64,000 nt of DNA from Oscillospiraceae bacterium (GTDB lineage Bacteria; Bacillota; Clostridia; Oscillospirales; Oscillospiraceae), in assembly GCA_009777235.1 (NCBI GenBank), contig WRMH01000006.1, forward strand, positions 51,897 to 115,896, given 5' to 3'. Below are positions 1 through 64,000 of the stretch, piece after piece. The translations under genes were made by a program, and so were the position numbers. How positions within the stretch are numbered: the first letter of the stretch is position 1; each line of letters begins with the position of its first letter. The notes below the pieces were generated by a model. It saw nothing but the letters and a program-made list of their open reading frames with translations. It did no database searches and was not told the DNA's origin.

Positions 1-2407
1 TGATTTTGCCGCTGATGGTCTTTGGGAGACTGTCGCGAAATACCACTATGCGCGGATATTTGTATGGCGCGGTGTGCTTTTTCACATAATCTTGAATCTC
101 GCGTTTGAGCTCTTCGGATGGTTCTTTGTCTTTTGTCAGCACAATGCTCGCCTTGACGATTTGACCGCGTGTTTCGTCCGGCTCCGGTGAAACGGCGCAC
201 TCTAAAACGTACGGCAGCTCCATTATAACGCTCTCGACCTCAAACGGGCCAATGCGATAGCCTGAAGATTTGATTAGGTCGTCAACCCGTCCCACAAAGA
301 ACATATAACCGTTTTCGTCATACCACGCCGTGTCGCCCGTGTGGTATGCCCCGTCGTACCACGCGGCTTTTGTCTGCTCTTCCCCTCTGTAATAGAAGCT
401 AAACAGGCCGCAGGGGATATTTTTGTCGGTGAGTATCACGATTTCACCCACTTCGCCGGGTCCTACCCTGTTTCCGTCGGCGTCCATGAGCGCGATGTCG
501 TAGAGCGGGCTTGCCTTGCCCATAGAACCCACTTTTGGCGGCATACCGACAAGGTTTGCTATCATGAGCGTTGATTCTGTTTGACCAAAGCCCTCCATAA
601 TCGAAAGACCCGTGGCTTCCTTAAAACGGTTAAAGACTTCGGGATTGAGCGCTTCACCCGCCGTGGTGAGGTGTTTTAACCCGGATAAGTCGTATCTCGA
701 CAAATCCTCGCGAATGAGAAAGCGGTACATGGTCGGCGGTGCGCAAAACGTCGTAACGCCGTATTCGGCAAACATCGGCAGTATCTCAAGCTGGTCGAAG
801 CGGTCAAAGTCATAGCAGAAAATACCCGCCTCGCAGAGCCATTGGCCGTAGAGCATACCCCAAACGGACTTGCCCCAGCCTGTGTCCGAAATCGTGTAGT
901 GAATACCGTCCGGGTCAACATTATGCCAGTATTTTGCCGTGATGAAGTGACCGAGCGCGTATGTGTACGAATGTGCGGCGATTTTGGGGTAGCCTGTGGT
1001 GCCGGATGTAAAATACATGAGCATAAGGTCGTCGCCGCACGGGGCGTCCTCTTCACGCGGGAAAAAGCTGCGGAAACGCTCGCATTGCTTGTCGTAATCG
1101 AGCCAGCTATCGAGAGAGCAGTCCGCGCCGCCGGGGTCGCTTGCGCCCGCGGGGCTTTTTGCGTAGCTCTTGTTTATCATTATTTTTATGGCAACGGCGG
1201 GGCAGTTTGCGATAGCTTTATCTGCTTCAAAAGGCGCGTGTGACTGGCCTGTGCAAATTATCGCCGTAATACCCGCCGCTTCAAAGCGATATTCATAATC
1301 TTTTTGCACGAGCTGGTCTGTGGCGGGGATGGCAATCGCTCCGATTTTATGCAGCGCGGTGATTATCGGCCAAAACTGATAATTGCGTTTGAGTACCAGC
1401 ATGACGCGGTCGCCCCGCTTTATGCCAAGGCTTGTGAAATAGTTTGCGGCTCTTGAGGATTGGCGCGAGATGTCGGCAAATGTGAACTTACGCACTGTTT
1501 TTTCACGGTCGAGATGTACCATAGCAACTTTATCCGGCACTTTCGCGGCAAGGGCATCAACGACATCAAATGAGAAATTAAATTCGTCCTGATCTTTGAA
1601 CGAAATGGAAGTAAGCACACCGTCGGCATCCTCTATGGGATAGCAGAAGTTTTCATAGACGCGTTTATCTTTTGGCGTCTCGGGCTTCTTTTCCGCGCGG
1701 GCGGCAGCGTCTTTTGCTTTCTTTGCCGCGCGTTTTTCCGCCACCTTGGAGTCTGTCCATACTTTTTTGCCGCCGTGTGTAACAAAATCGCCGTCTATCG
1801 CTCCAATATCCTGCGCGTCAGCGTGTTCTGCAAGGACGACCGCGCAAAAAACGCAGTCTTTACCGCCCACGGCAATCATTCCGTGAGGCGTTGTGCTGTC
1901 AAAATAAATACTGTCGCCCTCGGAGAGTATCTCTATATGCTCGCCGATTTGCACCTTGAGCTGACCTGAATAAATAATGTTAAATTCCTGACCGCTGTGC
2001 GTAACAAGCGGTATAGGCTCGTTTTGCTGGGCATCGGAATAATTATACGTGACCCAGTAGGGTTCTGCGATCTTGCCGCGAAAACGCGGTGCCAAGTCGC
2101 GTACCTCAATGTTTTGCTCTTTTGACGTGACCCGTCCCGCGCCTCGGCGCGTTATCGCGTATGAGGTAAGGAGCGCTCCGGTTTGGCCCTCAAGCAAGTC
2201 ACTTAGCTCAACGCCAAAGAGCAGCGCCGAGTTGTGAATGAAGGAAAACGGCAGGTCTACCGATCCCGACTCGTATTTCTTGTACTGCTGCACGGAAATA
2301 CCCATTTTTTCCGCCATTTGAGCGGCGGTAAATCCGCTGACCTCGCGCAGCTCGCGCACGCGCAGCGCGACATCATAGATAGCTGTGCTCGTTTTGGTTG
2401 TTTGCAT
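1..2407 (-). CDS. XRE-type HTH + cupin + AMP-binding acyl-CoA synthetase fusion, C-terminus beyond window edge
   Basis: Manual translation of the minus strand from ATG at 2407 (MQTTKTSTAIYDVALRVRELREVSGFTAAQMAEKMGISVQQYKKYESG...). Cupin-like HSGQEFNIIYSGQLKVQIGEHIEILSEGDSIYFDSTTPHG, then AMP-binding motifs YFTSGTTGYPK, GFGQTES and in-frame PKTISGKI at the edge. Absent from the ORF track because it has no stop inside the window. Confidence 0.85.
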   Translation of the reverse strand, partial: MQTTKTSTAIYDVALRVRELREVSGFTAAQMAEKMGISVQQYKKYESGSVDLPFSFIHNSALLFGVELSDLLEGQTGALLTSYAITRRGAGRVTSKEQNIEVRDLAPRFRGKIAEPYWVTYNYSDAQQNEPIPLVTHSGQEFNIIYSGQLKVQIGEHIEILSEGDSIYFDSTTPHGMIAVGGKDCVFCAVVLAEHADAQDIGAIDGDFVTHGGKKVWTDSKVAEKRAAKKAKDAAARAEKKPETPKDKRVYENFCYPIEDADGVLTSISFKDQDEFNFSFDVVDALAAKVPDKVAMVHLDREKTVRKFTFADISRQSSRAANYFTSLGIKRGDRVMLVLKRNYQFWPIITALHKIGAIAIPATDQLVQKDYEYRFEAAGITAIICTGQSHAPFEADKAIANCPAVAIKIMINKSYAKSPAGASDPGGADCSLDSWLDYDKQCERFRSFFPREEDAPCGDDLMLMYFTSGTTGYPKIAAHSYTYALGHFITAKYWHNVDPDGIHYTISDTGWGKSVWGMLYGQWLCEAGIFCYDFDRFDQLEILPMFAEYGVTTFCAPPTMYRFLIREDLSRYDLSGLKHLTTAGEALNPEVFNRFKEATGLSIMEGFGQTESTLMIANLVGMPPKVGSMGKASPLYDIALMDADGNRVGPGEVGEIVILTDKNIPCGLFSFYYRGEEQTKAAWYDGAYHTGDTAWYDENGYMFFVGRVDDLIKSSGYRIGPFEVESVIMELPYVLECAVSPEPDETRGQIVKASIVLTKDKEPSEELKREIQDYVKKHTAPYKYPRIVVFRDSLPKTISGKI

Positions 2408-2414
2408 ATTTTTC

Positions 2415-3458
2415 TTATTCCTCCGTTTGATTATTTCGATAATATTTTAGCGTGTCCTCAAGAGTTTGTTTTAGAGTGTATGCCCGTGACCAGCCCGTGT
2501 CCCGTATAAGTTTGGCGTTGTCGCATATGAGTATCGGGGTGTCTGACGGGCGCATACGGCTCTCATCTTGCTTTATGTTAATCTTTGCGCGAGTCATTGT
2601 GAGCAGCATATCGAGTATCTCTTTGCCGCTGCAGCCTGTGCCGCTTCCCACATTATACACCTGCGCGGATATGCCCTTTTCGGCGATTAGGCGATAGGCC
2701 CTTGCAATGTCCCGCACGTCCGTATAGTCGCGCACGCTCTCTAAGTTGCCCACCGTGAGCGTGTTTGCCTTTCCCCGTTCGATTTTTGCTATAGCGTCGC
2801 AAAAATCAGGAATAATGAAGCCCGTTTTTTGACCGGGTCCGCTATGGTTAAATGAACGCGTATAGCAAACGTCAAGGTTATAAATTTTCGCAAATTGCGC
2901 CGACGCCGCTTCCCCGATAAACTTAGAGATAGCGTATGGGTTTTGCGGATTTGGCTGCCGCTTCTCATCTATGGGCTTTGTCACGCCCGTCGCTCCATAT
3001 TCGTCGGCTGACCCAATCATCACGACGCGGGGACGGGGCGCGGGATTTTGTGAAGTATGCCGGTGTGACGCGGCTTTTTGCATATGATGTATGCCTCCGA
3101 GCACGTTTACCGCTCCCAGTATGTTTAATTTTGCCGTCAACTCGGGTATCTCCCATGAGCGGCGTACATCCGCCTGCCCCGCAAGATGAAACACAATATC
3201 AGGCTCTGTGCGGCCAATAAAATCCCGGACGGCTTCGGTGTCCAAAATGTCTATAATCTCTGTGCGGTTATCATGGTCTTTGCCGCAGGCGGCGCAAGTT
3301 TTATCCGCCTCACTTTGCAAGCTGCCCGATATGTCCATGCCAAATACTTCATATCCATACAGACACAGCTCTTTGCACAGATGTCTGCCGACAAATCCCA
3401 TACTTCCGGTGATAAGCGCTTTCGGTTTAGTTTTTTTTAGTTGGCGGGCTATTGACAT
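2415..3458 (-). CDS. NAD-dependent epimerase/dehydratase, GDP-4-dehydro-6-deoxy-mannose reductase-like
   Basis: ALITGSMGFVGRHLCKEL Rossmann motif, YAISKF catalytic motif, next to gmd. Confidence 0.75.
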   Translation of the reverse strand: MSIARQLKKTKPKALITGSMGFVGRHLCKELCLYGYEVFGMDISGSLQSEADKTCAACGKDHDNRTEIIDILDTEAVRDFIGRTEPDIVFHLAGQADVRRSWEIPELTAKLNILGAVNVLGGIHHMQKAASHRHTSQNPAPRPRVVMIGSADEYGATGVTKPIDEKRQPNPQNPYAISKFIGEAASAQFAKIYNLDVCYTRSFNHSGPGQKTGFIIPDFCDAIAKIERGKANTLTVGNLESVRDYTDVRDIARAYRLIAEKGISAQVYNVGSGTGCSGKEILDMLLTMTRAKINIKQDESRMRPSDTPILICDNAKLIRDTGWSRAYTLKQTLEDTLKYYRNNQTEE

Positions 3459-3482
3459 TTACTACTTTCCTTGCTTCTTATT

Positions 3483-3619
3483 TTTAACAAAATCATAAGT
3501 CCCTGCTTCTATTCCTGCGCTGTCATAAAATCATTCCTCCCCGATCAATTGCGTCCATCCGTGCGCAAACGATCGGACGCTCCGCATCCATGCTTCGCTC
3601 TCGGAATGATGTTTATGAC
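3483..3619. repeat. Dispersed intergenic repeat, copy 1 (core 3522-3619 with inverted ends)
   Basis: GTCATAAAATCATTCC ... GGAATGATGTTTATGAC ends; core GCGCAAACGATCGGACGCTCCGCATCCATGC shared with copies 2 and 3. Confidence 0.85.
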
Positions 3620-3632
3620 CCCCGCTTTTCGG

Positions 3633-5830
<2,198 letters not shown>

Positions 5831-5869
5831 AAAAATTACCCCTCTCTATCAACGCATAATTCACAATTG

Positions 5870-6007
5870 TTTAACAAAATCATAAGTTTCTCGCCTCTAT
5901 TCCTTCGCTGTCATAAAATCATTCCTCCCCGATCAGTTGCGTCCATCCATGCGCAAACGATCGGACGCTCCGCATCCATGCTCCGCTCTCGGAATGAATT
6001 TTATGAC
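5870..6007. repeat. Dispersed intergenic repeat, copy 2 (core 5910-6007)
   Basis: Near-identical to copy 1 including the upstream TTTAACAAAATCATAAGT segment; overlaps the 3' end of the ABC ATPase gene. Confidence 0.85.
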
Positions 6008-6795
6008 AGCTTTGCCTGTGAGTCGTCAGCACCGGCCTCCAAACCGGCGCATACCCCCGGGTCGCCATAGACCGCGACGACGTCTTTCATATCGCCGCCG
6101 CATATCACTTTTCCTCTTTCGAGCAAAATGGCGCGTGAGCACATTCTCTTTATAAGTTCAATATCATGCGTAACCATCAAAGCTGTAGTGCCGCCGCTGA
6201 TCATGCCCTCAATGCGCTCTATGCACTTTGCCATAAATTTATAGTCGCCGACGCCCAATATCTCATCAACTATCAAGATGTCGGGCTTTACGCTCGTTGC
6301 CACGGCAAAACCCAGCCGCGCCACCATGCCCGATGAAAAGTTTTTTAGCGCGACGTCCTCAAACTCCCATAGCTCGGCAAAGTCAATGATTTCATCATAT
6401 TTTTGCGCCATATATTTCTTTGAGTGTCCGTACATAGCGCCGTTCATGTATATATTTTCGCGGGCGGAAACCTCCACGTCAAAACCGGCTCCAAGCTCTA
6501 AGAGCGGGGAAATCTCGCCTCTCACCGTAATAGAGCCGGACGTTGGCTTAAATACGCCGGCGATGAGCTTTAGCAAGGTTGATTTGCCCGCGCCGTTGAG
6601 CCCCATTATGCCAAAAACCTCTCCCCTTTTCACGTCAAAACTAATATCGCGCAGCGCCCAGAACTTTTCGTAAAAAAGCTGCCGTTTGAGGCTTTTTACT
6701 ATATATTCTTTTAGCCCCGAGACTTTGTCCTTGCTCAGGTTAAACATCATAGAGACGTTTTTTACTTCAATTGCCGATTTTTCTAAAATTTCCAT
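6001..6795 (-). CDS. Polysaccharide ABC exporter ATP-binding protein (Wzt/TagH-like)
   Basis: Walker A GLNGAGKSTLLK, signature NFSSGMVARLGFAVA, Walker B ILIVDEIL. Confidence 0.88.
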   Translation of the reverse strand: MEILEKSAIEVKNVSMMFNLSKDKVSGLKEYIVKSLKRQLFYEKFWALRDISFDVKRGEVFGIMGLNGAGKSTLLKLIAGVFKPTSGSITVRGEISPLLELGAGFDVEVSARENIYMNGAMYGHSKKYMAQKYDEIIDFAELWEFEDVALKNFSSGMVARLGFAVATSVKPDILIVDEILGVGDYKFMAKCIERIEGMISGGTTALMVTHDIELIKRMCSRAILLERGKVICGGDMKDVVAVYGDPGVCAGLEAGADDSQAKLS

Positions 6796-6880
6796 ACTAA
6801 AAATCTTTCTGAGGCTTTTGTGGTGTTTTTAATCTTTGGCTAATTTTTGACAGGCTTTGGCTTTGCCGCAGGAGGAGCAT

Positions 6881-7966
6881 TTATAAATATAAAATGTACC
6901 TGTCCTGTTTTCGCATAAAGGTATACGCGCCGACCGAGAGCGATACTAAGGAAAATGATATACATACCATGTTTGCCCATAAGTCAGGAATAGTTCCCCA
7001 TAGAGCGAGGTTACGGAAGTATGTGACAAAATGGTAAAGCGGGTTGAATCCATATAGAGGTACGAGCCACGGGGGCAATATATCCATCGGGTACATGATC
7101 GGCGTCAAAAACATCCAGAGTGTCAAAAACACGCCGTACAAATATGTGAGATCGCGGAAAAACACCGCCATAGACGACATGAACATAGCCACCCCGAGCG
7201 TAAACACAAACAGATATATCATCGGGATGGGAAACAGTAGCATCGTCCACTGAAATTCGACGCCCGTAAAAACAAAGACTATCAAAAAGGCTATAAACGA
7301 AAAACCCAGATTGACAAGCGACGATATTACCCGAGACGCGGGGAAAACATACTTTGGGACATAGATTTTTTTTATGACGCCTTCGCTTTGGATAATGGAA
7401 CTCATAGCAAGCGTGGTAGCTTCATTTAAAAAGTTGTACATGATTATACCGCTCAGGTAATATACCGGAAAGTTTTCGATTTGAACCCTAAAAAGATAGG
7501 AAAAAACCGCGGTCATGATAAGCATGGTGAGCAGCGGGTTTAGCACTGACCACAGCACTCCGAGTATGCTCTTGCGGTATCGCGATACAAAGTCGCGCTT
7601 GACTAAAAGTATCAAATATTGTTTGTATCTGTTGAATGTAAATATTTGTGCCTTGACGTATTTTCGCTTAAATATAAGCAGCAAGAAGGCGATCGTACCG
7701 ATAGCTGCCGCCACCGCCAAAAACGCGATTTTTGAGGAAAAAAGCGCGAAAGCTGTAAGCTTTTCTATGATGGTCTGAGGGGCGCCGGTGCTTTGAGCGT
7801 CAGTGTAATCGGGGCTTTGCGGGTCTGCGGGGTCTTGAGCGGCGGTTTTGGCGTCGTCACCCCGTCGGTCGCCGATAATGCTTTCCGGCAGCATTGAAAA
7901 TGCCAAAAAGTAAGCGGCAGTCAGTATGATTGCAAAGAGCGCAACTCGTTTTTTTGTCAGCATCAT
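6881..7966 (-). CDS. Polysaccharide ABC exporter permease (Wzm/TagG-like) with an extra N-terminal membrane segment
   Basis: LVKRDFVSRYRKSILGVLWSVLNPLLTMLIMT, typical ABC2 permease; N-terminal ~100 aa has two further hydrophobic segments. Confidence 0.85.
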   Translation of the reverse strand: MMLTKKRVALFAIILTAAYFLAFSMLPESIIGDRRGDDAKTAAQDPADPQSPDYTDAQSTGAPQTIIEKLTAFALFSSKIAFLAVAAAIGTIAFLLLIFKRKYVKAQIFTFNRYKQYLILLVKRDFVSRYRKSILGVLWSVLNPLLTMLIMTAVFSYLFRVQIENFPVYYLSGIIMYNFLNEATTLAMSSIIQSEGVIKKIYVPKYVFPASRVISSLVNLGFSFIAFLIVFVFTGVEFQWTMLLFPIPMIYLFVFTLGVAMFMSSMAVFFRDLTYLYGVFLTLWMFLTPIMYPMDILPPWLVPLYGFNPLYHFVTYFRNLALWGTIPDLWANMVCISFSLVSLSVGAYTFMRKQDRYILYL

Positions 7967-7977
7967 CAGTTTTGCCC

Positions 7978-8448
7978 CTATTTGTCGTCGCTCGTGGTGT
8001 TTTCGGCGTCATCTGCGGCGTCCTCTCCGTCAGCCTCGCCGTCAGCCTCGTCATCGGAGCTTCCGATACGCGAAATGCCGCTCACTTTGACAAGGCTAAG
8101 TACATAGGCAAGCACGATTGCCGCCACAAGCGTAATCAGCATATATTGAGCGATAAACGCGATGGTGTTCAGACTCGAATTGCCCGTCAAAGTCCAGTCG
8201 GCAAACTCCCAGCCCCGCGCCCAAAAAATGGCGTGCGCGACCGCTATGATAAGAAACGCAAAAACAATCAGCAGCTCTATGCGTTTTCTCAAAATCAGTT
8301 CATATCCTTTAAACCTTTCGTAGAAAAGTACGGCTATGAGCGCCGGGGCAAGAAAAACAATCGGTATCAATATAAACATATATTTGTCTCCTCTAAAATA
8401 GCAGTCTTTTTGCGGTCTTTCCCGGACAGCGGCCGCCTGCGCCGTCAA
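7978..8448 (-). CDS. Small membrane protein with acidic C-terminal tail, unknown function
   Basis: Several hydrophobic segments followed by DDEADGEADGEDAADDAENTTSDDK. Confidence 0.6.
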   Translation of the reverse strand: MTAQAAAVRERPQKDCYFRGDKYMFILIPIVFLAPALIAVLFYERFKGYELILRKRIELLIVFAFLIIAVAHAIFWARGWEFADWTLTGNSSLNTIAFIAQYMLITLVAAIVLAYVLSLVKVSGISRIGSSDDEADGEADGEDAADDAENTTSDDK

Positions 8449-8467
8449 TCGGCGTCAGCGGTCTGCG

Positions 8468-9352
8468 CTAATCGTCAGCATACATTGGCCTTTGCGTTAT
8501 TTGATGTTCGTCGAGACCGCCGTATTTCATGGCCGCACTTATAGTCTCGGCGCTTATGATTTTGCCGAGCATATTCACCTCGAGCGCCAAAACCTCATTT
8601 GCCTGCGACGTTCCCATCACAATAAACATATTTCCATTGTCCAAATATTTTGTCGGATAATTCAGCGACAGATCATCATAATACCATCTATAGTCACCGT
8701 TCGCGTCAAAAGCCGTCTTTTTTACATGCGTAAAGTAAAATTTCGTCGTCTCCGGCGATTGGCCTGATGGCTCTCCGCTGTCTTTTTCGGAGCTTTGCGG
8801 CACTAAGTTATTTAAAATGTCATCCGGCATGGGCTGGGTCTCTATCAGGAAGAGTGCGCTTGTTTCCGCGCCGCCGCGCTCTTTTGCGGTTATTTCGACT
8901 ATGTTTTTAGCTCCGGGATAAAGCCCGTATACGGGCAGGATATGCCTGTTGTTATAGCCCTTGAACGTGTGAAAGATGGTCGCTTCCTGCGTTTTTGATA
9001 TGATTTTTACGGACACCTGCGCCGGTTCTTTGGTATCGAATAAAACGAGCGCCGTAAGGGGCGATGTGTCGTATGGATTTAGCGATACTATCGGGTTTTC
9101 CAAGTTATGCTCATCTGTGTCAAGTTTTGAGAGCAGCCAATCGTCTGTCTCTTCTTGCCTTTGCATTTGACCGTATATTACGTCAATGAGCGGCGCGGGG
9201 GGCGGTATCGGTTCCGGGGCGGGCGGCGGTTCCGGTGCGTCCGATTCCGGTGAACCGGACATTATGCTCGACACAAAGATAACTATCGCGGCAACAATGA
9301 TGATTGCGGCGAGGATCGCTTCCTGCTTTTTGTTCATTTCGAGCTTGATCAT
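8468..9352 (-). CDS. Arylsulfotransferase (ASST) N-terminal-domain-like membrane-anchored protein, lacking most of the propeller domain
   Basis: NPYDTSPLTALVLFDTKEPAQVSVKI ... HTFKGYNNRHILPVYGLYPGAKNIVEI is ASST_N-like; ORF ends soon after NGNMFIVMGTSQANEVLALEVNMLGKII. Confidence 0.6.
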   Translation of the reverse strand: MIKLEMNKKQEAILAAIIIVAAIVIFVSSIMSGSPESDAPEPPPAPEPIPPPAPLIDVIYGQMQRQEETDDWLLSKLDTDEHNLENPIVSLNPYDTSPLTALVLFDTKEPAQVSVKIISKTQEATIFHTFKGYNNRHILPVYGLYPGAKNIVEITAKERGGAETSALFLIETQPMPDDILNNLVPQSSEKDSGEPSGQSPETTKFYFTHVKKTAFDANGDYRWYYDDLSLNYPTKYLDNGNMFIVMGTSQANEVLALEVNMLGKIISAETISAAMKYGGLDEHQITQRPMYADD

Positions 9353-9625
9353 CGTAGGTAAATCCCTTCAAGTTTGCGCTCTCGAGATTGTACCATAGCC
9401 CGCGCAAAAATACAAGGCAGGAAAATCGAATGGACAAACAGCCTTTCGAGCGCAAGGGGTTGTGGTGTAACGACAAAACTTGCGACGGCACGGCGTGGAA
9501 TTTTTTTGTTGAGCAAATTCTAACTTTGCTGTATAGTAAGCTGTATAGTAAACACTAAGATCGTCTTGGGTTTTGGGCGTTGCGCCCGGACATATCAACA
9601 GACATATCAACCGGGGAGGGCTTTC

Positions 9626-10987
9626 ATGAAGCACCTGACGCCTCAAATAATCGCCGAAATAACAAAAGGGGAGTATGTGGGCTCTGAGAGCGGGCTAAAT
9701 GTCCGCGTTTTTGGCGCGTCGTATGACAGCCGCAATGTAAAGCCCGGCAACCTTTTTGTATGCGTAAAAGGCGCGCGCGCCGACGGCCACGCATATACGG
9801 AAAGCGCGTTTGAATCCGGCGCGGCTTGCTGCCTTGCCGAAGCTCATATTCCGGGTGCCAAAGGCCCGTATGTGCTTGTCAAGTCCACGCTTGAAGCGGT
9901 AAAAACAATCGCCGGGCATTATCGAAGCTCTTTTTCAATTCCCATAATAGGCATAACGGGCAGCGTCGGCAAAACGACAGCCAAAGAACTTACCGCGGCA
10001 GTACTGGGCGAAAAATTTCGCGTCCATAAAACCTATGGAAACCTCAATAACGAGCTTGGCGTCCCGCTGACGCTTCTGTCACTTGACGAGTGCCATGAGG
10101 CGGCGGTTATAGAGATGGGCATCAGCGAATTTGGCGAGATGAGCCGCCTGTCAAAAATGGTTCGTCCGGACATTTTCATAATAACGAAAATCGGGTACGC
10201 CCATCTTAAATCGCTCGGAGATTTGAGCGGCGTTCTGCGGGCAAAAAGTGAGGCTTTTAGTTTTATGAAACCTGACGGGATCGCGGTTTTAAACGGAGAC
10301 GACGAGCTTTTATGGAAATATGACCCCAAAATAAAAAAAATAACATTCGGTTTTGACTCGCGCAATGATTTTCGCGCGGAAAATGTCCGCTGCTCGGGCA
10401 CGGATTTTATATTATTTGATATAGCAAATAACACGGATCGCTTTGCCGCGAAAATCCCCGCATACGGCAACCATATGGCACATCTCGCATCGGCGGCCGC
10501 TGCCGTCGGTCAGATTCTCGGCGTGACACAAGACGGTATAAGGCGCGGCCTGTTGTCGTATGCTCCCGTCGGCGGCAGGGCAAACGTATCAGCCACAGGG
10601 TTTATAACGCTTATTGACGACTGCTACAACGCAAATCCGAATTCTGTCAAAGAAGCGCTCGAGTCTCTGTCCTCGTTCTCTGGCCGGCGCGTCGCGATTT
10701 TGGGCGATATGTTGGAGCTTGGCACGCGGTCAGACGAACTTCACGCTGAAATCGGAGCGTTTGCGGAGCGGCACAATATTGACAGCCTTATCTGCTGCGG
10801 CGATAAGGCAAAGCTGATATTTGACGGCTATATGGCTTCCGGCGGAAAAACAGCGCGGCATTTTCATCTCAAAGATGAGCTTATTTTGGATTTGCCGCAT
10901 CTTATAAGCAAAAACGACGCCGTGCTTGTCAAGGCTTCACGGGGTATGCTATTTGAGCATATAACAAGTGTTTTGCGCGAGATGTAG
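9626..10987 (+). CDS. murF: UDP-N-acetylmuramoyl-tripeptide--D-alanyl-D-alanine ligase
   Basis: GITGSVGKTTAKELTAAVL, YNANPNSVKEALE, LGDMLELG; ATG at 9626. Confidence 0.92.
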   Translation: MKHLTPQIIAEITKGEYVGSESGLNVRVFGASYDSRNVKPGNLFVCVKGARADGHAYTESAFESGAACCLAEAHIPGAKGPYVLVKSTLEAVKTIAGHYRSSFSIPIIGITGSVGKTTAKELTAAVLGEKFRVHKTYGNLNNELGVPLTLLSLDECHEAAVIEMGISEFGEMSRLSKMVRPDIFIITKIGYAHLKSLGDLSGVLRAKSEAFSFMKPDGIAVLNGDDELLWKYDPKIKKITFGFDSRNDFRAENVRCSGTDFILFDIANNTDRFAAKIPAYGNHMAHLASAAAAVGQILGVTQDGIRRGLLSYAPVGGRANVSATGFITLIDDCYNANPNSVKEALESLSSFSGRRVAILGDMLELGTRSDELHAEIGAFAERHNIDSLICCGDKAKLIFDGYMASGGKTARHFHLKDELILDLPHLISKNDAVLVKASRGMLFEHITSVLREM

Positions 10988-10994
10988 CCCTCTT

Positions 10995-12017
10995 TTACGC
11001 ATAATAGCCGATCCACCACTTGACGAAGTCTTTTAATCCTTCACCGAGCGGGGTTTTTGGCGCCGCGCCCGTGTCGCGGATAAGCTCGCCGATGTCCGCG
11101 TATGTCTCTTTAACATCTCCCGGCTGCAGCGGGTGCATCTCCTTTATGGCTTTTTTGCCGGAGTATTCTTCAAGGAGCGCGATGAAGTCAAGGAGCTTTT
11201 CGGGTCGGTTGTTGCCGATGTTGTATAACTTATACGGTATGTTTTCCGCGAACATGGCGGCGGATTTATCTATCAGAGCCACAATGGAATCCACCGCATC
11301 GTCCACATAGGTAAAGTCACGTTTCATATCGCCGTTGTTGAACACCTTTAACGGCTTGCCGTTATAGATGGCGTCCATAAACAGCATCGGCGCCATATCA
11401 GGACGCCCCCACGGGCCGTATACGGTAAAAAAGCGCATTCCCGTGATGGGTATGCCATACAGGTGCGCATATGTGTACGCCATGAGCTCATTTGATTTTT
11501 TTGTCGCGGCATACAGGCTTATGGGGTTATCTGTCCTGTCGTTCACGGAAAACGGCTGCTTTTCATTTGAGCCGTAGACAGAGCTTGACGAGGCGTATAG
11601 CAAATGCTTAGTCTCAAATCGGCGGCAGCATTCCAAGATGTTTACAAAGCCGACTAAATTTGAGCGCACATAAATGTCAGGATTGTCTATCGAATAGCGC
11701 ACGCCGGCTTGCGCCCCGAGGTGAATGACCGCGTCCGGTTTGTGTTCATTGAATGTTTTTTCGAGCGCGGCTTTGTCGGCAAGGTCTGCCCGGATGAAAG
11801 TAAATACGGGCGGCTCTGATGTGTTTTGAGGTTTCGCCGCGCTTTCGAGCTCGTGAAGCCTCGCTTCTTTTAGCGAAACGTCGTAATAATCGCACAGGTT
11901 ATCAAACCCTGCCACGCTGATACCCGTCATGAGCAGCCGCTTTGCCGTGTGAAACCCGATAAACCCTGCTGCTCCGGTAACGAGTACATTTTTGCTTTTC
12001 AAATCACATATATCCAT
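10995..12017 (-). CDS. NAD-dependent epimerase, UDP-glucuronate 4-epimerase-like
   Basis: VLVTGAAGFIGFHTAKRLL, YAATKKSNELMAYTYAHLYGIPITGMRFFTVYGPWGRPDMA. Confidence 0.82.
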   Translation of the reverse strand: MDICDLKSKNVLVTGAAGFIGFHTAKRLLMTGISVAGFDNLCDYYDVSLKEARLHELESAAKPQNTSEPPVFTFIRADLADKAALEKTFNEHKPDAVIHLGAQAGVRYSIDNPDIYVRSNLVGFVNILECCRRFETKHLLYASSSSVYGSNEKQPFSVNDRTDNPISLYAATKKSNELMAYTYAHLYGIPITGMRFFTVYGPWGRPDMAPMLFMDAIYNGKPLKVFNNGDMKRDFTYVDDAVDSIVALIDKSAAMFAENIPYKLYNIGNNRPEKLLDFIALLEEYSGKKAIKEMHPLQPGDVKETYADIGELIRDTGAAPKTPLGEGLKDFVKWWIGYYA

Positions 12018-12079
12018 AAAAATATTATACATACGGCGGCGCAATTTTGCAACAACTCATCCGGCTCTATTTATTCACG

Positions 12080-12167
12080 GTCATAAAATCCAATCAATTG
12101 CGTCATCCATGCGCAAACGATCGGACGCTCCGCATCCATGCTCCGCTATCGGAATGATTTTTATGAC
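12080..12167. repeat. Dispersed intergenic repeat, copy 3 (internally deleted)
   Basis: GTCATAAAATC...GCGCAAACGATCGGACGCTCCGCATCCATGCTCCGCTATCGGAATGATTTTTATGAC; lacks the ATTCCTCCCCG segment. Confidence 0.85.
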
Positions 12168-12259
12168 CGCTTTATATTGGTTATTTAAACAATATTTATT
12201 GACATCAGGGGTGCGTTTGGTGTATAATCCCCCTTGAAAAGAAAAATCTTGTTGCCCTC

Positions 12260-13369
12260 TTGCGGCCGGTGAGCAAAAATCAGGCCGCAAAACAAAAAGC
12301 AAAAGTAAAAGTAGTGAGGTATGTTATGAAAAGACTAAAATCTGTAATATCGCTCGTCCTTTTGATCGCGTTATCTTTTTCACTGACCCACGGCATTGTC
12401 GCATCCGCGGCGGATGACCCTGTCGAACAGTTTGTGACGCGCCTGTATCAAGTAATCCTTGATCGCAAGCCCGATGACTCCGGCTTAAAATTTTGGGTAG
12501 GCAAACTAAAAAGCGGCGAAGCGGACGGTTCCGGTGTTGCTTATGGCTTTATATTCAGCGATGAAATTATTGACAATAAGCTCACAAACAGCGCCTACAT
12601 TGATATTTTATACAATGCGATTCTGGGCCGGACGGCGGATCCCGGAGGCAGAGCATACTGGCTTGAGAGAATGTCATACGGCGCATCCCGGTATGATATT
12701 TTTCTGGGATTTGTTAATTCAAAAGAGTTTTCTGATCTGTGCGCGGCTTACGGCATCTTGGTGGGCAGTACGGCGCATATGCCCGTACCCGCGCCTCCTC
12801 CAAAGCTGAGAATCGCCCTTACATTTGAAGGCGGGCCGAATACAGAGACAACAAACCGTTTCCTGAATGTGCTCGCGCAAAACGGAGTGGTCGCCACATT
12901 CTATTTCCAAGGAGACCAAATAGGCGACAGCGAAAAAGATATAGTTTTACGCGCATCTAAGGATGGACACGAAATCGGAAGCATGGGGTGGTCGCAGCAA
13001 TGGATAACCGACAACATGGCCGATTGGAAAATTAAAAATGATCTCACTTATACCAGCTTCATAATCGAATCCATAACCGGAACCGCGCCGATCGGCTACA
13101 GGCCGCCAAACGGTGTCACTAATGCTTTCATGACAAAATATATCACTACAGAACTCGGTTACAGAATGGATTTGTGGACCGTCAACAGGTCTTCCTGGAA
13201 CAGCGTGGACGGTATATATAATCACGTAATGTCTACTGTCAAAGACGGCAGCATCGTCCGCCTTATGGAAACCGATAACACGCTTGCTGCTCTGAGAAGA
13301 TTGCTGCCCGACTTATTGGCGGACGGATATGAGCTTGTAACCGTAGCCGAACTCAAAGCAGGCGGTTAA
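12260..13369 (+). CDS. DUF4214 + polysaccharide-deacetylase-fold protein with degenerate catalytic motifs
   Basis: DDPVEQFVTRLYQVILDRKPDDSGLKFWV (DUF4214); LRIALTFEGGPNTETTNRFLNVLAQNGVVATFYFQG (NodB-like). Confidence 0.8.
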   Translation: MRPVSKNQAAKQKAKVKVVRYVMKRLKSVISLVLLIALSFSLTHGIVASAADDPVEQFVTRLYQVILDRKPDDSGLKFWVGKLKSGEADGSGVAYGFIFSDEIIDNKLTNSAYIDILYNAILGRTADPGGRAYWLERMSYGASRYDIFLGFVNSKEFSDLCAAYGILVGSTAHMPVPAPPPKLRIALTFEGGPNTETTNRFLNVLAQNGVVATFYFQGDQIGDSEKDIVLRASKDGHEIGSMGWSQQWITDNMADWKIKNDLTYTSFIIESITGTAPIGYRPPNGVTNAFMTKYITTELGYRMDLWTVNRSSWNSVDGIYNHVMSTVKDGSIVRLMETDNTLAALRRLLPDLLADGYELVTVAELKAGG

Positions 13370-13376
13370 AAAGAAT

Positions 13377-15314
13377 ATGTCTGAAAAGATTTCGCTTTTT
13401 GTGCCGGGGAGGCTGTGCCTCTTTGGTGAACATAGCGACTGGGCGGGATTGCAGCGGCTGTTTAACGCCGACATCGTGCCGGGTGCGTCTATCGTCACGG
13501 GCATTGAGCAAGGGATATATGCCGACGTTGAAAAACATGACAGATTTGCCGTCCGCAATGTTTCAAAGGAGCTTGCGGACGGTTGGTCTGATTTTGAGAG
13601 CGCGATGCAATCCGGCGAGCTTAAAAAAACCGCCGCTTCCGATAACTACTTTGCGTATGTGGCGGGCGTGGCCTCCTATGTTTTTGAAAACTATAATGTC
13701 GGCGGCATGAAAATCACCATTACAAAAATGACGCTTCCGGTAAAAAGCGGATTATCGTCAAGCGCCGCTATATGTGTGCTCGTGGCCCGGGCATTTAATC
13801 ATCTTTACGGTCTTAATATGAACACGATAGGCGAAATGACCGTTGCTTTTAAAGGTGAACAGCGCACAAAATCAAGATGCGGACGGCTTGACCAGGCGTG
13901 CGCTTTTGGCATTTCGCCTGTTTTGATGAGATTTGACGGTGAAGATATTGACGTAAAGCGCCTTGTTGTCGGACAGACGCTGCACTTTGTTTTCGCAAAT
14001 TTAAAAGGCAGCAAGGACACAATCAGCATACTGTCAGATTTAAACAAGTGTTATCCTTACGCAAAGGGCGATATAGACAAAGATGTCCAGTCGGCGCTCG
14101 GCATAGAGAATGAAAAAATCGTTTCAAAAGCCGCCTTATACATAGAGCAGGGCGACGCCAAAGCCCTCGGCGCGTTAATGAGCGAGGCACAGGCATTGTT
14201 TGACGCAAAGGTTGCTCCGGCATCGCCAAAAGAGCTCGCCGCGCCGCTTTTGCACAGCGTACTTGCCGATGAAACGGTAAAGCTGCTGACCTATGGCGGA
14301 AAAGGTGTCGGCTCGCAGGGAGACGGGTCTGTGCAGTTTTTGGCCAAAGACGCAGACTGCCAAAGCAAGCTCGCCGAGTATCTGAATAATAAAGGCATGA
14401 CGGCAACAACCCTGACCATAAAGCCGAGGCACCATATACATAAGGCGATCATTCCCGTAGCGGGTTTCGGAACGCGGCTCTATCCGGCTACGCGAGCCAT
14501 AAGCAAAGAATTTATACCCGTCGTTGATTCCGACGGCCTTGTAAAACCGGTCATATTGATAATTTTGCAGCAGCTTTACGACAGCGGAATTGATGAAATT
14601 TGCTTGATAGTAGGCGAAGAAGAGGATATTGAGACGTATAACAGATTTTTGAAAAATCCGTTATCGCAAGACCATGCGCGTAAATTGCCCCCTCAAATGG
14701 CAAAATACGAAAACAAGCTGCTCGAGATAGGCAAGCGCGTGACTTTTTGCGTGCAAAAAGAAAAACATGGATTTGGCCATGCCGTTTATCAAAGCCGTGA
14801 ATTTTGCGGCAATGAGCCTGTCTTACTGTTGCTCGGAGACACTATATATCGGTCGAACATATCAAAATCTTGCAGCGAACAGCTTATCGAGTCATTTGAC
14901 CGTATCGGTAGGCCGATAGTGGCTATTCACCCCATACCTGTTGAAGATGTCGTGCATTATGGCATACTTTCCGGCACTTGGGAAGATAAGTCCGAGAGGG
15001 TTCTGTCAATCACAAATTTTGTCGAAAAGCCGACCGCCCAGTATGCGCGTGACTGTCTTGGCGTTGCTTCAAGCGGCCGGGATAAGAGATTTTTCTCTGT
15101 GTTCGGGCAATATGTTTTGACGCCGGATGTTTTTTCACAGCTTGAGGCCAATATTTTGGAAGAGAGCGAGACAGAGAAAAACGGCGAATACGGACTCACG
15201 GATGCCATTGCGGCTCTCATTGACAAAGGCGGCGTTTATGGCGTCGTTTTGGACGGCGAAATGTTTGACACGGGAAACGCGCAGGCCTATAAACGCACAA
15301 TGCGCCTCTATTAG
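13377..15314 (+). CDS. GHMP sugar kinase + sugar-1-phosphate nucleotidyltransferase fusion
   Basis: Kinase: LCLFGEHSDWAG, LPVKSGLSSSAAICVLVA. Nucleotidyltransferase: KAIIPVAGFGTRLYPATRAISKEFIPVVD. Confidence 0.85.
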   Translation: MSEKISLFVPGRLCLFGEHSDWAGLQRLFNADIVPGASIVTGIEQGIYADVEKHDRFAVRNVSKELADGWSDFESAMQSGELKKTAASDNYFAYVAGVASYVFENYNVGGMKITITKMTLPVKSGLSSSAAICVLVARAFNHLYGLNMNTIGEMTVAFKGEQRTKSRCGRLDQACAFGISPVLMRFDGEDIDVKRLVVGQTLHFVFANLKGSKDTISILSDLNKCYPYAKGDIDKDVQSALGIENEKIVSKAALYIEQGDAKALGALMSEAQALFDAKVAPASPKELAAPLLHSVLADETVKLLTYGGKGVGSQGDGSVQFLAKDADCQSKLAEYLNNKGMTATTLTIKPRHHIHKAIIPVAGFGTRLYPATRAISKEFIPVVDSDGLVKPVILIILQQLYDSGIDEICLIVGEEEDIETYNRFLKNPLSQDHARKLPPQMAKYENKLLEIGKRVTFCVQKEKHGFGHAVYQSREFCGNEPVLLLLGDTIYRSNISKSCSEQLIESFDRIGRPIVAIHPIPVEDVVHYGILSGTWEDKSERVLSITNFVEKPTAQYARDCLGVASSGRDKRFFSVFGQYVLTPDVFSQLEANILEESETEKNGEYGLTDAIAALIDKGGVYGVVLDGEMFDTGNAQAYKRTMRLY

Positions 15315-15334
15315 AATATAAGGAGATATAACTT

Positions 15335-16330
15335 ATGGGTAATTTGCTTGTTTGCGGCGGAGCCGGATATATTGGTTCGCATACTCTCGTAGTTTTGCGC
15401 GAGGCGGGCTATAACCCTATTGTCTATGACAATATGTCCGAGGGGCACTTGGCGGCTGTTTCGGGTTTTACCCTTATTGAGGGAGATCTCGCCGATACGG
15501 AACTTTTGCGCGAGACCATATCACGCTTTGATATAGACGGCGTGGTGCATTTTGCGGCCTATGCGCTTGTCGGTGAGAGCATGAAAAACCCCATCAAATA
15601 TTATCAAAACAACGTGGGCGGCACGGCAAGCCTGCTTGAGGCCATGCGTGATACAAATGTGCGGCAAATCGTGTTTTCATCCACCTGCGCAACATATGGC
15701 GAGAATGTGCCCGTTCCTATTACGGAGGACGTGCCGCAAGAGCCGTGCAATCCCTATGGCGAGTCAAAGCTGTTTGTAGAAAAGCTACTGAGCCGCTGTG
15801 ATGCGGCATATGGCATTAAATCTGTTTCCCTGCGTTATTTCAACGCGGCGGGCGCTATGCAAGACGGCAGCATCGGGGAGGCTCATCTGCTCGAAACCCA
15901 TTTGATACCGCTGACGCTAAAGGAAGCTCTCTGCGGCGAAGGCAAGCTCGAGGTGTTTGGGCTTGATTATCCCACGCCGGACGGCAGTTGTATCCGCGAC
16001 TATGTACATGTTTTAGATTTAGCCTCGGCGCACCTGTGCGCGCTGCGGTATTTGGAACGCGGAGGGGATACGCAGTTTATCAATCTCGGCACTGGTGTCG
16101 GCTCGTCCGTGCTTGAGGTCATACAGACAGCGCGAGAGGTGACGGGCCGCGATATTGCTTATACGGCCAGAGAGCGGCGTCCCGGCGACCCACCCGTGCT
16201 TATCGCTTCCGGCAAAAAAGCGCGGCAGCTGCTCGGGTGGACAGCCGAGCGCAGTGATTTGCGCACGATTATCGCCGATGCGTGGTCTTGGCATAAGACA
16301 CACCCCGCCGGATATGGAGATATGTTATGA
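15335..16330 (+). CDS. galE: UDP-glucose 4-epimerase
   Basis: LLVCGGAGYIGSHTLVVLREAGY, FSSTCATYG, NPYGESK, RYFNAAGA. Confidence 0.9.
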   Translation: MGNLLVCGGAGYIGSHTLVVLREAGYNPIVYDNMSEGHLAAVSGFTLIEGDLADTELLRETISRFDIDGVVHFAAYALVGESMKNPIKYYQNNVGGTASLLEAMRDTNVRQIVFSSTCATYGENVPVPITEDVPQEPCNPYGESKLFVEKLLSRCDAAYGIKSVSLRYFNAAGAMQDGSIGEAHLLETHLIPLTLKEALCGEGKLEVFGLDYPTPDGSCIRDYVHVLDLASAHLCALRYLERGGDTQFINLGTGVGSSVLEVIQTAREVTGRDIAYTARERRPGDPPVLIASGKKARQLLGWTAERSDLRTIIADAWSWHKTHPAGYGDML

Positions 16331-16827
16331 TAAAGCTCATAGTCTGTGATGTGGATGGCACTTTGACGGACAGCCTCGTCATTTACAGCGACGGCAATAT
16401 CGAGAGCAAGGCGTTTAGCACTAAGGACGGGTTGATCTTAAAGGTACTGCCTAAGCTCGGTATCAGTGTGGTTTTCTTGACCGGACGCACATCCGAAGCC
16501 GTCTTTCGCCGCGCCGCCGATCTTGGCGCGACGGCAATTTGCGGCATTTCCGATAAGCTGCCGGCACTGCATGAGTTGCTCTCTTCGCGCGGCATTTTGC
16601 CCGAAGAGTGCGCGTATATCGGAGATGATCTAAACGACTATGCCGCCATGACGGTTTGCGGTTTTAAGGGAGCGCCGTCCGACGCGGCAGCGGATGTACG
16701 TCAGTTATGCGATTATGTTTCGCCGTTTAAAGGCGGGTATGGCGCTGTGCGCGACGTCTGCGAGCAGATACTAAAGCGCGACGGGAAGTATGAAGAGTTT
16801 TTACGCTTGTTTACCGGCTCCTTATAG
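16327..16827 (+). CDS. HAD-family KdsC-like phosphatase
   Basis: VCDVDGTLTD, FLTGRTSEAV, YIGDDLNDYAAM; ATGA overlap with galE. Confidence 0.8.
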   Translation: MIKLIVCDVDGTLTDSLVIYSDGNIESKAFSTKDGLILKVLPKLGISVVFLTGRTSEAVFRRAADLGATAICGISDKLPALHELLSSRGILPEECAYIGDDLNDYAAMTVCGFKGAPSDAAADVRQLCDYVSPFKGGYGAVRDVCEQILKRDGKYEEFLRLFTGSL

Positions 16828-17784
16828 CTCCTTATCAACTTGCGCTACTTCGGCGACTTCTTTTATAGAGTACGGCATATCAATTTTTGAGCCGAAATAT
16901 ATGCGGGTGAGCATATCGCTCATCAGCCCGAAAACGAAGAGCAAAAGCCCGACGATAAGAAACGCGATGGCAACCATCGGGTGAAAATTGTTTGTAAGGC
17001 TTTGCCCGGATATAAACAAAATAACTGTCCAAACGCCAAAGAAAGCTCCAATAGTCAATGATAAAATGCCAAAGCTGCCGAGCAGATGAAACGGCCTGAC
17101 GGCGTATTTGTGCCAAAACCATACAGTTATCATGTCGAGCAGACCTTTTATTGAACGCTTCCATGTGTATTTTGTTTTCCCGCTCTTTCGCGGTCTATGG
17201 TTTACAACGATTTCGCCGACCTTAAACCCCTTTATTCTAAGCAGTCCGGGGATAAAGCGGTGCATTTCCCCATATAGGTTAATGTTTTCAAAGCATATTT
17301 TTCGGTACACTTTGAGCGAGCATCCGCTGTCGTGTATATGGTCTCGCACAATGATCCGTCTGAGAAGATTTGCGCAGCGGGATGCGATTTTCTTAAAGAA
17401 ATTGTCTTTTCTGTGTCTGCGCCATCCTGAAACAACATCAAGGTTGTTTTCCTCCAAATATGTGATCAGCTTTGGTATGTCGGCGGGGTCGTTTTGCCCG
17501 TCGCCGTCCATTGTGACGATATATTCATATTTTGACGCCTTGATTCCGGCATCCATTGCGGCGGTCTGCCCAAAATTGCGGCGCAGCCTTATATATTTGA
17601 TAGGCGCGCATTTCGTGAGTAGCACTTCACGCGTGTTGTCGTAAGAGCCGTCGTCCACGAAAATGATTTCAAAACTGTATTTGTTTTGAACGCAAACTTT
17701 GAGGATTTCGTTAAAGAGGGTCTCGATGCTCCCTTGTTCGTTAAACACAGGAACTACTACAGATATTGAAGCTATTTTCCTCAT
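16822..17784 (-). CDS. Glycosyltransferase family 2 with C-terminal TM segments (DPM1/GtrB-like)
   Basis: SVVVPVFNEQGSIETLFNEI, DDGSYDNT, TMDGDGQNDPADIPKL, two C-terminal hydrophobic segments. Confidence 0.87.
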   Translation of the reverse strand: MRKIASISVVVPVFNEQGSIETLFNEILKVCVQNKYSFEIIFVDDGSYDNTREVLLTKCAPIKYIRLRRNFGQTAAMDAGIKASKYEYIVTMDGDGQNDPADIPKLITYLEENNLDVVSGWRRHRKDNFFKKIASRCANLLRRIIVRDHIHDSGCSLKVYRKICFENINLYGEMHRFIPGLLRIKGFKVGEIVVNHRPRKSGKTKYTWKRSIKGLLDMITVWFWHKYAVRPFHLLGSFGILSLTIGAFFGVWTVILFISGQSLTNNFHPMVAIAFLIVGLLLFVFGLMSDMLTRIYFGSKIDMPYSIKEVAEVAQVDKEL

Positions 17785-17932
17785 CTCCCATCAATGATAT
17801 TTTTGTCAATCTTGCGAAACTCTAATATCCAAGCCTTTCCATAGTCTCAAATAGTGCATCTATGGCACGCTCTCGCGCAAAAACTCAAGCCTGAGTTTCA
17901 CATTCATAGCTGTCGCCAATCGCTGAGGAGTT

Positions 17933-18112
17933 TTAGGTGAGGGTTTGAGCGGTTTCTGAGTCTTGACGCACAGTTACCTCAACATTCTCGCGATAGAACT
18001 TTGCAAAAGGATTTCTGACCGTTTTTCCTTCCTTCAACAACGTTTTTAACTCTTCAATGCCTTGCGGAGTATATTCAAAATTCGACATTTCGTGAATATC
18101 TCTTTTTTCCAT
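17933..18112 (-). CDS. Small putative antitoxin downstream of BrnT
   Basis: MEKRDIHEMSNFEYTPQGIEELKTLLKEGKTVRNPFAKFYRENVEVTV; ATG at 18112 preceded by GGAGG, directly after the BrnT stop. Confidence 0.5.
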   Translation of the reverse strand: MEKRDIHEMSNFEYTPQGIEELKTLLKEGKTVRNPFAKFYRENVEVTVRQDSETAQTLT

Positions 18113-18113
18113 T

Positions 18114-18395
18114 TTATTTACCTCCAATGTAATACCCTGCTTCTGCGTTAGTCGGCTTTCTTGCGGAAATAATTCTGATAATCGTGTCACTCTCGCGGTA
18201 ACAATGACAGACTATTAACAGCTTTGACATTTGTGACATCCCTATGATGTAAAATCTATCTTCTGCTCCGGAGTGTTTTTCATCATAGTACAAAACTGCC
18301 TTACTATCTTTGAAAACGGTCATGGCTTCTTCAAAAGATACATTATGCTTTTGAATGTTAATACTATTTTTTGTTTCGTCCCACTCAAACTTCAT
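18114..18395 (-). CDS. brnT: BrnT-family toxin
   Basis: FEWDETKNSINIQKHNVSFEEAMTVF ... RIISARKPTNAE pattern. Confidence 0.85.
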   Translation of the reverse strand: MKFEWDETKNSINIQKHNVSFEEAMTVFKDSKAVLYYDEKHSGAEDRFYIIGMSQMSKLLIVCHCYRESDTIIRIISARKPTNAEAGYYIGGK

Positions 18396-18669
18396 GAAAT
18401 GCGCACCACCCTCATAAATACACTACCACAATATCACACTTACGTCAACTTTATCAAAATCTAAAAAACCGTACTTCAAACGCATAGGCATTAAGTGTGG
18501 GTAAGATAAAAAATCATGAAACATATTCAAGTCGGCGAAGGCGATATATTTGACGTTGGGTCAAAATTGATATGCCGTATTCCCTAAAAGAGGTTGTTTT
18601 GCACGAGGGCGATAGCGAGGAATCAGTTAACGAGAAGCCGTGGAAATTGGTAGGGATTTTCAGTAAAAT

Positions 18670-20712
18670 TTACTTGCCATATAAAATGGTACGACTCTCA
18701 AGACCTTCGAATACTTTCGTGTAGTTACCATTTAAAAAATCAAGCATCAAAATGTCCTTTTCACTACCCAAGTATACAGCTCTTAAGTAACATACATTAT
18801 CATACTGTAAAATGTTTGTATATGAAATTACAGTATTCGGGGGAGTTTGTTTTCCTTCTGACCGGAAAAGAACAGGGTCTGCAGCGGATGATGTCACAGC
18901 TATAGTTGACGGTGGGCTAACCCCTCGCTTTAAGAAGTAATATTCAAGCCAAAATTCAGGATTCCCGTCCAAAATGACTAATGTCTTATTGTCATCAAAA
19001 CTTTCAGTAAAAATTACATAATCAGCAACTTCCCGATATGGTTGCCACATATAGATAACGGTGTTAATTGCTGATCTGTATGTAGAATTTGCGATAGCCA
19101 CAATAATCAAAAGAAAGATAGCCATTCTTTTGATAAAGCTGAAATTATGAGTTCTTAATTTAATAAAGTCGATAACAAAGGATGTCGCAAAAGAGGTAAG
19201 CAATAATGCGTGAGGAATAAGACCAACATAAAAGCGAGAAGCAAACAAAGATTGTGAGGAAGCAATATTTGAGTAGACAAACATTACTAAGATAACCCCA
19301 AAAGGGCAAAAGAACGTAATCAACATGAAAATCAAAATATGATTGAATTTTGCTTTTCGTAGGTTCTTTATTAGAAGAGGAACAATAAGTATAGTGCATA
19401 TAGCAGTTAAGACGGCAATATGCTTATGATCCGAAAACAAATAATAAAACCTATTAAGTAATTGTGCATAGCTTGGCGAGCCAAATGTGAAATGAAGTTC
19501 GTCGAATTTTACATGCATGAGAACAGCCACAAACCAAGGGATAATCGCAGCAATTGCGATGATATATGAAGAAATACATTTTATATGCACTTTTCTTTTT
19601 ATACATAAAAATAAATCACAAAACCCGTAAAACACAAGTATTATTGCGCCAAACCAATGACTGTAGAGCAGTAAAATCATCGAAATCGCATAGCCGATTA
19701 TATTGCCTATTGATTCCTTTTCCAGGCGCTTTAGATAAAATAACATTGTCATAGCGGAAAAACAAAAATAAAAGGCATATGGCCGCAATTGCCAGCCGCA
19801 TTGAAACATGAGAACCCCGGAGGAAGCTGACGCTAAACATAAGACAATAAACCCAAATCTTTCCCCCATAAGTCTTTTTGCAGTAAAGTAGAGAAAAATA
19901 ATTCCAATAGCTACAAAAGGAATGGATAACAGCGATCGAAGATACCCTTCCCCATATGGCACAAGAGGGTAAATAATTCTCAGCGCATAGTAATATAGGG
20001 GCATATTATATCCGTCTTCAAGTAACTGCCGTGTAATCTCAGGTAATGACTTATTTGCAACTCTCCCAATTGTCCAATTAAGTTCGTCTCCCCAAAAAGA
20101 CTGCGCGTTTGAATAACTTAGCATAACTCCCACCATTACGCAAAGCAAAGTAAATCCGATGATTTTATATGTTAATGTGTTGCTTTCTTTTTTACGTGAA
20201 ATAGATCGCTCGGGCAAATTATCTGATACAAACTTGATAAAGTCGGGGATAGTTAAGACAACTACGCAAATAAATAAAATAGCAATCACAAAGCAAAGCG
20301 TCAAACTTGTCCATATAAGAATATTTAAGTGCGAAGAGGATAGAGGTATAGCATCATAAACAGTCTTTACATCAACAGGAAAATCGCCGCCATTTACAAC
20401 ATCAGAAAACCATACGATATATACTTCCCTTGTAAGTAGAAACCCAATCAAGATTGATACAAGAAAACTATATATAAGTCGCTTTTTTGTAATAGCGGAA
20501 GCAAAAACAGATGATACATCTATCTTTATAAACAGCAAAACGAGCGCTGCGGATAATGCGAGATAAGTCACCATCAATGAAAGGAGCTTGTCTTCAACCA
20601 TAAGAACTGCAAGAGCGAGAAAGACAAGGGCTGATATAAAGAGCAAAACGCACGCAATCCTCCGTTTGTTGTTTATAAAATTCGACAGTAACTTAACTTC
20701 AATCTTTAGCAT
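18670..20712 (-). CDS. Multi-TM glycosyltransferase, GT39/ArnT-like
   Basis: FWGDELNWTIGR acidic motif in a many-TM protein, QLRPYAFYFCFSAM. Confidence 0.65.
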   Translation of the reverse strand: MLKIEVKLLSNFINNKRRIACVLLFISALVFLALAVLMVEDKLLSLMVTYLALSAALVLLFIKIDVSSVFASAITKKRLIYSFLVSILIGFLLTREVYIVWFSDVVNGGDFPVDVKTVYDAIPLSSSHLNILIWTSLTLCFVIAILFICVVVLTIPDFIKFVSDNLPERSISRKKESNTLTYKIIGFTLLCVMVGVMLSYSNAQSFWGDELNWTIGRVANKSLPEITRQLLEDGYNMPLYYYALRIIYPLVPYGEGYLRSLLSIPFVAIGIIFLYFTAKRLMGERFGFIVLCLASASSGVLMFQCGWQLRPYAFYFCFSAMTMLFYLKRLEKESIGNIIGYAISMILLLYSHWFGAIILVFYGFCDLFLCIKRKVHIKCISSYIIAIAAIIPWFVAVLMHVKFDELHFTFGSPSYAQLLNRFYYLFSDHKHIAVLTAICTILIVPLLIKNLRKAKFNHILIFMLITFFCPFGVILVMFVYSNIASSQSLFASRFYVGLIPHALLLTSFATSFVIDFIKLRTHNFSFIKRMAIFLLIIVAIANSTYRSAINTVIYMWQPYREVADYVIFTESFDDNKTLVILDGNPEFWLEYYFLKRGVSPPSTIAVTSSAADPVLFRSEGKQTPPNTVISYTNILQYDNVCYLRAVYLGSEKDILMLDFLNGNYTKVFEGLESRTILYGK

Positions 20713-20755
20713 AAAATTTTCCTTTCTGCGTTCTTTTCATACGACATTCACGCAC

Positions 20756-21898
20756 TCATTGAAAAACCGCTGCAAGCTCGTTAAAAAACGCATCGTCGCA
20801 TATGTTTATTTTTAGTAAGTCCATTGAGCTTGTAAGTTTTTGCGAGGAACTACAATAAAGCGACATCTGGGGGTTTTCCTTGTGCGTGCTGATATATCGC
20901 TTATGGTCGCCGCTATCTTTTGTGTGAATACCGGATTTGGCAAACTTTAAGTATTTATCATAATCATAATCGAGAAATTTGTAGTGCAATAGGAACGCGC
21001 CCGCGCCCTTTGTTTGAAAATTCAGTTTATATGGACAGGCGTCGTGATCTGAGAGAAAATATGATTCCTTTGCCTTGACCAACGGATATTTCGCAAGCTC
21101 TCCGCAAAGAGCAAACGCCCGGTATCTCGGGCCTCCCGTTATGCTCTGCGTATAAAAAACAGTGCGCCTCGTGTATGTGTCGGTATCAAAATAGCAATGC
21201 TTTTGCCTGAAATCATGTTCTAAATCGGAACTGAAAACACTATCCTTTGAGTACATATCTATCATCGGGGCTAAAACAGCGTCAATATTTTTTGTTTCCA
21301 AATGCTCAATATACCGGGATATTGAAATAGTCTCTATACTGGGATATACAAAAAATTCGTCGCTGTCGGGCTTTAGATACCAGCGGTCAAAGCCGAGAAT
21401 ATCAGCGGCCTGCCGCATCCACGCCAGCTTTCTTGCCGGGTTGAACGTCTCTGAAACGGTAAAGAGCGATACATCGCCTTGCTCACTTAGCCACTCGAAA
21501 GTACCGTCGGTTGATTCATTGTCAATATATGCCAGATGCCGCACCCCGATTTGCCTGTAATGCCGGACGTGTTCTTTTATGCGCGTTAAATCGTCCTTTA
21601 CTGGACATAGCATTATCGGCTCATTATCGCTTAGCTTTACATCGGCGATCTTGATTGCCTTTACGTTTTTTTTGCGATAAGACTCTACAAAGCCCCTCAG
21701 AGAATCGTTGGTTATCCTCACGCTCATTACGCGCGACCTTTGACGGAACGCTTTTTTGAACGCTTTTAAATACTCGCTATTTTCTTTTATCGCTTTTTTG
21801 ACGGCTCTCGCGTTTTTTGTCACAGCCAGAAAGTTGACCGCATATTTGATTATCGGCTCAGCTTTTTTATATAGCTCTGTGTCTTTTATGATACTCAT
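20756..21898 (-). CDS. Glycosyltransferase family 2-like (paralog of 25869-27059)
   Basis: PVKDDLTRIKEHVRHYRQIGVRHLAYIDNESTDGT, DRWYLKPDSDEFF. Confidence 0.8.
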   Translation of the reverse strand: MSIIKDTELYKKAEPIIKYAVNFLAVTKNARAVKKAIKENSEYLKAFKKAFRQRSRVMSVRITNDSLRGFVESYRKKNVKAIKIADVKLSDNEPIMLCPVKDDLTRIKEHVRHYRQIGVRHLAYIDNESTDGTFEWLSEQGDVSLFTVSETFNPARKLAWMRQAADILGFDRWYLKPDSDEFFVYPSIETISISRYIEHLETKNIDAVLAPMIDMYSKDSVFSSDLEHDFRQKHCYFDTDTYTRRTVFYTQSITGGPRYRAFALCGELAKYPLVKAKESYFLSDHDACPYKLNFQTKGAGAFLLHYKFLDYDYDKYLKFAKSGIHTKDSGDHKRYISTHKENPQMSLYCSSSQKLTSSMDLLKINICDDAFFNELAAVFQ

Positions 21899-22008
21899 AG
21901 TTTTTCATTTATCCTATTGCGAGGGTATCTTATCGGCAGTTGCTTTTTTTACATATTACAGTATAATGGGGGTGTGTGCAATATTTTTGTAAATTGAAAG
22001 GTCAATCT

Positions 22009-23094
22009 ATGCGAAAAATGACTAAAATCATTATATCTGCCGCTTTAGCAACCGCTTTGTCGTTTTCTCTTATATTTTCACCCGCTGCGGTCGCGTCGAG
22101 TGCGAATGATCCGGTTGCGGAATTTGTGACGCGCTTATATCAAACGGCTCTGAGCCGTCAGCCCGACCCTGCAGGCTTGGAATATTGGGTAAACAGGCTA
22201 AAAAGCGGACAAATCTCCGGAGCCGGGGCAGCATACGGATTTATTTTCAGCGAGGAAATGAAAAACAAGAACCTGACAAACGACCGGTATGTCGAAATAC
22301 TGTACAACACTTTATTGGGGCGGCGCAGTGAGCCCGGAGGCAAAATATATTGGCTGAACAATCTGCGCAGCGGCATGAGCAAATTCAATGTCTTTCTTGG
22401 GTTTGCGTTTTCGGCCGAGTTTAGCTCTCTATGCGCGGCTTATGGTATCAAAAGAGGAGATGTAGATCATTTGCCATCATCCGCGCCCGCAAACTGGCCT
22501 GAAAGCACGGACAGGCTCATTGACCCGTCAAAGCCTATGATAGCGCTCACGTTTGACGACGGGCCGACCAATTTTACGCCGCAGATTTTGGACGTTTTGG
22601 CCGCGCACGATATTTTGGCAACATTTTTTCTGCAAGGCAACCGCATCGAAAAAAACAAGAGCACTATACTGCGCGCGTTTTTAGAAGGGCATGAAATAGC
22701 AAATCACTCTTGGTCTCACAACGATTTGACCGCTATGACGGCATCGCGGGCATCGGCGGAGGTCAAAGATACCTGCGATGCGATAACCTCTATCACCGGA
22801 GTACCCCCGACGAGCTTTAGACCGCCATACGGGTATACAGACAGCAGCGTCAATCGCATAGCCGCCGAGCTTGGTTTGGACGTCGTAATGTGGACAGTAA
22901 ATTCGCAGGACTATTCGATCAAAGACGCCGCCGAGATATATGATCGCACAGTGGCAAGAGTTTCAAATGGCGGCATCATACTCATGCACGATATACAAAG
23001 CGTCACCGTCGAAGCTATAAAGCTGCTGATTCCAAAGCTGCTCGAAGAGGGTTATCAGTTTGTAACGGTGTCTGAGCTTTTGCTTTACCGATAG
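22009..23094 (+). CDS. DUF4214 + polysaccharide deacetylase, intact catalytic motifs
   Basis: MIALTFDDGPTNFTPQILDVL, NHSWSHNDL, SFRPPYGYTD, ILMHD; signal-like N-terminus. Confidence 0.88.
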   Translation: MRKMTKIIISAALATALSFSLIFSPAAVASSANDPVAEFVTRLYQTALSRQPDPAGLEYWVNRLKSGQISGAGAAYGFIFSEEMKNKNLTNDRYVEILYNTLLGRRSEPGGKIYWLNNLRSGMSKFNVFLGFAFSAEFSSLCAAYGIKRGDVDHLPSSAPANWPESTDRLIDPSKPMIALTFDDGPTNFTPQILDVLAAHDILATFFLQGNRIEKNKSTILRAFLEGHEIANHSWSHNDLTAMTASRASAEVKDTCDAITSITGVPPTSFRPPYGYTDSSVNRIAAELGLDVVMWTVNSQDYSIKDAAEIYDRTVARVSNGGIILMHDIQSVTVEAIKLLIPKLLEEGYQFVTVSELLLYR

Positions 23095-23165
23095 CTGATT
23101 TTTGTCAATATTTTTAACAAAATCATAATACCCCGAATCACTGCAGCATACTTCGCGCAGAGTGC

Positions 23166-24323
23166 TTATCGCAGGCCAAAATCAAAATAAGCCTCAAACG
23201 GGTCAACGTTATACGCGTTGATAAGAAAAAGTATTACGTCGGGCTGAGTTTTTGCGATATAATCCGTCATGTTCCCCGCAAACATACCCGCGTAAGTCTC
23301 CGAAAAGGACAGCGAAATAAACGGAATGAACACACGCCCAAAGCTGTCCGCGAGTATGAGGCAGGTTTTGCCGTTTCCGTTATCGTTTATGATATGGGCG
23401 CCTTTGTCCCTTACCATAAAAATATCATCATACGCGCCCGTATCCTCCGCATTGCCCTCAAGGTATGAATAATCTATCAGCGTGTCGGCAAAGCTGCCCG
23501 ACATCAGATAGTTTGCACTTGGTATCTCAACGCGCAAATTGGTGTCAAATTTTGGCGTAATGACGCTTATATCGTCAACGCCGGCATATAGCCTGCCCGT
23601 CCTTCTTCCCCAGCTCCCCAAGAAAACATCGCGGTATACACTGACATCGTAGTTATCCGCGTCATACAGGCTCATATCGCCGGGAAGATACTCGCGCAAA
23701 TACTCATTCATCACGTATTTTGCCGCCCAAAGCCCCATTTCGGCTGTCCAGTGATGATCCGTCTTGAAAAACCCGTCATACCAGTCAAGCCCTTGTTCAT
23801 GTATCGTCTCGCGCAAATCAACGTACGGCACGCCGCTTTTGATAATGCTCTCCATAAACCTGTCGGCATTTTTGTTTGTATAATCTACGACGCCCCGCGG
23901 CAATCCGTCATCATGATTATCTACTTTATGCGGCGCGAGTATAAAGAGAAACTCAATATCATTTTGACGGGCATATTCATAAAACTCGGCCAAAGCCCGG
24001 GCGTTGCCGTCCACATTTTCGCCCGGCTCGGGGCGCACGATTGTAAGATGTCCGTTATTTAGCTTATATACATCGTTATAACGGCTGACGTCAATTATCA
24101 TTTTTTTACCGAGGACACGCGAAAATCCTCCGTGCAAAACGATAAAGCTGTCTTTGAAAAGAAAGCTCTCATTTAACTTTTCGGCTTTTTTTCTCATCTC
24201 TTTTATTGAGGCGTCAAAGACCTCCGGCATAAAGATAATATACCCGCTCATGCAGACGGCTATCACGATCAAGAGCACTATCGCCGTTTGCCGTTTGATA
24301 AAGGTTTCAAAAGCGTTTCCCAT
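23166..24323 (-). CDS. AlgJ/AlgX-like (DHHW-type) polysaccharide O-acetylation protein
   Basis: GFFKTDHHWTAEMGLWAAKYVM; LILADSFGRVF. Confidence 0.82.
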   Translation of the reverse strand: MGNAFETFIKRQTAIVLLIVIAVCMSGYIIFMPEVFDASIKEMRKKAEKLNESFLFKDSFIVLHGGFSRVLGKKMIIDVSRYNDVYKLNNGHLTIVRPEPGENVDGNARALAEFYEYARQNDIEFLFILAPHKVDNHDDGLPRGVVDYTNKNADRFMESIIKSGVPYVDLRETIHEQGLDWYDGFFKTDHHWTAEMGLWAAKYVMNEYLREYLPGDMSLYDADNYDVSVYRDVFLGSWGRRTGRLYAGVDDISVITPKFDTNLRVEIPSANYLMSGSFADTLIDYSYLEGNAEDTGAYDDIFMVRDKGAHIINDNGNGKTCLILADSFGRVFIPFISLSFSETYAGMFAGNMTDYIAKTQPDVILFLINAYNVDPFEAYFDFGLR

Positions 24324-24348
24324 ACCGTGCCTCCTTGTGCGCGTTCTT

Positions 24349-25779
24349 TCAAAAATTAAAGTAGATGAAAGGATTGTATGTATCCTTTACCACATACGAA
24401 ATAGTTATAAGAAACAATACGAGCATCATCACGGGATAGATGACCCGCAGGGGTTTATATTTTTCTGCCAATGCTCCTGCCCGCTTTGCTATCGGGGTTG
24501 AGAACACCGCGGCGGCAATGAAAAAGTATATATTCTCCCGCAGCCAAAACCATGCGGCGCTGCCTCCCGCGCTGATATTCGCCGGGCTGCCGCCCGCAGC
24601 CGTGCCGATGGCAAACATATCCCGGATATAATAAGCCGCGTCAAATATTGACTCGGAGCGAAACAATACCCAGCCCATCATCACAAAAAACAAAGTATAT
24701 ATATGCCCAAACGCCGAAGCGAGCTTGCTTTTTAAAACCAACTTGTCAATGCCCGTAAGTTTTTCCGCACAAATTATGGCAAAATACATAAGCCCCCACA
24801 GAATAAACGTCCAATTTGCCCCATGCCATATACCCGTGAGCAGCCACACCACAAACAGGTTTAATATCAGCCTCCGCTTGCTTTTCACACGGCTGCCGCC
24901 CAAAGGAAAGTATAAGTAGTCGCGAAACCATGCCCCGAGCGAAATATGCCATCGCCGCCAAAATTCCGTGATTGAGCGCGATATGTACGGATAGTTGAAG
25001 TTTGGGAGAAAGTGAAAACCAAACATCCGCCCCAGTCCGATAGCCATGTCCGAATAACCCGAGAAATCATAATATATCTGGAATGTATATGCCGCTATCC
25101 CAAGCCAAGCCAGCCCTGCCGTGCGCTCGCCCATGTCAAACACCATATCGGCCGTAAAGGCCAGAGAGTTTGCAATGAGCACTTTTTTTGCAAGCCCCGT
25201 AACAAACAGGCAGACACCCGAAGAAAAATCATCTATCGTCTCACGGCGGTTATGGATTTGATCGGCAATGGTTTCATATCTGACAATCGGCCCGGCAATC
25301 AATTGCGGAAACAGCGAAATATATAAAGCGACATTTAAGGGGTTGTTCTGCGCCTCGCCGCGTTTGCGGTATACGTCAAAGACATACGACATTGCCTGAA
25401 ACGTAAAAAACGATATGCCTATCGGCAAGTCAATAATGGGTATTTTGAGGCCTCCGCCAACAATCCCGTTTATGTTTTCGAGCGTAAAGGTCAGATATTT
25501 AAAGACGAACATGATACCGAGATTGAAGATCACCATCACTGCCACTATGTGCTTTGCTTTTTCGCGAAAAGCATCTACCCAAAGAGCAAATGCCCAGTTG
25601 CACAAAATCGAGCCGATCATCACAAACACAAACCAAGGCTCTCCCCACGCATAAAAAAACAAGCTGGCTGCCGTCAGAAAAATATTCTGCCCTCTGCGGC
25701 TTTTTCGCAGCAAACCATAATATCCTATCAGCACACAGGGCAAAAACGCAAATATGAAAATATGTGTGGAAAATAACAT
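24349..25779 (-). CDS. MBOAT O-acyltransferase (AlgI/DltB-like)
   Basis: FTFQAMSYVFDVYR, GYSDMAIGLGRMFGF, WLLTGIWHGANWTFILWG. Confidence 0.9.
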   Translation of the reverse strand: MLFSTHIFIFAFLPCVLIGYYGLLRKSRRGQNIFLTAASLFFYAWGEPWFVFVMIGSILCNWAFALWVDAFREKAKHIVAVMVIFNLGIMFVFKYLTFTLENINGIVGGGLKIPIIDLPIGISFFTFQAMSYVFDVYRKRGEAQNNPLNVALYISLFPQLIAGPIVRYETIADQIHNRRETIDDFSSGVCLFVTGLAKKVLIANSLAFTADMVFDMGERTAGLAWLGIAAYTFQIYYDFSGYSDMAIGLGRMFGFHFLPNFNYPYISRSITEFWRRWHISLGAWFRDYLYFPLGGSRVKSKRRLILNLFVVWLLTGIWHGANWTFILWGLMYFAIICAEKLTGIDKLVLKSKLASAFGHIYTLFFVMMGWVLFRSESIFDAAYYIRDMFAIGTAAGGSPANISAGGSAAWFWLRENIYFFIAAAVFSTPIAKRAGALAEKYKPLRVIYPVMMLVLFLITISYVVKDTYNPFIYFNF

Positions 25780-25868
25780 TCCGCTGCCCGTCCTCCCATG
25801 ACCGCCCTTGATTTACACCCGTTATTTACACCTCGCCGATACTCTCCCCTGCACGGCGTTCCTTTTCG

Positions 25869-27059
25869 CTATTTTTCTAAGCGAAACGATGACAATCCGT
25901 CAAAAAACGCCCGGTCGCATATGTTTATCTTTAGCAAATCTTTAGAATTTGTAAGCTCGCAAGAGCCGTCATAATAAAATGACAAATCCGGGTTGTCTCT
26001 GTATGCTTGCAGATATATATCGTTTTCGGCTTTGATTTCCGAACCGGGAACATTCGACCAATTTATAAACCGATCATAATCCTCGCTCAAAAATTTATAA
26101 TGCAGCAAAAACGCTGCGGCGCCGCTTGTCTGACGGCTCAATTTAAAAGGATAAATGTCGTGAGTCATGGGCATATACGGCTTTTGAACCTTTATTAATG
26201 GGTATTTTGCCAAATAGTTTTTCAAACCATATGTACGCAGTCTCGGCCCGCCGATGGTTCTTTGCGTATGGCGGAGAGTATGTATTTTGTATGTATCGGT
26301 GTCAAAATAGCAATATTCATCCCGAAACCCGAGACCTCCGCGATCTGAACCCTGGTTGAAAACCGGGCCGTTTGCATACATATCTATCATCGGGGCAAAG
26401 ACAGCCTCAATCTTTTTTGATTGCAAATAACTTATGTATTGCGTTATTGGTATGCTTTCAACCCCGGGGTACGCAAAAAATTCATCGGAATCAACTATTA
26501 AATACCAACGGTCATAACCGAATATGTCAAGCACCTGTCTCTCCCAGCCTCTCTGCCGAAACCCGTTGTATGCTTCTGAAACGGTAAATAAAGAGACATC
26601 TTTTTGCTCTTTTAGCCATTTATCTGTGCCGTCGGCAGACCCGTTGTCAATATACGCAAAATGACGCACTCCAATTTTCCTGTGATGCGAGAGGTGTTCC
26701 TTTACGCGCCTTAAATCATTTTTTACCACGCATACAAGTATCGGCTCGCTCTTTTCTTTTGGCATAGCGCCTTGTTTTACTATTTGTACATTTTTTTCAC
26801 TATAGCTACGCATATAATCTTGCATTAAATTATATGAGTTTTCGATGTGCGATATAAATAGGCTTTGGGCGAGAGCTTTCCTAAATGGGCGGACAAACCC
26901 GAAATGTTCCTTTATAATACGCCGCGACTTTCTTGCGTATTGCCGCAGTCCCAGTTTAAACGCCATATATTTAGCTGCGCTTCCGATTTTTTCGGTAAGT
27001 TTTGTTTTCACATACTCCCCCTTTTCCTTGCCGGGCGCGGACACTAAAAATACTACCAT
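25869..27059 (-). CDS. Glycosyltransferase family 2-like (paralog of 20756-21898)
   Basis: CVVKNDLRRVKEHLSHHRKIGVRHFAYIDNGSADGT, DRWYLIVDSDEFF. Confidence 0.8.
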   Translation of the reverse strand: MVVFLVSAPGKEKGEYVKTKLTEKIGSAAKYMAFKLGLRQYARKSRRIIKEHFGFVRPFRKALAQSLFISHIENSYNLMQDYMRSYSEKNVQIVKQGAMPKEKSEPILVCVVKNDLRRVKEHLSHHRKIGVRHFAYIDNGSADGTDKWLKEQKDVSLFTVSEAYNGFRQRGWERQVLDIFGYDRWYLIVDSDEFFAYPGVESIPITQYISYLQSKKIEAVFAPMIDMYANGPVFNQGSDRGGLGFRDEYCYFDTDTYKIHTLRHTQRTIGGPRLRTYGLKNYLAKYPLIKVQKPYMPMTHDIYPFKLSRQTSGAAAFLLHYKFLSEDYDRFINWSNVPGSEIKAENDIYLQAYRDNPDLSFYYDGSCELTNSKDLLKINICDRAFFDGLSSFRLEK

Positions 27060-27223
27060 AACGGCGGGTCAAAATCAAATAATCCTACACGAACAACCCA
27101 CGCACCCCTATCTCTTTTTTCCATATATTAAATTGATTGTGACAATGATGACCGGGTACTGGGCTTTGCTCAATTCTCAAGGGGCTTTTGGCATGGGCGA
27201 TGAGCGTGGGAGTCTGGCTCGAT

Positions 27224-28735
27224 TTATTCAACCACTTCCCAACGACCACCCCTGGCAGCGCCAATACGACGAAGAGTTCCCGCCGTCTGCATTTCTTTCA
27301 TTTCGCGTGAGATCGTGCGTTTAGATTTTCCGGTCACGATTACGAGTTCATCCAATGTGATATGTGGCTTATTTCTTATTGAATCAAGTATGACTGCATT
27401 GCTTTTCTTAAGTTCATTGCCAATATCGTTGCCATCGTTGCCATTATCGTTGCCATTATCGTTGCCATTATCGTTGCCATTTGGCAATGATGTATCCTCT
27501 GCATCATCAATGCCACTAAGAAACCCAATATCGGGAGAATCACCGGTCGAACCCAGCGCCCCTATTCCTTTGAGTGGCAAAATGGTTTTAAAAACGTCGC
27601 CCTCAAGCAGTTCCGGTTCGCTACCCGAATAAATTCTTGCATACTTATAAAGGTTGCGCACACCGGAGCCGAGCTTGTCAGCGCGACCAATGTTTAAGAA
27701 AAACCGTGCTATAATCGGATTTTTTGGGTCGGGGGTGAAATTGCTTGGGTCAATGCGACCATGCTTATTTGAGCGGCTCCAGTTTTCAGCATATATATAA
27801 TCGCTTTCAATTACGATTTTTGCAGGAAAGCTTTTTGAATACTCTCGATGAACAAGAATGTTGCTGACAAGCTCCCTTGCTATCCACGATCTGACGCTGA
27901 CGCGCTGATTGTCTACGAGAAAGAATCTGTCCAATGTGTGCTTGGCTATAAACTCCATAAGTTTGTCGTATGCTTCTATTAAGTTAGTTCCTACTAACAG
28001 GCGGTCATCATAGCGGTCAATATTCTTTCGGCGCACAAGCGCGTCGGTTTCATAACCGGGGGCGCAAGAACGGATGACATCATCTTTGCAAAAAAGGAGA
28101 ATTCCGGCAAGATTAATGCCCTTTTTACCGGTACGCCAATCTTCATCATATAGACCGGCACTCTTCATAAGCTCCATCACGGACATATCTTTCCACGGAT
28201 GATCCCGGTTCTCACTAAATGCCATCCTCTGCGCCCGCTCAACAAGGTCGAGGCGCAGTTCATTTTCTGTGACATATGGGAATATTTCACGTTCCGTATA
28301 TGCCGCTGATTTCCGCCCATAGAGGTCAGCGACAAGATTTGTGGATTTCGTTATATCAACATCAGCATCCCCTACTCGATCAAAAATCTTGTTTGAGCAA
28401 AGCTGCACTTGAGAACTTGCAGGAACATACACATATAAAACAAGCCTTCCGTCAATCTCAATCTCTTCCGGTTCGAGCAACAACGGCGGTGATATTTTTT
28501 GCGGATTGCTGAGCATACTTACGAAATTCTTTTTCATGTCTCGCGCAACGAGAGAATCAACGCCTATAATCTCGCCGTTATCATTTACGCCAAGTAGCAT
28601 ATGTCCGCCATAACGATTGGAAAATGAACACACGGTTTCATAAACGCTGCTACTCAGTTCGCTAACACATTTTTTATACTCGACGATCAATCCCTCGCCC
28701 TCGTTGAGCAGTTTTTTTATGTTGTCAGGAGTCAT
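27224..28735 (-). CDS. AlbA_2 (Schlafen-like) ATP-binding/regulatory protein with repeat linker and C-terminal HTH
   Basis: EYKKCVSELSSSVYETVCSFSNRYGGHMLLGVNDNGEIIG; ELVSNILVHREYSKSFPAKIVIESDYIYAENWSRSNKHG; linker NGNDNGNDNGNDNGNDGNDIGN. ATG at 28735 preceded by GGAGG. Confidence 0.85.
   Translation of the reverse strand: MTPDNIKKLLNEGEGLIVEYKKCVSELSSSVYETVCSFSNRYGGHMLLGVNDNGEIIGVDSLVARDMKKNFVSMLSNPQKISPPLLLEPEEIEIDGRLVLYVYVPASSQVQLCSNKIFDRVGDADVDITKSTNLVADLYGRKSAAYTEREIFPYVTENELRLDLVERAQRMAFSENRDHPWKDMSVMELMKSAGLYDEDWRTGKKGINLAGILLFCKDDVIRSCAPGYETDALVRRKNIDRYDDRLLVGTNLIEAYDKLMEFIAKHTLDRFFLVDNQRVSVRSWIARELVSNILVHREYSKSFPAKIVIESDYIYAENWSRSNKHGRIDPSNFTPDPKNPIIARFFLNIGRADKLGSGVRNLYKYARIYSGSEPELLEGDVFKTILPLKGIGALGSTGDSPDIGFLSGIDDAEDTSLPNGNDNGNDNGNDNGNDGNDIGNELKKSNAVILDSIRNKPHITLDELVIVTGKSKRTISREMKEMQTAGTLRRIGAARGGRWEVVE
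27424..27480. repeat. In-frame 12-bp minisatellite (TATCGTTGCCAT)n inside the AlbA_2 gene
   Basis: Units read as 12, 9, 12, 12, 12 bp. Confidence 0.92.
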
Positions 28736-28845
28736 TAATTTTGCACCTCCGTTATTCAATATGGATAGGTTTTCATTATAAGGGTGAATAAAAGAATCAG
28801 CAAGCTAACGAGAAATTTTTCAATGCAGCTTTCGACAACTCTGTT

Positions 28846-29952
28846 TTATTTGAAAATATGAGAAGATTTGGATTTTCTGACTAAAATTCCAGTTTCTGTC
28901 ATATATTGCGACTGAAAAGATTTATGGTTCTTAAACCACTTATCTACTATTTCCTTAACAGTATTATTGCACTCAGGTTTAACTATTTTACTTGTGTTTG
29001 AATTCAAATAGTGAATAACGCTTTTATACACAATATCTTGATTCCAACCAGGTCCTATGGTAACTGACTTAATCGGATATGGCAGAGGTCTTGTCTTGTC
29101 AATCGGTTGCCAAGCGATTTTCATATAAGGAGTCAGAACTCCATCCAAATTAAGATGATGAATAGTATTATGGCAAGCGTAGTTCTTGTTTTTATCATCC
29201 AATAGTAATAAATGCTTCGGTCTAAAAATGAGGCGATACTCTTTTTCCTCTTCGTGTTCAGAACCTTTTATCAATGGTGCATTTTCAAAACACTTCTTAA
29301 TTATCCCGTTAATTTCATTTGCGGGTTTTTGCTTCATATTTACCAAGCTTTCCAAGACATCCTCAACTGCTTTTTTTACGATTTTTTTTACATCGTCTTT
29401 ACCATACTCTACTTTGTGGATTTCATTTCCGAATGAACGAACTTCTGCGTAGTTCTTTTCATTTTTACTGTGTCTGTATAAGTTTGCACTATCTATGTCA
29501 TTTTTTTTGCAATACTTTGAAAATTTTTCTGGCATACTCTTGTCAACAAATTCATATCCCTCAAAATCAAACTCAATTGATACACCTGTTTCTTTCGCAT
29601 ACATTTCCCATTGTGAAAGCGACTCTTTATTCTTTGTAAAGCAAACAAAATATATCTCAGGGCTGCTCTTATGTCTTTTGCTATCAAAATAGCTATATTG
29701 CATGAAGTTAGTACTATACGGTTTTGATGGAATTTCAGAAATGATTTTTTGAATGACATTTTGAAACTCAGGCTTTATTGAAGGTTGCTCCGATAGCAAT
29801 TTAGGCAATTTCTTTAACTCTCTATATATTTTTGAATAACCGTTATCAAATTCCTGATGGTCATTAGAATATTTAACATGAAACGCATAAAACTGATGAT
29901 CATCTATTATTTTTTGTAACACATCAACTTTGGTAAAGTGATATAAATTCAT
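28846..29952 (-). CDS. DUF2971-family protein
   Basis: LYHFTKVDVLQKIIDDHQFYAFHVKYSNDHQEF; FVCFTKNKESLSQWEMYAKETGVSIEFDF. ATGA overlap with the upstream gene. Confidence 0.8.
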   Translation of the reverse strand: MNLYHFTKVDVLQKIIDDHQFYAFHVKYSNDHQEFDNGYSKIYRELKKLPKLLSEQPSIKPEFQNVIQKIISEIPSKPYSTNFMQYSYFDSKRHKSSPEIYFVCFTKNKESLSQWEMYAKETGVSIEFDFEGYEFVDKSMPEKFSKYCKKNDIDSANLYRHSKNEKNYAEVRSFGNEIHKVEYGKDDVKKIVKKAVEDVLESLVNMKQKPANEINGIIKKCFENAPLIKGSEHEEEKEYRLIFRPKHLLLLDDKNKNYACHNTIHHLNLDGVLTPYMKIAWQPIDKTRPLPYPIKSVTIGPGWNQDIVYKSVIHYLNSNTSKIVKPECNNTVKEIVDKWFKNHKSFQSQYMTETGILVRKSKSSHIFK

Positions 29953-30479
29953 TTCACAACCCTACCTATTAAAAAATCATAAAAATCAGAACCTGCCGCC
30001 GCATCTTCAAAACTATCCGGTCTTAAGTAAAATGCAAACCGTGGCGTTAATGCCTCAAAACATGCGGTATCACAACAACTTGAGTAAAATACAATATCAG
30101 AATAGTTTAATAAGCCACTATCAACCATTTCTTTTGCAAGCTTACGTGAGTTAAATTTTTCATATTGCTCTCCACTATCATTAAGAATTTCCAGGTCCAT
30201 AGCAACTCTCACCCCCTCTTTTAAGGAATCTATTAATTCAAAAAGATTATCCTTAAATTCCTCAAAGTTGACAGCATCTTTATACTCATAAAAGTTGATT
30301 CGCGAATTTTTTCCATCGCTTTCCTTCAATTTAGTATAATCATTTTCGTTAAATGCCAAGCCTGGACTTGGGTAAACAAAAAGCTTTTCTAGCATATTGT
30401 CACCCTCTATTCTATTTGTTATTAATTCTACAATCAATTCAATAGCATTAAAAGAATCTTCAATCAATATAAGTTTCAA
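29949..30479 (-). CDS. Receiver (REC)-like protein
   Basis: Likely TTG start at 30479 after AAGGAG: MKLILIEDSFNAIELIVELITNR (acidic pair), RVAMDLEIL (candidate phospho-Asp), IVFYSS, FYLRPDSF. Confidence 0.55.
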   Translation of the reverse strand: MKLILIEDSFNAIELIVELITNRIEGDNMLEKLFVYPSPGLAFNENDYTKLKESDGKNSRINFYEYKDAVNFEEFKDNLFELIDSLKEGVRVAMDLEILNDSGEQYEKFNSRKLAKEMVDSGLLNYSDIVFYSSCCDTACFEALTPRFAFYLRPDSFEDAAAGSDFYDFLIGRVVK

Positions 30480-30492
30480 GTTAAACACTCCT

Positions 30493-33400
30493 TCATTTCC
30501 AATCAACAAGGATTGGTAGTTTAAACTTTATTTTGTTCTTATTATCTTCCTCGTAAAGGTCAAAAGCTATTACTGGTTCAGCAGAGTTTATTTTATAACT
30601 TTCTATACCACTTAGTATTTCCTCGCAATACCAATTTGACGCATAAAGAGTGATCCCGTCATTTTGCCTCTTTAATTCCCTTTCATTTATATTTTCTAAT
30701 AGGTATTTCTTTATATCTGCTTCTATTTGCTTTTTCACAGCATCATTCTTAAAATCGTAATTTACCTCATTTTCAATCGTCAAATAGTATAATACGCCTT
30801 TTCTTTTCTTATTCGTTCGATTCGACGCATGATAATGATTGACAGTAAAGCTAACCTCTTTGTCTCCTATTTTCATTATTTCAAATGAAACTTTGACTGG
30901 ACTTCTTTCTTTCCGATATTTGATTGCATTTTGCACTAATGATAGGAGTATACATAGTGCATCCGACTCTCCCACTTCTTTCTCTGGTAAAACATATAAT
31001 ACATCTAAATTTCCATAAACATCAATTTTTTGCATCTCAACTCTATCGGGATGTGCGAAATGTGCTGTTTTATTAAGTATCTCAATATTTAACATCACCC
31101 AATTACTATGCAGTTTCGTTGAAGTCAACCTAATTGATTCACGTTCTATATCGCCTGACATTCGCTTTACGAGCGCACTGTGGTACTTTTCGCTTATAAA
31201 GGAGTCAGACATAAACCTTATCGCAGCCCCTATACATCTTTCCAGATTGGTGTCTATACTACTCGGCAGTTTTTGCCGCAAGTACGCTGTTACAAACTCT
31301 CTTCTATACTTAGAATCACTATGTGACGCATTCTTCAAATGTGACAAGGCATCAGCTCTTCTTTTCTCGGCTATTTTTCCTGAGATCAGGTTGTTTGTAA
31401 AGTCGCTTAAGAGTTTAGAAACTATAAGTTTCCTGAAAATCATAATGTTCTTAATGGCATACTTAAATTGTATACCTTCCAGTTTTGAATCTTCTATTAA
31501 GAGGTAGATTTTACGGTTTTCTTTTTCAGAAAGAGCAATATCATATTTTAGCATTGCGGTTCTCTCGTTTATACAATATGTTTCCAGAACCATTTCACGC
31601 TCAAGCATTTCCTTCATTTTTTCGTCTATATTGTATGCGCTCATAACTTCATTATCCTGTTTGCTGCAGGCTAACGGAATAAATGAATTTTTATTATCGG
31701 GCAGGTCGGACAGAATAACACAAACTGTTTTCGAATTCGTCGCAAATCTTACAAGAGTCGTAAGTACGTTGTAAAACTTATCAATGTCGCCGTTGCTAAT
31801 TGAACTTTTGCCGGTTAACAGATGAAATATAGCTATAACAGCAATAAGTTTCAATTCATATCCTTCCTTGAAATTATTTACATTTATTCTATTTGCAACA
31901 CTATCTTTCTTAACATCAATTGCGTCAGTAAATACCAATGTTTTGACAAGATTCTCATAGTAATACTTATTGAGGGTCGTTACAAATTTATCGTTTATTG
32001 TACAAACTTTTTCATCGTCTTTTTTACAAACTTTGTCTTTGAACCAAGTGCTATCCCTTTTTGTATTAGTTCCCAGTTCGTTAACTATTTCTTCAACCTC
32101 ATCGCCTAAGTCATTATTCAAATCCTTTATACTATCTATCAACAGCCTGTTATTCTCGAAATATGCGTTCTCCTTAAAACTACCGAAAACTAAATCCGCT
32201 ACTTTTTCATTGAATTTGCCGGATTGTAAATTCTTTTCAATATCATTGCTGTACTCTTCCCCAAATAGAAGAAGATATTCTAAAAACACACATTTTGATT
32301 CATCACTACTCAAACAGGTTATTCGCTTTATTGCCGATAAATACTCCTTTGCAAATTTTTCTCGTTTAAGCTGTCGCAATTTTTCCTTTTCGGGTTCGTC
32401 AAGATTTTTGTCAATGCCTTCATCAATGCTTTTACCTGTGGTTTTACATATTGCTTCATCTATGTTTGCATCAATACTCTTTAGCGCCGACTCATGGTAA
32501 GCGTGTATTCGTCTTATGTTTTCTTTTCGAATGATAAACGAAGAACCCAAATCGGCAAGCCTTTTTATTAACGTTATCAATAAGCAGTACTTGATTTCGT
32601 ATCCATTTAAGCCATCAATGATTTTATATATTTCCTTGTACTCAGAATCAGACTCGGTCGCTTTGTTTTTCTTATCATCTTCTTCTGCTATTAAATAATC
32701 TAAAATTCTGATCATTATTTCAAAGATGGCTTCTTTATAACTCTTTGAATAGCTAAAGAAAGGACGAGAGAGAACTTTTATATATGATATAAGGTATTCT
32801 GCATTATGATACCCATCATGCAGTTTAGTATGTGCGTCTACGCACATGGCGGAAGGCGACCCTTCAAGTAATCCAATCATCATATTAAAAGCAGTTTCTT
32901 TTTCGTTTGCAGCTCGCTCCTTGCTCTGCAGCTCACAGTTTGCTATATGAGAGCAAATCATCCTTCTGAACGCCCGCGCTTTTTTCTCTTTGTCATTTTT
33001 CTTAATGGAAGTAGATTCATTTATTTCAAGAACACCATGTTTATCGATTTTCTTAATACAATAGTCGTATAGAACATTAGTTGAAGAATACTCGCTTAAT
33101 ACTGTGAAATTACTTACGAATTTGCATAAAACACATGCGTCTTCATGGTTTCGCATAGAAGATATATTTAACTCGACAAAGGCGTTAAACATATTCAAAT
33201 CTTTGATATAGTTCTCCTTTGTCGCAAGCGAACATCTGTTTATTAAGAGGGTGATGCTCTTAAAAATCTCTATGCTTACGAATTCACTGGTGAAAGCTTT
33301 ATCCGGGAAAATCGAAGCCAGTATGCTCTTTACTCGCATAAAAGAGCTTCCTGATACGATGGTGTCGTCAACAAAGTGAAATCTTATATTGGACTTTCTT

Positions 33401-36400
33401 TCCGCACTCTCTAAGTTTTCATATAAAGCACATAGATTGCTGTATTTTGTCTTGATATTCTCCCTAAACTCTTTTTCTGCGTCAATAAACAGGATTAGAG
33501 ACACATTACTAAATACCTGCCGCTCAAATTCCTTTACAAAAGCAGAGTTAGAAAAGTGCCTCGGTGCAACAATGATGTCGTATGTGAGTCTATCGTCGCT
33601 TGTAGTGTTGATTTTTCCCGAAAGCCCTTTTAACCAATTCGTTACTTCATCCTTTTTTTCAAGCATAAGTTCTTCTGTTTGAAAATAAAAGCTGAAGTGA
33701 TTGCCTTTTCTCTCAATATGCCTATATATCAAGTAATTCTCTAACATCCTTATTCTTCCAATGTTATCTATTGACATAAGTTTGGCGATGTTAGGATTTT
33801 CGTTCGCATTCTCTTTGTCCGGTTTGAGTCCTATTTTTTGCATGGGTACAACAGATGTTTTATCTGTCTCAATCAGGGGCTCTTCTTTATAATATTCCAT
33901 GTTGGGATTTGGCGGAAAGCACTTTTCACAGATAAGGGGATTATACCAAGTGGTATTGACATCTATAAAAAAACGTACAGTTTTCTTCCCATATTCAATT
34001 AAGTCCGTTTCAACTTCTTTCTTGTATGGTTTAATCTTAATCTTAGTCCAAAATCTTTTTTCATCTTCGGATAAAATGAGCCCTCCTTTACTGTCCCTAC
34101 CTAAAACTACCGCATAATTAGCAATTATTTTTGGTTCTGCATTTTTAACCGATTTCGCATTTTTCAGATATTTCGCTAGAGCAGATATCACTTTATTGTG
34201 GGTGGTTAATGTCGAGTTGATGGGAATCACTACTACATACAAGGGGTTTTCTGTGATAGAAATATCGGTTATATGCTTGAAATTAAATTTGTCTGTTAGG
34301 TTTTGATCATTTGCAGACTTTTTATTATCACTATAGATGATGTATCTGATATGTGGCTTATCGGCTTTCTCTGTCATTACCAGCTGACCATCGGGTAAAC
34401 TATCAAAGCCATCGGATTCGATGAACTTTTTTAGTTTCACCACTATCTCGTATAAAAGCATATCTGAGTATGTTTCGTATCCAATTAAAACTATATCTTT
34501 GCCTGTAGCTATTTTTTTTGTACTAATAATATCATATATTTCCTTTGCGAGGATGTATGAGAAATGCGAAACATAATAACTATTGTGAAACAGAAGCTCC
34601 GCTTCATAAAAACTGTCAATGTGGATTTTTGACCCGATTCTCATATGCGTAGGGCTGAGTTTGCATCCGAACGGAGTCTTTTGCAAGTCTGCTTCCAGAA
34701 CGTTTTTAACATTCCTCTCAAACGGAACCACGCCTTGCTCAATTTTCTGATACCTCTGCAATGAAAAAGGGGTCAGCTCTAATGGTTTTATTTTCTCTTC
34801 AGTTTTTTCTCCATTTTGCCTTGAATGTGTGATTCTTTTGTCCAACATCTGTATTATCGTTTTTACACACCTTGGATTGGTGCCTCGTGAGAAAGCTATT
34901 TTTTCAGAATAGGAAAGGAAAGCCGCTAAACTATTACCTGTTATGATAAACTCTTCCTCAAAATCTCTCCCGTACAGATATATTTGCACATTGTGCATAA
35001 ACTCATTCTTGCCTTCTTTGTTGTAAAAAACAGCAAAAATCCTGACAATCTCCAAAATAAAATTATCATCACAGTTGAATATCGCAACATCAAGTTTTTT
35101 ATTTGCATACTTGACCAAGAACGAAATTATAGCCTTTGCAAGGAACTCAATACGCCTGCTTGGAAGATCGTTCGCATCATAGTAAAAAATCGTATTGCTC
35201 TCATCTGATCTATTTTTAACAATATGTTCAGCAAAGCCTTTGCTCATGTTGTCTATCAACTTTTCTTTACGCTCTTGTAAAGAATGGATGTCTTCAGTGT
35301 TTATCTCACTATAATAACTTTTACATGTTTTTTCGTCAAATGGGAATCCTTTTTCTGTAGTATATGGGTATGTTAAATTATCGTTGAAGTTTACGCTCCC
35401 ACTTAGTGCTGTATAATTATGTACAGCAGCATCTACCTCTTTAAATGGTATCAGAATAGTATACTGCGTTCCCGGTATTTTCTTTACGTTGCTATAGCGT
35501 TCAGTGTTTGAATAATAACCCGAAGGTTCGATCATGCAGTCTTTTGAACTTCTTGCTATAAAACAGCCATCAGAGTTAGTAATCAGCGAATCAAACAGTT
35601 GCAACCCATAATGATGCACCACATTTGTCGCTATAGAGTTATATAGTACCCAAGATTTCTTTTCATCCTCATTTGGATCAAAGAATGTTCTTATTTGGGG
35701 ATTGGCAAAACCCTCTAATACACTATCATATATTTCCTTGCTATCGTCTGTAGAGGCTTGTTGCCTTTCTGCGATTTTTGATATGAATTTCTGAGGCAGG
35801 CTTTCATGTGAGTAATCAATAATATGCGCTTCCAGATAGAAGTTATGCTTACCTTTTCGGTCGTGTAGGTAGTTTACGAATCTATCCTCCAATTTCTTAA
35901 TCGTGTCAACCTTTTCAGTTGAGTATACCCTAAAGCATAAGTAACCATTCATATTCTCAGAATGATTCATTGCGTTTTCCATCAGTTGAAGTAAGCCGTC
36001 AGCCATATCTCTTGCGTCGAAAATCAATTTCCTTAAATATTCTTCACTATTGCTCACTTTTTTTGTTACTTTATAAGAATAGTATTCATACAGGCACATG
36101 ATGTAATATGCCAGCAAAGGCATATTTTTGATTTGATTAAAGAAGTTTCCGCCCTGATAATACTTGCTTCTTTCTTTAAGCGCTTCTGAATTAATCTTAT
36201 TTTTTCTTATATTACTAAAGCAAAAGAGGTTTTTCATAAATCGTAGAAGCTGAGTATCCCTACCCTCCTGAGTTTCTTTTTTCTGTCTTTCTATTTCGCT
36301 CTCAAAATTCATAATATCTGCCGACTGTATGCTAGGCTTGCTTCTTTGGTTTTTTTCTCTTACCAGAAATAACTCCATAGGCTGCGACCAGTAATCAACC

Positions 36401-36999
36401 GTGTCGACTTTTTCTTTTTCAGACTCGTCGATTGTACTGTATTCACTAGTAATTTCAATTAAGGGCGACAGGCTTTGCAAAATAGTGATGTTTTTTTTAT
36501 GCGATAACTGTTGGATTTTTGTACCCTTTCCGTCAGCATAATATCCGTAGTAGCGACCTGGTTTTTTTTGAAGTTCATACATTAAAAATAATCCTGCTGA
36601 AAAGTACAGGTCATTTGCTTTTGTCTTATCTTTAGCTTTTAAAAGCAGATAGCAATTGCGTTTATTCTGCAGAATTAATGCGAAGTATTGAAGGTTTACT
36701 ATATCATTTTCATTTGAATCGTTTGTAACAGAAAAAACGTATTCTACATTGTTCCGCTCGGCATAAATCTTATTAACAGGGACATCAGTTAGTTTATTAA
36801 TGCTGTTCTCATTAATTGAGCCAGCTATGTCTTTAAGAAAAGTTTCATCTACCTTCGCACTTCCGGTTTCAACATATGCGTCTATACCACTACCAAGAAT
36901 AAAATCAGCCTTGCTCTTTGTGTCTTCAATTTGCTCAATAATCTCCAAACAACGAGCATAACTGTCTTGATTGTTGTTTAACGTAAAAACCACTACCAT
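30493..36999 (-). CDS. 2168-aa multidomain protein: GHKL ATPase-like, PRTase-like, GAF/DHp-like, second GHKL-like
   Basis: GHKL-1: LLQLMENAMNHSENMNGYLCFRV ... IIDYS ... VVHHYGLQLFDSLITNSDGCFIARSS ... GTQYTILIPF. PRTase-like: VDDTIVSGSSFMRVKSIL. C-terminal: ADALSHLKNASHSDS and LSLVQNAIKYRKERSPVKVSFEI. Confidence 0.7.
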   Translation of the reverse strand: MVVVFTLNNNQDSYARCLEIIEQIEDTKSKADFILGSGIDAYVETGSAKVDETFLKDIAGSINENSINKLTDVPVNKIYAERNNVEYVFSVTNDSNENDIVNLQYFALILQNKRNCYLLLKAKDKTKANDLYFSAGLFLMYELQKKPGRYYGYYADGKGTKIQQLSHKKNITILQSLSPLIEITSEYSTIDESEKEKVDTVDYWSQPMELFLVREKNQRSKPSIQSADIMNFESEIERQKKETQEGRDTQLLRFMKNLFCFSNIRKNKINSEALKERSKYYQGGNFFNQIKNMPLLAYYIMCLYEYYSYKVTKKVSNSEEYLRKLIFDARDMADGLLQLMENAMNHSENMNGYLCFRVYSTEKVDTIKKLEDRFVNYLHDRKGKHNFYLEAHIIDYSHESLPQKFISKIAERQQASTDDSKEIYDSVLEGFANPQIRTFFDPNEDEKKSWVLYNSIATNVVHHYGLQLFDSLITNSDGCFIARSSKDCMIEPSGYYSNTERYSNVKKIPGTQYTILIPFKEVDAAVHNYTALSGSVNFNDNLTYPYTTEKGFPFDEKTCKSYYSEINTEDIHSLQERKEKLIDNMSKGFAEHIVKNRSDESNTIFYYDANDLPSRRIEFLAKAIISFLVKYANKKLDVAIFNCDDNFILEIVRIFAVFYNKEGKNEFMHNVQIYLYGRDFEEEFIITGNSLAAFLSYSEKIAFSRGTNPRCVKTIIQMLDKRITHSRQNGEKTEEKIKPLELTPFSLQRYQKIEQGVVPFERNVKNVLEADLQKTPFGCKLSPTHMRIGSKIHIDSFYEAELLFHNSYYVSHFSYILAKEIYDIISTKKIATGKDIVLIGYETYSDMLLYEIVVKLKKFIESDGFDSLPDGQLVMTEKADKPHIRYIIYSDNKKSANDQNLTDKFNFKHITDISITENPLYVVVIPINSTLTTHNKVISALAKYLKNAKSVKNAEPKIIANYAVVLGRDSKGGLILSEDEKRFWTKIKIKPYKKEVETDLIEYGKKTVRFFIDVNTTWYNPLICEKCFPPNPNMEYYKEEPLIETDKTSVVPMQKIGLKPDKENANENPNIAKLMSIDNIGRIRMLENYLIYRHIERKGNHFSFYFQTEELMLEKKDEVTNWLKGLSGKINTTSDDRLTYDIIVAPRHFSNSAFVKEFERQVFSNVSLILFIDAEKEFRENIKTKYSNLCALYENLESAERKSNIRFHFVDDTIVSGSSFMRVKSILASIFPDKAFTSEFVSIEIFKSITLLINRCSLATKENYIKDLNMFNAFVELNISSMRNHEDACVLCKFVSNFTVLSEYSSTNVLYDYCIKKIDKHGVLEINESTSIKKNDKEKKARAFRRMICSHIANCELQSKERAANEKETAFNMMIGLLEGSPSAMCVDAHTKLHDGYHNAEYLISYIKVLSRPFFSYSKSYKEAIFEIMIRILDYLIAEEDDKKNKATESDSEYKEIYKIIDGLNGYEIKYCLLITLIKRLADLGSSFIIRKENIRRIHAYHESALKSIDANIDEAICKTTGKSIDEGIDKNLDEPEKEKLRQLKREKFAKEYLSAIKRITCLSSDESKCVFLEYLLLFGEEYSNDIEKNLQSGKFNEKVADLVFGSFKENAYFENNRLLIDSIKDLNNDLGDEVEEIVNELGTNTKRDSTWFKDKVCKKDDEKVCTINDKFVTTLNKYYYENLVKTLVFTDAIDVKKDSVANRINVNNFKEGYELKLIAVIAIFHLLTGKSSISNGDIDKFYNVLTTLVRFATNSKTVCVILSDLPDNKNSFIPLACSKQDNEVMSAYNIDEKMKEMLEREMVLETYCINERTAMLKYDIALSEKENRKIYLLIEDSKLEGIQFKYAIKNIMIFRKLIVSKLLSDFTNNLISGKIAEKRRADALSHLKNASHSDSKYRREFVTAYLRQKLPSSIDTNLERCIGAAIRFMSDSFISEKYHSALVKRMSGDIERESIRLTSTKLHSNWVMLNIEILNKTAHFAHPDRVEMQKIDVYGNLDVLYVLPEKEVGESDALCILLSLVQNAIKYRKERSPVKVSFEIMKIGDKEVSFTVNHYHASNRTNKKRKGVLYYLTIENEVNYDFKNDAVKKQIEADIKKYLLENINERELKRQNDGITLYASNWYCEEILSGIESYKINSAEPVIAFDLYEEDNKNKIKFKLPILVDWK

Positions 37000-37203
37000 A
37001 CTTTACAAGACCTCTTTACATTTAATATCTGTAGTTTAGTTGGCAACTCTCTTTTTTCGAAAATAAGTATAGCATGTTTTTCAAAATAAAGAAATGTCTA
37101 AAATGCAAAATCATCGGCAAATCATCGGCCAATTTGCAAGATATATTTATGTTTACTGCGGAGTATTCTATTTGTCTAATGGGGGATATACCCGCGAAAT
37201 TGT

Positions 37204-37389
37204 TCATTGACAGCTTTGATGTAAAAATGCGCGTAAAAGCGTTAATGGGTTTGTAAAGAAATCAAAAAACGCCGCAAAAAATTCTCTTTCGTCGTTGTTT
37301 TTAAATTTTTGCAACCGCTCATATATTTTTCTTGAGGTATCATCCGCTAATTTTTCTCGGATTTTTGTAAATTTACTAATTCGTCTCAT
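37204..37389 (-). pseudogene. 5' remnant of a polysaccharide-locus gene, possibly FkbM-methyltransferase-like
   Basis: MRRISKFTKIREKLADDTSRKIYERLQKFKNNDEREFF, then unrelated tail and stop after 61 codons. Confidence 0.4.
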
Positions 37390-37455
37390 CCCGACTCCCC
37401 TTTTTTACATTTTCAACGGTAATATATAAACAATTCTTGTAAAACTTTCATCTTT

Positions 37456-38511
37456 TCACCTATAAATCGCTTTCTGGGCGTGCCTGATATTTAATGCCTG
37501 TTTATTTGACATGAAATAAATCGAAGTCAGCATTTCCACAATGTATCCCAATGCCCTCGGTTTCTTAATGCTTTGCATGTCAAATTGCTCAATACGCTCC
37601 ATAATGCCAAAAGCCCACTTGCAATAATCCGCGAATACCCCGTGTTTCGCGGAGATAAGGTTAGATGTGTAAAAATACTTACCGTTGAGGCATCGGACGT
37701 AATCGTCATAGTCGTCCGGATAGAGCATATTTAAAACCGTCAGCAAAACAGCGATAATGTCTTCGCTCACAAATCTCTGAAACTGGGACTTCGCGTTTGG
37801 GTAACAAATATACGGAAGCGTCAAAATGGCATCGGCGTTATCGTTTAGCATCTCCGGACTAACTAACAGGTGCCGCCGATAATGTTCAATTCCCACCCAA
37901 GGAGCCGACGCGTTTTTCCACACCCAGTACATTGCGCTCGCTTCGCTATACTGCTTGTTTTTGATTGATATGTTATCGCCGGTGTTGTCAGGTATCCCGC
38001 AAATGCGAATGTCAGTCAGCTCCGCCCCCGCTTGGATCGAAGTTTCCCACGGTTCAAGTTTCGGACGCTTTTTCAAAGGTTTATCAAGATGATGCCGCAC
38101 TTCAAAAAGAGTAAATTCAATATCTCCGCCCGGCTTTTTCATCGCCAAAGGGAACTTGCCGATACTGGCGTAATAATCAGACATCAGCAAATGTTCTTCA
38201 TGAGACGTGAGTTTGAATGTGCGAAGATAACCGTTAGCTTTTAGGTTCGCGGCAATCTCGTCTTGCAAAAGTTCCGTCACCGCTATAATAATCAGCGTGT
38301 CCGGCGAAACTGTTTCAAGAGCTTGCACGGGCAAGCCCTCAATTTCGCGTGGATTACCGTCAAGGTTGCTGACAATAAAGCATTCCGGGCTGCGGCTCGA
38401 TAAATGCTTTATCGCGGTATACGCGCCATAAGCCACCACCTGGGCGCCGTAGAACGCAAATTTGGAATATTTTTGTATTATTTCGGTTATCATCAAGCGG
38501 TCAATCATCAC
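37456..38511 (-). CDS. DUF4422-type glycosyltransferase with N-terminal Rossmann-like region
   Basis: SEASAMYWVWKNASAPWVGIEHYRRHL; N-terminal FAFYGAQVVAYGAYTAIKHL. Confidence 0.8.
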   Translation of the reverse strand: MMIDRLMITEIIQKYSKFAFYGAQVVAYGAYTAIKHLSSRSPECFIVSNLDGNPREIEGLPVQALETVSPDTLIIIAVTELLQDEIAANLKANGYLRTFKLTSHEEHLLMSDYYASIGKFPLAMKKPGGDIEFTLFEVRHHLDKPLKKRPKLEPWETSIQAGAELTDIRICGIPDNTGDNISIKNKQYSEASAMYWVWKNASAPWVGIEHYRRHLLVSPEMLNDNADAILTLPYICYPNAKSQFQRFVSEDIIAVLLTVLNMLYPDDYDDYVRCLNGKYFYTSNLISAKHGVFADYCKWAFGIMERIEQFDMQSIKKPRALGYIVEMLTSIYFMSNKQALNIRHAQKAIYR

Positions 38512-39236
38512 AAATCAGCTACCAGCCCCAGTATTTGCTCGTTTTCCATCGCCTCATACAAGGCTCGGTATATATAGTAATCCGCCGGGGTGGTGACCTT
38601 TAAGTTGTTTGGCGTGCTCGTCACAGTGTGCATCTTCACATTGTAAGCACCGCATAAGAACGCGGAATCCACAACCCTTAGCCCGTCTCTTTCCGCCCGC
38701 CTGTATAAGTCCCAAATCTGCCCATATCTGAAAGACTGCGGAGCTTTGGCCGTAAACATTTCGTTTCTAAGGGGAACGTTGATTATTGTATTATCCGGCT
38801 CTAAGCGGACTACGCTTTCCGTTGTAGCTTCAATTGTAATGGCATTGCCGTATTCTTTGACCTTGGCAATGTTCGCGGAAATTAAATCGGCGTTTATGAG
38901 CGGACGCACCCCGTCATGTATCAGTACGATGTCATCCGGGTTGCACACATTTTCAAGAGCTTGCAAGCCGTTATATATTGACTTATCGCCGCTGTCTCCG
39001 CCCGGCACGATTTGACTTATCTTGTCGAGAGCGTATTGCTTGATCATATATTTGAGCTCCGCTATCCGGTCTTCTATACACACCACGACAATATTGTCTA
39101 TCTCAGAGTGGATTTCAAAATGCTCAATCGTGTAAATAATAATGGGTTTTCCGTGCATCTCCAGAAATTGCTTTGGCTTTGCGCGGGCATTCATGCGAAC
39201 GCCGGTGCCTCCGGCAAATATGAGGGCTGTATTCAT
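38508..39236 (-). CDS. IspD/TarI-family cytidylyltransferase
   Basis: ALIFAGGTGVRMNARAKPKQFLEMHGKPIIIYTIEHF; DIVLIHDGVRPLI. Confidence 0.88.
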   Translation of the reverse strand: MNTALIFAGGTGVRMNARAKPKQFLEMHGKPIIIYTIEHFEIHSEIDNIVVVCIEDRIAELKYMIKQYALDKISQIVPGGDSGDKSIYNGLQALENVCNPDDIVLIHDGVRPLINADLISANIAKVKEYGNAITIEATTESVVRLEPDNTIINVPLRNEMFTAKAPQSFRYGQIWDLYRRAERDGLRVVDSAFLCGAYNVKMHTVTSTPNNLKVTTPADYYIYRALYEAMENEQILGLVADL

Positions 39237-39341
39237 CGTGTGACCTCCTTGTCATCGCGCCGGGCTTTGGCTATCTCCGGCGGCATATCTTATGCTATTA
39301 TACACCATAATACGCCATAATGAAACCCCGCCGAACAAATC

Positions 39342-40385
39342 TCAACCCCCGTGCCAATCTCTTATCATGCGCTCATACATATCAACAAGCCCATACTTCG
39401 GTTTCCAGCCGAGTGCCATCAGCTTATCCGCGCTCAGCGTATAGCTGACATCCGGCGCGTAGCCGCGCTTTTCAATATCGCCTGGAATATTTATAACTAC
39501 CGAAACCTTTCCTCCGGCAACTTTATCCGCGACTAAATGCGCCATTTCCCGTACCGTCACGCTCGCGGCGGGATTTGCGACATTGTACGCCTCGCCGTTT
39601 TTGCCTTTCAAAAGCAGCAAAAACAATCCGCGCACCGCGTCTGACATATAGCAGTAATTGCCCCGCGATTTACCCTGCGTGTGCAACACTACGTCCTCTC
39701 CGGCGACTGCGGCTCTCGCAAACTGCGCGAATACTCTTGTATCGTCTTTTGGCGTACCCGCCCCGAAAGTTTGCGCGAGCCGTGCAATTTTTATGGGGGT
39801 TTCATGCTGAAAAAGCCAGCAATTGCACATCACCTCGCACATTCTCTTGCTCTCGGGATAACAGCTTCGCGGATTTGTTATGTCAATATACCCCAAATCC
39901 TTTTCGGTTATCAAAGACAAGTTGAGGTCTGTGAGCCCATAGACCTCTATTGATGAGAGGTAAACCATGCTTTTCACTTGCTTTTCTCTCGCTAAAACAA
40001 GTATATTTTCCGTGCCCTTCAACGACGTTTCGCATACGCGCAAAGGGTTTAAAATCATCTCTGCGGAACTTGTCACCGCCGCGCAGTGAAAAATATAGTC
40101 AATGTTTTGAGAAAGCTCGATGGGCTTTCTTATATCATGCTTGTGAAAAATAGCTTTGTATTTTTCTACGAGCACCGCCGCTTTCGCTTCATTTTGGCCA
40201 AGTGCTATGATTTTGATGTCCAGATTATGCTCAACGCTCGCGGCGCGCAATGTTCGCACAATAACCGAGCCGATTGCGCCGGTCGCGCCCGTGACAAGCA
40301 CAGTACCGTTTTTCAATTTCCGCCACGGAATATTTTTATCAAAAATCGTTTCGTTCAAATCTTCGCATAAGATCATATTTTTCAC
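39342..40385 (-). CDS. NAD-dependent epimerase/dehydratase
   Basis: GTVLVTGATGAIGSVIVRTLR; SCYPESKRMCE. Confidence 0.83.
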   Translation of the reverse strand: MKNMILCEDLNETIFDKNIPWRKLKNGTVLVTGATGAIGSVIVRTLRAASVEHNLDIKIIALGQNEAKAAVLVEKYKAIFHKHDIRKPIELSQNIDYIFHCAAVTSSAEMILNPLRVCETSLKGTENILVLAREKQVKSMVYLSSIEVYGLTDLNLSLITEKDLGYIDITNPRSCYPESKRMCEVMCNCWLFQHETPIKIARLAQTFGAGTPKDDTRVFAQFARAAVAGEDVVLHTQGKSRGNYCYMSDAVRGLFLLLLKGKNGEAYNVANPAASVTVREMAHLVADKVAGGKVSVVINIPGDIEKRGYAPDVSYTLSADKLMALGWKPKYGLVDMYERMIRDWHGG

Positions 40386-40472
40386 CGTTTTTTACCTCCC
40401 GGTTTGTAAAACTGTCTTTTGTAAATGAATGACGGCTTTTTTCCTACACGCTCAGTAATCGCTCATCTATTT

Positions 40473-41567
40473 TCACACCCTCTCCGAAAAATCCAACGCC
40501 TCGGCAATAACCTTGTCCATGTCAAAGTATTTGTACTGACCCAGACGCCCGCCAAAATACACATCGTCTTGCCCGTCGGCCAACGCCTTATATTTTTCGT
40601 AAAGCGCGTTGTTTCGCTCATCGTTTATCGGATAATATGGCTCCAAACCGCGCTCCCAGGCTGCGGGATATTCATGTGTAATGACCGTGTTGGGCTGGTT
40701 TCCAAACGCAAAATGCTTATGTTCAATGACGCGGGTGTATGGCACTTCCCGTTCGGTATAATTTACGATGGCATTGCCCTGATAGTTGTCAGTTGGCAAT
40801 ATTTTTGTTTCAAAGCGAAGCGAGCGGTATTCCAAAGCACCGAAGCGGCAGCCGAAAAACTCATCAATCGCCCCGGTATAAACGGTTTTTTTCGCAATGC
40901 CCGGATTGCGGGCGATAAAATCAAAATAGTCTGTATTCAGGCGCACCTCGCAATTTTCAAGCATTTTTTCCGCGATCGGCGTATATCCGCCGACGGGGAT
41001 GCCCTGAAATGGATCGTCAAAATAGTTGTTGTCATACACGAAACGCAAAGGCAGCCGCTTGATGATGAACGGCGGCAAATCTTTACAGTCACGCCCCCAT
41101 TGCTTTTCGGTATACCCTTTGATAAGTTTTTCGTATATGTCCCGACCCACCAAAAACAGCGCTTGCTCCTCCAAATTTTTTGGCTCTTTAATGCCTGATT
41201 TTAAACGCTGCGCGTCTATCATTGCTCTTGCTTCGTCAGGAGTCTTAACGCCCCACATCTTGTTAAAGGTATTCATATTGAACGGAAGGTTATATATTTC
41301 ATTTTTATAATTGGCAACGGGCATATTTATATAGTGGTTAAACTCCGCAAACTTGTTTATGTAATCCCACACCTTTTTATTTTTTGTGTGAAATATGTGC
41401 GGCCCGTATTTATGGACACAGATACCTTCCACATCTTCTGTATAGATGTTTCCGCCAATATGGCCGCGCCGGTCAAGCACTATGCACTTTTTCCCGGCTT
41501 TTGTCATTTCATGCGCCGCGACAACTCCGAACAAACCGGCTCCCACAATCAAATAGTCGTATTTCAT
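40473..41567 (-). CDS. glf: UDP-galactopyranose mutase
   Basis: YLIVGAGLFGVVAAHEMTKAGKKCIVLDRRGHIGGN; YGPHIFHT; GRLGQYKYFDMDKVI. Confidence 0.93.
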   Translation of the reverse strand: MKYDYLIVGAGLFGVVAAHEMTKAGKKCIVLDRRGHIGGNIYTEDVEGICVHKYGPHIFHTKNKKVWDYINKFAEFNHYINMPVANYKNEIYNLPFNMNTFNKMWGVKTPDEARAMIDAQRLKSGIKEPKNLEEQALFLVGRDIYEKLIKGYTEKQWGRDCKDLPPFIIKRLPLRFVYDNNYFDDPFQGIPVGGYTPIAEKMLENCEVRLNTDYFDFIARNPGIAKKTVYTGAIDEFFGCRFGALEYRSLRFETKILPTDNYQGNAIVNYTEREVPYTRVIEHKHFAFGNQPNTVITHEYPAAWERGLEPYYPINDERNNALYEKYKALADGQDDVYFGGRLGQYKYFDMDKVIAEALDFSERV

Positions 41568-41736
41568 ATTATTTACCTCTCACCTATTCATATTAAGTGT
41601 AAAAATATCATATTCAAAGACACATTCTAAAATGAATGTTTCCCTAAAATCTTGGCTCTGTCAAGGTGTACTTGTCAAGTAAAGTAGACATATTTTTTAT
41701 TTTTGTGATTTCATCAGTCATTTCACATCTCCAGGA

Positions 41737-42798
41737 TCATTTTGGCTGATTATCCGTTTTACCATAAGCAGACGAACGCCCACCGCCGGTTTTGATTAAA
41801 TATCCGCTGACCACAAGCGAAGCTAGTGTGCGCTCTATCGTTATCTTGCTGATGTCCGGGCAGTCTTCTATAATATCCCTTTTTGTGATTTTACCGATTT
41901 TCCGATCTATTACTGCCTTTATGCGATCGGGCTTTGACAATCCGCGATGCTGCAGATAGGTCACGCGCTCCTCAAACTCATAGTACGCTTTCTGAACAAT
42001 TCCAAGATAATAACGAACAAACGGGATGTAATCGCTTTTGTTGTCGTGCCAATCTGTTGAGCTGTTTTGCAACACCTCGTAATAAGTATCTTTGGTGTTC
42101 TCAATCAGCTTTTCTAAACTAATATATTTCCCAACAATATACCCAGCACGATAGAAAAGCAACAGCGTCAATAAGCGGCTCATACGTCCGTTGCCGTCAT
42201 TGAAAGGGTGAATACAAAGAAAATCCAACACAAACATAGGTATTAGCAGGAGCGGGTCATGTTCGCGTTTTCCCATACTTTTAACAAATGAATCACAAAG
42301 GTTTTCCATCGCGTTTGCTGTCAGATATGCGGGCGTTGGCGTGAAACGAATTTTTTCGCTGTCGTCTGAGCCGGTTTCGGTAATGAAATTATCGGCGTTT
42401 TTGTATGAACCGCCAATTGATGTCCCCGAAAACGAGTACAACTGTTTATGCAGTTGTAAAATGACGTTCGGCCGCGGGTGAATATAGTCATAGCTTTCGT
42501 GAATTGTGGCAAGAACGTCACGATACCCCGCAATTTCCTGCTCCGTCCGATTACGAGGCGCTGATTTGTCCCGAACCAATTCTTCCAATCGCTTGTCGGT
42601 AGTACGAATACCCTCAATTCGATTTGACGCACCCGTGCTTTGTACTTTCGCAATTTCCGTCAGTGTGGTAAGCGCGTCCGTATGTGCCTCGATGTATAGC
42701 TCTTGTTTCCCCTTGTGTTCATGAATATTTGTGAGCATTGACACGATGTCGGGCGTGAGCAGGGCTTTGGGAGTGTTTTTGTAATCAAATACTTTCAT
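41737..42798 (-). CDS. Fic-domain protein with N-terminal inhibitory motif
   Basis: HPFNDGNGRMSRLL; SNRIEG. Confidence 0.9.
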   Translation of the reverse strand: MKVFDYKNTPKALLTPDIVSMLTNIHEHKGKQELYIEAHTDALTTLTEIAKVQSTGASNRIEGIRTTDKRLEELVRDKSAPRNRTEQEIAGYRDVLATIHESYDYIHPRPNVILQLHKQLYSFSGTSIGGSYKNADNFITETGSDDSEKIRFTPTPAYLTANAMENLCDSFVKSMGKREHDPLLLIPMFVLDFLCIHPFNDGNGRMSRLLTLLLFYRAGYIVGKYISLEKLIENTKDTYYEVLQNSSTDWHDNKSDYIPFVRYYLGIVQKAYYEFEERVTYLQHRGLSKPDRIKAVIDRKIGKITKRDIIEDCPDISKITIERTLASLVVSGYLIKTGGGRSSAYGKTDNQPK

Positions 42799-43009
42799 TG
42801 CGTTTTTCCTTCACTCCTTCATAATCTACATCATTGTACCGCAAAATGACGTAATTTACAAGTGAGTGATAGTGAAAGTTTACCAAAGTGATAGTGAAAG
42901 TTTACCAAAGTTGTTTTCTCTGCTCTCATAATAAAATACTTCTCCGGCATATTGATTTTTCTAAAATTCAATGTATACTGGATTTGTAGGCAACAATCTC
43001 TAAGGAAAG

Positions 43010-43414
43010 ATGGTGTACGAGGTGAATGATCAAGTTGAGTATTGGTTGGCAATCGCGGATTATGATATTGAAACTGCGAGAGCAATGCTAAAAAGCGGAC
43101 GCTTGCTTTACGTAGGCTTCATGTGTCATCAGTCGATTGAGAAAGCGTTAAAAGCCGTTATTTCCAGTGACTGCGGAGAAGGGGAACTTCCACCAAAAAT
43201 ACATGACCTTTCCAAGTTGGCTGTACGAGCAAATCTATTCGACATAATGTCAGAAGAACAACAAGATTTTATTGAAACATTAAATCCACTCAATATTAAG
43301 GCTCGCTATCCTGAGTACAAAGCAAACTTGGCGGCAGGAATTACAAAGGAAAGTAGCAGAGAGCTTTTAAAGAAGACGGAGGAATTACTATGTTGGATAA
43401 AAAAACAGTTATGA
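43010..43414 (+). CDS. HEPN-domain protein (HEPN-MNT pair)
   Basis: YWLAIADYDIETARAMLKSGRLLYVGFMCHQSIEKALKAV. Confidence 0.85.
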   Translation: MVYEVNDQVEYWLAIADYDIETARAMLKSGRLLYVGFMCHQSIEKALKAVISSDCGEGELPPKIHDLSKLAVRANLFDIMSEEQQDFIETLNPLNIKARYPEYKANLAAGITKESSRELLKKTEELLCWIKKQL

Positions 43415-43722
43415 AAACGGTTGAGCAATATGCGGAAGCTGTGACAAAAGAGCTTTCCCCGTCTGCCATTTTTCTATTTGGCTCGTATATCAATGGGCAT
43501 CCACATGAAGACAGCGACATTGATATTGGTATTGTTTTTGACGGTTTCACGGGCGACTGGATGCAAACGGAAACATGGTTGTGGCGCTTACGTCGTGGAA
43601 TTAGTTTTGACATCGAACCGCATTTGCTTGACAGTGCAGATGATAAAAGCGGTTTTGCGAAGCATGTTATTAAAACAGGGCAGATGATTTACCAAGCAGG
43701 CAATTCTCATCTTCACTCCTAA
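43390..43722 (+). CDS. MNT nucleotidyltransferase (HEPN-MNT pair)
   Basis: IFLFGSYINGHPHEDSDIDIGIVFD; overlaps the HEPN ORF. Confidence 0.9.
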   Translation: MLDKKTVMKTVEQYAEAVTKELSPSAIFLFGSYINGHPHEDSDIDIGIVFDGFTGDWMQTETWLWRLRRGISFDIEPHLLDSADDKSGFAKHVIKTGQMIYQAGNSHLHS

Positions 43723-43828
43723 CACGAAGATTCGTCCGAGATAGTGCCTGTCCACATTCTTCTATAGATAGACACTGTTTAGTTATACAACAACTGCCGC
43801 AGGTATGCAACCGGACTGTGTCTAATGA

Positions 43829-44869
43829 TTATTTCTTTATATATTTTGTATTCCGTGCGGTGCCGATTTTTTCAATCAAGCCGCTTTTCAGCATTGCGGC
43901 AAGCACGGCTTCTACCGTAGTTGGGCTGACGTCGGGCAAAATATAGCAGACTTCCTGTTTGGAAATCGGTAAAAGACTGCCCAGCACCGTGGCCTCTATG
44001 CGTTCGCGTTTGGTTACTTTTTTGCTGTTCACTACGGCAAAACGCTTGTCGAGTTCTTTGTAACAGAACAACAATGTTGTAACAAAATTTTCGATGAATG
44101 GGAAGTAGCTGTTTTGCCCTTTGCGCCAAGCAACCGAGCTGTCTTTTAACGCGCTGTAATAATCCGCTTTTGTGCGATTTATTTGCTCTTCAAAAGATAT
44201 ATACCGTCCCGCGTTAAAGCCGTTTTTATACAACAAAAGTAAGGACAATAAACGCGACATTCTGCCGTTGCCGTCTGAGAATGGGTGGACGCACAGAAAG
44301 TCTAAAACAAAACATGGAATTAACAGCAACTGATTTATGTTGTAATTACTGCGTGCATCCAAATACGCCAGCACAAGCTGCTCCATTGCTTCGGGTGTTT
44401 CGGCGGCGGTAACAGGCTCAAAGCGAACGCGCCTGACGCCGCCCACCATTTCCATAATCATATTATCGTTCTCTTTATACGCACCGCCGCCGGTGGGCGT
44501 GTATGACAGCATAATTTCGTGAAAACGCAGTATATCGCGCTCCCGAATATCGAGAACGCCTTGTTTCTCGTGTATAAGACTGAGCGCATCGCGGTATCCC
44601 GCGATTTCCGCTTCGTTGTGGTTTAGCGGCGCGCTGTTTTGATTCACAATTTCGTGGATACGCTGTTCGCTTGTAATAATGCCCTCAATCTCGTTAGAAC
44701 CCTTGACCGACTGCACTTTAGCGATACTTTCCAACCGCTCAAAAACCTCGCCGAAGTTTTCTTTGCGTTCATTTTCACGTTCACGCAGTTCGCTTATTTT
44801 ACTGACGATGTTCACGAGACCGGCGGGAAGCATTCCATGTTCCAAAAAGGAATAATCAAAAAATCGCAT
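43829..44869 (-). CDS. Second Fic-domain protein with N-terminal inhibitory motif
   Basis: HPFSDGNGRMSRLL; SNEIEG; start at 44869 preceded by AGGAGG. Confidence 0.9.
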   Translation of the reverse strand: MRFFDYSFLEHGMLPAGLVNIVSKISELRERENERKENFGEVFERLESIAKVQSVKGSNEIEGIITSEQRIHEIVNQNSAPLNHNEAEIAGYRDALSLIHEKQGVLDIRERDILRFHEIMLSYTPTGGGAYKENDNMIMEMVGGVRRVRFEPVTAAETPEAMEQLVLAYLDARSNYNINQLLLIPCFVLDFLCVHPFSDGNGRMSRLLSLLLLYKNGFNAGRYISFEEQINRTKADYYSALKDSSVAWRKGQNSYFPFIENFVTTLLFCYKELDKRFAVVNSKKVTKRERIEATVLGSLLPISKQEVCYILPDVSPTTVEAVLAAMLKSGLIEKIGTARNTKYIKK

Positions 44870-44945
44870 ATCTGCCTCCTGTCTAACTATCTGCATATAT
44901 AATAGCATTTTATATGCAGATAATCAAGAGGTTACTTCATATACA

Positions 44946-46838
44946 TTGACTCCTGTAAAACCTAACTGCTCTGTAACTTTACTTTCGGCTCTTGGAATCT
45001 ATTGTTATAAAGGTTTGGAAGACGATTCTGTTGTTAAGGCAAGATTGTGGTTTACTGAATCAGACTATATTTCTGAAGGCTGGTTCCGTCAACGAATATA
45101 TGTTGTTGATGCGAATCCTTTCGGGAAAGGTATGCCACAAGTCTCGGTAATAACAGATGTTAGGCATACGGCGACAGCTCTTTTAGCTGCCTTATGCTTT
45201 GATGCACCAGTAACTTTCATTGCAGATGCGCTTAGAAATTTGCTCAAGGATGAATGTCGAGATTTTAATCATAAAGGATGGAAAGCTGACATGAGCGACA
45301 AGCTCGCTCCATCGGATCTTTATGCAACTATATATATGCTTGCAAGTCTGTATTCTTTAAAAGTGTCAGCGTCCTGTACGGCCTACGGCCTTACAATTCT
45401 TGGCATTAATAAACTTTTAAGAAATGGCTTGAATGCAATATGCGATAAACAACCGCATGAACTTGGATATAACAATTCTATCGAACAATCATTAAGAACA
45501 AATGCGATAATACTATTTTTTCTTGCGCCTCTTCTTGCTGATATTTACCCAGAATATCTAGAAGAATCTGTAAAATTCATTATGCGATATGTACATAGAG
45601 ATAATGGTGTTGCTACTTGGCTTGATGGTGATTTTGATACCACTGTAAGCATTTTAGCAGGCTTAGTCGCGGCGGAAAAACATCTTAATGGAAAAAACGT
45701 TAACCTTGATACAGTCATCAAAGAAACCAAATGTTTTGTCGAAACGGAATTTAATACCCGATCTGTTTTTCATCCAGTAAGCTTAAGCTTTATTTTGTTC
45801 ATATACACCAATACGAATTTGCATAAATCAGTTCATTCAACGGAATCAAAAGAGGAGGATACCATCATAGACATTCTGTTAATGGTTTCTACAAAAGCGG
45901 AAGAACAAGCCATAACCAAATTGGAACATTTTGAGGAACGAGAACTAAATGATAGACTCTCGTATTTATTCCGTAGCGAGAAAGGCCTTAATATAGCGAT
46001 GGCGAGAGGATTCGCGTATGGCGAATTAGATGTGGCAATTATGGCACAAACGATTTATATGCAACTAAAACCGAAAGTTTTAGCGATGGCAGGATTTTGC
46101 GCTGGAAAACGCGGAGAGCAAGCGTTAGGTGATGTGGTTATCGCAGATAGGGTTTTCAATTACGATATAGGCCAGCAAGTTGCTGAGAATAAAATAAAAC
46201 CACAGATTTCCAGTTATAATTTAGATGTTAGAGTTAAGCAGAAAATTGAAAGATATGGAGAAAATTGGAGATCTTCCATTCAGTTGGACAAACCAGAAGA
46301 TTTCGACTTTCAATGCTATGCGTTTCTTAGAGAACTCTTGAATTACCCAGACGGAGTAAAACCTAATGTTCTTTACGACAAAAAGAAGTATCCTAATTGG
46401 GAAGATATTGTAAAACATCTTTTGGAGAAAAAATATATCGGAAAAATTAATAATAATGAACAAATTATATTGTCTCAAAAAGGAATTAGATACTTAAATG
46501 AGTTACTTCTTTTATTTCCGGATGGCTTTGTTCCTCCAATTCCTTCAACAATGTTGGGGACACTTGCTACCGGGACAAAAGTTCAACAATGGGATGGAAT
46601 TTTCAATTACTTAAATTCTCAATTCGATAGAAAGTGTAGCGTATTGGATATGGAAGGACATGCGATGGCTAAGATAGCCGAATTTAATGAATGTCCATTC
46701 ATAATTGTAAAAGGCGTAGGAGATTTTGCGCAAAATGGGAAAAAATTTGATAATAGATTTATTGACTATGCTGTGTATTCCTCGTATAGATTTCTTATAG
46801 AATTCTTAGGAAAAAATTTATCAGTTTTTGGTTTGTGA
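44946..46838 (+). CDS. Alpha/alpha-toroid-like + nucleoside phosphorylase-like protein (N-terminus uncertain)
   Basis: N-terminal DVRHTATALLAALCF and DNGVATWLDGDFDTTVSILAGLVAAE (toroid-repeat style); C-terminal PKVLAMAGFCAGKRGEQALGDVVIADRVFNYDIG ... VLDMEGHAMAKIAEF ... FIIVKGVGDFA (PNP_UDP-like). TTG start in the track. Confidence 0.65.
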   Translation: MTPVKPNCSVTLLSALGIYCYKGLEDDSVVKARLWFTESDYISEGWFRQRIYVVDANPFGKGMPQVSVITDVRHTATALLAALCFDAPVTFIADALRNLLKDECRDFNHKGWKADMSDKLAPSDLYATIYMLASLYSLKVSASCTAYGLTILGINKLLRNGLNAICDKQPHELGYNNSIEQSLRTNAIILFFLAPLLADIYPEYLEESVKFIMRYVHRDNGVATWLDGDFDTTVSILAGLVAAEKHLNGKNVNLDTVIKETKCFVETEFNTRSVFHPVSLSFILFIYTNTNLHKSVHSTESKEEDTIIDILLMVSTKAEEQAITKLEHFEERELNDRLSYLFRSEKGLNIAMARGFAYGELDVAIMAQTIYMQLKPKVLAMAGFCAGKRGEQALGDVVIADRVFNYDIGQQVAENKIKPQISSYNLDVRVKQKIERYGENWRSSIQLDKPEDFDFQCYAFLRELLNYPDGVKPNVLYDKKKYPNWEDIVKHLLEKKYIGKINNNEQIILSQKGIRYLNELLLLFPDGFVPPIPSTMLGTLATGTKVQQWDGIFNYLNSQFDRKCSVLDMEGHAMAKIAEFNECPFIIVKGVGDFAQNGKKFDNRFIDYAVYSSYRFLIEFLGKNLSVFGL

Positions 46839-46920
46839 ATCTATTTGAATCCTTTATCATAACGACTTAGTTAAGGATAAAGGATTTGGCGAAGCAAAAA
46901 GAAATTGGGAGGACAATGCT

Positions 46921-47688
46921 ATGGTAAAAAGCGAGGAAAAATTCACAGGCATAGCGAATCTTTATAAAAATTTTAGGCCATCATATCCAAAAGAACTTAT
47001 AGACTATTTATACTCACAGGTTGGATTTCTTGATAGCAGTATTATAGCGGATGTTGGTTCGGGAACAGGGATGTTTAGTCACCTTCTGATAGAACGAGGT
47101 AGCAGTGTTTATTGTGTTGAACCAAATGACGATATGCGCAAAACAGCCGAAAGTGACTTGGTGGGAGCTGGGCTAAAAAACTTTTATTCAATTAATGCTT
47201 CTGCAGAAAATTTAAAACTACAAGAGAAAAGCATTGACTTTGTGACAGTAGCGCAAGCGTTCCATTGGTTTGACAGGATATTATTCAAGTCGGAATGTCG
47301 CCGGGTTTTGAGAAATAATGGTGCAGCAGTTCTTGCGTGGAATTTTTGGGATTATAGTGCTAAGATTATTAAAGAGCAATATATAATACGCGAAAAGTAT
47401 TGCGTGGGTACGCAAGGTTTAATGACGAGGGATATGCAAAAAAGTGATGTTCGAAATTTTTTCTTAGACGAAATTTATGAAAAAAGAAGAGTCAAGAATG
47501 ATTTATTTTTGAATCGCGAATCTTTTATTGGTCTATATCTTACTGGATCACACAGTCCAAGAGAAAAGAAAAATCCTGAAAAATATTATGGATTGATAAA
47601 AGAATTGAATATGCATTTTGATCAACATAATATAGGCGGAACCATTCATTTACCACAATTTACAGAATGTTATATTGGAATGGTTTGA
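46921..47688 (+). CDS. Class I SAM-dependent methyltransferase
   Basis: IIADVGSGTGMFSHLLIERG; VTVAQAFHWFD; GGAGG upstream. Confidence 0.88.
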   Translation: MVKSEEKFTGIANLYKNFRPSYPKELIDYLYSQVGFLDSSIIADVGSGTGMFSHLLIERGSSVYCVEPNDDMRKTAESDLVGAGLKNFYSINASAENLKLQEKSIDFVTVAQAFHWFDRILFKSECRRVLRNNGAAVLAWNFWDYSAKIIKEQYIIREKYCVGTQGLMTRDMQKSDVRNFFLDEIYEKRRVKNDLFLNRESFIGLYLTGSHSPREKKNPEKYYGLIKELNMHFDQHNIGGTIHLPQFTECYIGMV

Positions 47689-47849
47689 AATTATCGAGAG
47701 TTATTGCGTTATTTTTTGGAAACTAACTAATGCCTACCGAACAATCGAAAAGTCATTAAAAACGATAGTCTATCAAGCACTTGCGTGGTATAATATCTGA
47801 AAGGAAAAGCGCGAAAATTGATAAAAACCCTTGCAGGCGGCGTAAGAAA

Positions 47850-48719
47850 ATGTACAAGTTTCCAAGCAGGCAAATAAGCATAGAAGATTTTGGAATGCCG
47901 TCGCCGTCAGGCGTCAAATTGAATTCTGAGAACCATTGGGTGCAAAAGGCAGTGCAGATACCGTGGGATGAGATAAAGAAACGGCATACGGCGTTGTTTA
48001 AGAATCACAAGGGAAATGTTGCAAAACCACTTCGTTTGGCATTGAGCGCATTGATAATCAATACAAAGCGAGGCTTATCAGACGTGGAGACGGCACTGCA
48101 GATACAGGAAACACCCTGCTTGCAATATTTTTGCGGAATGGGCGCATACGAAGACAAACTGCCTTTTGCCCCATCGCTGATGGTATATTTTCGTAAAGGG
48201 CTGACCCCTGAAATACTTGGCGAAATCAATGAAATGATAAGAGCAAAGATGGGGCACCACTGCCGAATCAGCCGACAAGCGGCAAAGGCGATGAATCCAA
48301 ACCACCGAACGAAGGGACCCTGCATAGTGGATGCGAGCTGTGCGCCACAGAAAATACGATACTCGCAGGACAGTTCGCTGCTGAACGAAGCGCGGGAGAA
48401 TCTTGAGGGCATGGCAGACGAACTTCATGAACCGACAGATAGTGAGAAACCGCGTACATATCGCAAGAGAGCGCGGCGCGAATACATTAAATTCTCAAAG
48501 AAGCGCAAGAAAACATTTAAGGAAATTCGCAAAGCGGTAAAGCCTCAACTTCAATATATCCGACGAGACCTGCGAATAGTCGACGAGTTATTGGAAAAGG
48601 AAAGACGCCGCCAAAGTGGCTCGCGTAACGGCTATCAACCATCAGACCTCTATGAACAACAGCTCTTGATGTACAACAACCGCAACCACACAATAGCCGA
48701 CAGAATTGTCAGTTTTTAA
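47850..48719 (+). pseudogene. IS5/IS1182-like transposase, C-terminally truncated
   Basis: ISIEDFGMP, DVETALQIQETPCLQYFCGM, FAPSLMVYFRKGL; ends at HTIADRIVSF with no C-terminal catalytic part. Confidence 0.75.
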
Positions 48720-48723
48720 GCAG

Positions 48724-48981
48724 CTACGCCACTAATCCCATATTTTTCAACAGCCAAACGCCATCCTTGAGACCCTGCCGATAAACAACTTTTGCTTCAT
48801 GCTCAGCAATCAAACCAACTTCAAACAGGCTTTCTTCGACAAATACTTTTTCGTCTGCGGTTAAAGTGGTGGTCAGCGTTTCATCTATGTGATCCAGCCG
48901 TTGTTTTATGTGCTTGTACTCCCCGGAATCTTTATGTTCCGCAATTGTATTGGAGAGCAAATTATCTAAAATTCGTTCCAC
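48724..48981 (-). CDS. Small DUF6809-like protein
   Basis: Helical protein with AEHEAKVVYRQGLKDGVWLLKNMGL C-terminus. Confidence 0.45.
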   Translation of the reverse strand: MERILDNLLSNTIAEHKDSGEYKHIKQRLDHIDETLTTTLTADEKVFVEESLFEVGLIAEHEAKVVYRQGLKDGVWLLKNMGLVA

Positions 48982-49718
48982 TCTTGTTTGTTATTCATGG
49001 ATGATTTTCCTTTCAAATAGTATTTTGGGGACTGCAAACATTGTCTATCGACTTGCGAACCCGCATGAATACGGGCTTTGTGTTATGCCCCTTATTACTA
49101 TTCATCCCAGAATGAAAAGGTACGCTGTTTAGTACAGCGTGAACCCTCTGCGTTGCAGTGCTTTTCGCAAACAAAAATGCGAACATTGAACACGGTGGTG
49201 GGGGTAGTGCTTTGCTGCTATTCATTGCAAATTGCTTTAATAAAATGCGTAAAATTATGTGTAAAATGTGCAGAAAATTACTTTTATAAGCCATAAACGC
49301 GCTATTGCCAATTCGCGCCCTAAGCGTGTATAATAAGTATGTAGAGAGACACCGCCAATCAAAGGAAGGAGCGACAAAAATGAGCATAGAGAGAATGCTG
49401 GATAATTTACCAGTATTGTGTACTGCCGATAGACTTACTTACGTAAGCGTAACTTGGAATGAAAATCGGAGCAAGCAAACAAGCCATTTTAGTGATTGAA
49501 AACAGAAGTCAACCGTTACCTTGGTATTTACATTTTGTGAGGGGACTTTCTTTCACGCAAAATGATGCTTCAGAGAAACTGATAATGAGTTTTGAGTTGT
49601 TAAATGGAGAGATTCTTGATTAATGAGTTTTGCCATGTATAGGACATTAGTAGTGTGTGTATTTTCTCCGACAATGGATTGAATTAACTGTATATTTTTG
49701 AATTGGAAGAGACATTTT

Positions 49719-50384
49719 ATGGGGATAAGCAGAAAAAAAAGAAACAGGAGGAAAAATGCCAATAAAGGTGTACCAAATATCACTCAAAATCCTCAACATC
49801 ACCAGAATAATCATGATTGTGATGTATTAAAAAATACTAATACTATCGATTTGGTTTTAACCCACATTTCTGGAATATTGGAAAATAGGCGAGAACAAAT
49901 CGCAGAAAGATCAACAGTTAGTTTGGCGGCTGCTTCAGGTTTATTTGTTCTGATTATCAGTTTTATAACCGGGGCGTTCAACCAAGAGCGTGAGTTTTAT
50001 ATAATTGTGATCATATGCTTAATTATATCTTTATTATTAACGGCTATTTCGATTATTACATCACTTGACTTGATAAAGAGGATTTCTAGAAAGAAAAATC
50101 AGAGAAAAATACCTGAGAAAAACATTTTGTTTTTCGGCTGGATTGCCACCCAAACAGAAGATGCATTATACAAGCAGTATTCAAAATTATGCAATGACGA
50201 TTATAGAAAAGCGCAAATTCGACAATCAATATCGTTATCAAAAAACTTGCAATACCGATATAACCAATTAAAGAAGACTTACGTATTTTTTGTTCTTGGG
50301 TTGATTACATACATTATTTCTATTACTTTGAATATACTGTATGAACACGATGTTTTTTCTCAACTTGCTCAGTGGATTAAATGA
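49719..50384 (+). CDS. Pycsar-effector-like TM protein (PycTM/DUF5706-like)
   Basis: ILENRREQIAERSTVSLAAASGLFVLIISF; EDALYKQYSKLCNDDYRKAQIRQSISLSKNLQYRYNQLKKTYVFFVLGL. Confidence 0.55.
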   Translation: MGISRKKRNRRKNANKGVPNITQNPQHHQNNHDCDVLKNTNTIDLVLTHISGILENRREQIAERSTVSLAAASGLFVLIISFITGAFNQEREFYIIVIICLIISLLLTAISIITSLDLIKRISRKKNQRKIPEKNILFFGWIATQTEDALYKQYSKLCNDDYRKAQIRQSISLSKNLQYRYNQLKKTYVFFVLGLITYIISITLNILYEHDVFSQLAQWIK

Positions 50385-50421
50385 ATTGTGCAATGACACA
50401 ATAAATATTTGGAGGTTAATT

Positions 50422-51144
50422 ATGGAAGTAGTTTTATTGGGAACAGGGTCGATTCTTACAACAAGTCTTAGTTCTTGCGCTGTTTTGGATTCCAGAATAA
50501 TGCTTGATTGTGGCAATGGTGCTGTAAAGGCATTGCGTCGCAATAATATCGATCCAAAGAGTGTTGATATTTGCCTAATAACGCATTTTCACGCTGATCA
50601 TTTTTTTGATATACCCTTTATGCTCTTGGAACAGGGACTTCGGCAACTGCGTGAAAATGAGTTCATCATAATTGGGCCTAATGACACTAAGCACCGTATA
50701 ATAAATCTCTTTAATTTAGCTTACCCGGAAGATTGGGATAAAATCCAATCCCAATCTAAACTCAAAGTAATTGAAATATCAGAACCACGGCAAGTATTTC
50801 AAGTGTATGGTTATGATATTACAAGCGTAAAAGTAGAGCATGCAAACTATGATGCCTATGGCTATATAGTCTCCGACGGTCAATTCTGTGCGGGGTTTAC
50901 CGGAGATGCTGTGCTATGCGAAGGCGTCATCGACATTACTGAAAGTAGCAATATTGTTTTCGCAGATATGAGCTTTGAAAACCCCTCAAAAGGTCATATG
51001 GGATTAAGTGATATTGAAATTCTTATGAATGAATATGGTCAAAATAAACGCATAATTCCGACGCATATGACAGACAATGTTAGAAATGTATTTTCACAAA
51101 AGCATTTCCCTGCACCAGAGGATGGTGCAAAATATTCGTTATAA
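50422..51144 (+). CDS. MBL-fold metallohydrolase (RNase Z-like)
   Basis: MEVVLLGTGS; ITHFHADHFFD; GFTGDAV; IIPTHMTD; GGAGG upstream. Confidence 0.88.
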   Translation: MEVVLLGTGSILTTSLSSCAVLDSRIMLDCGNGAVKALRRNNIDPKSVDICLITHFHADHFFDIPFMLLEQGLRQLRENEFIIIGPNDTKHRIINLFNLAYPEDWDKIQSQSKLKVIEISEPRQVFQVYGYDITSVKVEHANYDAYGYIVSDGQFCAGFTGDAVLCEGVIDITESSNIVFADMSFENPSKGHMGLSDIEILMNEYGQNKRIIPTHMTDNVRNVFSQKHFPAPEDGAKYSL

Positions 51145-51191
51145 GTTCGTAATTAGAATTATTCTACACATAAGGAAAAGGTGATGCGAAG

Positions 51192-52106
51192 ATGGTTATA
51201 ATTGAGAGTCGATTGCCAAAAATTTTTGGAGTAGTTGTTGATGGATTTAGCGTTGATATAGCTAATCGATTGAAAAAATGGGTAGTGCCTTTTTGGAACA
51301 CTGACTGTTTAAGCGATTACATTAATATACTTACGATTGTTCCAGTATCTACAGGAAATGAGGTGGGTTATAGAGTTGGTGTATGCTATATAGACTCTAA
51401 CAATTCTGTTGACAAAATAGTTAGCCTGATATTGCACCATACAAGAATAATATTCAAGCTGTGTGCTATGCAATATGGTTATGTAAATTTACATTCAGCG
51501 TGTATTTCTTACAACGATATAGGAATATTGATTGATGCACCACGAAATAATGGAAAAACGACGGTTTTACTCGAAGCACTTTCAACAGGTGATTTTTTAT
51601 TGATTGCTAATGACCAAGTTATGCTAAATCACAATAACATGATTTCATATGGTTATCCTGCTACGGTAGGACTAAGGACAAGCTCTCTTTCCCATAAATT
51701 GCAAAGCAAAGTTATTCGGTATGAAAATGATCCATATGTTAATGGTAAAAAGCCAATAGTACATATTGTCGATATTGCTGATGAATTTGATGCAACTATC
51801 TGTCCTCAAGCTCAGATCAAGGTACTTGTTAACTATTCAAAGGCGAATAATTATAATGAATTACATGTCAAAACCAGTTTTGTGAACGGTCGCGAAAAAC
51901 TCAAGTCCATGGAATTTCCACTTACAACGGCATACAGAAGTGAAGTTGTCGAGTATTATTTGGGTCGGGTGAGTGAAGTTGTTCATCCTATCTTTTGCAA
52001 AGAAAATCACGATTACACGTTACTATTGATTGATGTTTCTTGCGGAATAAAACAAATTCCCAATTTATTGGAAAAGATAAAAACGTCTATAATGGAGTTA
52101 AGTTAA
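51192..52106 (+). CDS. HprK/PEPCK-like P-loop kinase domain protein
   Basis: GYVNLHSACISYNDIGILIDAPRNNGKTTVLLEAL; FLLIANDQVML. Confidence 0.65.
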   Translation: MVIIESRLPKIFGVVVDGFSVDIANRLKKWVVPFWNTDCLSDYINILTIVPVSTGNEVGYRVGVCYIDSNNSVDKIVSLILHHTRIIFKLCAMQYGYVNLHSACISYNDIGILIDAPRNNGKTTVLLEALSTGDFLLIANDQVMLNHNNMISYGYPATVGLRTSSLSHKLQSKVIRYENDPYVNGKKPIVHIVDIADEFDATICPQAQIKVLVNYSKANNYNELHVKTSFVNGREKLKSMEFPLTTAYRSEVVEYYLGRVSEVVHPIFCKENHDYTLLLIDVSCGIKQIPNLLEKIKTSIMELS

Positions 52107-52107
52107 T

Positions 52108-52953
52108 ATGGATAATTCTCCAAATAGAACCACACATCTTATTAGCGCGTGCTTAGAACTAACAAATGAATGCGAAGTCAACTGTCCTTATTGCTTATTG
52201 GATTGCAAACAACAATTTGTTTCAAAAAAAAGATTGTTTCAGATTGTTGACGCTCTTCTTGAACATGGTGTTAGGAGATTTTCCATTGGAGGTGGTGAAC
52301 CTCTTTGTTCTGAAGATGTCTATTCTATTGGTATACGGATCAAAGAAGCAAGTTCAGAATCTTTATTAAGAACTTCAGGTTGTAGACCAATTAATTTAAA
52401 CATTATCGAACAGGCGTATGACTTGATTGATATTTCCATTGATAGCACATCTGCCGTATATTATAGAAGGTGTAAACCAAACGCTGATATAAAAATAGTA
52501 CTAAAAAATATTGAGGATATATTAAAGGCAAGCTTTGAATTGCGTTGCAATGTACTTGTAACCAAATTAAATTATAATGACATTATCCGTTCAATAGAAC
52601 ACCTCATATTGCTAGGTGTTAAAAATATCAGAATGCAACAATTAATACATAGAGGACTTTCCAAAGCAAAATATGAAGAACTTATGATTTCTGGCAATGC
52701 CTATAACACCCTAATGGAAGAGTTAAAACATATATCGGAAAGAGCAAAAGTGCATATATCGGATTTAAAATCGACCACTCAACGAGCACTATGTATAATT
52801 AAGCCAAATGGATTAGTCTATATAGCAAATCAATTTTGTTTGGAATTCTTTGGCGATATATTTGATCATGCCACTTTGACGAAAGTAGGTGAGCAGTTAT
52901 ATGATATCCAGAAAGAATTATACCAAAGCAAAGCTGAATTCTATTTGCCGTGA
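52108..52953 (+). CDS. Radical SAM protein
   Basis: CLELTNECEVNCPYCLLDCKQ; FSIGGGEPL. Confidence 0.87.
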   Translation: MDNSPNRTTHLISACLELTNECEVNCPYCLLDCKQQFVSKKRLFQIVDALLEHGVRRFSIGGGEPLCSEDVYSIGIRIKEASSESLLRTSGCRPINLNIIEQAYDLIDISIDSTSAVYYRRCKPNADIKIVLKNIEDILKASFELRCNVLVTKLNYNDIIRSIEHLILLGVKNIRMQQLIHRGLSKAKYEELMISGNAYNTLMEELKHISERAKVHISDLKSTTQRALCIIKPNGLVYIANQFCLEFFGDIFDHATLTKVGEQLYDIQKELYQSKAEFYLP

Positions 52954-53818
52954 TTTAGTTTCAGAAGACTTGGAATCATATATTGAGAAATCATATGCGT
53001 TGCTTCTCTTTACAAAGAATAATGTTATAAAAGTGTTTGATGAGAATTACTCGCGGTCTAATAATACCTTGATGAAGGAATATGAATGGGATAATCAATT
53101 TGAATATCTATCTCCTAAAGTTATTTGCGGATACAGAGGCATTAATGACCATGATATATTAATTACTAAGCGCATTCCATCTATATCTAGTGTTTGTTTA
53201 ATGTTGTCTTGTAAAACCATACAGCCAAATGAAATATTAACAATATTTGAATTTATAGAAAAACTTGAGCTCCCATTATCCAATGAATCTCATGCGGATT
53301 TATATAAACGTTACCTTAAGAACATTGTGTACCAAATCGAAGAATTATCTAAATCATGTAGGGATGATGTTTATTTGCATTTGGTTAAGAAATACATTGA
53401 ATCGGTAGACTCAGATATTTTTATTTTTTCATGTAAAAACAAAAGGGTACGTAGTGTTCACGGCAATTTATTCAGTTCCAACATATTCTTACATGAAAGT
53501 CAGGTTATTATTATAGACCCGATATCTGATGGGCATATATCGTCAGTAGCTGACATTATCGTAGATATAGCCACTTTTTTTGTGGATGTTAGTATTTTTT
53601 GCGACGATACACTAAAAAGTTGCATTCGCCACGCCCTTAATGAAAAATACTCTGTTGATGAAAGATTGCTTTTCAAAATGCATTATATTTTGAAATTATT
53701 GGTTCGTTTAAGATTTGCTTTTTTAGAACGAAAATTGCACAACAACAATGTTGCAAATGCTAACGAAATAATTATTGAGCAGGTTCCAGAATTGCTTTGT
53801 AAGGAAATCTTAGTATAA
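52901..53818 (+). CDS. APH-like phosphotransferase
   Basis: RSVHGNLFSSNIFLHESQVIIIDPISDG resembles the HGDxxxxN...IDP catalytic block; overlaps the radical SAM ORF. Confidence 0.65.
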   Translation: MISRKNYTKAKLNSICRDLVSEDLESYIEKSYALLLFTKNNVIKVFDENYSRSNNTLMKEYEWDNQFEYLSPKVICGYRGINDHDILITKRIPSISSVCLMLSCKTIQPNEILTIFEFIEKLELPLSNESHADLYKRYLKNIVYQIEELSKSCRDDVYLHLVKKYIESVDSDIFIFSCKNKRVRSVHGNLFSSNIFLHESQVIIIDPISDGHISSVADIIVDIATFFVDVSIFCDDTLKSCIRHALNEKYSVDERLLFKMHYILKLLVRLRFAFLERKLHNNNVANANEIIIEQVPELLCKEILV

Positions 53819-54267
53819 GTGGGGGATTGTTTTATACTCGCGGTAGCAAATCATTTAATAATGCACCCACTCAATCGAAAACACACCCATTGCTAGCAAT
53901 GTTCTGCTCCGGATTGCGCCAGTAATCGCATTTGTCCTCACAGTATTTACATACAGATAAGCTCCACGGCGGGCATTGGCGGTCATCCGTATTTGTTTAC
54001 AAATACAAGTTCAAAAGTGTCTGCATTATCCGATAAAGATTCATTTGGGTTTATCCTTTGTGTCAATCGTGAAGATTTTTCCGCAATATTTCAATCTTCA
54101 TCCATGACTACTAACCTCTCATCAGTCAGTTTTGATAAGCTTGGTTTATAGTGTTGTGGGCTTGTTTGTAGGTATGCTGCGGGTTGCCCCTTACATTCGT
54201 TGAGATTTTGTATATCTACATGATTGTTTTGATTAGTTACATTATTATTGCACCAATGTTAACGTAA

Positions 54268-54774
54268 CTAATCAGCGTTGTTAATTGAGTCCGCTGCCAA
54301 TTCATCAATCATCAGTTCTTCAAGGCGTGTTATGTCGGGAAATACAATCTTCACGCCTCTGCGATGTAGTCGCAGAAGTTCACGGAAATTGCGGTTAATG
54401 AGCATCTGCAGCCGCGTATTTACGGGAATCGGATTTTGCTTAACCATGTGAATGTGGTCTATGTATTTTGGGAGGATGGGGAACATATTCTGAAGCAGAA
54501 ACACCGCATTTACGCTTGCGTATTCGCCTATAATAATTTTCAGGCACTTGCCGTAGCGGTTGATGTCCTTTTTCATATAGCACATGTATTTTTCAGTTCG
54601 GCTACTCATGGGAATTACCCACAGAAGCCCTGTCTTTTCGTCCTTGATACAAAAGTATGTAGGGCGATATGAACCGCCTTCATAGTTTCGCATGAGCTTA
54701 TCATCGCTTACCACATCAAAGTACAGGTCTTTAATGTGGTAAACATATCCCGGCTTTATATCGCTTTGGTTCAT
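54268..54774 (-). CDS. ToxN/CptN/AbiQ-like type III toxin
   Basis: YRPTYFCIKDEKTGLLWVIPMSSRTEKYMCYM ... GKCLKIIIGEYASVNAVFLLQNMFPILPKYI; preceded by a repeat array and hairpin. Confidence 0.72.
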   Translation of the reverse strand: MNQSDIKPGYVYHIKDLYFDVVSDDKLMRNYEGGSYRPTYFCIKDEKTGLLWVIPMSSRTEKYMCYMKKDINRYGKCLKIIIGEYASVNAVFLLQNMFPILPKYIDHIHMVKQNPIPVNTRLQMLINRNFRELLRLHRRGVKIVFPDITRLEELMIDELAADSINNAD

Positions 54775-54797
54775 ATATGTCACCTTTCTATGAGAAT

Positions 54798-54823
54798 CCC
54801 CGCCGCAGAAAAACACGGCGGGG
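54798..54823 (-). terminator. GC-rich hairpin between antitoxin RNA repeats and toxin gene
   Basis: CCCCGCCG-TGTTTTTCTG-CGGCGGGG on the minus strand. Confidence 0.75.
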
Positions 54824-54832
54824 ACATCATTT

Positions 54833-54922
54833 TCGAGCCTTTTTTTATACCCCGCTCCGGTATGCGGCGAAAATTTGTCGAGCCTTTTCTTATACCCCGC
54901 TCCGGTGCGCGGCGAGTATTTT
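54833..54922 (-). ncRNA. Putative type III antitoxin RNA, two 45-bp tandem repeats
   Basis: 54833-54877 and 54878-54922 share TCGAGCCTTTTYTTATACCCCGCTCCGGTRYGCGGCGA (plus-strand). Confidence 0.72.
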
Positions 54923-54944
54923 CATACCTTACGATACATCTATT

Positions 54945-54972
54945 ATTATACTCATATCTCCCCAAAAGTCAA
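54945..54972 (-). promoter_or_regulatory. Sigma-70/A-type promoter for the type III TA locus
   Basis: Minus strand TTGACT (54972-54967), 16-bp spacer, TATAAT (54950-54945). Confidence 0.75.
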
Positions 54973-54993
54973 CCGCTATTTTTAGCCTTTCTT

Positions 54994-55791
54994 TTAGACT
55001 TGACTGTGGCATTGGAAATTGTAGAAAAGTTTGTCACGAAACGGCGCGACAGCTATTTCACCGGCGGCTACGTCCACTCTGAAACTGCGGTCGGGGTAAA
55101 CTTCCCGTGCGGCTTTAAGCATATCTATAACTTCATGTCCGCGCCTCTCATATTCCGCTTGCTCCGGTTTTGGGAAATGCGAGCAGTATATACATTTTGT
55201 GTTGCAAAAATCAGCTCCATACTTTGAGCTAATATTCAACACCGTGATAGCCGGTTCAATGTCCCAATAACCAAATTCCAGATTTGGGCAGCCGTCGCAA
55301 ACGGATGGTCTATTATGCCGCCAATTGTCAATTATCTCTCTGGCTTGCTCTTCATATCGGCGAAAATTCACTTTGGGGTCTGGGCTTGCTTCAAACTCAA
55401 GCCTTTTCATAAACTCGGGAACACAGCACACTCCGATTTTGTTGTCAGTAAGTATGAAATAATGTCCCATATTGTGACAGCCTTTGCGATATTCAACGGG
55501 CTCAAAGAATTTTATCGCCTTTCTTTTTATCCCTCGCGCAATTAGTTCGGATACAATGCCCGCATACTTTTCCCTTGTTGGGGTGATGTATATTTCATGC
55601 ACAGGCCAATTAGCGATCGCGGCATCAAGAGGCAAAATATCTATATCACTTAATTGAAACTTGGTATAATGCTTCGTTTCGTCTGCGTCGGCAAAGCACA
55701 CGGGGATAATGCCGCGACTGTTCCAATCGGCAAAATGATTTTGGGCGTTTTGACCGGCTCCATAGAAAATAATCTGCTTTTTCATACACAT
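54994..55791 (-). pseudogene. Radical SAM protein with N-terminal Rossmann-like region, apparently C-terminally truncated
   Basis: IIFYGAGQNAQNHF; YGADFCNTKCIYCSHF; ends at FRDKLFYNFQCHSQV next to the TA promoter. Confidence 0.6.
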
Positions 55792-56984
55792 GATTCCCTT
55801 GCGTGTGCATCTTTTACTGTGTATCCAAGCGCGGAAAATTGCCTGCGGACTTCTTTGCGGATCGCTTCATCCTCAATCGTAATAACTAATGTTTTGCCGT
55901 CGCCGGGAGACGATATATCCGGCGTATCAACTTTATGTCCGCATATTTCTTTTATATTGTCCGCCGCAATATCCCAGATAGGCGACACGAAAGTTATACC
56001 TTTACTCTTGCAGTATTTCAGAAAACCTGTCATACCGCGTCCCGCACCGTAGAAAATAGTTTCAGCAGATAAATGCAAGATTAGAAATTCTATTACCTCA
56101 CTGTGCCAACAAGACCAGTCAGCTTTTCCCGTTGCGTAATAATTTGTGTTGAGTTGCAATGCCTTCTTTAAGGCAATCAATTCTTTATCCGCATAGTGTT
56201 CGGAAAGAACACTCAATATTGAATCCATTCTTATACTTCGCGGGTCAATTTCCCACGGCAGCAAAAGCGACTCGAATACATTTTGAATGTATTTGCGTGT
56301 GTCGGGCGTTATCTGAAACGCGCCGATATTTTGATATAAAGATTTTTTCAGTTGTATGCGCTCGGCCGCTACACTTGAAAACAAGTGTCTGCAAGCATAT
56401 GCCTTCGGAGGGTTGAAATGTGTCCACAGCAGAATATCATGCAGCACCACAATTGCCCCGTCTATCAGATATGGAAGAACGCATAAGAAATTGAGCGATT
56501 CTATCGGATGAAAATGGGCTGTATCAAGCACCAAAAAGTCAAATTTACCCATTTTATCTCCTAACTCGGAGATAACTTCGCTCGGGTCTTTTCCGGTAAT
56601 AAGCGTCCAACAGTCAAGGGGCAAATCGGGATGTGTCAGCGCAAAATTGCCAATTGGTTTGTCGCTGGTATGTACGCACTTCTCACCTGTTCGTTCATTA
56701 GTAGCGGCTGTATAACGTCCATATTCCATCAAATCAATAGACGTAAGTTTCGCGTTCGGAGTGCTTCGGATAGCGTGAAGTATCTGCGCGCTTCCCTCAC
56801 CAAAATTCACGCCGATTTCAAGCACATTTTTTGGCTTATAGTATGAGAGTAAGCCGTTCGTAAAACAGCACTCATCGAATCCCATCATCGGATGCTCATC
56901 AACACACGGTTCCAAGTCATCAAGAATCTCTGTACAATATTCCTCCGGCGGTACCGGCAGTTTCGTAATGCGCAGCATATTCAT
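55782..56984 (-). CDS. Class I methyltransferase (Methyltransf_24-like) with C-terminal Rossmann-like region
   Basis: NVLEIGVNFGEGSAQILHAI; FDFLVLDTAHFH; C-terminal ETIFYGAGRGMTGFLKYCKSKG. Confidence 0.75.
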   Translation of the reverse strand: MNMLRITKLPVPPEEYCTEILDDLEPCVDEHPMMGFDECCFTNGLLSYYKPKNVLEIGVNFGEGSAQILHAIRSTPNAKLTSIDLMEYGRYTAATNERTGEKCVHTSDKPIGNFALTHPDLPLDCWTLITGKDPSEVISELGDKMGKFDFLVLDTAHFHPIESLNFLCVLPYLIDGAIVVLHDILLWTHFNPPKAYACRHLFSSVAAERIQLKKSLYQNIGAFQITPDTRKYIQNVFESLLLPWEIDPRSIRMDSILSVLSEHYADKELIALKKALQLNTNYYATGKADWSCWHSEVIEFLILHLSAETIFYGAGRGMTGFLKYCKSKGITFVSPIWDIAADNIKEICGHKVDTPDISSPGDGKTLVITIEDEAIRKEVRRQFSALGYTVKDAHARESCV

Positions 56985-57144
56985 AAATCCTCCTAATAAT
57001 GCTTTATTTCGTCAATCATGAGTGACGTATTTTCATTAATCATTCCCACTCACGCCTCTTATTTCTGCAACAACGCATACAATACTGTATCAGACGTACC
57101 GATTGCTTGCTGCCGCAGATAATATTTGTATTCCGGAACGATTT

Positions 57145-58575
57145 TTATTGCAATTTTACATTAACATACTTCTGATTTCTGCTGTTAGGCTTATCCGGAA
57201 TCGTCATTTTTAGTTGCCCTGTCTCAAGTAGCGGTGTCAAAAATGTTTTGTTAAAATGCTCACGGCTGGCAAGCCCAATAAACGATTGCATCTCTTTTCG
57301 CGACCGTGGCACAACACAGAATTCGACCAAAGAAGCACGTTTATCTTGCCTTGCAACTTGTCCTGTATCTTGCCCTGTAACTTGCCCTGTAACTTGTCCT
57401 GTATCATGCAAGTTATAATTAACACTTTTCAAAACCACATGAAAAGCTGTTGGAGTAGAACGAAACTCCGGCGCGTGTTCATCTGTATAACCAAAAAGAT
57501 TTGAGGTCTCCGTGCGTATCTTCTTAAAGCCGCTGCCACGACGTTCTATATAGTCAAGACGATGGAACATTTCCGCAATTATCGGATTGCGGCGAGTTGA
57601 AGGAACGTCGTCAATATCGCGTTCCTGTATAAGCGTTCCGTCAGCCATCCCACCGGGAGAATAAACCTCCAATCGGTCATCGTACATATCAACATGAACC
57701 TCGCTGCCGACTATGTCGTATGATCTGTGCATGATGGCGTTCGCAAGAATCTCAAAAACCGCTCGGTCGGCATAATCCGGTTTATTCACGCGATGGTCTG
57801 ACATTTTCCTCCATCGCACTTTGGAGTTCGTTTTTACAAAATCATGGCTGCTAATGAGTTGAGATATGATGTCCCCTTCGAACTCTTTGTCATCTATTGC
57901 GTCGTCGCCCACAGAACCCTTGGTCAGTCCGTTCCAGCGAGTGCAAAAAACACGCGATTGCAATAGTGGGCATTCGTCTGAGAACATCAATCCGGCGTAT
58001 GTCAGTATACCATCATGTTTGCACATGCCGAAAGAGATATAGTCGTTTCGGGCGACAACTTTTTTTGTGATTCTCTTGAATGTAGATTCAAATACGGTAA
58101 AGGTCAAATCCTCAAACCTATAGTCGGTTGGCAATGAATCAAATGACAGATTTTTCCCTTTCATGACAAGCTCCCGCAATCGGTTGGCCGGAGCGGGCAA
58201 GCTGTCACTGCCCATTCGTACATAGGCAGTAAGGCTACCCTTTTCTGAATAAAAATACGGAGTATCGTCGCCCGGAAAAACCTCCAAAGCCAATACGTCT
58301 TTTCCGTCATCAGCATAATAAGTGGTGAAATCAATAACAGGCATCGGGTCAATAAACTCCTTGATTCTTTTGCCGATGATGTCAATGTCACCCTTTATGT
58401 CTGCAAGACCGACAATACGCTTGTCGTCAGCGACCCCAAAGAGCAGAACCCCGCCAGATCCGTTGGCAAACGCACTCACGGTCTTCAGCCAGCTTTTTGG
58501 ATGCCTGGCCTCAAGCATTTCCTTGAAATCGCACGTTGTTGCTTCTGCGAGCAATAGCTCCGCAAGGGTTTTCAC
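57145..58575 (-). CDS. AlbA_2 (Schlafen-like) ATP-binding/regulatory protein with TGQV repeat linker
   Basis: DFKEMLEARHPKSWLKTVSAFANGSGGVLLFGVADD; FEILANAIMHRSYDIVGSEVHVDMYDDRLEVYSPGG; DTGQVTGQVTGQDTGQVARQD. Confidence 0.87.
   Translation of the reverse strand: MKTLAELLLAEATTCDFKEMLEARHPKSWLKTVSAFANGSGGVLLFGVADDKRIVGLADIKGDIDIIGKRIKEFIDPMPVIDFTTYYADDGKDVLALEVFPGDDTPYFYSEKGSLTAYVRMGSDSLPAPANRLRELVMKGKNLSFDSLPTDYRFEDLTFTVFESTFKRITKKVVARNDYISFGMCKHDGILTYAGLMFSDECPLLQSRVFCTRWNGLTKGSVGDDAIDDKEFEGDIISQLISSHDFVKTNSKVRWRKMSDHRVNKPDYADRAVFEILANAIMHRSYDIVGSEVHVDMYDDRLEVYSPGGMADGTLIQERDIDDVPSTRRNPIIAEMFHRLDYIERRGSGFKKIRTETSNLFGYTDEHAPEFRSTPTAFHVVLKSVNYNLHDTGQVTGQVTGQDTGQVARQDKRASLVEFCVVPRSRKEMQSFIGLASREHFNKTFLTPLLETGQLKMTIPDKPNSRNQKYVNVKLQ
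57345..57404. repeat. In-frame 12-bp minisatellite (CTTGCCCTGTAA-like, five units)
   Basis: Units at 57345, 57357, 57369, 57381, 57393. Confidence 0.88.
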
Positions 58576-58732
58576 TCAGTAATCACTCCTTTCGACAAGG
58601 CTTCCAAAACCCTGTTGTAAACTAAAATATAATGCCTGGATTGCATTGGCTTTGATTCCCCCTGAAAAACGGGGAAACTCAAATCTCCGGCGTATTGATT
58701 TTCTAAAATTCAATGTATACTGGACTTGCTTA

Positions 58733-58951
58733 TCACGGCTGTGCTTTCCCTATAAACTCATCAATACAGTCAACGACATAAACCGGACTTGTTGTATGCA
58801 AGCCCTCCCAACGCTTGATAATAAAATCAACAGCGTTGGTTTTTCGCAGATAATCATAGGCTTCTTCGCCGCTCATGCCTTTTTCGTTCTTGTAAAACTC
58901 AACGCAAGAAGCTAAAAACCATATCTCGCCTTTTGGGATATTAGCAGTCAT
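58733..58951 (-). CDS. DUF3791-like small protein
   Basis: FLASCVEFYKNEKGMSGEEAYDYLRKTNAVDFIIKRWEGLH. Confidence 0.65.
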   Translation of the reverse strand: MTANIPKGEIWFLASCVEFYKNEKGMSGEEAYDYLRKTNAVDFIIKRWEGLHTTSPVYVVDCIDEFIGKAQP

Positions 58952-58952
58952 A

Positions 58953-59234
58953 TCATTGTTCCTCCGGGAATGTAATCTTTCCTGTGGCTAATTCTTCTTC
59001 AAGCATGTCATAAAGCAACGGATAACCGAGCCGCCACACCTTAGTTTTCTCATCTTCCAGCGTTTTATATAACTGTGAACGGTAAAGCAGAGCCGAGGCT
59101 TCATCTAAACTTATATTACGATTTTCTATAGCTACCGCGAGTATCTTTTGGGCGGTATTTAATGTTCCGTTTTTAGCAACTGTTTTTATTAACTCAAATG
59201 ATTCGCTTTTTCTTCTTTCCGTATTATTCAGCAA
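58953..59234 (-). CDS. Small hypothetical protein paired with the DUF3791-like gene
   Basis: 93-aa ORF ending 1 bp before the DUF3791-like start. Confidence 0.5.
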   Translation of the reverse strand: MLNNTERRKSESFELIKTVAKNGTLNTAQKILAVAIENRNISLDEASALLYRSQLYKTLEDEKTKVWRLGYPLLYDMLEEELATGKITFPEEQ

Positions 59235-59266
59235 CTCAATCGTTTCGCGCCGAATAATTAACGCAC

Positions 59267-60154
59267 TTAGTTTCCGTGTCGGAGGTCTTTAACCTCGCTG
59301 GGGGTTAACCCTGTGAGTTTAACAATGTCGTCATCACTCATACCCAAAATTATGGCGTTTGTCGCGGTAGATAGTACACCCTCGCGCCTGCCCTCGCGTT
59401 TGCCCTTGAGGATGCCTTTGCGCTCGCCTTCGAGGATGCCCTCAAGGATGCCCTCGCGTTTTGCGTTGCCAAGCGCGCTTACCTCGTCGTGCAGGGCTTT
59501 TTCGCGAAGACGCGCAACCTCCTGTATCTTTTCGTCCTCGCTCATCTTGTGCAGGATATATACTGCTTTTTGGATAGGGGCTACGTTAGTTTCTTTTAGC
59601 ATATCAAGTTCTTCCTCCGTTTCCGCGTTTATGAGCTGTAGCCACAGCTCGGCAATGTCATCCTTGTTTGCTTTCTTACCTATTTTGGTCAGCTCGAAAA
59701 AATGTATGGCGCATTTGTCGGTCAGCTCTTCATGCCGTGACTTTTCCATAATTGTAAAATGCGAATGATACTCGCTGCATTTGAAATAGGAATATGCGAT
59801 AATGTTAATGCAAATTGCGGGTTTTAGCTTAGAGTAGTCATTGCCTCTTTTCAGCTCGCCGCTAAATAGCTTTGACCAATGGTATACGGTCCTGTCATTA
59901 AAGCTCGGGTCATTACCGTATTGCATTTCGACGTTTATGAGTTTACCGTCAACTTCCATGTTCATGTCCATACGGACAAACTTGCCTTCTATGCCGTCCG
60001 GCATGATTTCAGAGTTTTTGACCACTATGTTTTCAATTGAGTTTTGCGGAAGCCCCAAAAGGCTCGAAAGCAGGTTGCTGAGCAAATCTAAGTTTTCGGA
60101 AAACAAAATCTTGAATATGACATCGAGCTTAGCCCTTATAGTATTTTTTGACAT
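59267..60154 (-). CDS. Rpn/PD-(D/E)XK nuclease-family transposase-like protein
   Basis: DVIFKILFSENLDLLSNLLSSLLGL, GKLINVEMQYGNDPSFNDRTVYHWSKLF, REGILEGILEGERKG repeat. Confidence 0.85.
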   Translation of the reverse strand: MSKNTIRAKLDVIFKILFSENLDLLSNLLSSLLGLPQNSIENIVVKNSEIMPDGIEGKFVRMDMNMEVDGKLINVEMQYGNDPSFNDRTVYHWSKLFSGELKRGNDYSKLKPAICINIIAYSYFKCSEYHSHFTIMEKSRHEELTDKCAIHFFELTKIGKKANKDDIAELWLQLINAETEEELDMLKETNVAPIQKAVYILHKMSEDEKIQEVARLREKALHDEVSALGNAKREGILEGILEGERKGILKGKREGRREGVLSTATNAIILGMSDDDIVKLTGLTPSEVKDLRHGN

Positions 60155-60615
60155 TGGCGATACTCCTTATAATATCTATTATAGCAAAACTTAGCTATAA
60201 AAGCTATTAATAAAATTTCTCTATATCTTTACTGATAAATTGAGCTAATTGTACCACAACGCAAAGAACTGTCAACAGTATTCCCCGCCCGCTGCTCGCC
60301 GGGCGGGAGTCAATACATGCTGACTAACTCGTGATATTTGGACATAGCTCAAGGCTTTATGTTTTTAATCTGAAATTTCTAAAAATCCCTACTCTGTATT
60401 ATATATATTTACTTAATATATACTATTTAATTATTTAATACCTTGTTATATTTAGAAGATGTCTCAAACCGTTGCAATTACTAATTTTTTAACCACGAAC
60501 TATAACTTTTATTTCAAAATTAAAACCCCATGCCACCCGATTGTGGATAACTTTTGGCGATTTTGTGGAAAACAGCCAGGCGCGTGGCTAAATAGCAAAA
60601 AAGATAAACAAAGTT

Positions 60616-60879
60616 TCACCGTTTTGCTTTAGCGAGGTCTAAAATATTGATTTGCTTATAAAAAGAAGATTTGCAAAGGCCTGTTTTTGACAAAGCTTCT
60701 TGCAGGGACATATGGCCGGATACATATTTCCGGCAGGTCTGCTCAAAGTTTTTAGGAAGAACCAGGCAGGGGCGGCCAAACTTGACACCGCACTCCCGGG
60801 CAAGAGCTATGCTTTCGGCTTGGCGCTGCCGGATCTTCTCCTCTCCATTTCTGCGCTGTATGAAATCGTTTGCAAGCAC
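60616..60879 (-). pseudogene. Serine recombinase C-terminal remnant
   Basis: EEKIRQRQAESIALARECGVKFGRP; no catalytic N-terminal domain upstream. Confidence 0.65.
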
Positions 60880-60964
60880 ATATTTGAAACAAAAGTGTAT
60901 GTGAGATGTTGCGATCCGTCAAGGGGCGAGTTTAGTAAAGGAAATATAGTTTACAGCCTCTTGG

Positions 60965-61005
60965 AAAGTTCTTAAATGCCGTGATTATCGGCATTTGAGA
61001 ACTTT
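60965..61005. repeat. 17-bp-stem inverted repeat (hairpin)
   Basis: AAAGTTCTTAAATGCCG-TGATTAT-CGGCATTTGAGAACTTT, one wobble pair. Confidence 0.88.
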
Positions 61006-61086
61006 AGAATTTAGTGATTCAATTCCTGTTATTGCAAGTGGCACGCAACCCATGAAATAACAAAATACACAGGTCTTGTTTGTAGG

Positions 61087-61416
61087 TCAAGATTTCTTTT
61101 CTGAAAACTCTATTGCTTTAGCTTGTCCAAACAAATCGCCGTAAACTGTCGCAAACGAAAAGCCGTTTTTGCAAGAGCAAATCTTGCATTTCTTTTTACG
61201 CCAAGGGCACTTTGGCACAGCATATATGTTCGTTTTTAATTGCTCTAAAATCGTCTTTTTGGCTTGTTTGTCGATCATAATTTTATGGTAATTCTTTGTT
61301 GCCACCCTTTCTTCTGAACCACTTATAAGAAACAAACCTTTTTGTTTTATTAGTCTTTTATTGGCCGCAATTGAGTAATCGGGTGCATAAAACACCTCCT
61401 CTTCCAAAGAAAACAA
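61087..61416 (-). pseudogene. C-terminal part of an FRG-domain protein, out of frame with 61350-63500
   Basis: EEVFYAPDYSIAANKRLIKQKGLFLISGS ... KIMIDKQAKKTILEQLKTNIYAV ... LFGQAKAIEF resembles the end of FRG proteins. Confidence 0.55.
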
Positions 61417-63500
61417 AAATCAGCATAACAGATATCACGAACAACAGATGTTTTTTTTGCGTTGCCGAACAGTTTTTGAAGCAACTTGCCATAGTTTTCT
61501 TTAATGATATAAAAAAAATGCAGGGGCAAATTATCGTAAAAATTTACAACATAACTCAAAATAGTTGCATAATTATCTTTATATTGTTCATCGCTAAAAA
61601 AAACAAACTGATTCATTTGTCCGATTAACGAATCTATAATATCGACAATTCCATTAATGCCCTTTTTAGCAGCCTTTTCCCTCAGTATTTTGAGTGAAGT
61701 AATATAGGGAGATTCATCTAAATTGTAGCAACCAAAAGTTTTACCCATGAAATTTTTGTTTTTGCACATCAATACCACACTGTATACATAGTTGAGATAG
61801 CGTTTAAGCAATGTAATAAATCTTTTGCAATCATTCAAAGCTTGAAACAAATCATTCTTTTCTATTTTATTTAGATTAATCAAGTGCGCATATGCCAAAG
61901 CTTTTTGCTCAGTATATAAACTATCATATTCCTCAACGTCAAAAGAAAACACATACACAACGCCGGTTTCTATATTTTTTCCTTCGCCAAATTCTAATTT
62001 AGGGTCTGCACACGCAAAATACAACGCAATTAGTGGGCAAAAAGAGATGTCTAAAAATCTTGTAGGTATCCCGTAATGCTGTTGTTTGCAAATGTTTAGA
62101 GCGGTTGCATAAGAAACATTTTTAGGAGGGATCTCACCTTTTGAATGAAAAATGTCAGCACTATTTTCCAATGAAAACATATATTGTTCGTTTTCACTAT
62201 CTATGCGAATATCTCGAAACACGGAGGCAGAAATAGCCCCATAGTCAATAGTCTGCCCGCGAAATCCTAAATATGGATTTTCCTTTGATGAAGCTTTTTC
62301 GTTCAAGTGCAATTCGTAAATATGCTTAAAATATTCATCAATGTTGGATATAGACGGCTTTCGCATTTCAGTACAAATATAAACATCTGACAAAGCATTT
62401 GCTATGCCAAACATAAAAATTTTTTTTACATCGTCTAAATTCACCATTTCATTGCACTTTGCGTTGATTGCATTCATCAAGTTAAAAAAATTGACATCCA
62501 TTTCACTCGAAAGAATCTCTTTGAAATTGATTCCAAGATTATTAAAATTGTATGTATGCATATTAGACCCATGGTGATAAACTGCTTTCCCAAAATTACA
62601 TTTTGCCAACAAGTCTGATGTAGGAGCTGTTAGCGCCTTGACATTAGCATTGGGTTGGACTTTATTAATCACACAGCTAAAATATTCATATGCATCATAC
62701 ATAGCATGAATTTCATTCGAGGTTAATCCTTCGAATACTTTTTTACCGTCAACAAGTTCCCACTCCGCGTTTCGCAATTTCTTATACTCTTTTTTCCAAA
62801 GTTTTCTCAATGGGTGTTCATAAAGATACCCATGTCCAACCTTTACGGCGAAATCCTTATATTTGTCCGCATCATCAAACGCTACAAGCAATTTTTCAAG
62901 TGTCACTTGCCGATAATTCTCAATATCCAAACAATTTCCATCGGTATTTTCGCGCCAGTAAGGTATTTGTACGTCAAGTTTGCTAATGCTTGCGGTGTCA
63001 TTGTCGATATTTGCCTTATTGTTAACATAGAGCTTATTGGCGGAAAGTGCAAGAACAGCGAGCGCCGAACCGACGTTATCATAAACATATACATTTATTT
63101 CATTAAAATGTTTAATCAAATATTTGTGAAAATATATCACCGCCTTTATTCGTCCACCTGTTCCAGATAAAAGAATGTTTATCTTTTTGACTCCACTATT
63201 TTTGTATTTTTCTAAAACTCTATAAATACTACCACCATTATCATTAAAATCATTTAGGGAAAGCGAATAACTGTCGATATTGTTAAAATGGTGGTGTTTT
63301 GATAGTGCATTATACTGTCTCGAATCATTTTGGGTCGCAAAAAAGAGCAAAAAAGCGGTTTCTTTCTGCCCCTCAGTTTTCATAAGATTGGCTATCAGTT
63401 TTCTTAATTCAGTCTTTTTTGCGATAACTATGTTTGAATCAGTATCCTTACGACAAGTCCTTAATTCGACATTGCAATTACGAATTTGTGCTTTTCTCAT
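61350..63500 (-). CDS. ClpP/SppA-like + FRG-domain protein, likely frameshifted near its 3' end
   Basis: INILLSGTGGRIKAVIYFHKYL ... YVYDNVGSALAVLALSANKLYV; YLGFRGQTIDYGAISASVFRD ... QQHYGIPTRFLDISFCPLIALYFAC. Confidence 0.7.
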   Translation of the reverse strand: MRKAQIRNCNVELRTCRKDTDSNIVIAKKTELRKLIANLMKTEGQKETAFLLFFATQNDSRQYNALSKHHHFNNIDSYSLSLNDFNDNGGSIYRVLEKYKNSGVKKINILLSGTGGRIKAVIYFHKYLIKHFNEINVYVYDNVGSALAVLALSANKLYVNNKANIDNDTASISKLDVQIPYWRENTDGNCLDIENYRQVTLEKLLVAFDDADKYKDFAVKVGHGYLYEHPLRKLWKKEYKKLRNAEWELVDGKKVFEGLTSNEIHAMYDAYEYFSCVINKVQPNANVKALTAPTSDLLAKCNFGKAVYHHGSNMHTYNFNNLGINFKEILSSEMDVNFFNLMNAINAKCNEMVNLDDVKKIFMFGIANALSDVYICTEMRKPSISNIDEYFKHIYELHLNEKASSKENPYLGFRGQTIDYGAISASVFRDIRIDSENEQYMFSLENSADIFHSKGEIPPKNVSYATALNICKQQHYGIPTRFLDISFCPLIALYFACADPKLEFGEGKNIETGVVYVFSFDVEEYDSLYTEQKALAYAHLINLNKIEKNDLFQALNDCKRFITLLKRYLNYVYSVVLMCKNKNFMGKTFGCYNLDESPYITSLKILREKAAKKGINGIVDIIDSLIGQMNQFVFFSDEQYKDNYATILSYVVNFYDNLPLHFFYIIKENYGKLLQKLFGNAKKTSVVRDICYADFCFLWKRRCFMHPITQLRPIKD

Positions 63501-63508
63501 CTAGGATT

Positions 63509-63676
63509 TCACCTTTGCTTATAGTTGTCTTTCAAAGCTGCAGTAAGAATGTCTAACCTTTTCTTATACGGATTCCTACCTATCCGTCGTTTCACTTTGA
63601 TTTCTGAAGCATATGTGCTATTATACAAAGACAACTCCTCTTTATCTTTAATAGTATTTTTCGTATTACTCTCCAT
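63509..63676 (-). CDS. Small basic protein upstream of the FRG-domain gene
   Basis: MESNTKNTIKDKEELSLYNSTYASEIKVKRRIGRNPYKKRLDILTAALKDNYKQR. Confidence 0.4.
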   Translation of the reverse strand: MESNTKNTIKDKEELSLYNSTYASEIKVKRRIGRNPYKKRLDILTAALKDNYKQR

Positions 63677-63929
63677 AAATAACTCTCCTAAGCAGCTGAT
63701 ACTTTGTAACGCAAAACTAACGCATGGAAACTTATCCACATATCAACGAGAAGCATTATACTGCTATTTGACCGGGTTGTCAAGCATTATTTTTGCGTTT
63801 GGCGCAAAAAATTTTGTGAGTAAATTCCCAAAGTAAGAGCAACAGTGGCGTAGGGGGTGGCATTTAGTCTGAAAAATAAAATATGGTAGCATTAAGTCCG
63901 GGAAATTTTCTATTGAAAGGAAGAATACA

Positions 63930-64000
63930 ATGCCGGGCTTAAGAGTTAATGGGGGCAAGCACCTAACGCTTGATAATCGTCAAGAAATCATGGAATGTCT
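63930..64000 (+). CDS. IS30-family transposase N-terminus, cut by window edge
   Basis: MPGLRVNGGKHLTLDNRQEIMEC resembles the IS30 KHLTxxDR start; AAAGGAAG upstream. Confidence 0.5.
   Translation, partial: MPGLRVNGGKHLTLDNRQEIMEC

Follow-up and report, generated by a model that had tools for sequence, protein, structure and literature searches.

Three genes lying head to tail on the minus strand of an Oscillospiraceae contig, within the 64,000-nucleotide stretch analysed here (the window), raise the question of what a giant multidomain protein, a receiver-like protein and a DUF2971 protein might do together. We propose that they form a mobile three-gene conflict system, most likely an abortive-infection anti-phage system, that is gated by a histidine-aspartate phosphorelay, and we put the probability of this reading at about one half.

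Operon layout and domains of the giant protein

The open reading frames overlap by 17 bp (giant/receiver-like) and 4 bp (receiver-like/DUF2971), as expected from the first-pass annotation, which had described three minus-strand genes with overlapping ends and whose quoted motifs were all recovered at or very near where it had placed them. The operon has a GC content of 34.4%, compared to 43.8–44.5% in its flanks, and no promoter stood out upstream of it. Among the core genes, a Pfam search matched DUF2971 only, and NCBIfam and PADLOC searches matched none; neither the three core proteins nor the C-terminal parts of 17 giants had a meaningful match in PADLOC-DB 2.0.0. This empty search agrees with the first-pass annotation, which could name no system of this composition, and a literature search found no description of a giant/receiver-like/DUF2971 system.

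Table 1. Features of the operon and of the giant protein, with positions in the window.
Feature	Positions	Strand	Remarks
Giant gene	30493..36999	minus	2168 aa; ORF; homologs aligned along their length
N-terminal region, residues 1-315	36055..36999	minus	occurs in most relatives, with low conservation
GHKL1 ATPase-type domain, residues 318-530	35410..36048	minus	motifs QLMENAMNHS, IIDYS, HYGLQL, GTQYTILIP
Mid domain, residues 560-750	34750..35322	minus	invariant E618, K622, G688
PRTase1, residues 756-1010	33970..34734	minus	alignment, AF2 model, Foldseek
CxxCFP knuckle, residues 1024-1029	33913..33930	minus	C1024 and C1027 in 17/18
PRTase2, residues 1062-1320	33040..33816	minus	alignment and Foldseek
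Helical region, residues 1330-1600	32200..33012	minus	K1408, R1412 invariant; AF2 model reaches residue 1500
Linker region, residues 1600-1865	31405..32202	minus	GAF-like by eye only
Histidine-kinase-like C-terminal region, residues 1866-2168	30496..31404	minus	conserved His/Asn, hhalign
Receiver-like gene	29949..30509	minus	186 aa
DUF2971 gene	28846..29952	minus	368 aa; probable effector

The giant protein runs from an N-terminal region through GHKL1, a mid domain, PRTase1, PRTase2, a helical region and a linker to the histidine-kinase-like region (Table 1). Its motifs are far from chance occurrences, because N342, G465, G1217, H1893 and N2077 are near-invariant in an alignment of relatives down to only 17% identity. 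The GHKL ATPase proposed for the giant was borne out by motifs and profile alignments rather than by a structure match: conserved residues in the family alignment include Q338, N342, D395, H463, G465, L466, G510 and T511, the family profile matches an AgrC-type kinase in register, and hhalign comparisons with HATPase profiles gave E values of 0.003–0.008, against 0.15–0.4 for controls.

A phosphoribosyltransferase (PRTase) fold in the giant is supported by structure prediction: a Foldseek search with the AF2 model, in which alignment to PRTase1 and to PRTase2 was not told apart, retrieved 4paw (E 1.1e-4) as well as OPRTases and HGPRTs at probabilities of about 1.00. The first-pass annotation was thus right about the presence of a PRTase, but its view of a single domain split by a large insert is ruled out by two complete tandem sets of PRTase landmarks, and we replace it with two consecutive domains. 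PRTase1 carries the loop GYETYS as well as a degenerate PRPP loop, PINSTLTT, and conserves H785, F797, E799, Y841, Y844, P926 and T933. PRTase2 has the loop IVAPRHFSN and a canonical PRPP loop, VDDTIVSGSSF (33340–33381), in which V1210 and G1217 are invariant, D1211 is present in 21/22 sequences and the second acidic residue in 20/22. A second CxxC motif lies at residues 1289–1292, with C1289 and C1292 conserved in 18/18. HMMER profiles of PRTase1, PRTase2, GHKL1 and the kinase region returned nothing useful from the PDB, and local profiles of REC, HATPase and PRTase were equally uninformative; hhalign comparison of the PRTase and receiver parts with PRT and REC profiles from the same genome, which are shallow, gave no match.

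The kinase-like C-terminus claimed earlier held up as well. Its candidate phosphohistidine, H1893 (codon 31321–31323), is followed by an N-box (QNAIKY), IEN and a G-box; H1893 and N2077 are each present in 20/20 kinase-bearing relatives, and the region aligned with AgrC-type HATPase in register over the N-box, IxN and G-box (hhalign E 0.013, controls 0.69–0.9). Judged from sequence, this part consists of a His-bearing helix region and a second, AgrC-like GHKL domain, so that the two-component trait of a candidate phospho-His upstream of a GHKL catalytic domain is present at that level. The N-box position is Asn in the window copy and Ser (SAIK) in many relatives, a substitution suggesting that the region may be weakly catalytic or a pseudokinase.

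Receiver-like and DUF2971 proteins

The receiver-like protein shows an acid pair (E17, D18), a candidate phospho-Asp (D105), an S/T strand and a YLRP motif. A strict three-motif REC triad occurred in 15 of 20 family members, compared to 0.1% of shuffles; the window copy itself fails the strict pattern, and the L015 protein has no receiver Asp. Among the receivers first aligned, the Asp was present in 15/16 and the S/T in all (by eye), and the K was often R. The receiver-like label given in the first-pass annotation has support at the level of motifs, with the triad in 15/20, and none at the level of profiles, as no HMM recognised REC in this protein.

The DUF2971 label was confirmed by Pfam (PF11185; 23.1 bits for the window copy against a curated cut-off of 22), with matches in 15 of 16 family members. 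It is the only Pfam family common to these proteins, which have neither REC nor PNP, and N30, D31, E34, Q114, W115, Y118, E236, E238 and R240 are invariant in 20/20. Neither the PDB nor a viral protein library contained a fold match for the DUF2971 model. An ADP-ribosyltransferase (ART; DarT/HYD1-like) identity was not supported: the best Foldseek match of the moderate-confidence model in the PDB had an E value of 0.97, and no ART was among the matches listed. Sequence hints of an ART were weak (Tox-ART-HYD1, E 0.06; DarT1 8baq, E 0.79).

Relatives, linkage and exchange of the output module

The architecture of the three-gene unit and the linkage of its genes are well supported by 21 further loci. 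In line with the linkage among homologs predicted at first pass, receiver-like and DUF2971 genes directly follow all 20 giants with a kinase C-terminus (the window counted), and neither follows the two kinase-less giants (L023 and L025), indicating that kinase and receiver are gained or lost together. The kinase-less giants carry a metallophosphoesterase instead, fused in L025 (E 9e-13) and encoded by the next gene in L023 (E 2e-14); comparison with these two loci places the swap point past the linker region. The PRTase2 acidic pair, kept in 20/20 kinase-bearing members, is degenerate in both (N-T in L023, D-Y in L025). The distance matrix of the giant co-varies with that of DUF2971 (Spearman 0.70) and with that of REC (0.57), the Mantel test giving 0 of 2000. 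Since the output module is swapped behind a shared sensor, the DUF2971 protein is the probable effector. Of the earlier suggestion of a PRTase or DUF2971 effector, the swap favours DUF2971 (or the metallophosphoesterase) as output, and the PRTases look like shared sensor machinery.

The operon is rare, found in 4 of about 300–400 genomes of the order and in 7/397 genomes of a second family (1–2% of related genomes), and the family tree intermingles Oscillospiraceae, Lachnospiraceae and Spirochaetes, showing that it was transferred horizontally between lineages. Searches of viral contigs, phages and plasmids found no relatives. A marginal match (G1079) was set aside as an AgrC-like kinase outside the family. 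The apparent 'Bacteroides' locus (L019) was not accepted as a sign of phylum-wide spread, since its match place is shared with a contig of genome G147, which is placed in the window's own order. Defence-type neighbours include BREX with AbiH/SIR2 (L022, where the operon lies inside the BREX locus), KAP/PDC-S20 (L015), GmrSD_N-AlbA (L017) and FRG with an ion-channel-like gene (L019). Neighbours in most loci, the window among them, are mainly polysaccharide or housekeeping genes; by eye, sugar-nucleotide/polysaccharide clusters house the window, L011, L016, L018, L025 and L090.

Proposed mechanism, alternatives and known systems

We infer phosphotransfer, ligand identity, effector toxicity and a defence role as follows. 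The giant protein would combine sensing with kinase activity, the sensing part being made up of the N-terminal GHKL ATPase together with the tandem PRTases. PRTase2 might have PRPP or a nucleotide as its ligand, and PRTase1, which keeps a phosphate-binding-like loop and has lost the acidic pair, may be a binding domain only. Infection would alter the ligand, leading the kinase-like C-terminus to autophosphorylate on H1893; the phosphate would pass to D105 of the receiver-like protein, which in turn would set free or switch on the DUF2971 effector. A sister lineage lacks kinase, receiver and DUF2971; a metallophosphoesterase, either fused to the same sensor or encoded next to it, takes their place.

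The housekeeping role of most PRTase folds and the many loci in polysaccharide clusters would suit non-defensive stress or metabolic signalling, in which the PRTases respond to PRPP or to the purine/pyrimidine status, the relay tunes DUF2971 as a metabolic or envelope regulator, and the polysaccharide-gene neighbourhood is functional. We consider this unlikely, given that the operon is rare and patchy, AT-rich relative to its flanks, moved between lineages and equipped with a swappable output, and polysaccharide loci are common hypervariable insertion sites. Also rather improbable, in our judgement, is a conflict system whose kinase and receiver parts have degenerated and work through binding instead of phosphotransfer, with ATP or nucleotide at GHKL1 and the PRTases triggering conformational release of the effector. 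The Asn-to-Ser N-box, the REC that profiles do not detect and the metallophosphoesterase version all fit such signalling; the last of these has no relay, and therefore the sensor is able to control an output without an intermediary. Phosphotransfer is favoured, however, by the invariant candidate phospho-His (20/20), the largely retained receiver Asp and Ser/Thr, and the joint gain and loss of kinase and receiver.

It is far less probable still that the PRTase pair is itself the effector, consuming PRPP or ribosylating nucleotides or proteins, with DUF2971 and the receiver as accessory or immunity proteins. Conservation of the PRTase2 acidic pair throughout the kinase-bearing members speaks for this idea, but the giant core stays when a metallophosphoesterase replaces kinase, receiver and DUF2971, which is usual sensor behaviour, and the degenerate pair in both metallophosphoesterase members implies that PRTase2 catalysis is not universal.

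Returning to the phosphorelay-gated conflict system, a broader generalisation is tentative: the GHKL ATPase and tandem PRTases might constitute a new class of bacterial immune sensor that monitors PRPP or nucleotide status in infection and can be coupled to different outputs: a DUF2971 toxin reached through a histidine-aspartate relay, or, directly, a metallophosphoesterase. If correct, this would add a phosphorelay-gated conflict system with a sensor built on PRTase folds and a first effector role for DUF2971, a Pfam family mentioned by a single paper in the library searched, and the natural swap between relay-coupled output and fused phosphoesterase on the same sensor would offer a direct genetic route to what the sensor detects.

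Among known proteins, AgrC/LytS-type kinases (Pfam HATPase_c_5, PF14501) align in register with both GHKL1 and the C-terminal kinase region; in contrast to them, the giant has no recognised transmembrane-sensor architecture, bears two GHKL domains per chain and is partnered by a stand-alone receiver-like protein instead of a LytTR regulator. Orotate and purine PRTases (PDB 4paw HP1257, 4rv4, 4ohc and HGPRTs) share the predicted fold and PRTase2's PRPP loop, whereas here the domains give no sequence-profile match, stand in tandem within a signalling giant with a degenerate first copy, and are accompanied by CxxC knuckles.

Detocs (DtcABC), a defensive two-component system (PMC11249213), likewise consists of three genes, whose products are a sensor of the histidine-kinase type, a receiver and an effector encoded separately, and shares a probable abortive output. 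Detocs DtcA has N-terminal TPR repeats, whereas the giant has GHKL in its N-terminal part and no Pfam TPR match, although a divergent repeat could escape detection. The Detocs effector (PNP or other) is REC-fused, unlike the DUF2971 protein, and its receiver is a stand-alone one, where the receiver-like protein here has the motifs without the profile match. The sensor is a GHKL and tandem-PRTase giant with DUF2971 or metallophosphoesterase output, which, compared by described architecture, sets it apart from Detocs. NTP-dependent conflict systems combine a big conserved sensor core with exchangeable outputs that include a calcineurin-type phosphoesterase, and their vWA-associated effectors include no histidine kinase (PMC7159879). 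Neither PRTase nor DUF2971 is named in that account, but the large sensor core with swappable outputs is a plan that our operon shares.

Operon structure and module exchange

The three overlapping minus-strand genes that a first-pass annotation had placed at 28846–36999 were found there, and the DUF2971 identity proposed for the last product held against Pfam. GC content is 34.4% in the operon vs 43.8–44.5% in its flanks; the window also contains a second AT-rich stretch. The giant had no family match in Pfam, NCBIfam or PADLOC. By searching sampled whole genomes and scanning a genome collection once, we found 21 distinct loci beyond the window, four from a second family (L088–L091) and 17 from the collection (L011–L027), the latter a lower bound because the scan relied on exact peptide patterns.

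Coordinates of the operon, its relatives and nearby features
Sequence	Feature	Position	Strand	Remarks
Window	Giant gene	30493–36999	-	2168 aa
Window	Receiver-like gene	29949–30509	-	186 aa
Window	DUF2971 gene	28846–29952	-	368 aa; Pfam DUF2971 above cut-off
Window	Schlafen/AlbA_2 protein	27224–28759	-	HATPase_c_4 (RecG-type) and HTH matches; next gene downstream of operon
Window	GNDNGNDN linker of Schlafen/AlbA_2 protein	27413–27481		from 12-bp repeat
Window	Second AT-rich stretch	49000–54500		~34% GC; five plus-strand ORFs, 228–309 aa
L025	Metallophosphoesterase version of system	1129–8031		phosphoesterase fused, E 9e-13
L023	Metallophosphoesterase version of system	12632–14890		phosphoesterase is next gene, E 2e-14
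L023	Downstream ORF	16454–17386		resembles endonuclease/exonuclease/phosphatase by eye
L018	Genes after operon	14662–19535		by eye, radical SAM enzyme, Nudix hydrolase, thymidylate synthase, dCMP deaminase

Linkage to the two smaller genes extends to the relatives: all 20 giants with a C-terminal kinase region are followed by receiver-like and DUF2971 genes, in that order, spaced by a few dozen bases at most and frequently overlapping. The giant consists of two adjacent genes in L017 and L022. The remaining two loci, L023 and L025, lack the kinase region, receiver and DUF2971 together; there, the shared linker segment leads into a calcineurin-like metallophosphoesterase instead. They are sisters in the tree, and their swap represents a single evolutionary event. 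No functional evidence in our analysis is stronger than this all-or-none exchange, which marks the GHKL-PRTase-PRTase core as the common part and the remainder as output. Distances among giants correlated with those among DUF2971 proteins (Spearman 0.70) and receivers (0.57), values reached in 0 of 2000 permutations, with shared descent of the loci adding to the correlation. We consider the architecture and linkage of the operon highly probable.

Domains of the giant and its partners

The GHKL motifs read earlier in the giant fall in GHKL1, which conserves an N-box (N342), D395, a HYGL box and GTxY; a family profile match to an AgrC-type kinase is in register across its G-box, and hhalign E values were 0.003–0.008 for HATPase profiles vs 0.15–0.4 for controls, single comparisons that are supportive without being conclusive. 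A predicted structure of residues 312–1500 (mean pLDDT 75.5, from an 18-sequence alignment) bore out the PRTase fold, matching PDB PRTases, best HP1257 (4paw; E 1.1e-4; TM up to 0.58 on target), with orotate and hypoxanthine PRTases among further matches (probability ~1.00). The arrangement as two tandem PRTases is read from two motif sets and the predicted strand-helix order; the PDB match came without aligned residues. PRTase1 carries GYETYS and a PINSTLTT loop and misses the acidic pair. PRTase2 carries VDDTIVSG, keeping its first acidic residue in 21/22 giants and its second in 20/22; every exception falls in the metallophosphoesterase pair, both members of which have a degenerate PRPP-loop acidic pair. 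Two CxxC pairs, at 1024 and 1289, show almost no variation, and residues 1600–1865 appear GAF-like in our own reading only. The proposed kinase-like C-terminus is in register with AgrC-type HATPases at the N-box, IxN and G-box (E 0.013 vs 0.69–0.9 for controls; single comparisons, supportive only). Its His (H1893) and Asn (N2077) are each invariant (20/20), and the kinase N-box Asn is replaced by Ser in many relatives.

REC homology of the receiver-like protein is likely, not proven; profile searches gave no REC match. A REC-type pattern (acidic pair after the first strand, Asp after the central strand, Ser/Thr after a later strand) occurs in 15 of 20 members vs 10 of 10,000 shuffles, and is descriptive, having been written after the alignment was viewed. 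The strict pattern fails in the window copy and four others. By eye, 15 of 16 receivers retain the Asp, and L015 has His in its place.

The Pfam DUF2971 match extends to 15 of 16 members, and fourteen residues are invariant in all 20 proteins (including N30, D31, E34, Q114, W115, Y118, E236, E238 and R240), a set such as an enzyme might conserve. Its predicted structure (mean pLDDT 73) matched nothing among solved or viral structures. An ADP-ribosyltransferase identity, prompted by faint similarity hints, found no support in the fold.

Distribution and neighbouring genes

The family of giants is rare, occurring in 4/297 and 4/396 genomes of the window's order, window included; the second family, from the same class, gave 7 full-length matches in 397 genomes. 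Relatives were absent from the viral contigs, phages and plasmids searched. The genome of the window falls in one family with L010/L022, a Pseudoflavonifractor, and is thus most likely of the Oscillospiraceae. In a quick tree from metagenome bins, with some long branches, two spirochaete copies nest inside clostridial branches, and the window copy groups with Lachnospiraceae copies, apart from the other two Oscillospiraceae copies.

In L022, from a Pseudoflavonifractor strain, the operon lies inside a BREX locus: one flank has BrxA, BrxB, BrxC and PglX, and the opposite flank has an AbiH/SIR2-like gene together with a large gene of PDC-M54A-like type. Elsewhere, L015 has a KAP NTPase with a PDC-S20 match nearby, L017 a GmrSD_N-AlbA protein, and L019 an FRG protein alongside an ion-channel-like gene; recombinases or transposases are present at several loci. 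The Schlafen/AlbA_2 protein of the window shares its architecture with Schlafen-kinase-wHTH proteins, which are reported to be widely linked to BREX (PMC12839542); unlike the operon, its gene has GC at flank level. Seen locus by locus, these neighbours make an association with defence genes suggestive only. The genes after the L018 operon possibly form a nucleotide-linked cluster.

Proposed model and known systems

In the most economical model, to which we assign a probability of about 0.5 as a whole, the sensor core would signal through the histidine to the receiver Asp and on to a DUF2971 effector; a phosphoesterase would be the alternative output behind this core. The PRTase folds suggest which ligand the giant would sense, putatively PRPP or a nucleotide. 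We regard the histidine-to-receiver relay as reasonably probable and lean slightly towards a defence role.

Literature searches returned no description of such a system, and in the library searched DUF2971 occurs in one paper, a genome reannotation. Among the known systems compared, the defensive two-component system Detocs (DtcABC) has similar control logic, but tested defining features of it were not found in the operon, which we therefore keep out of Detocs. We class the operon as a putative relay-gated conflict system, a known kind, here with an unusual sensor.
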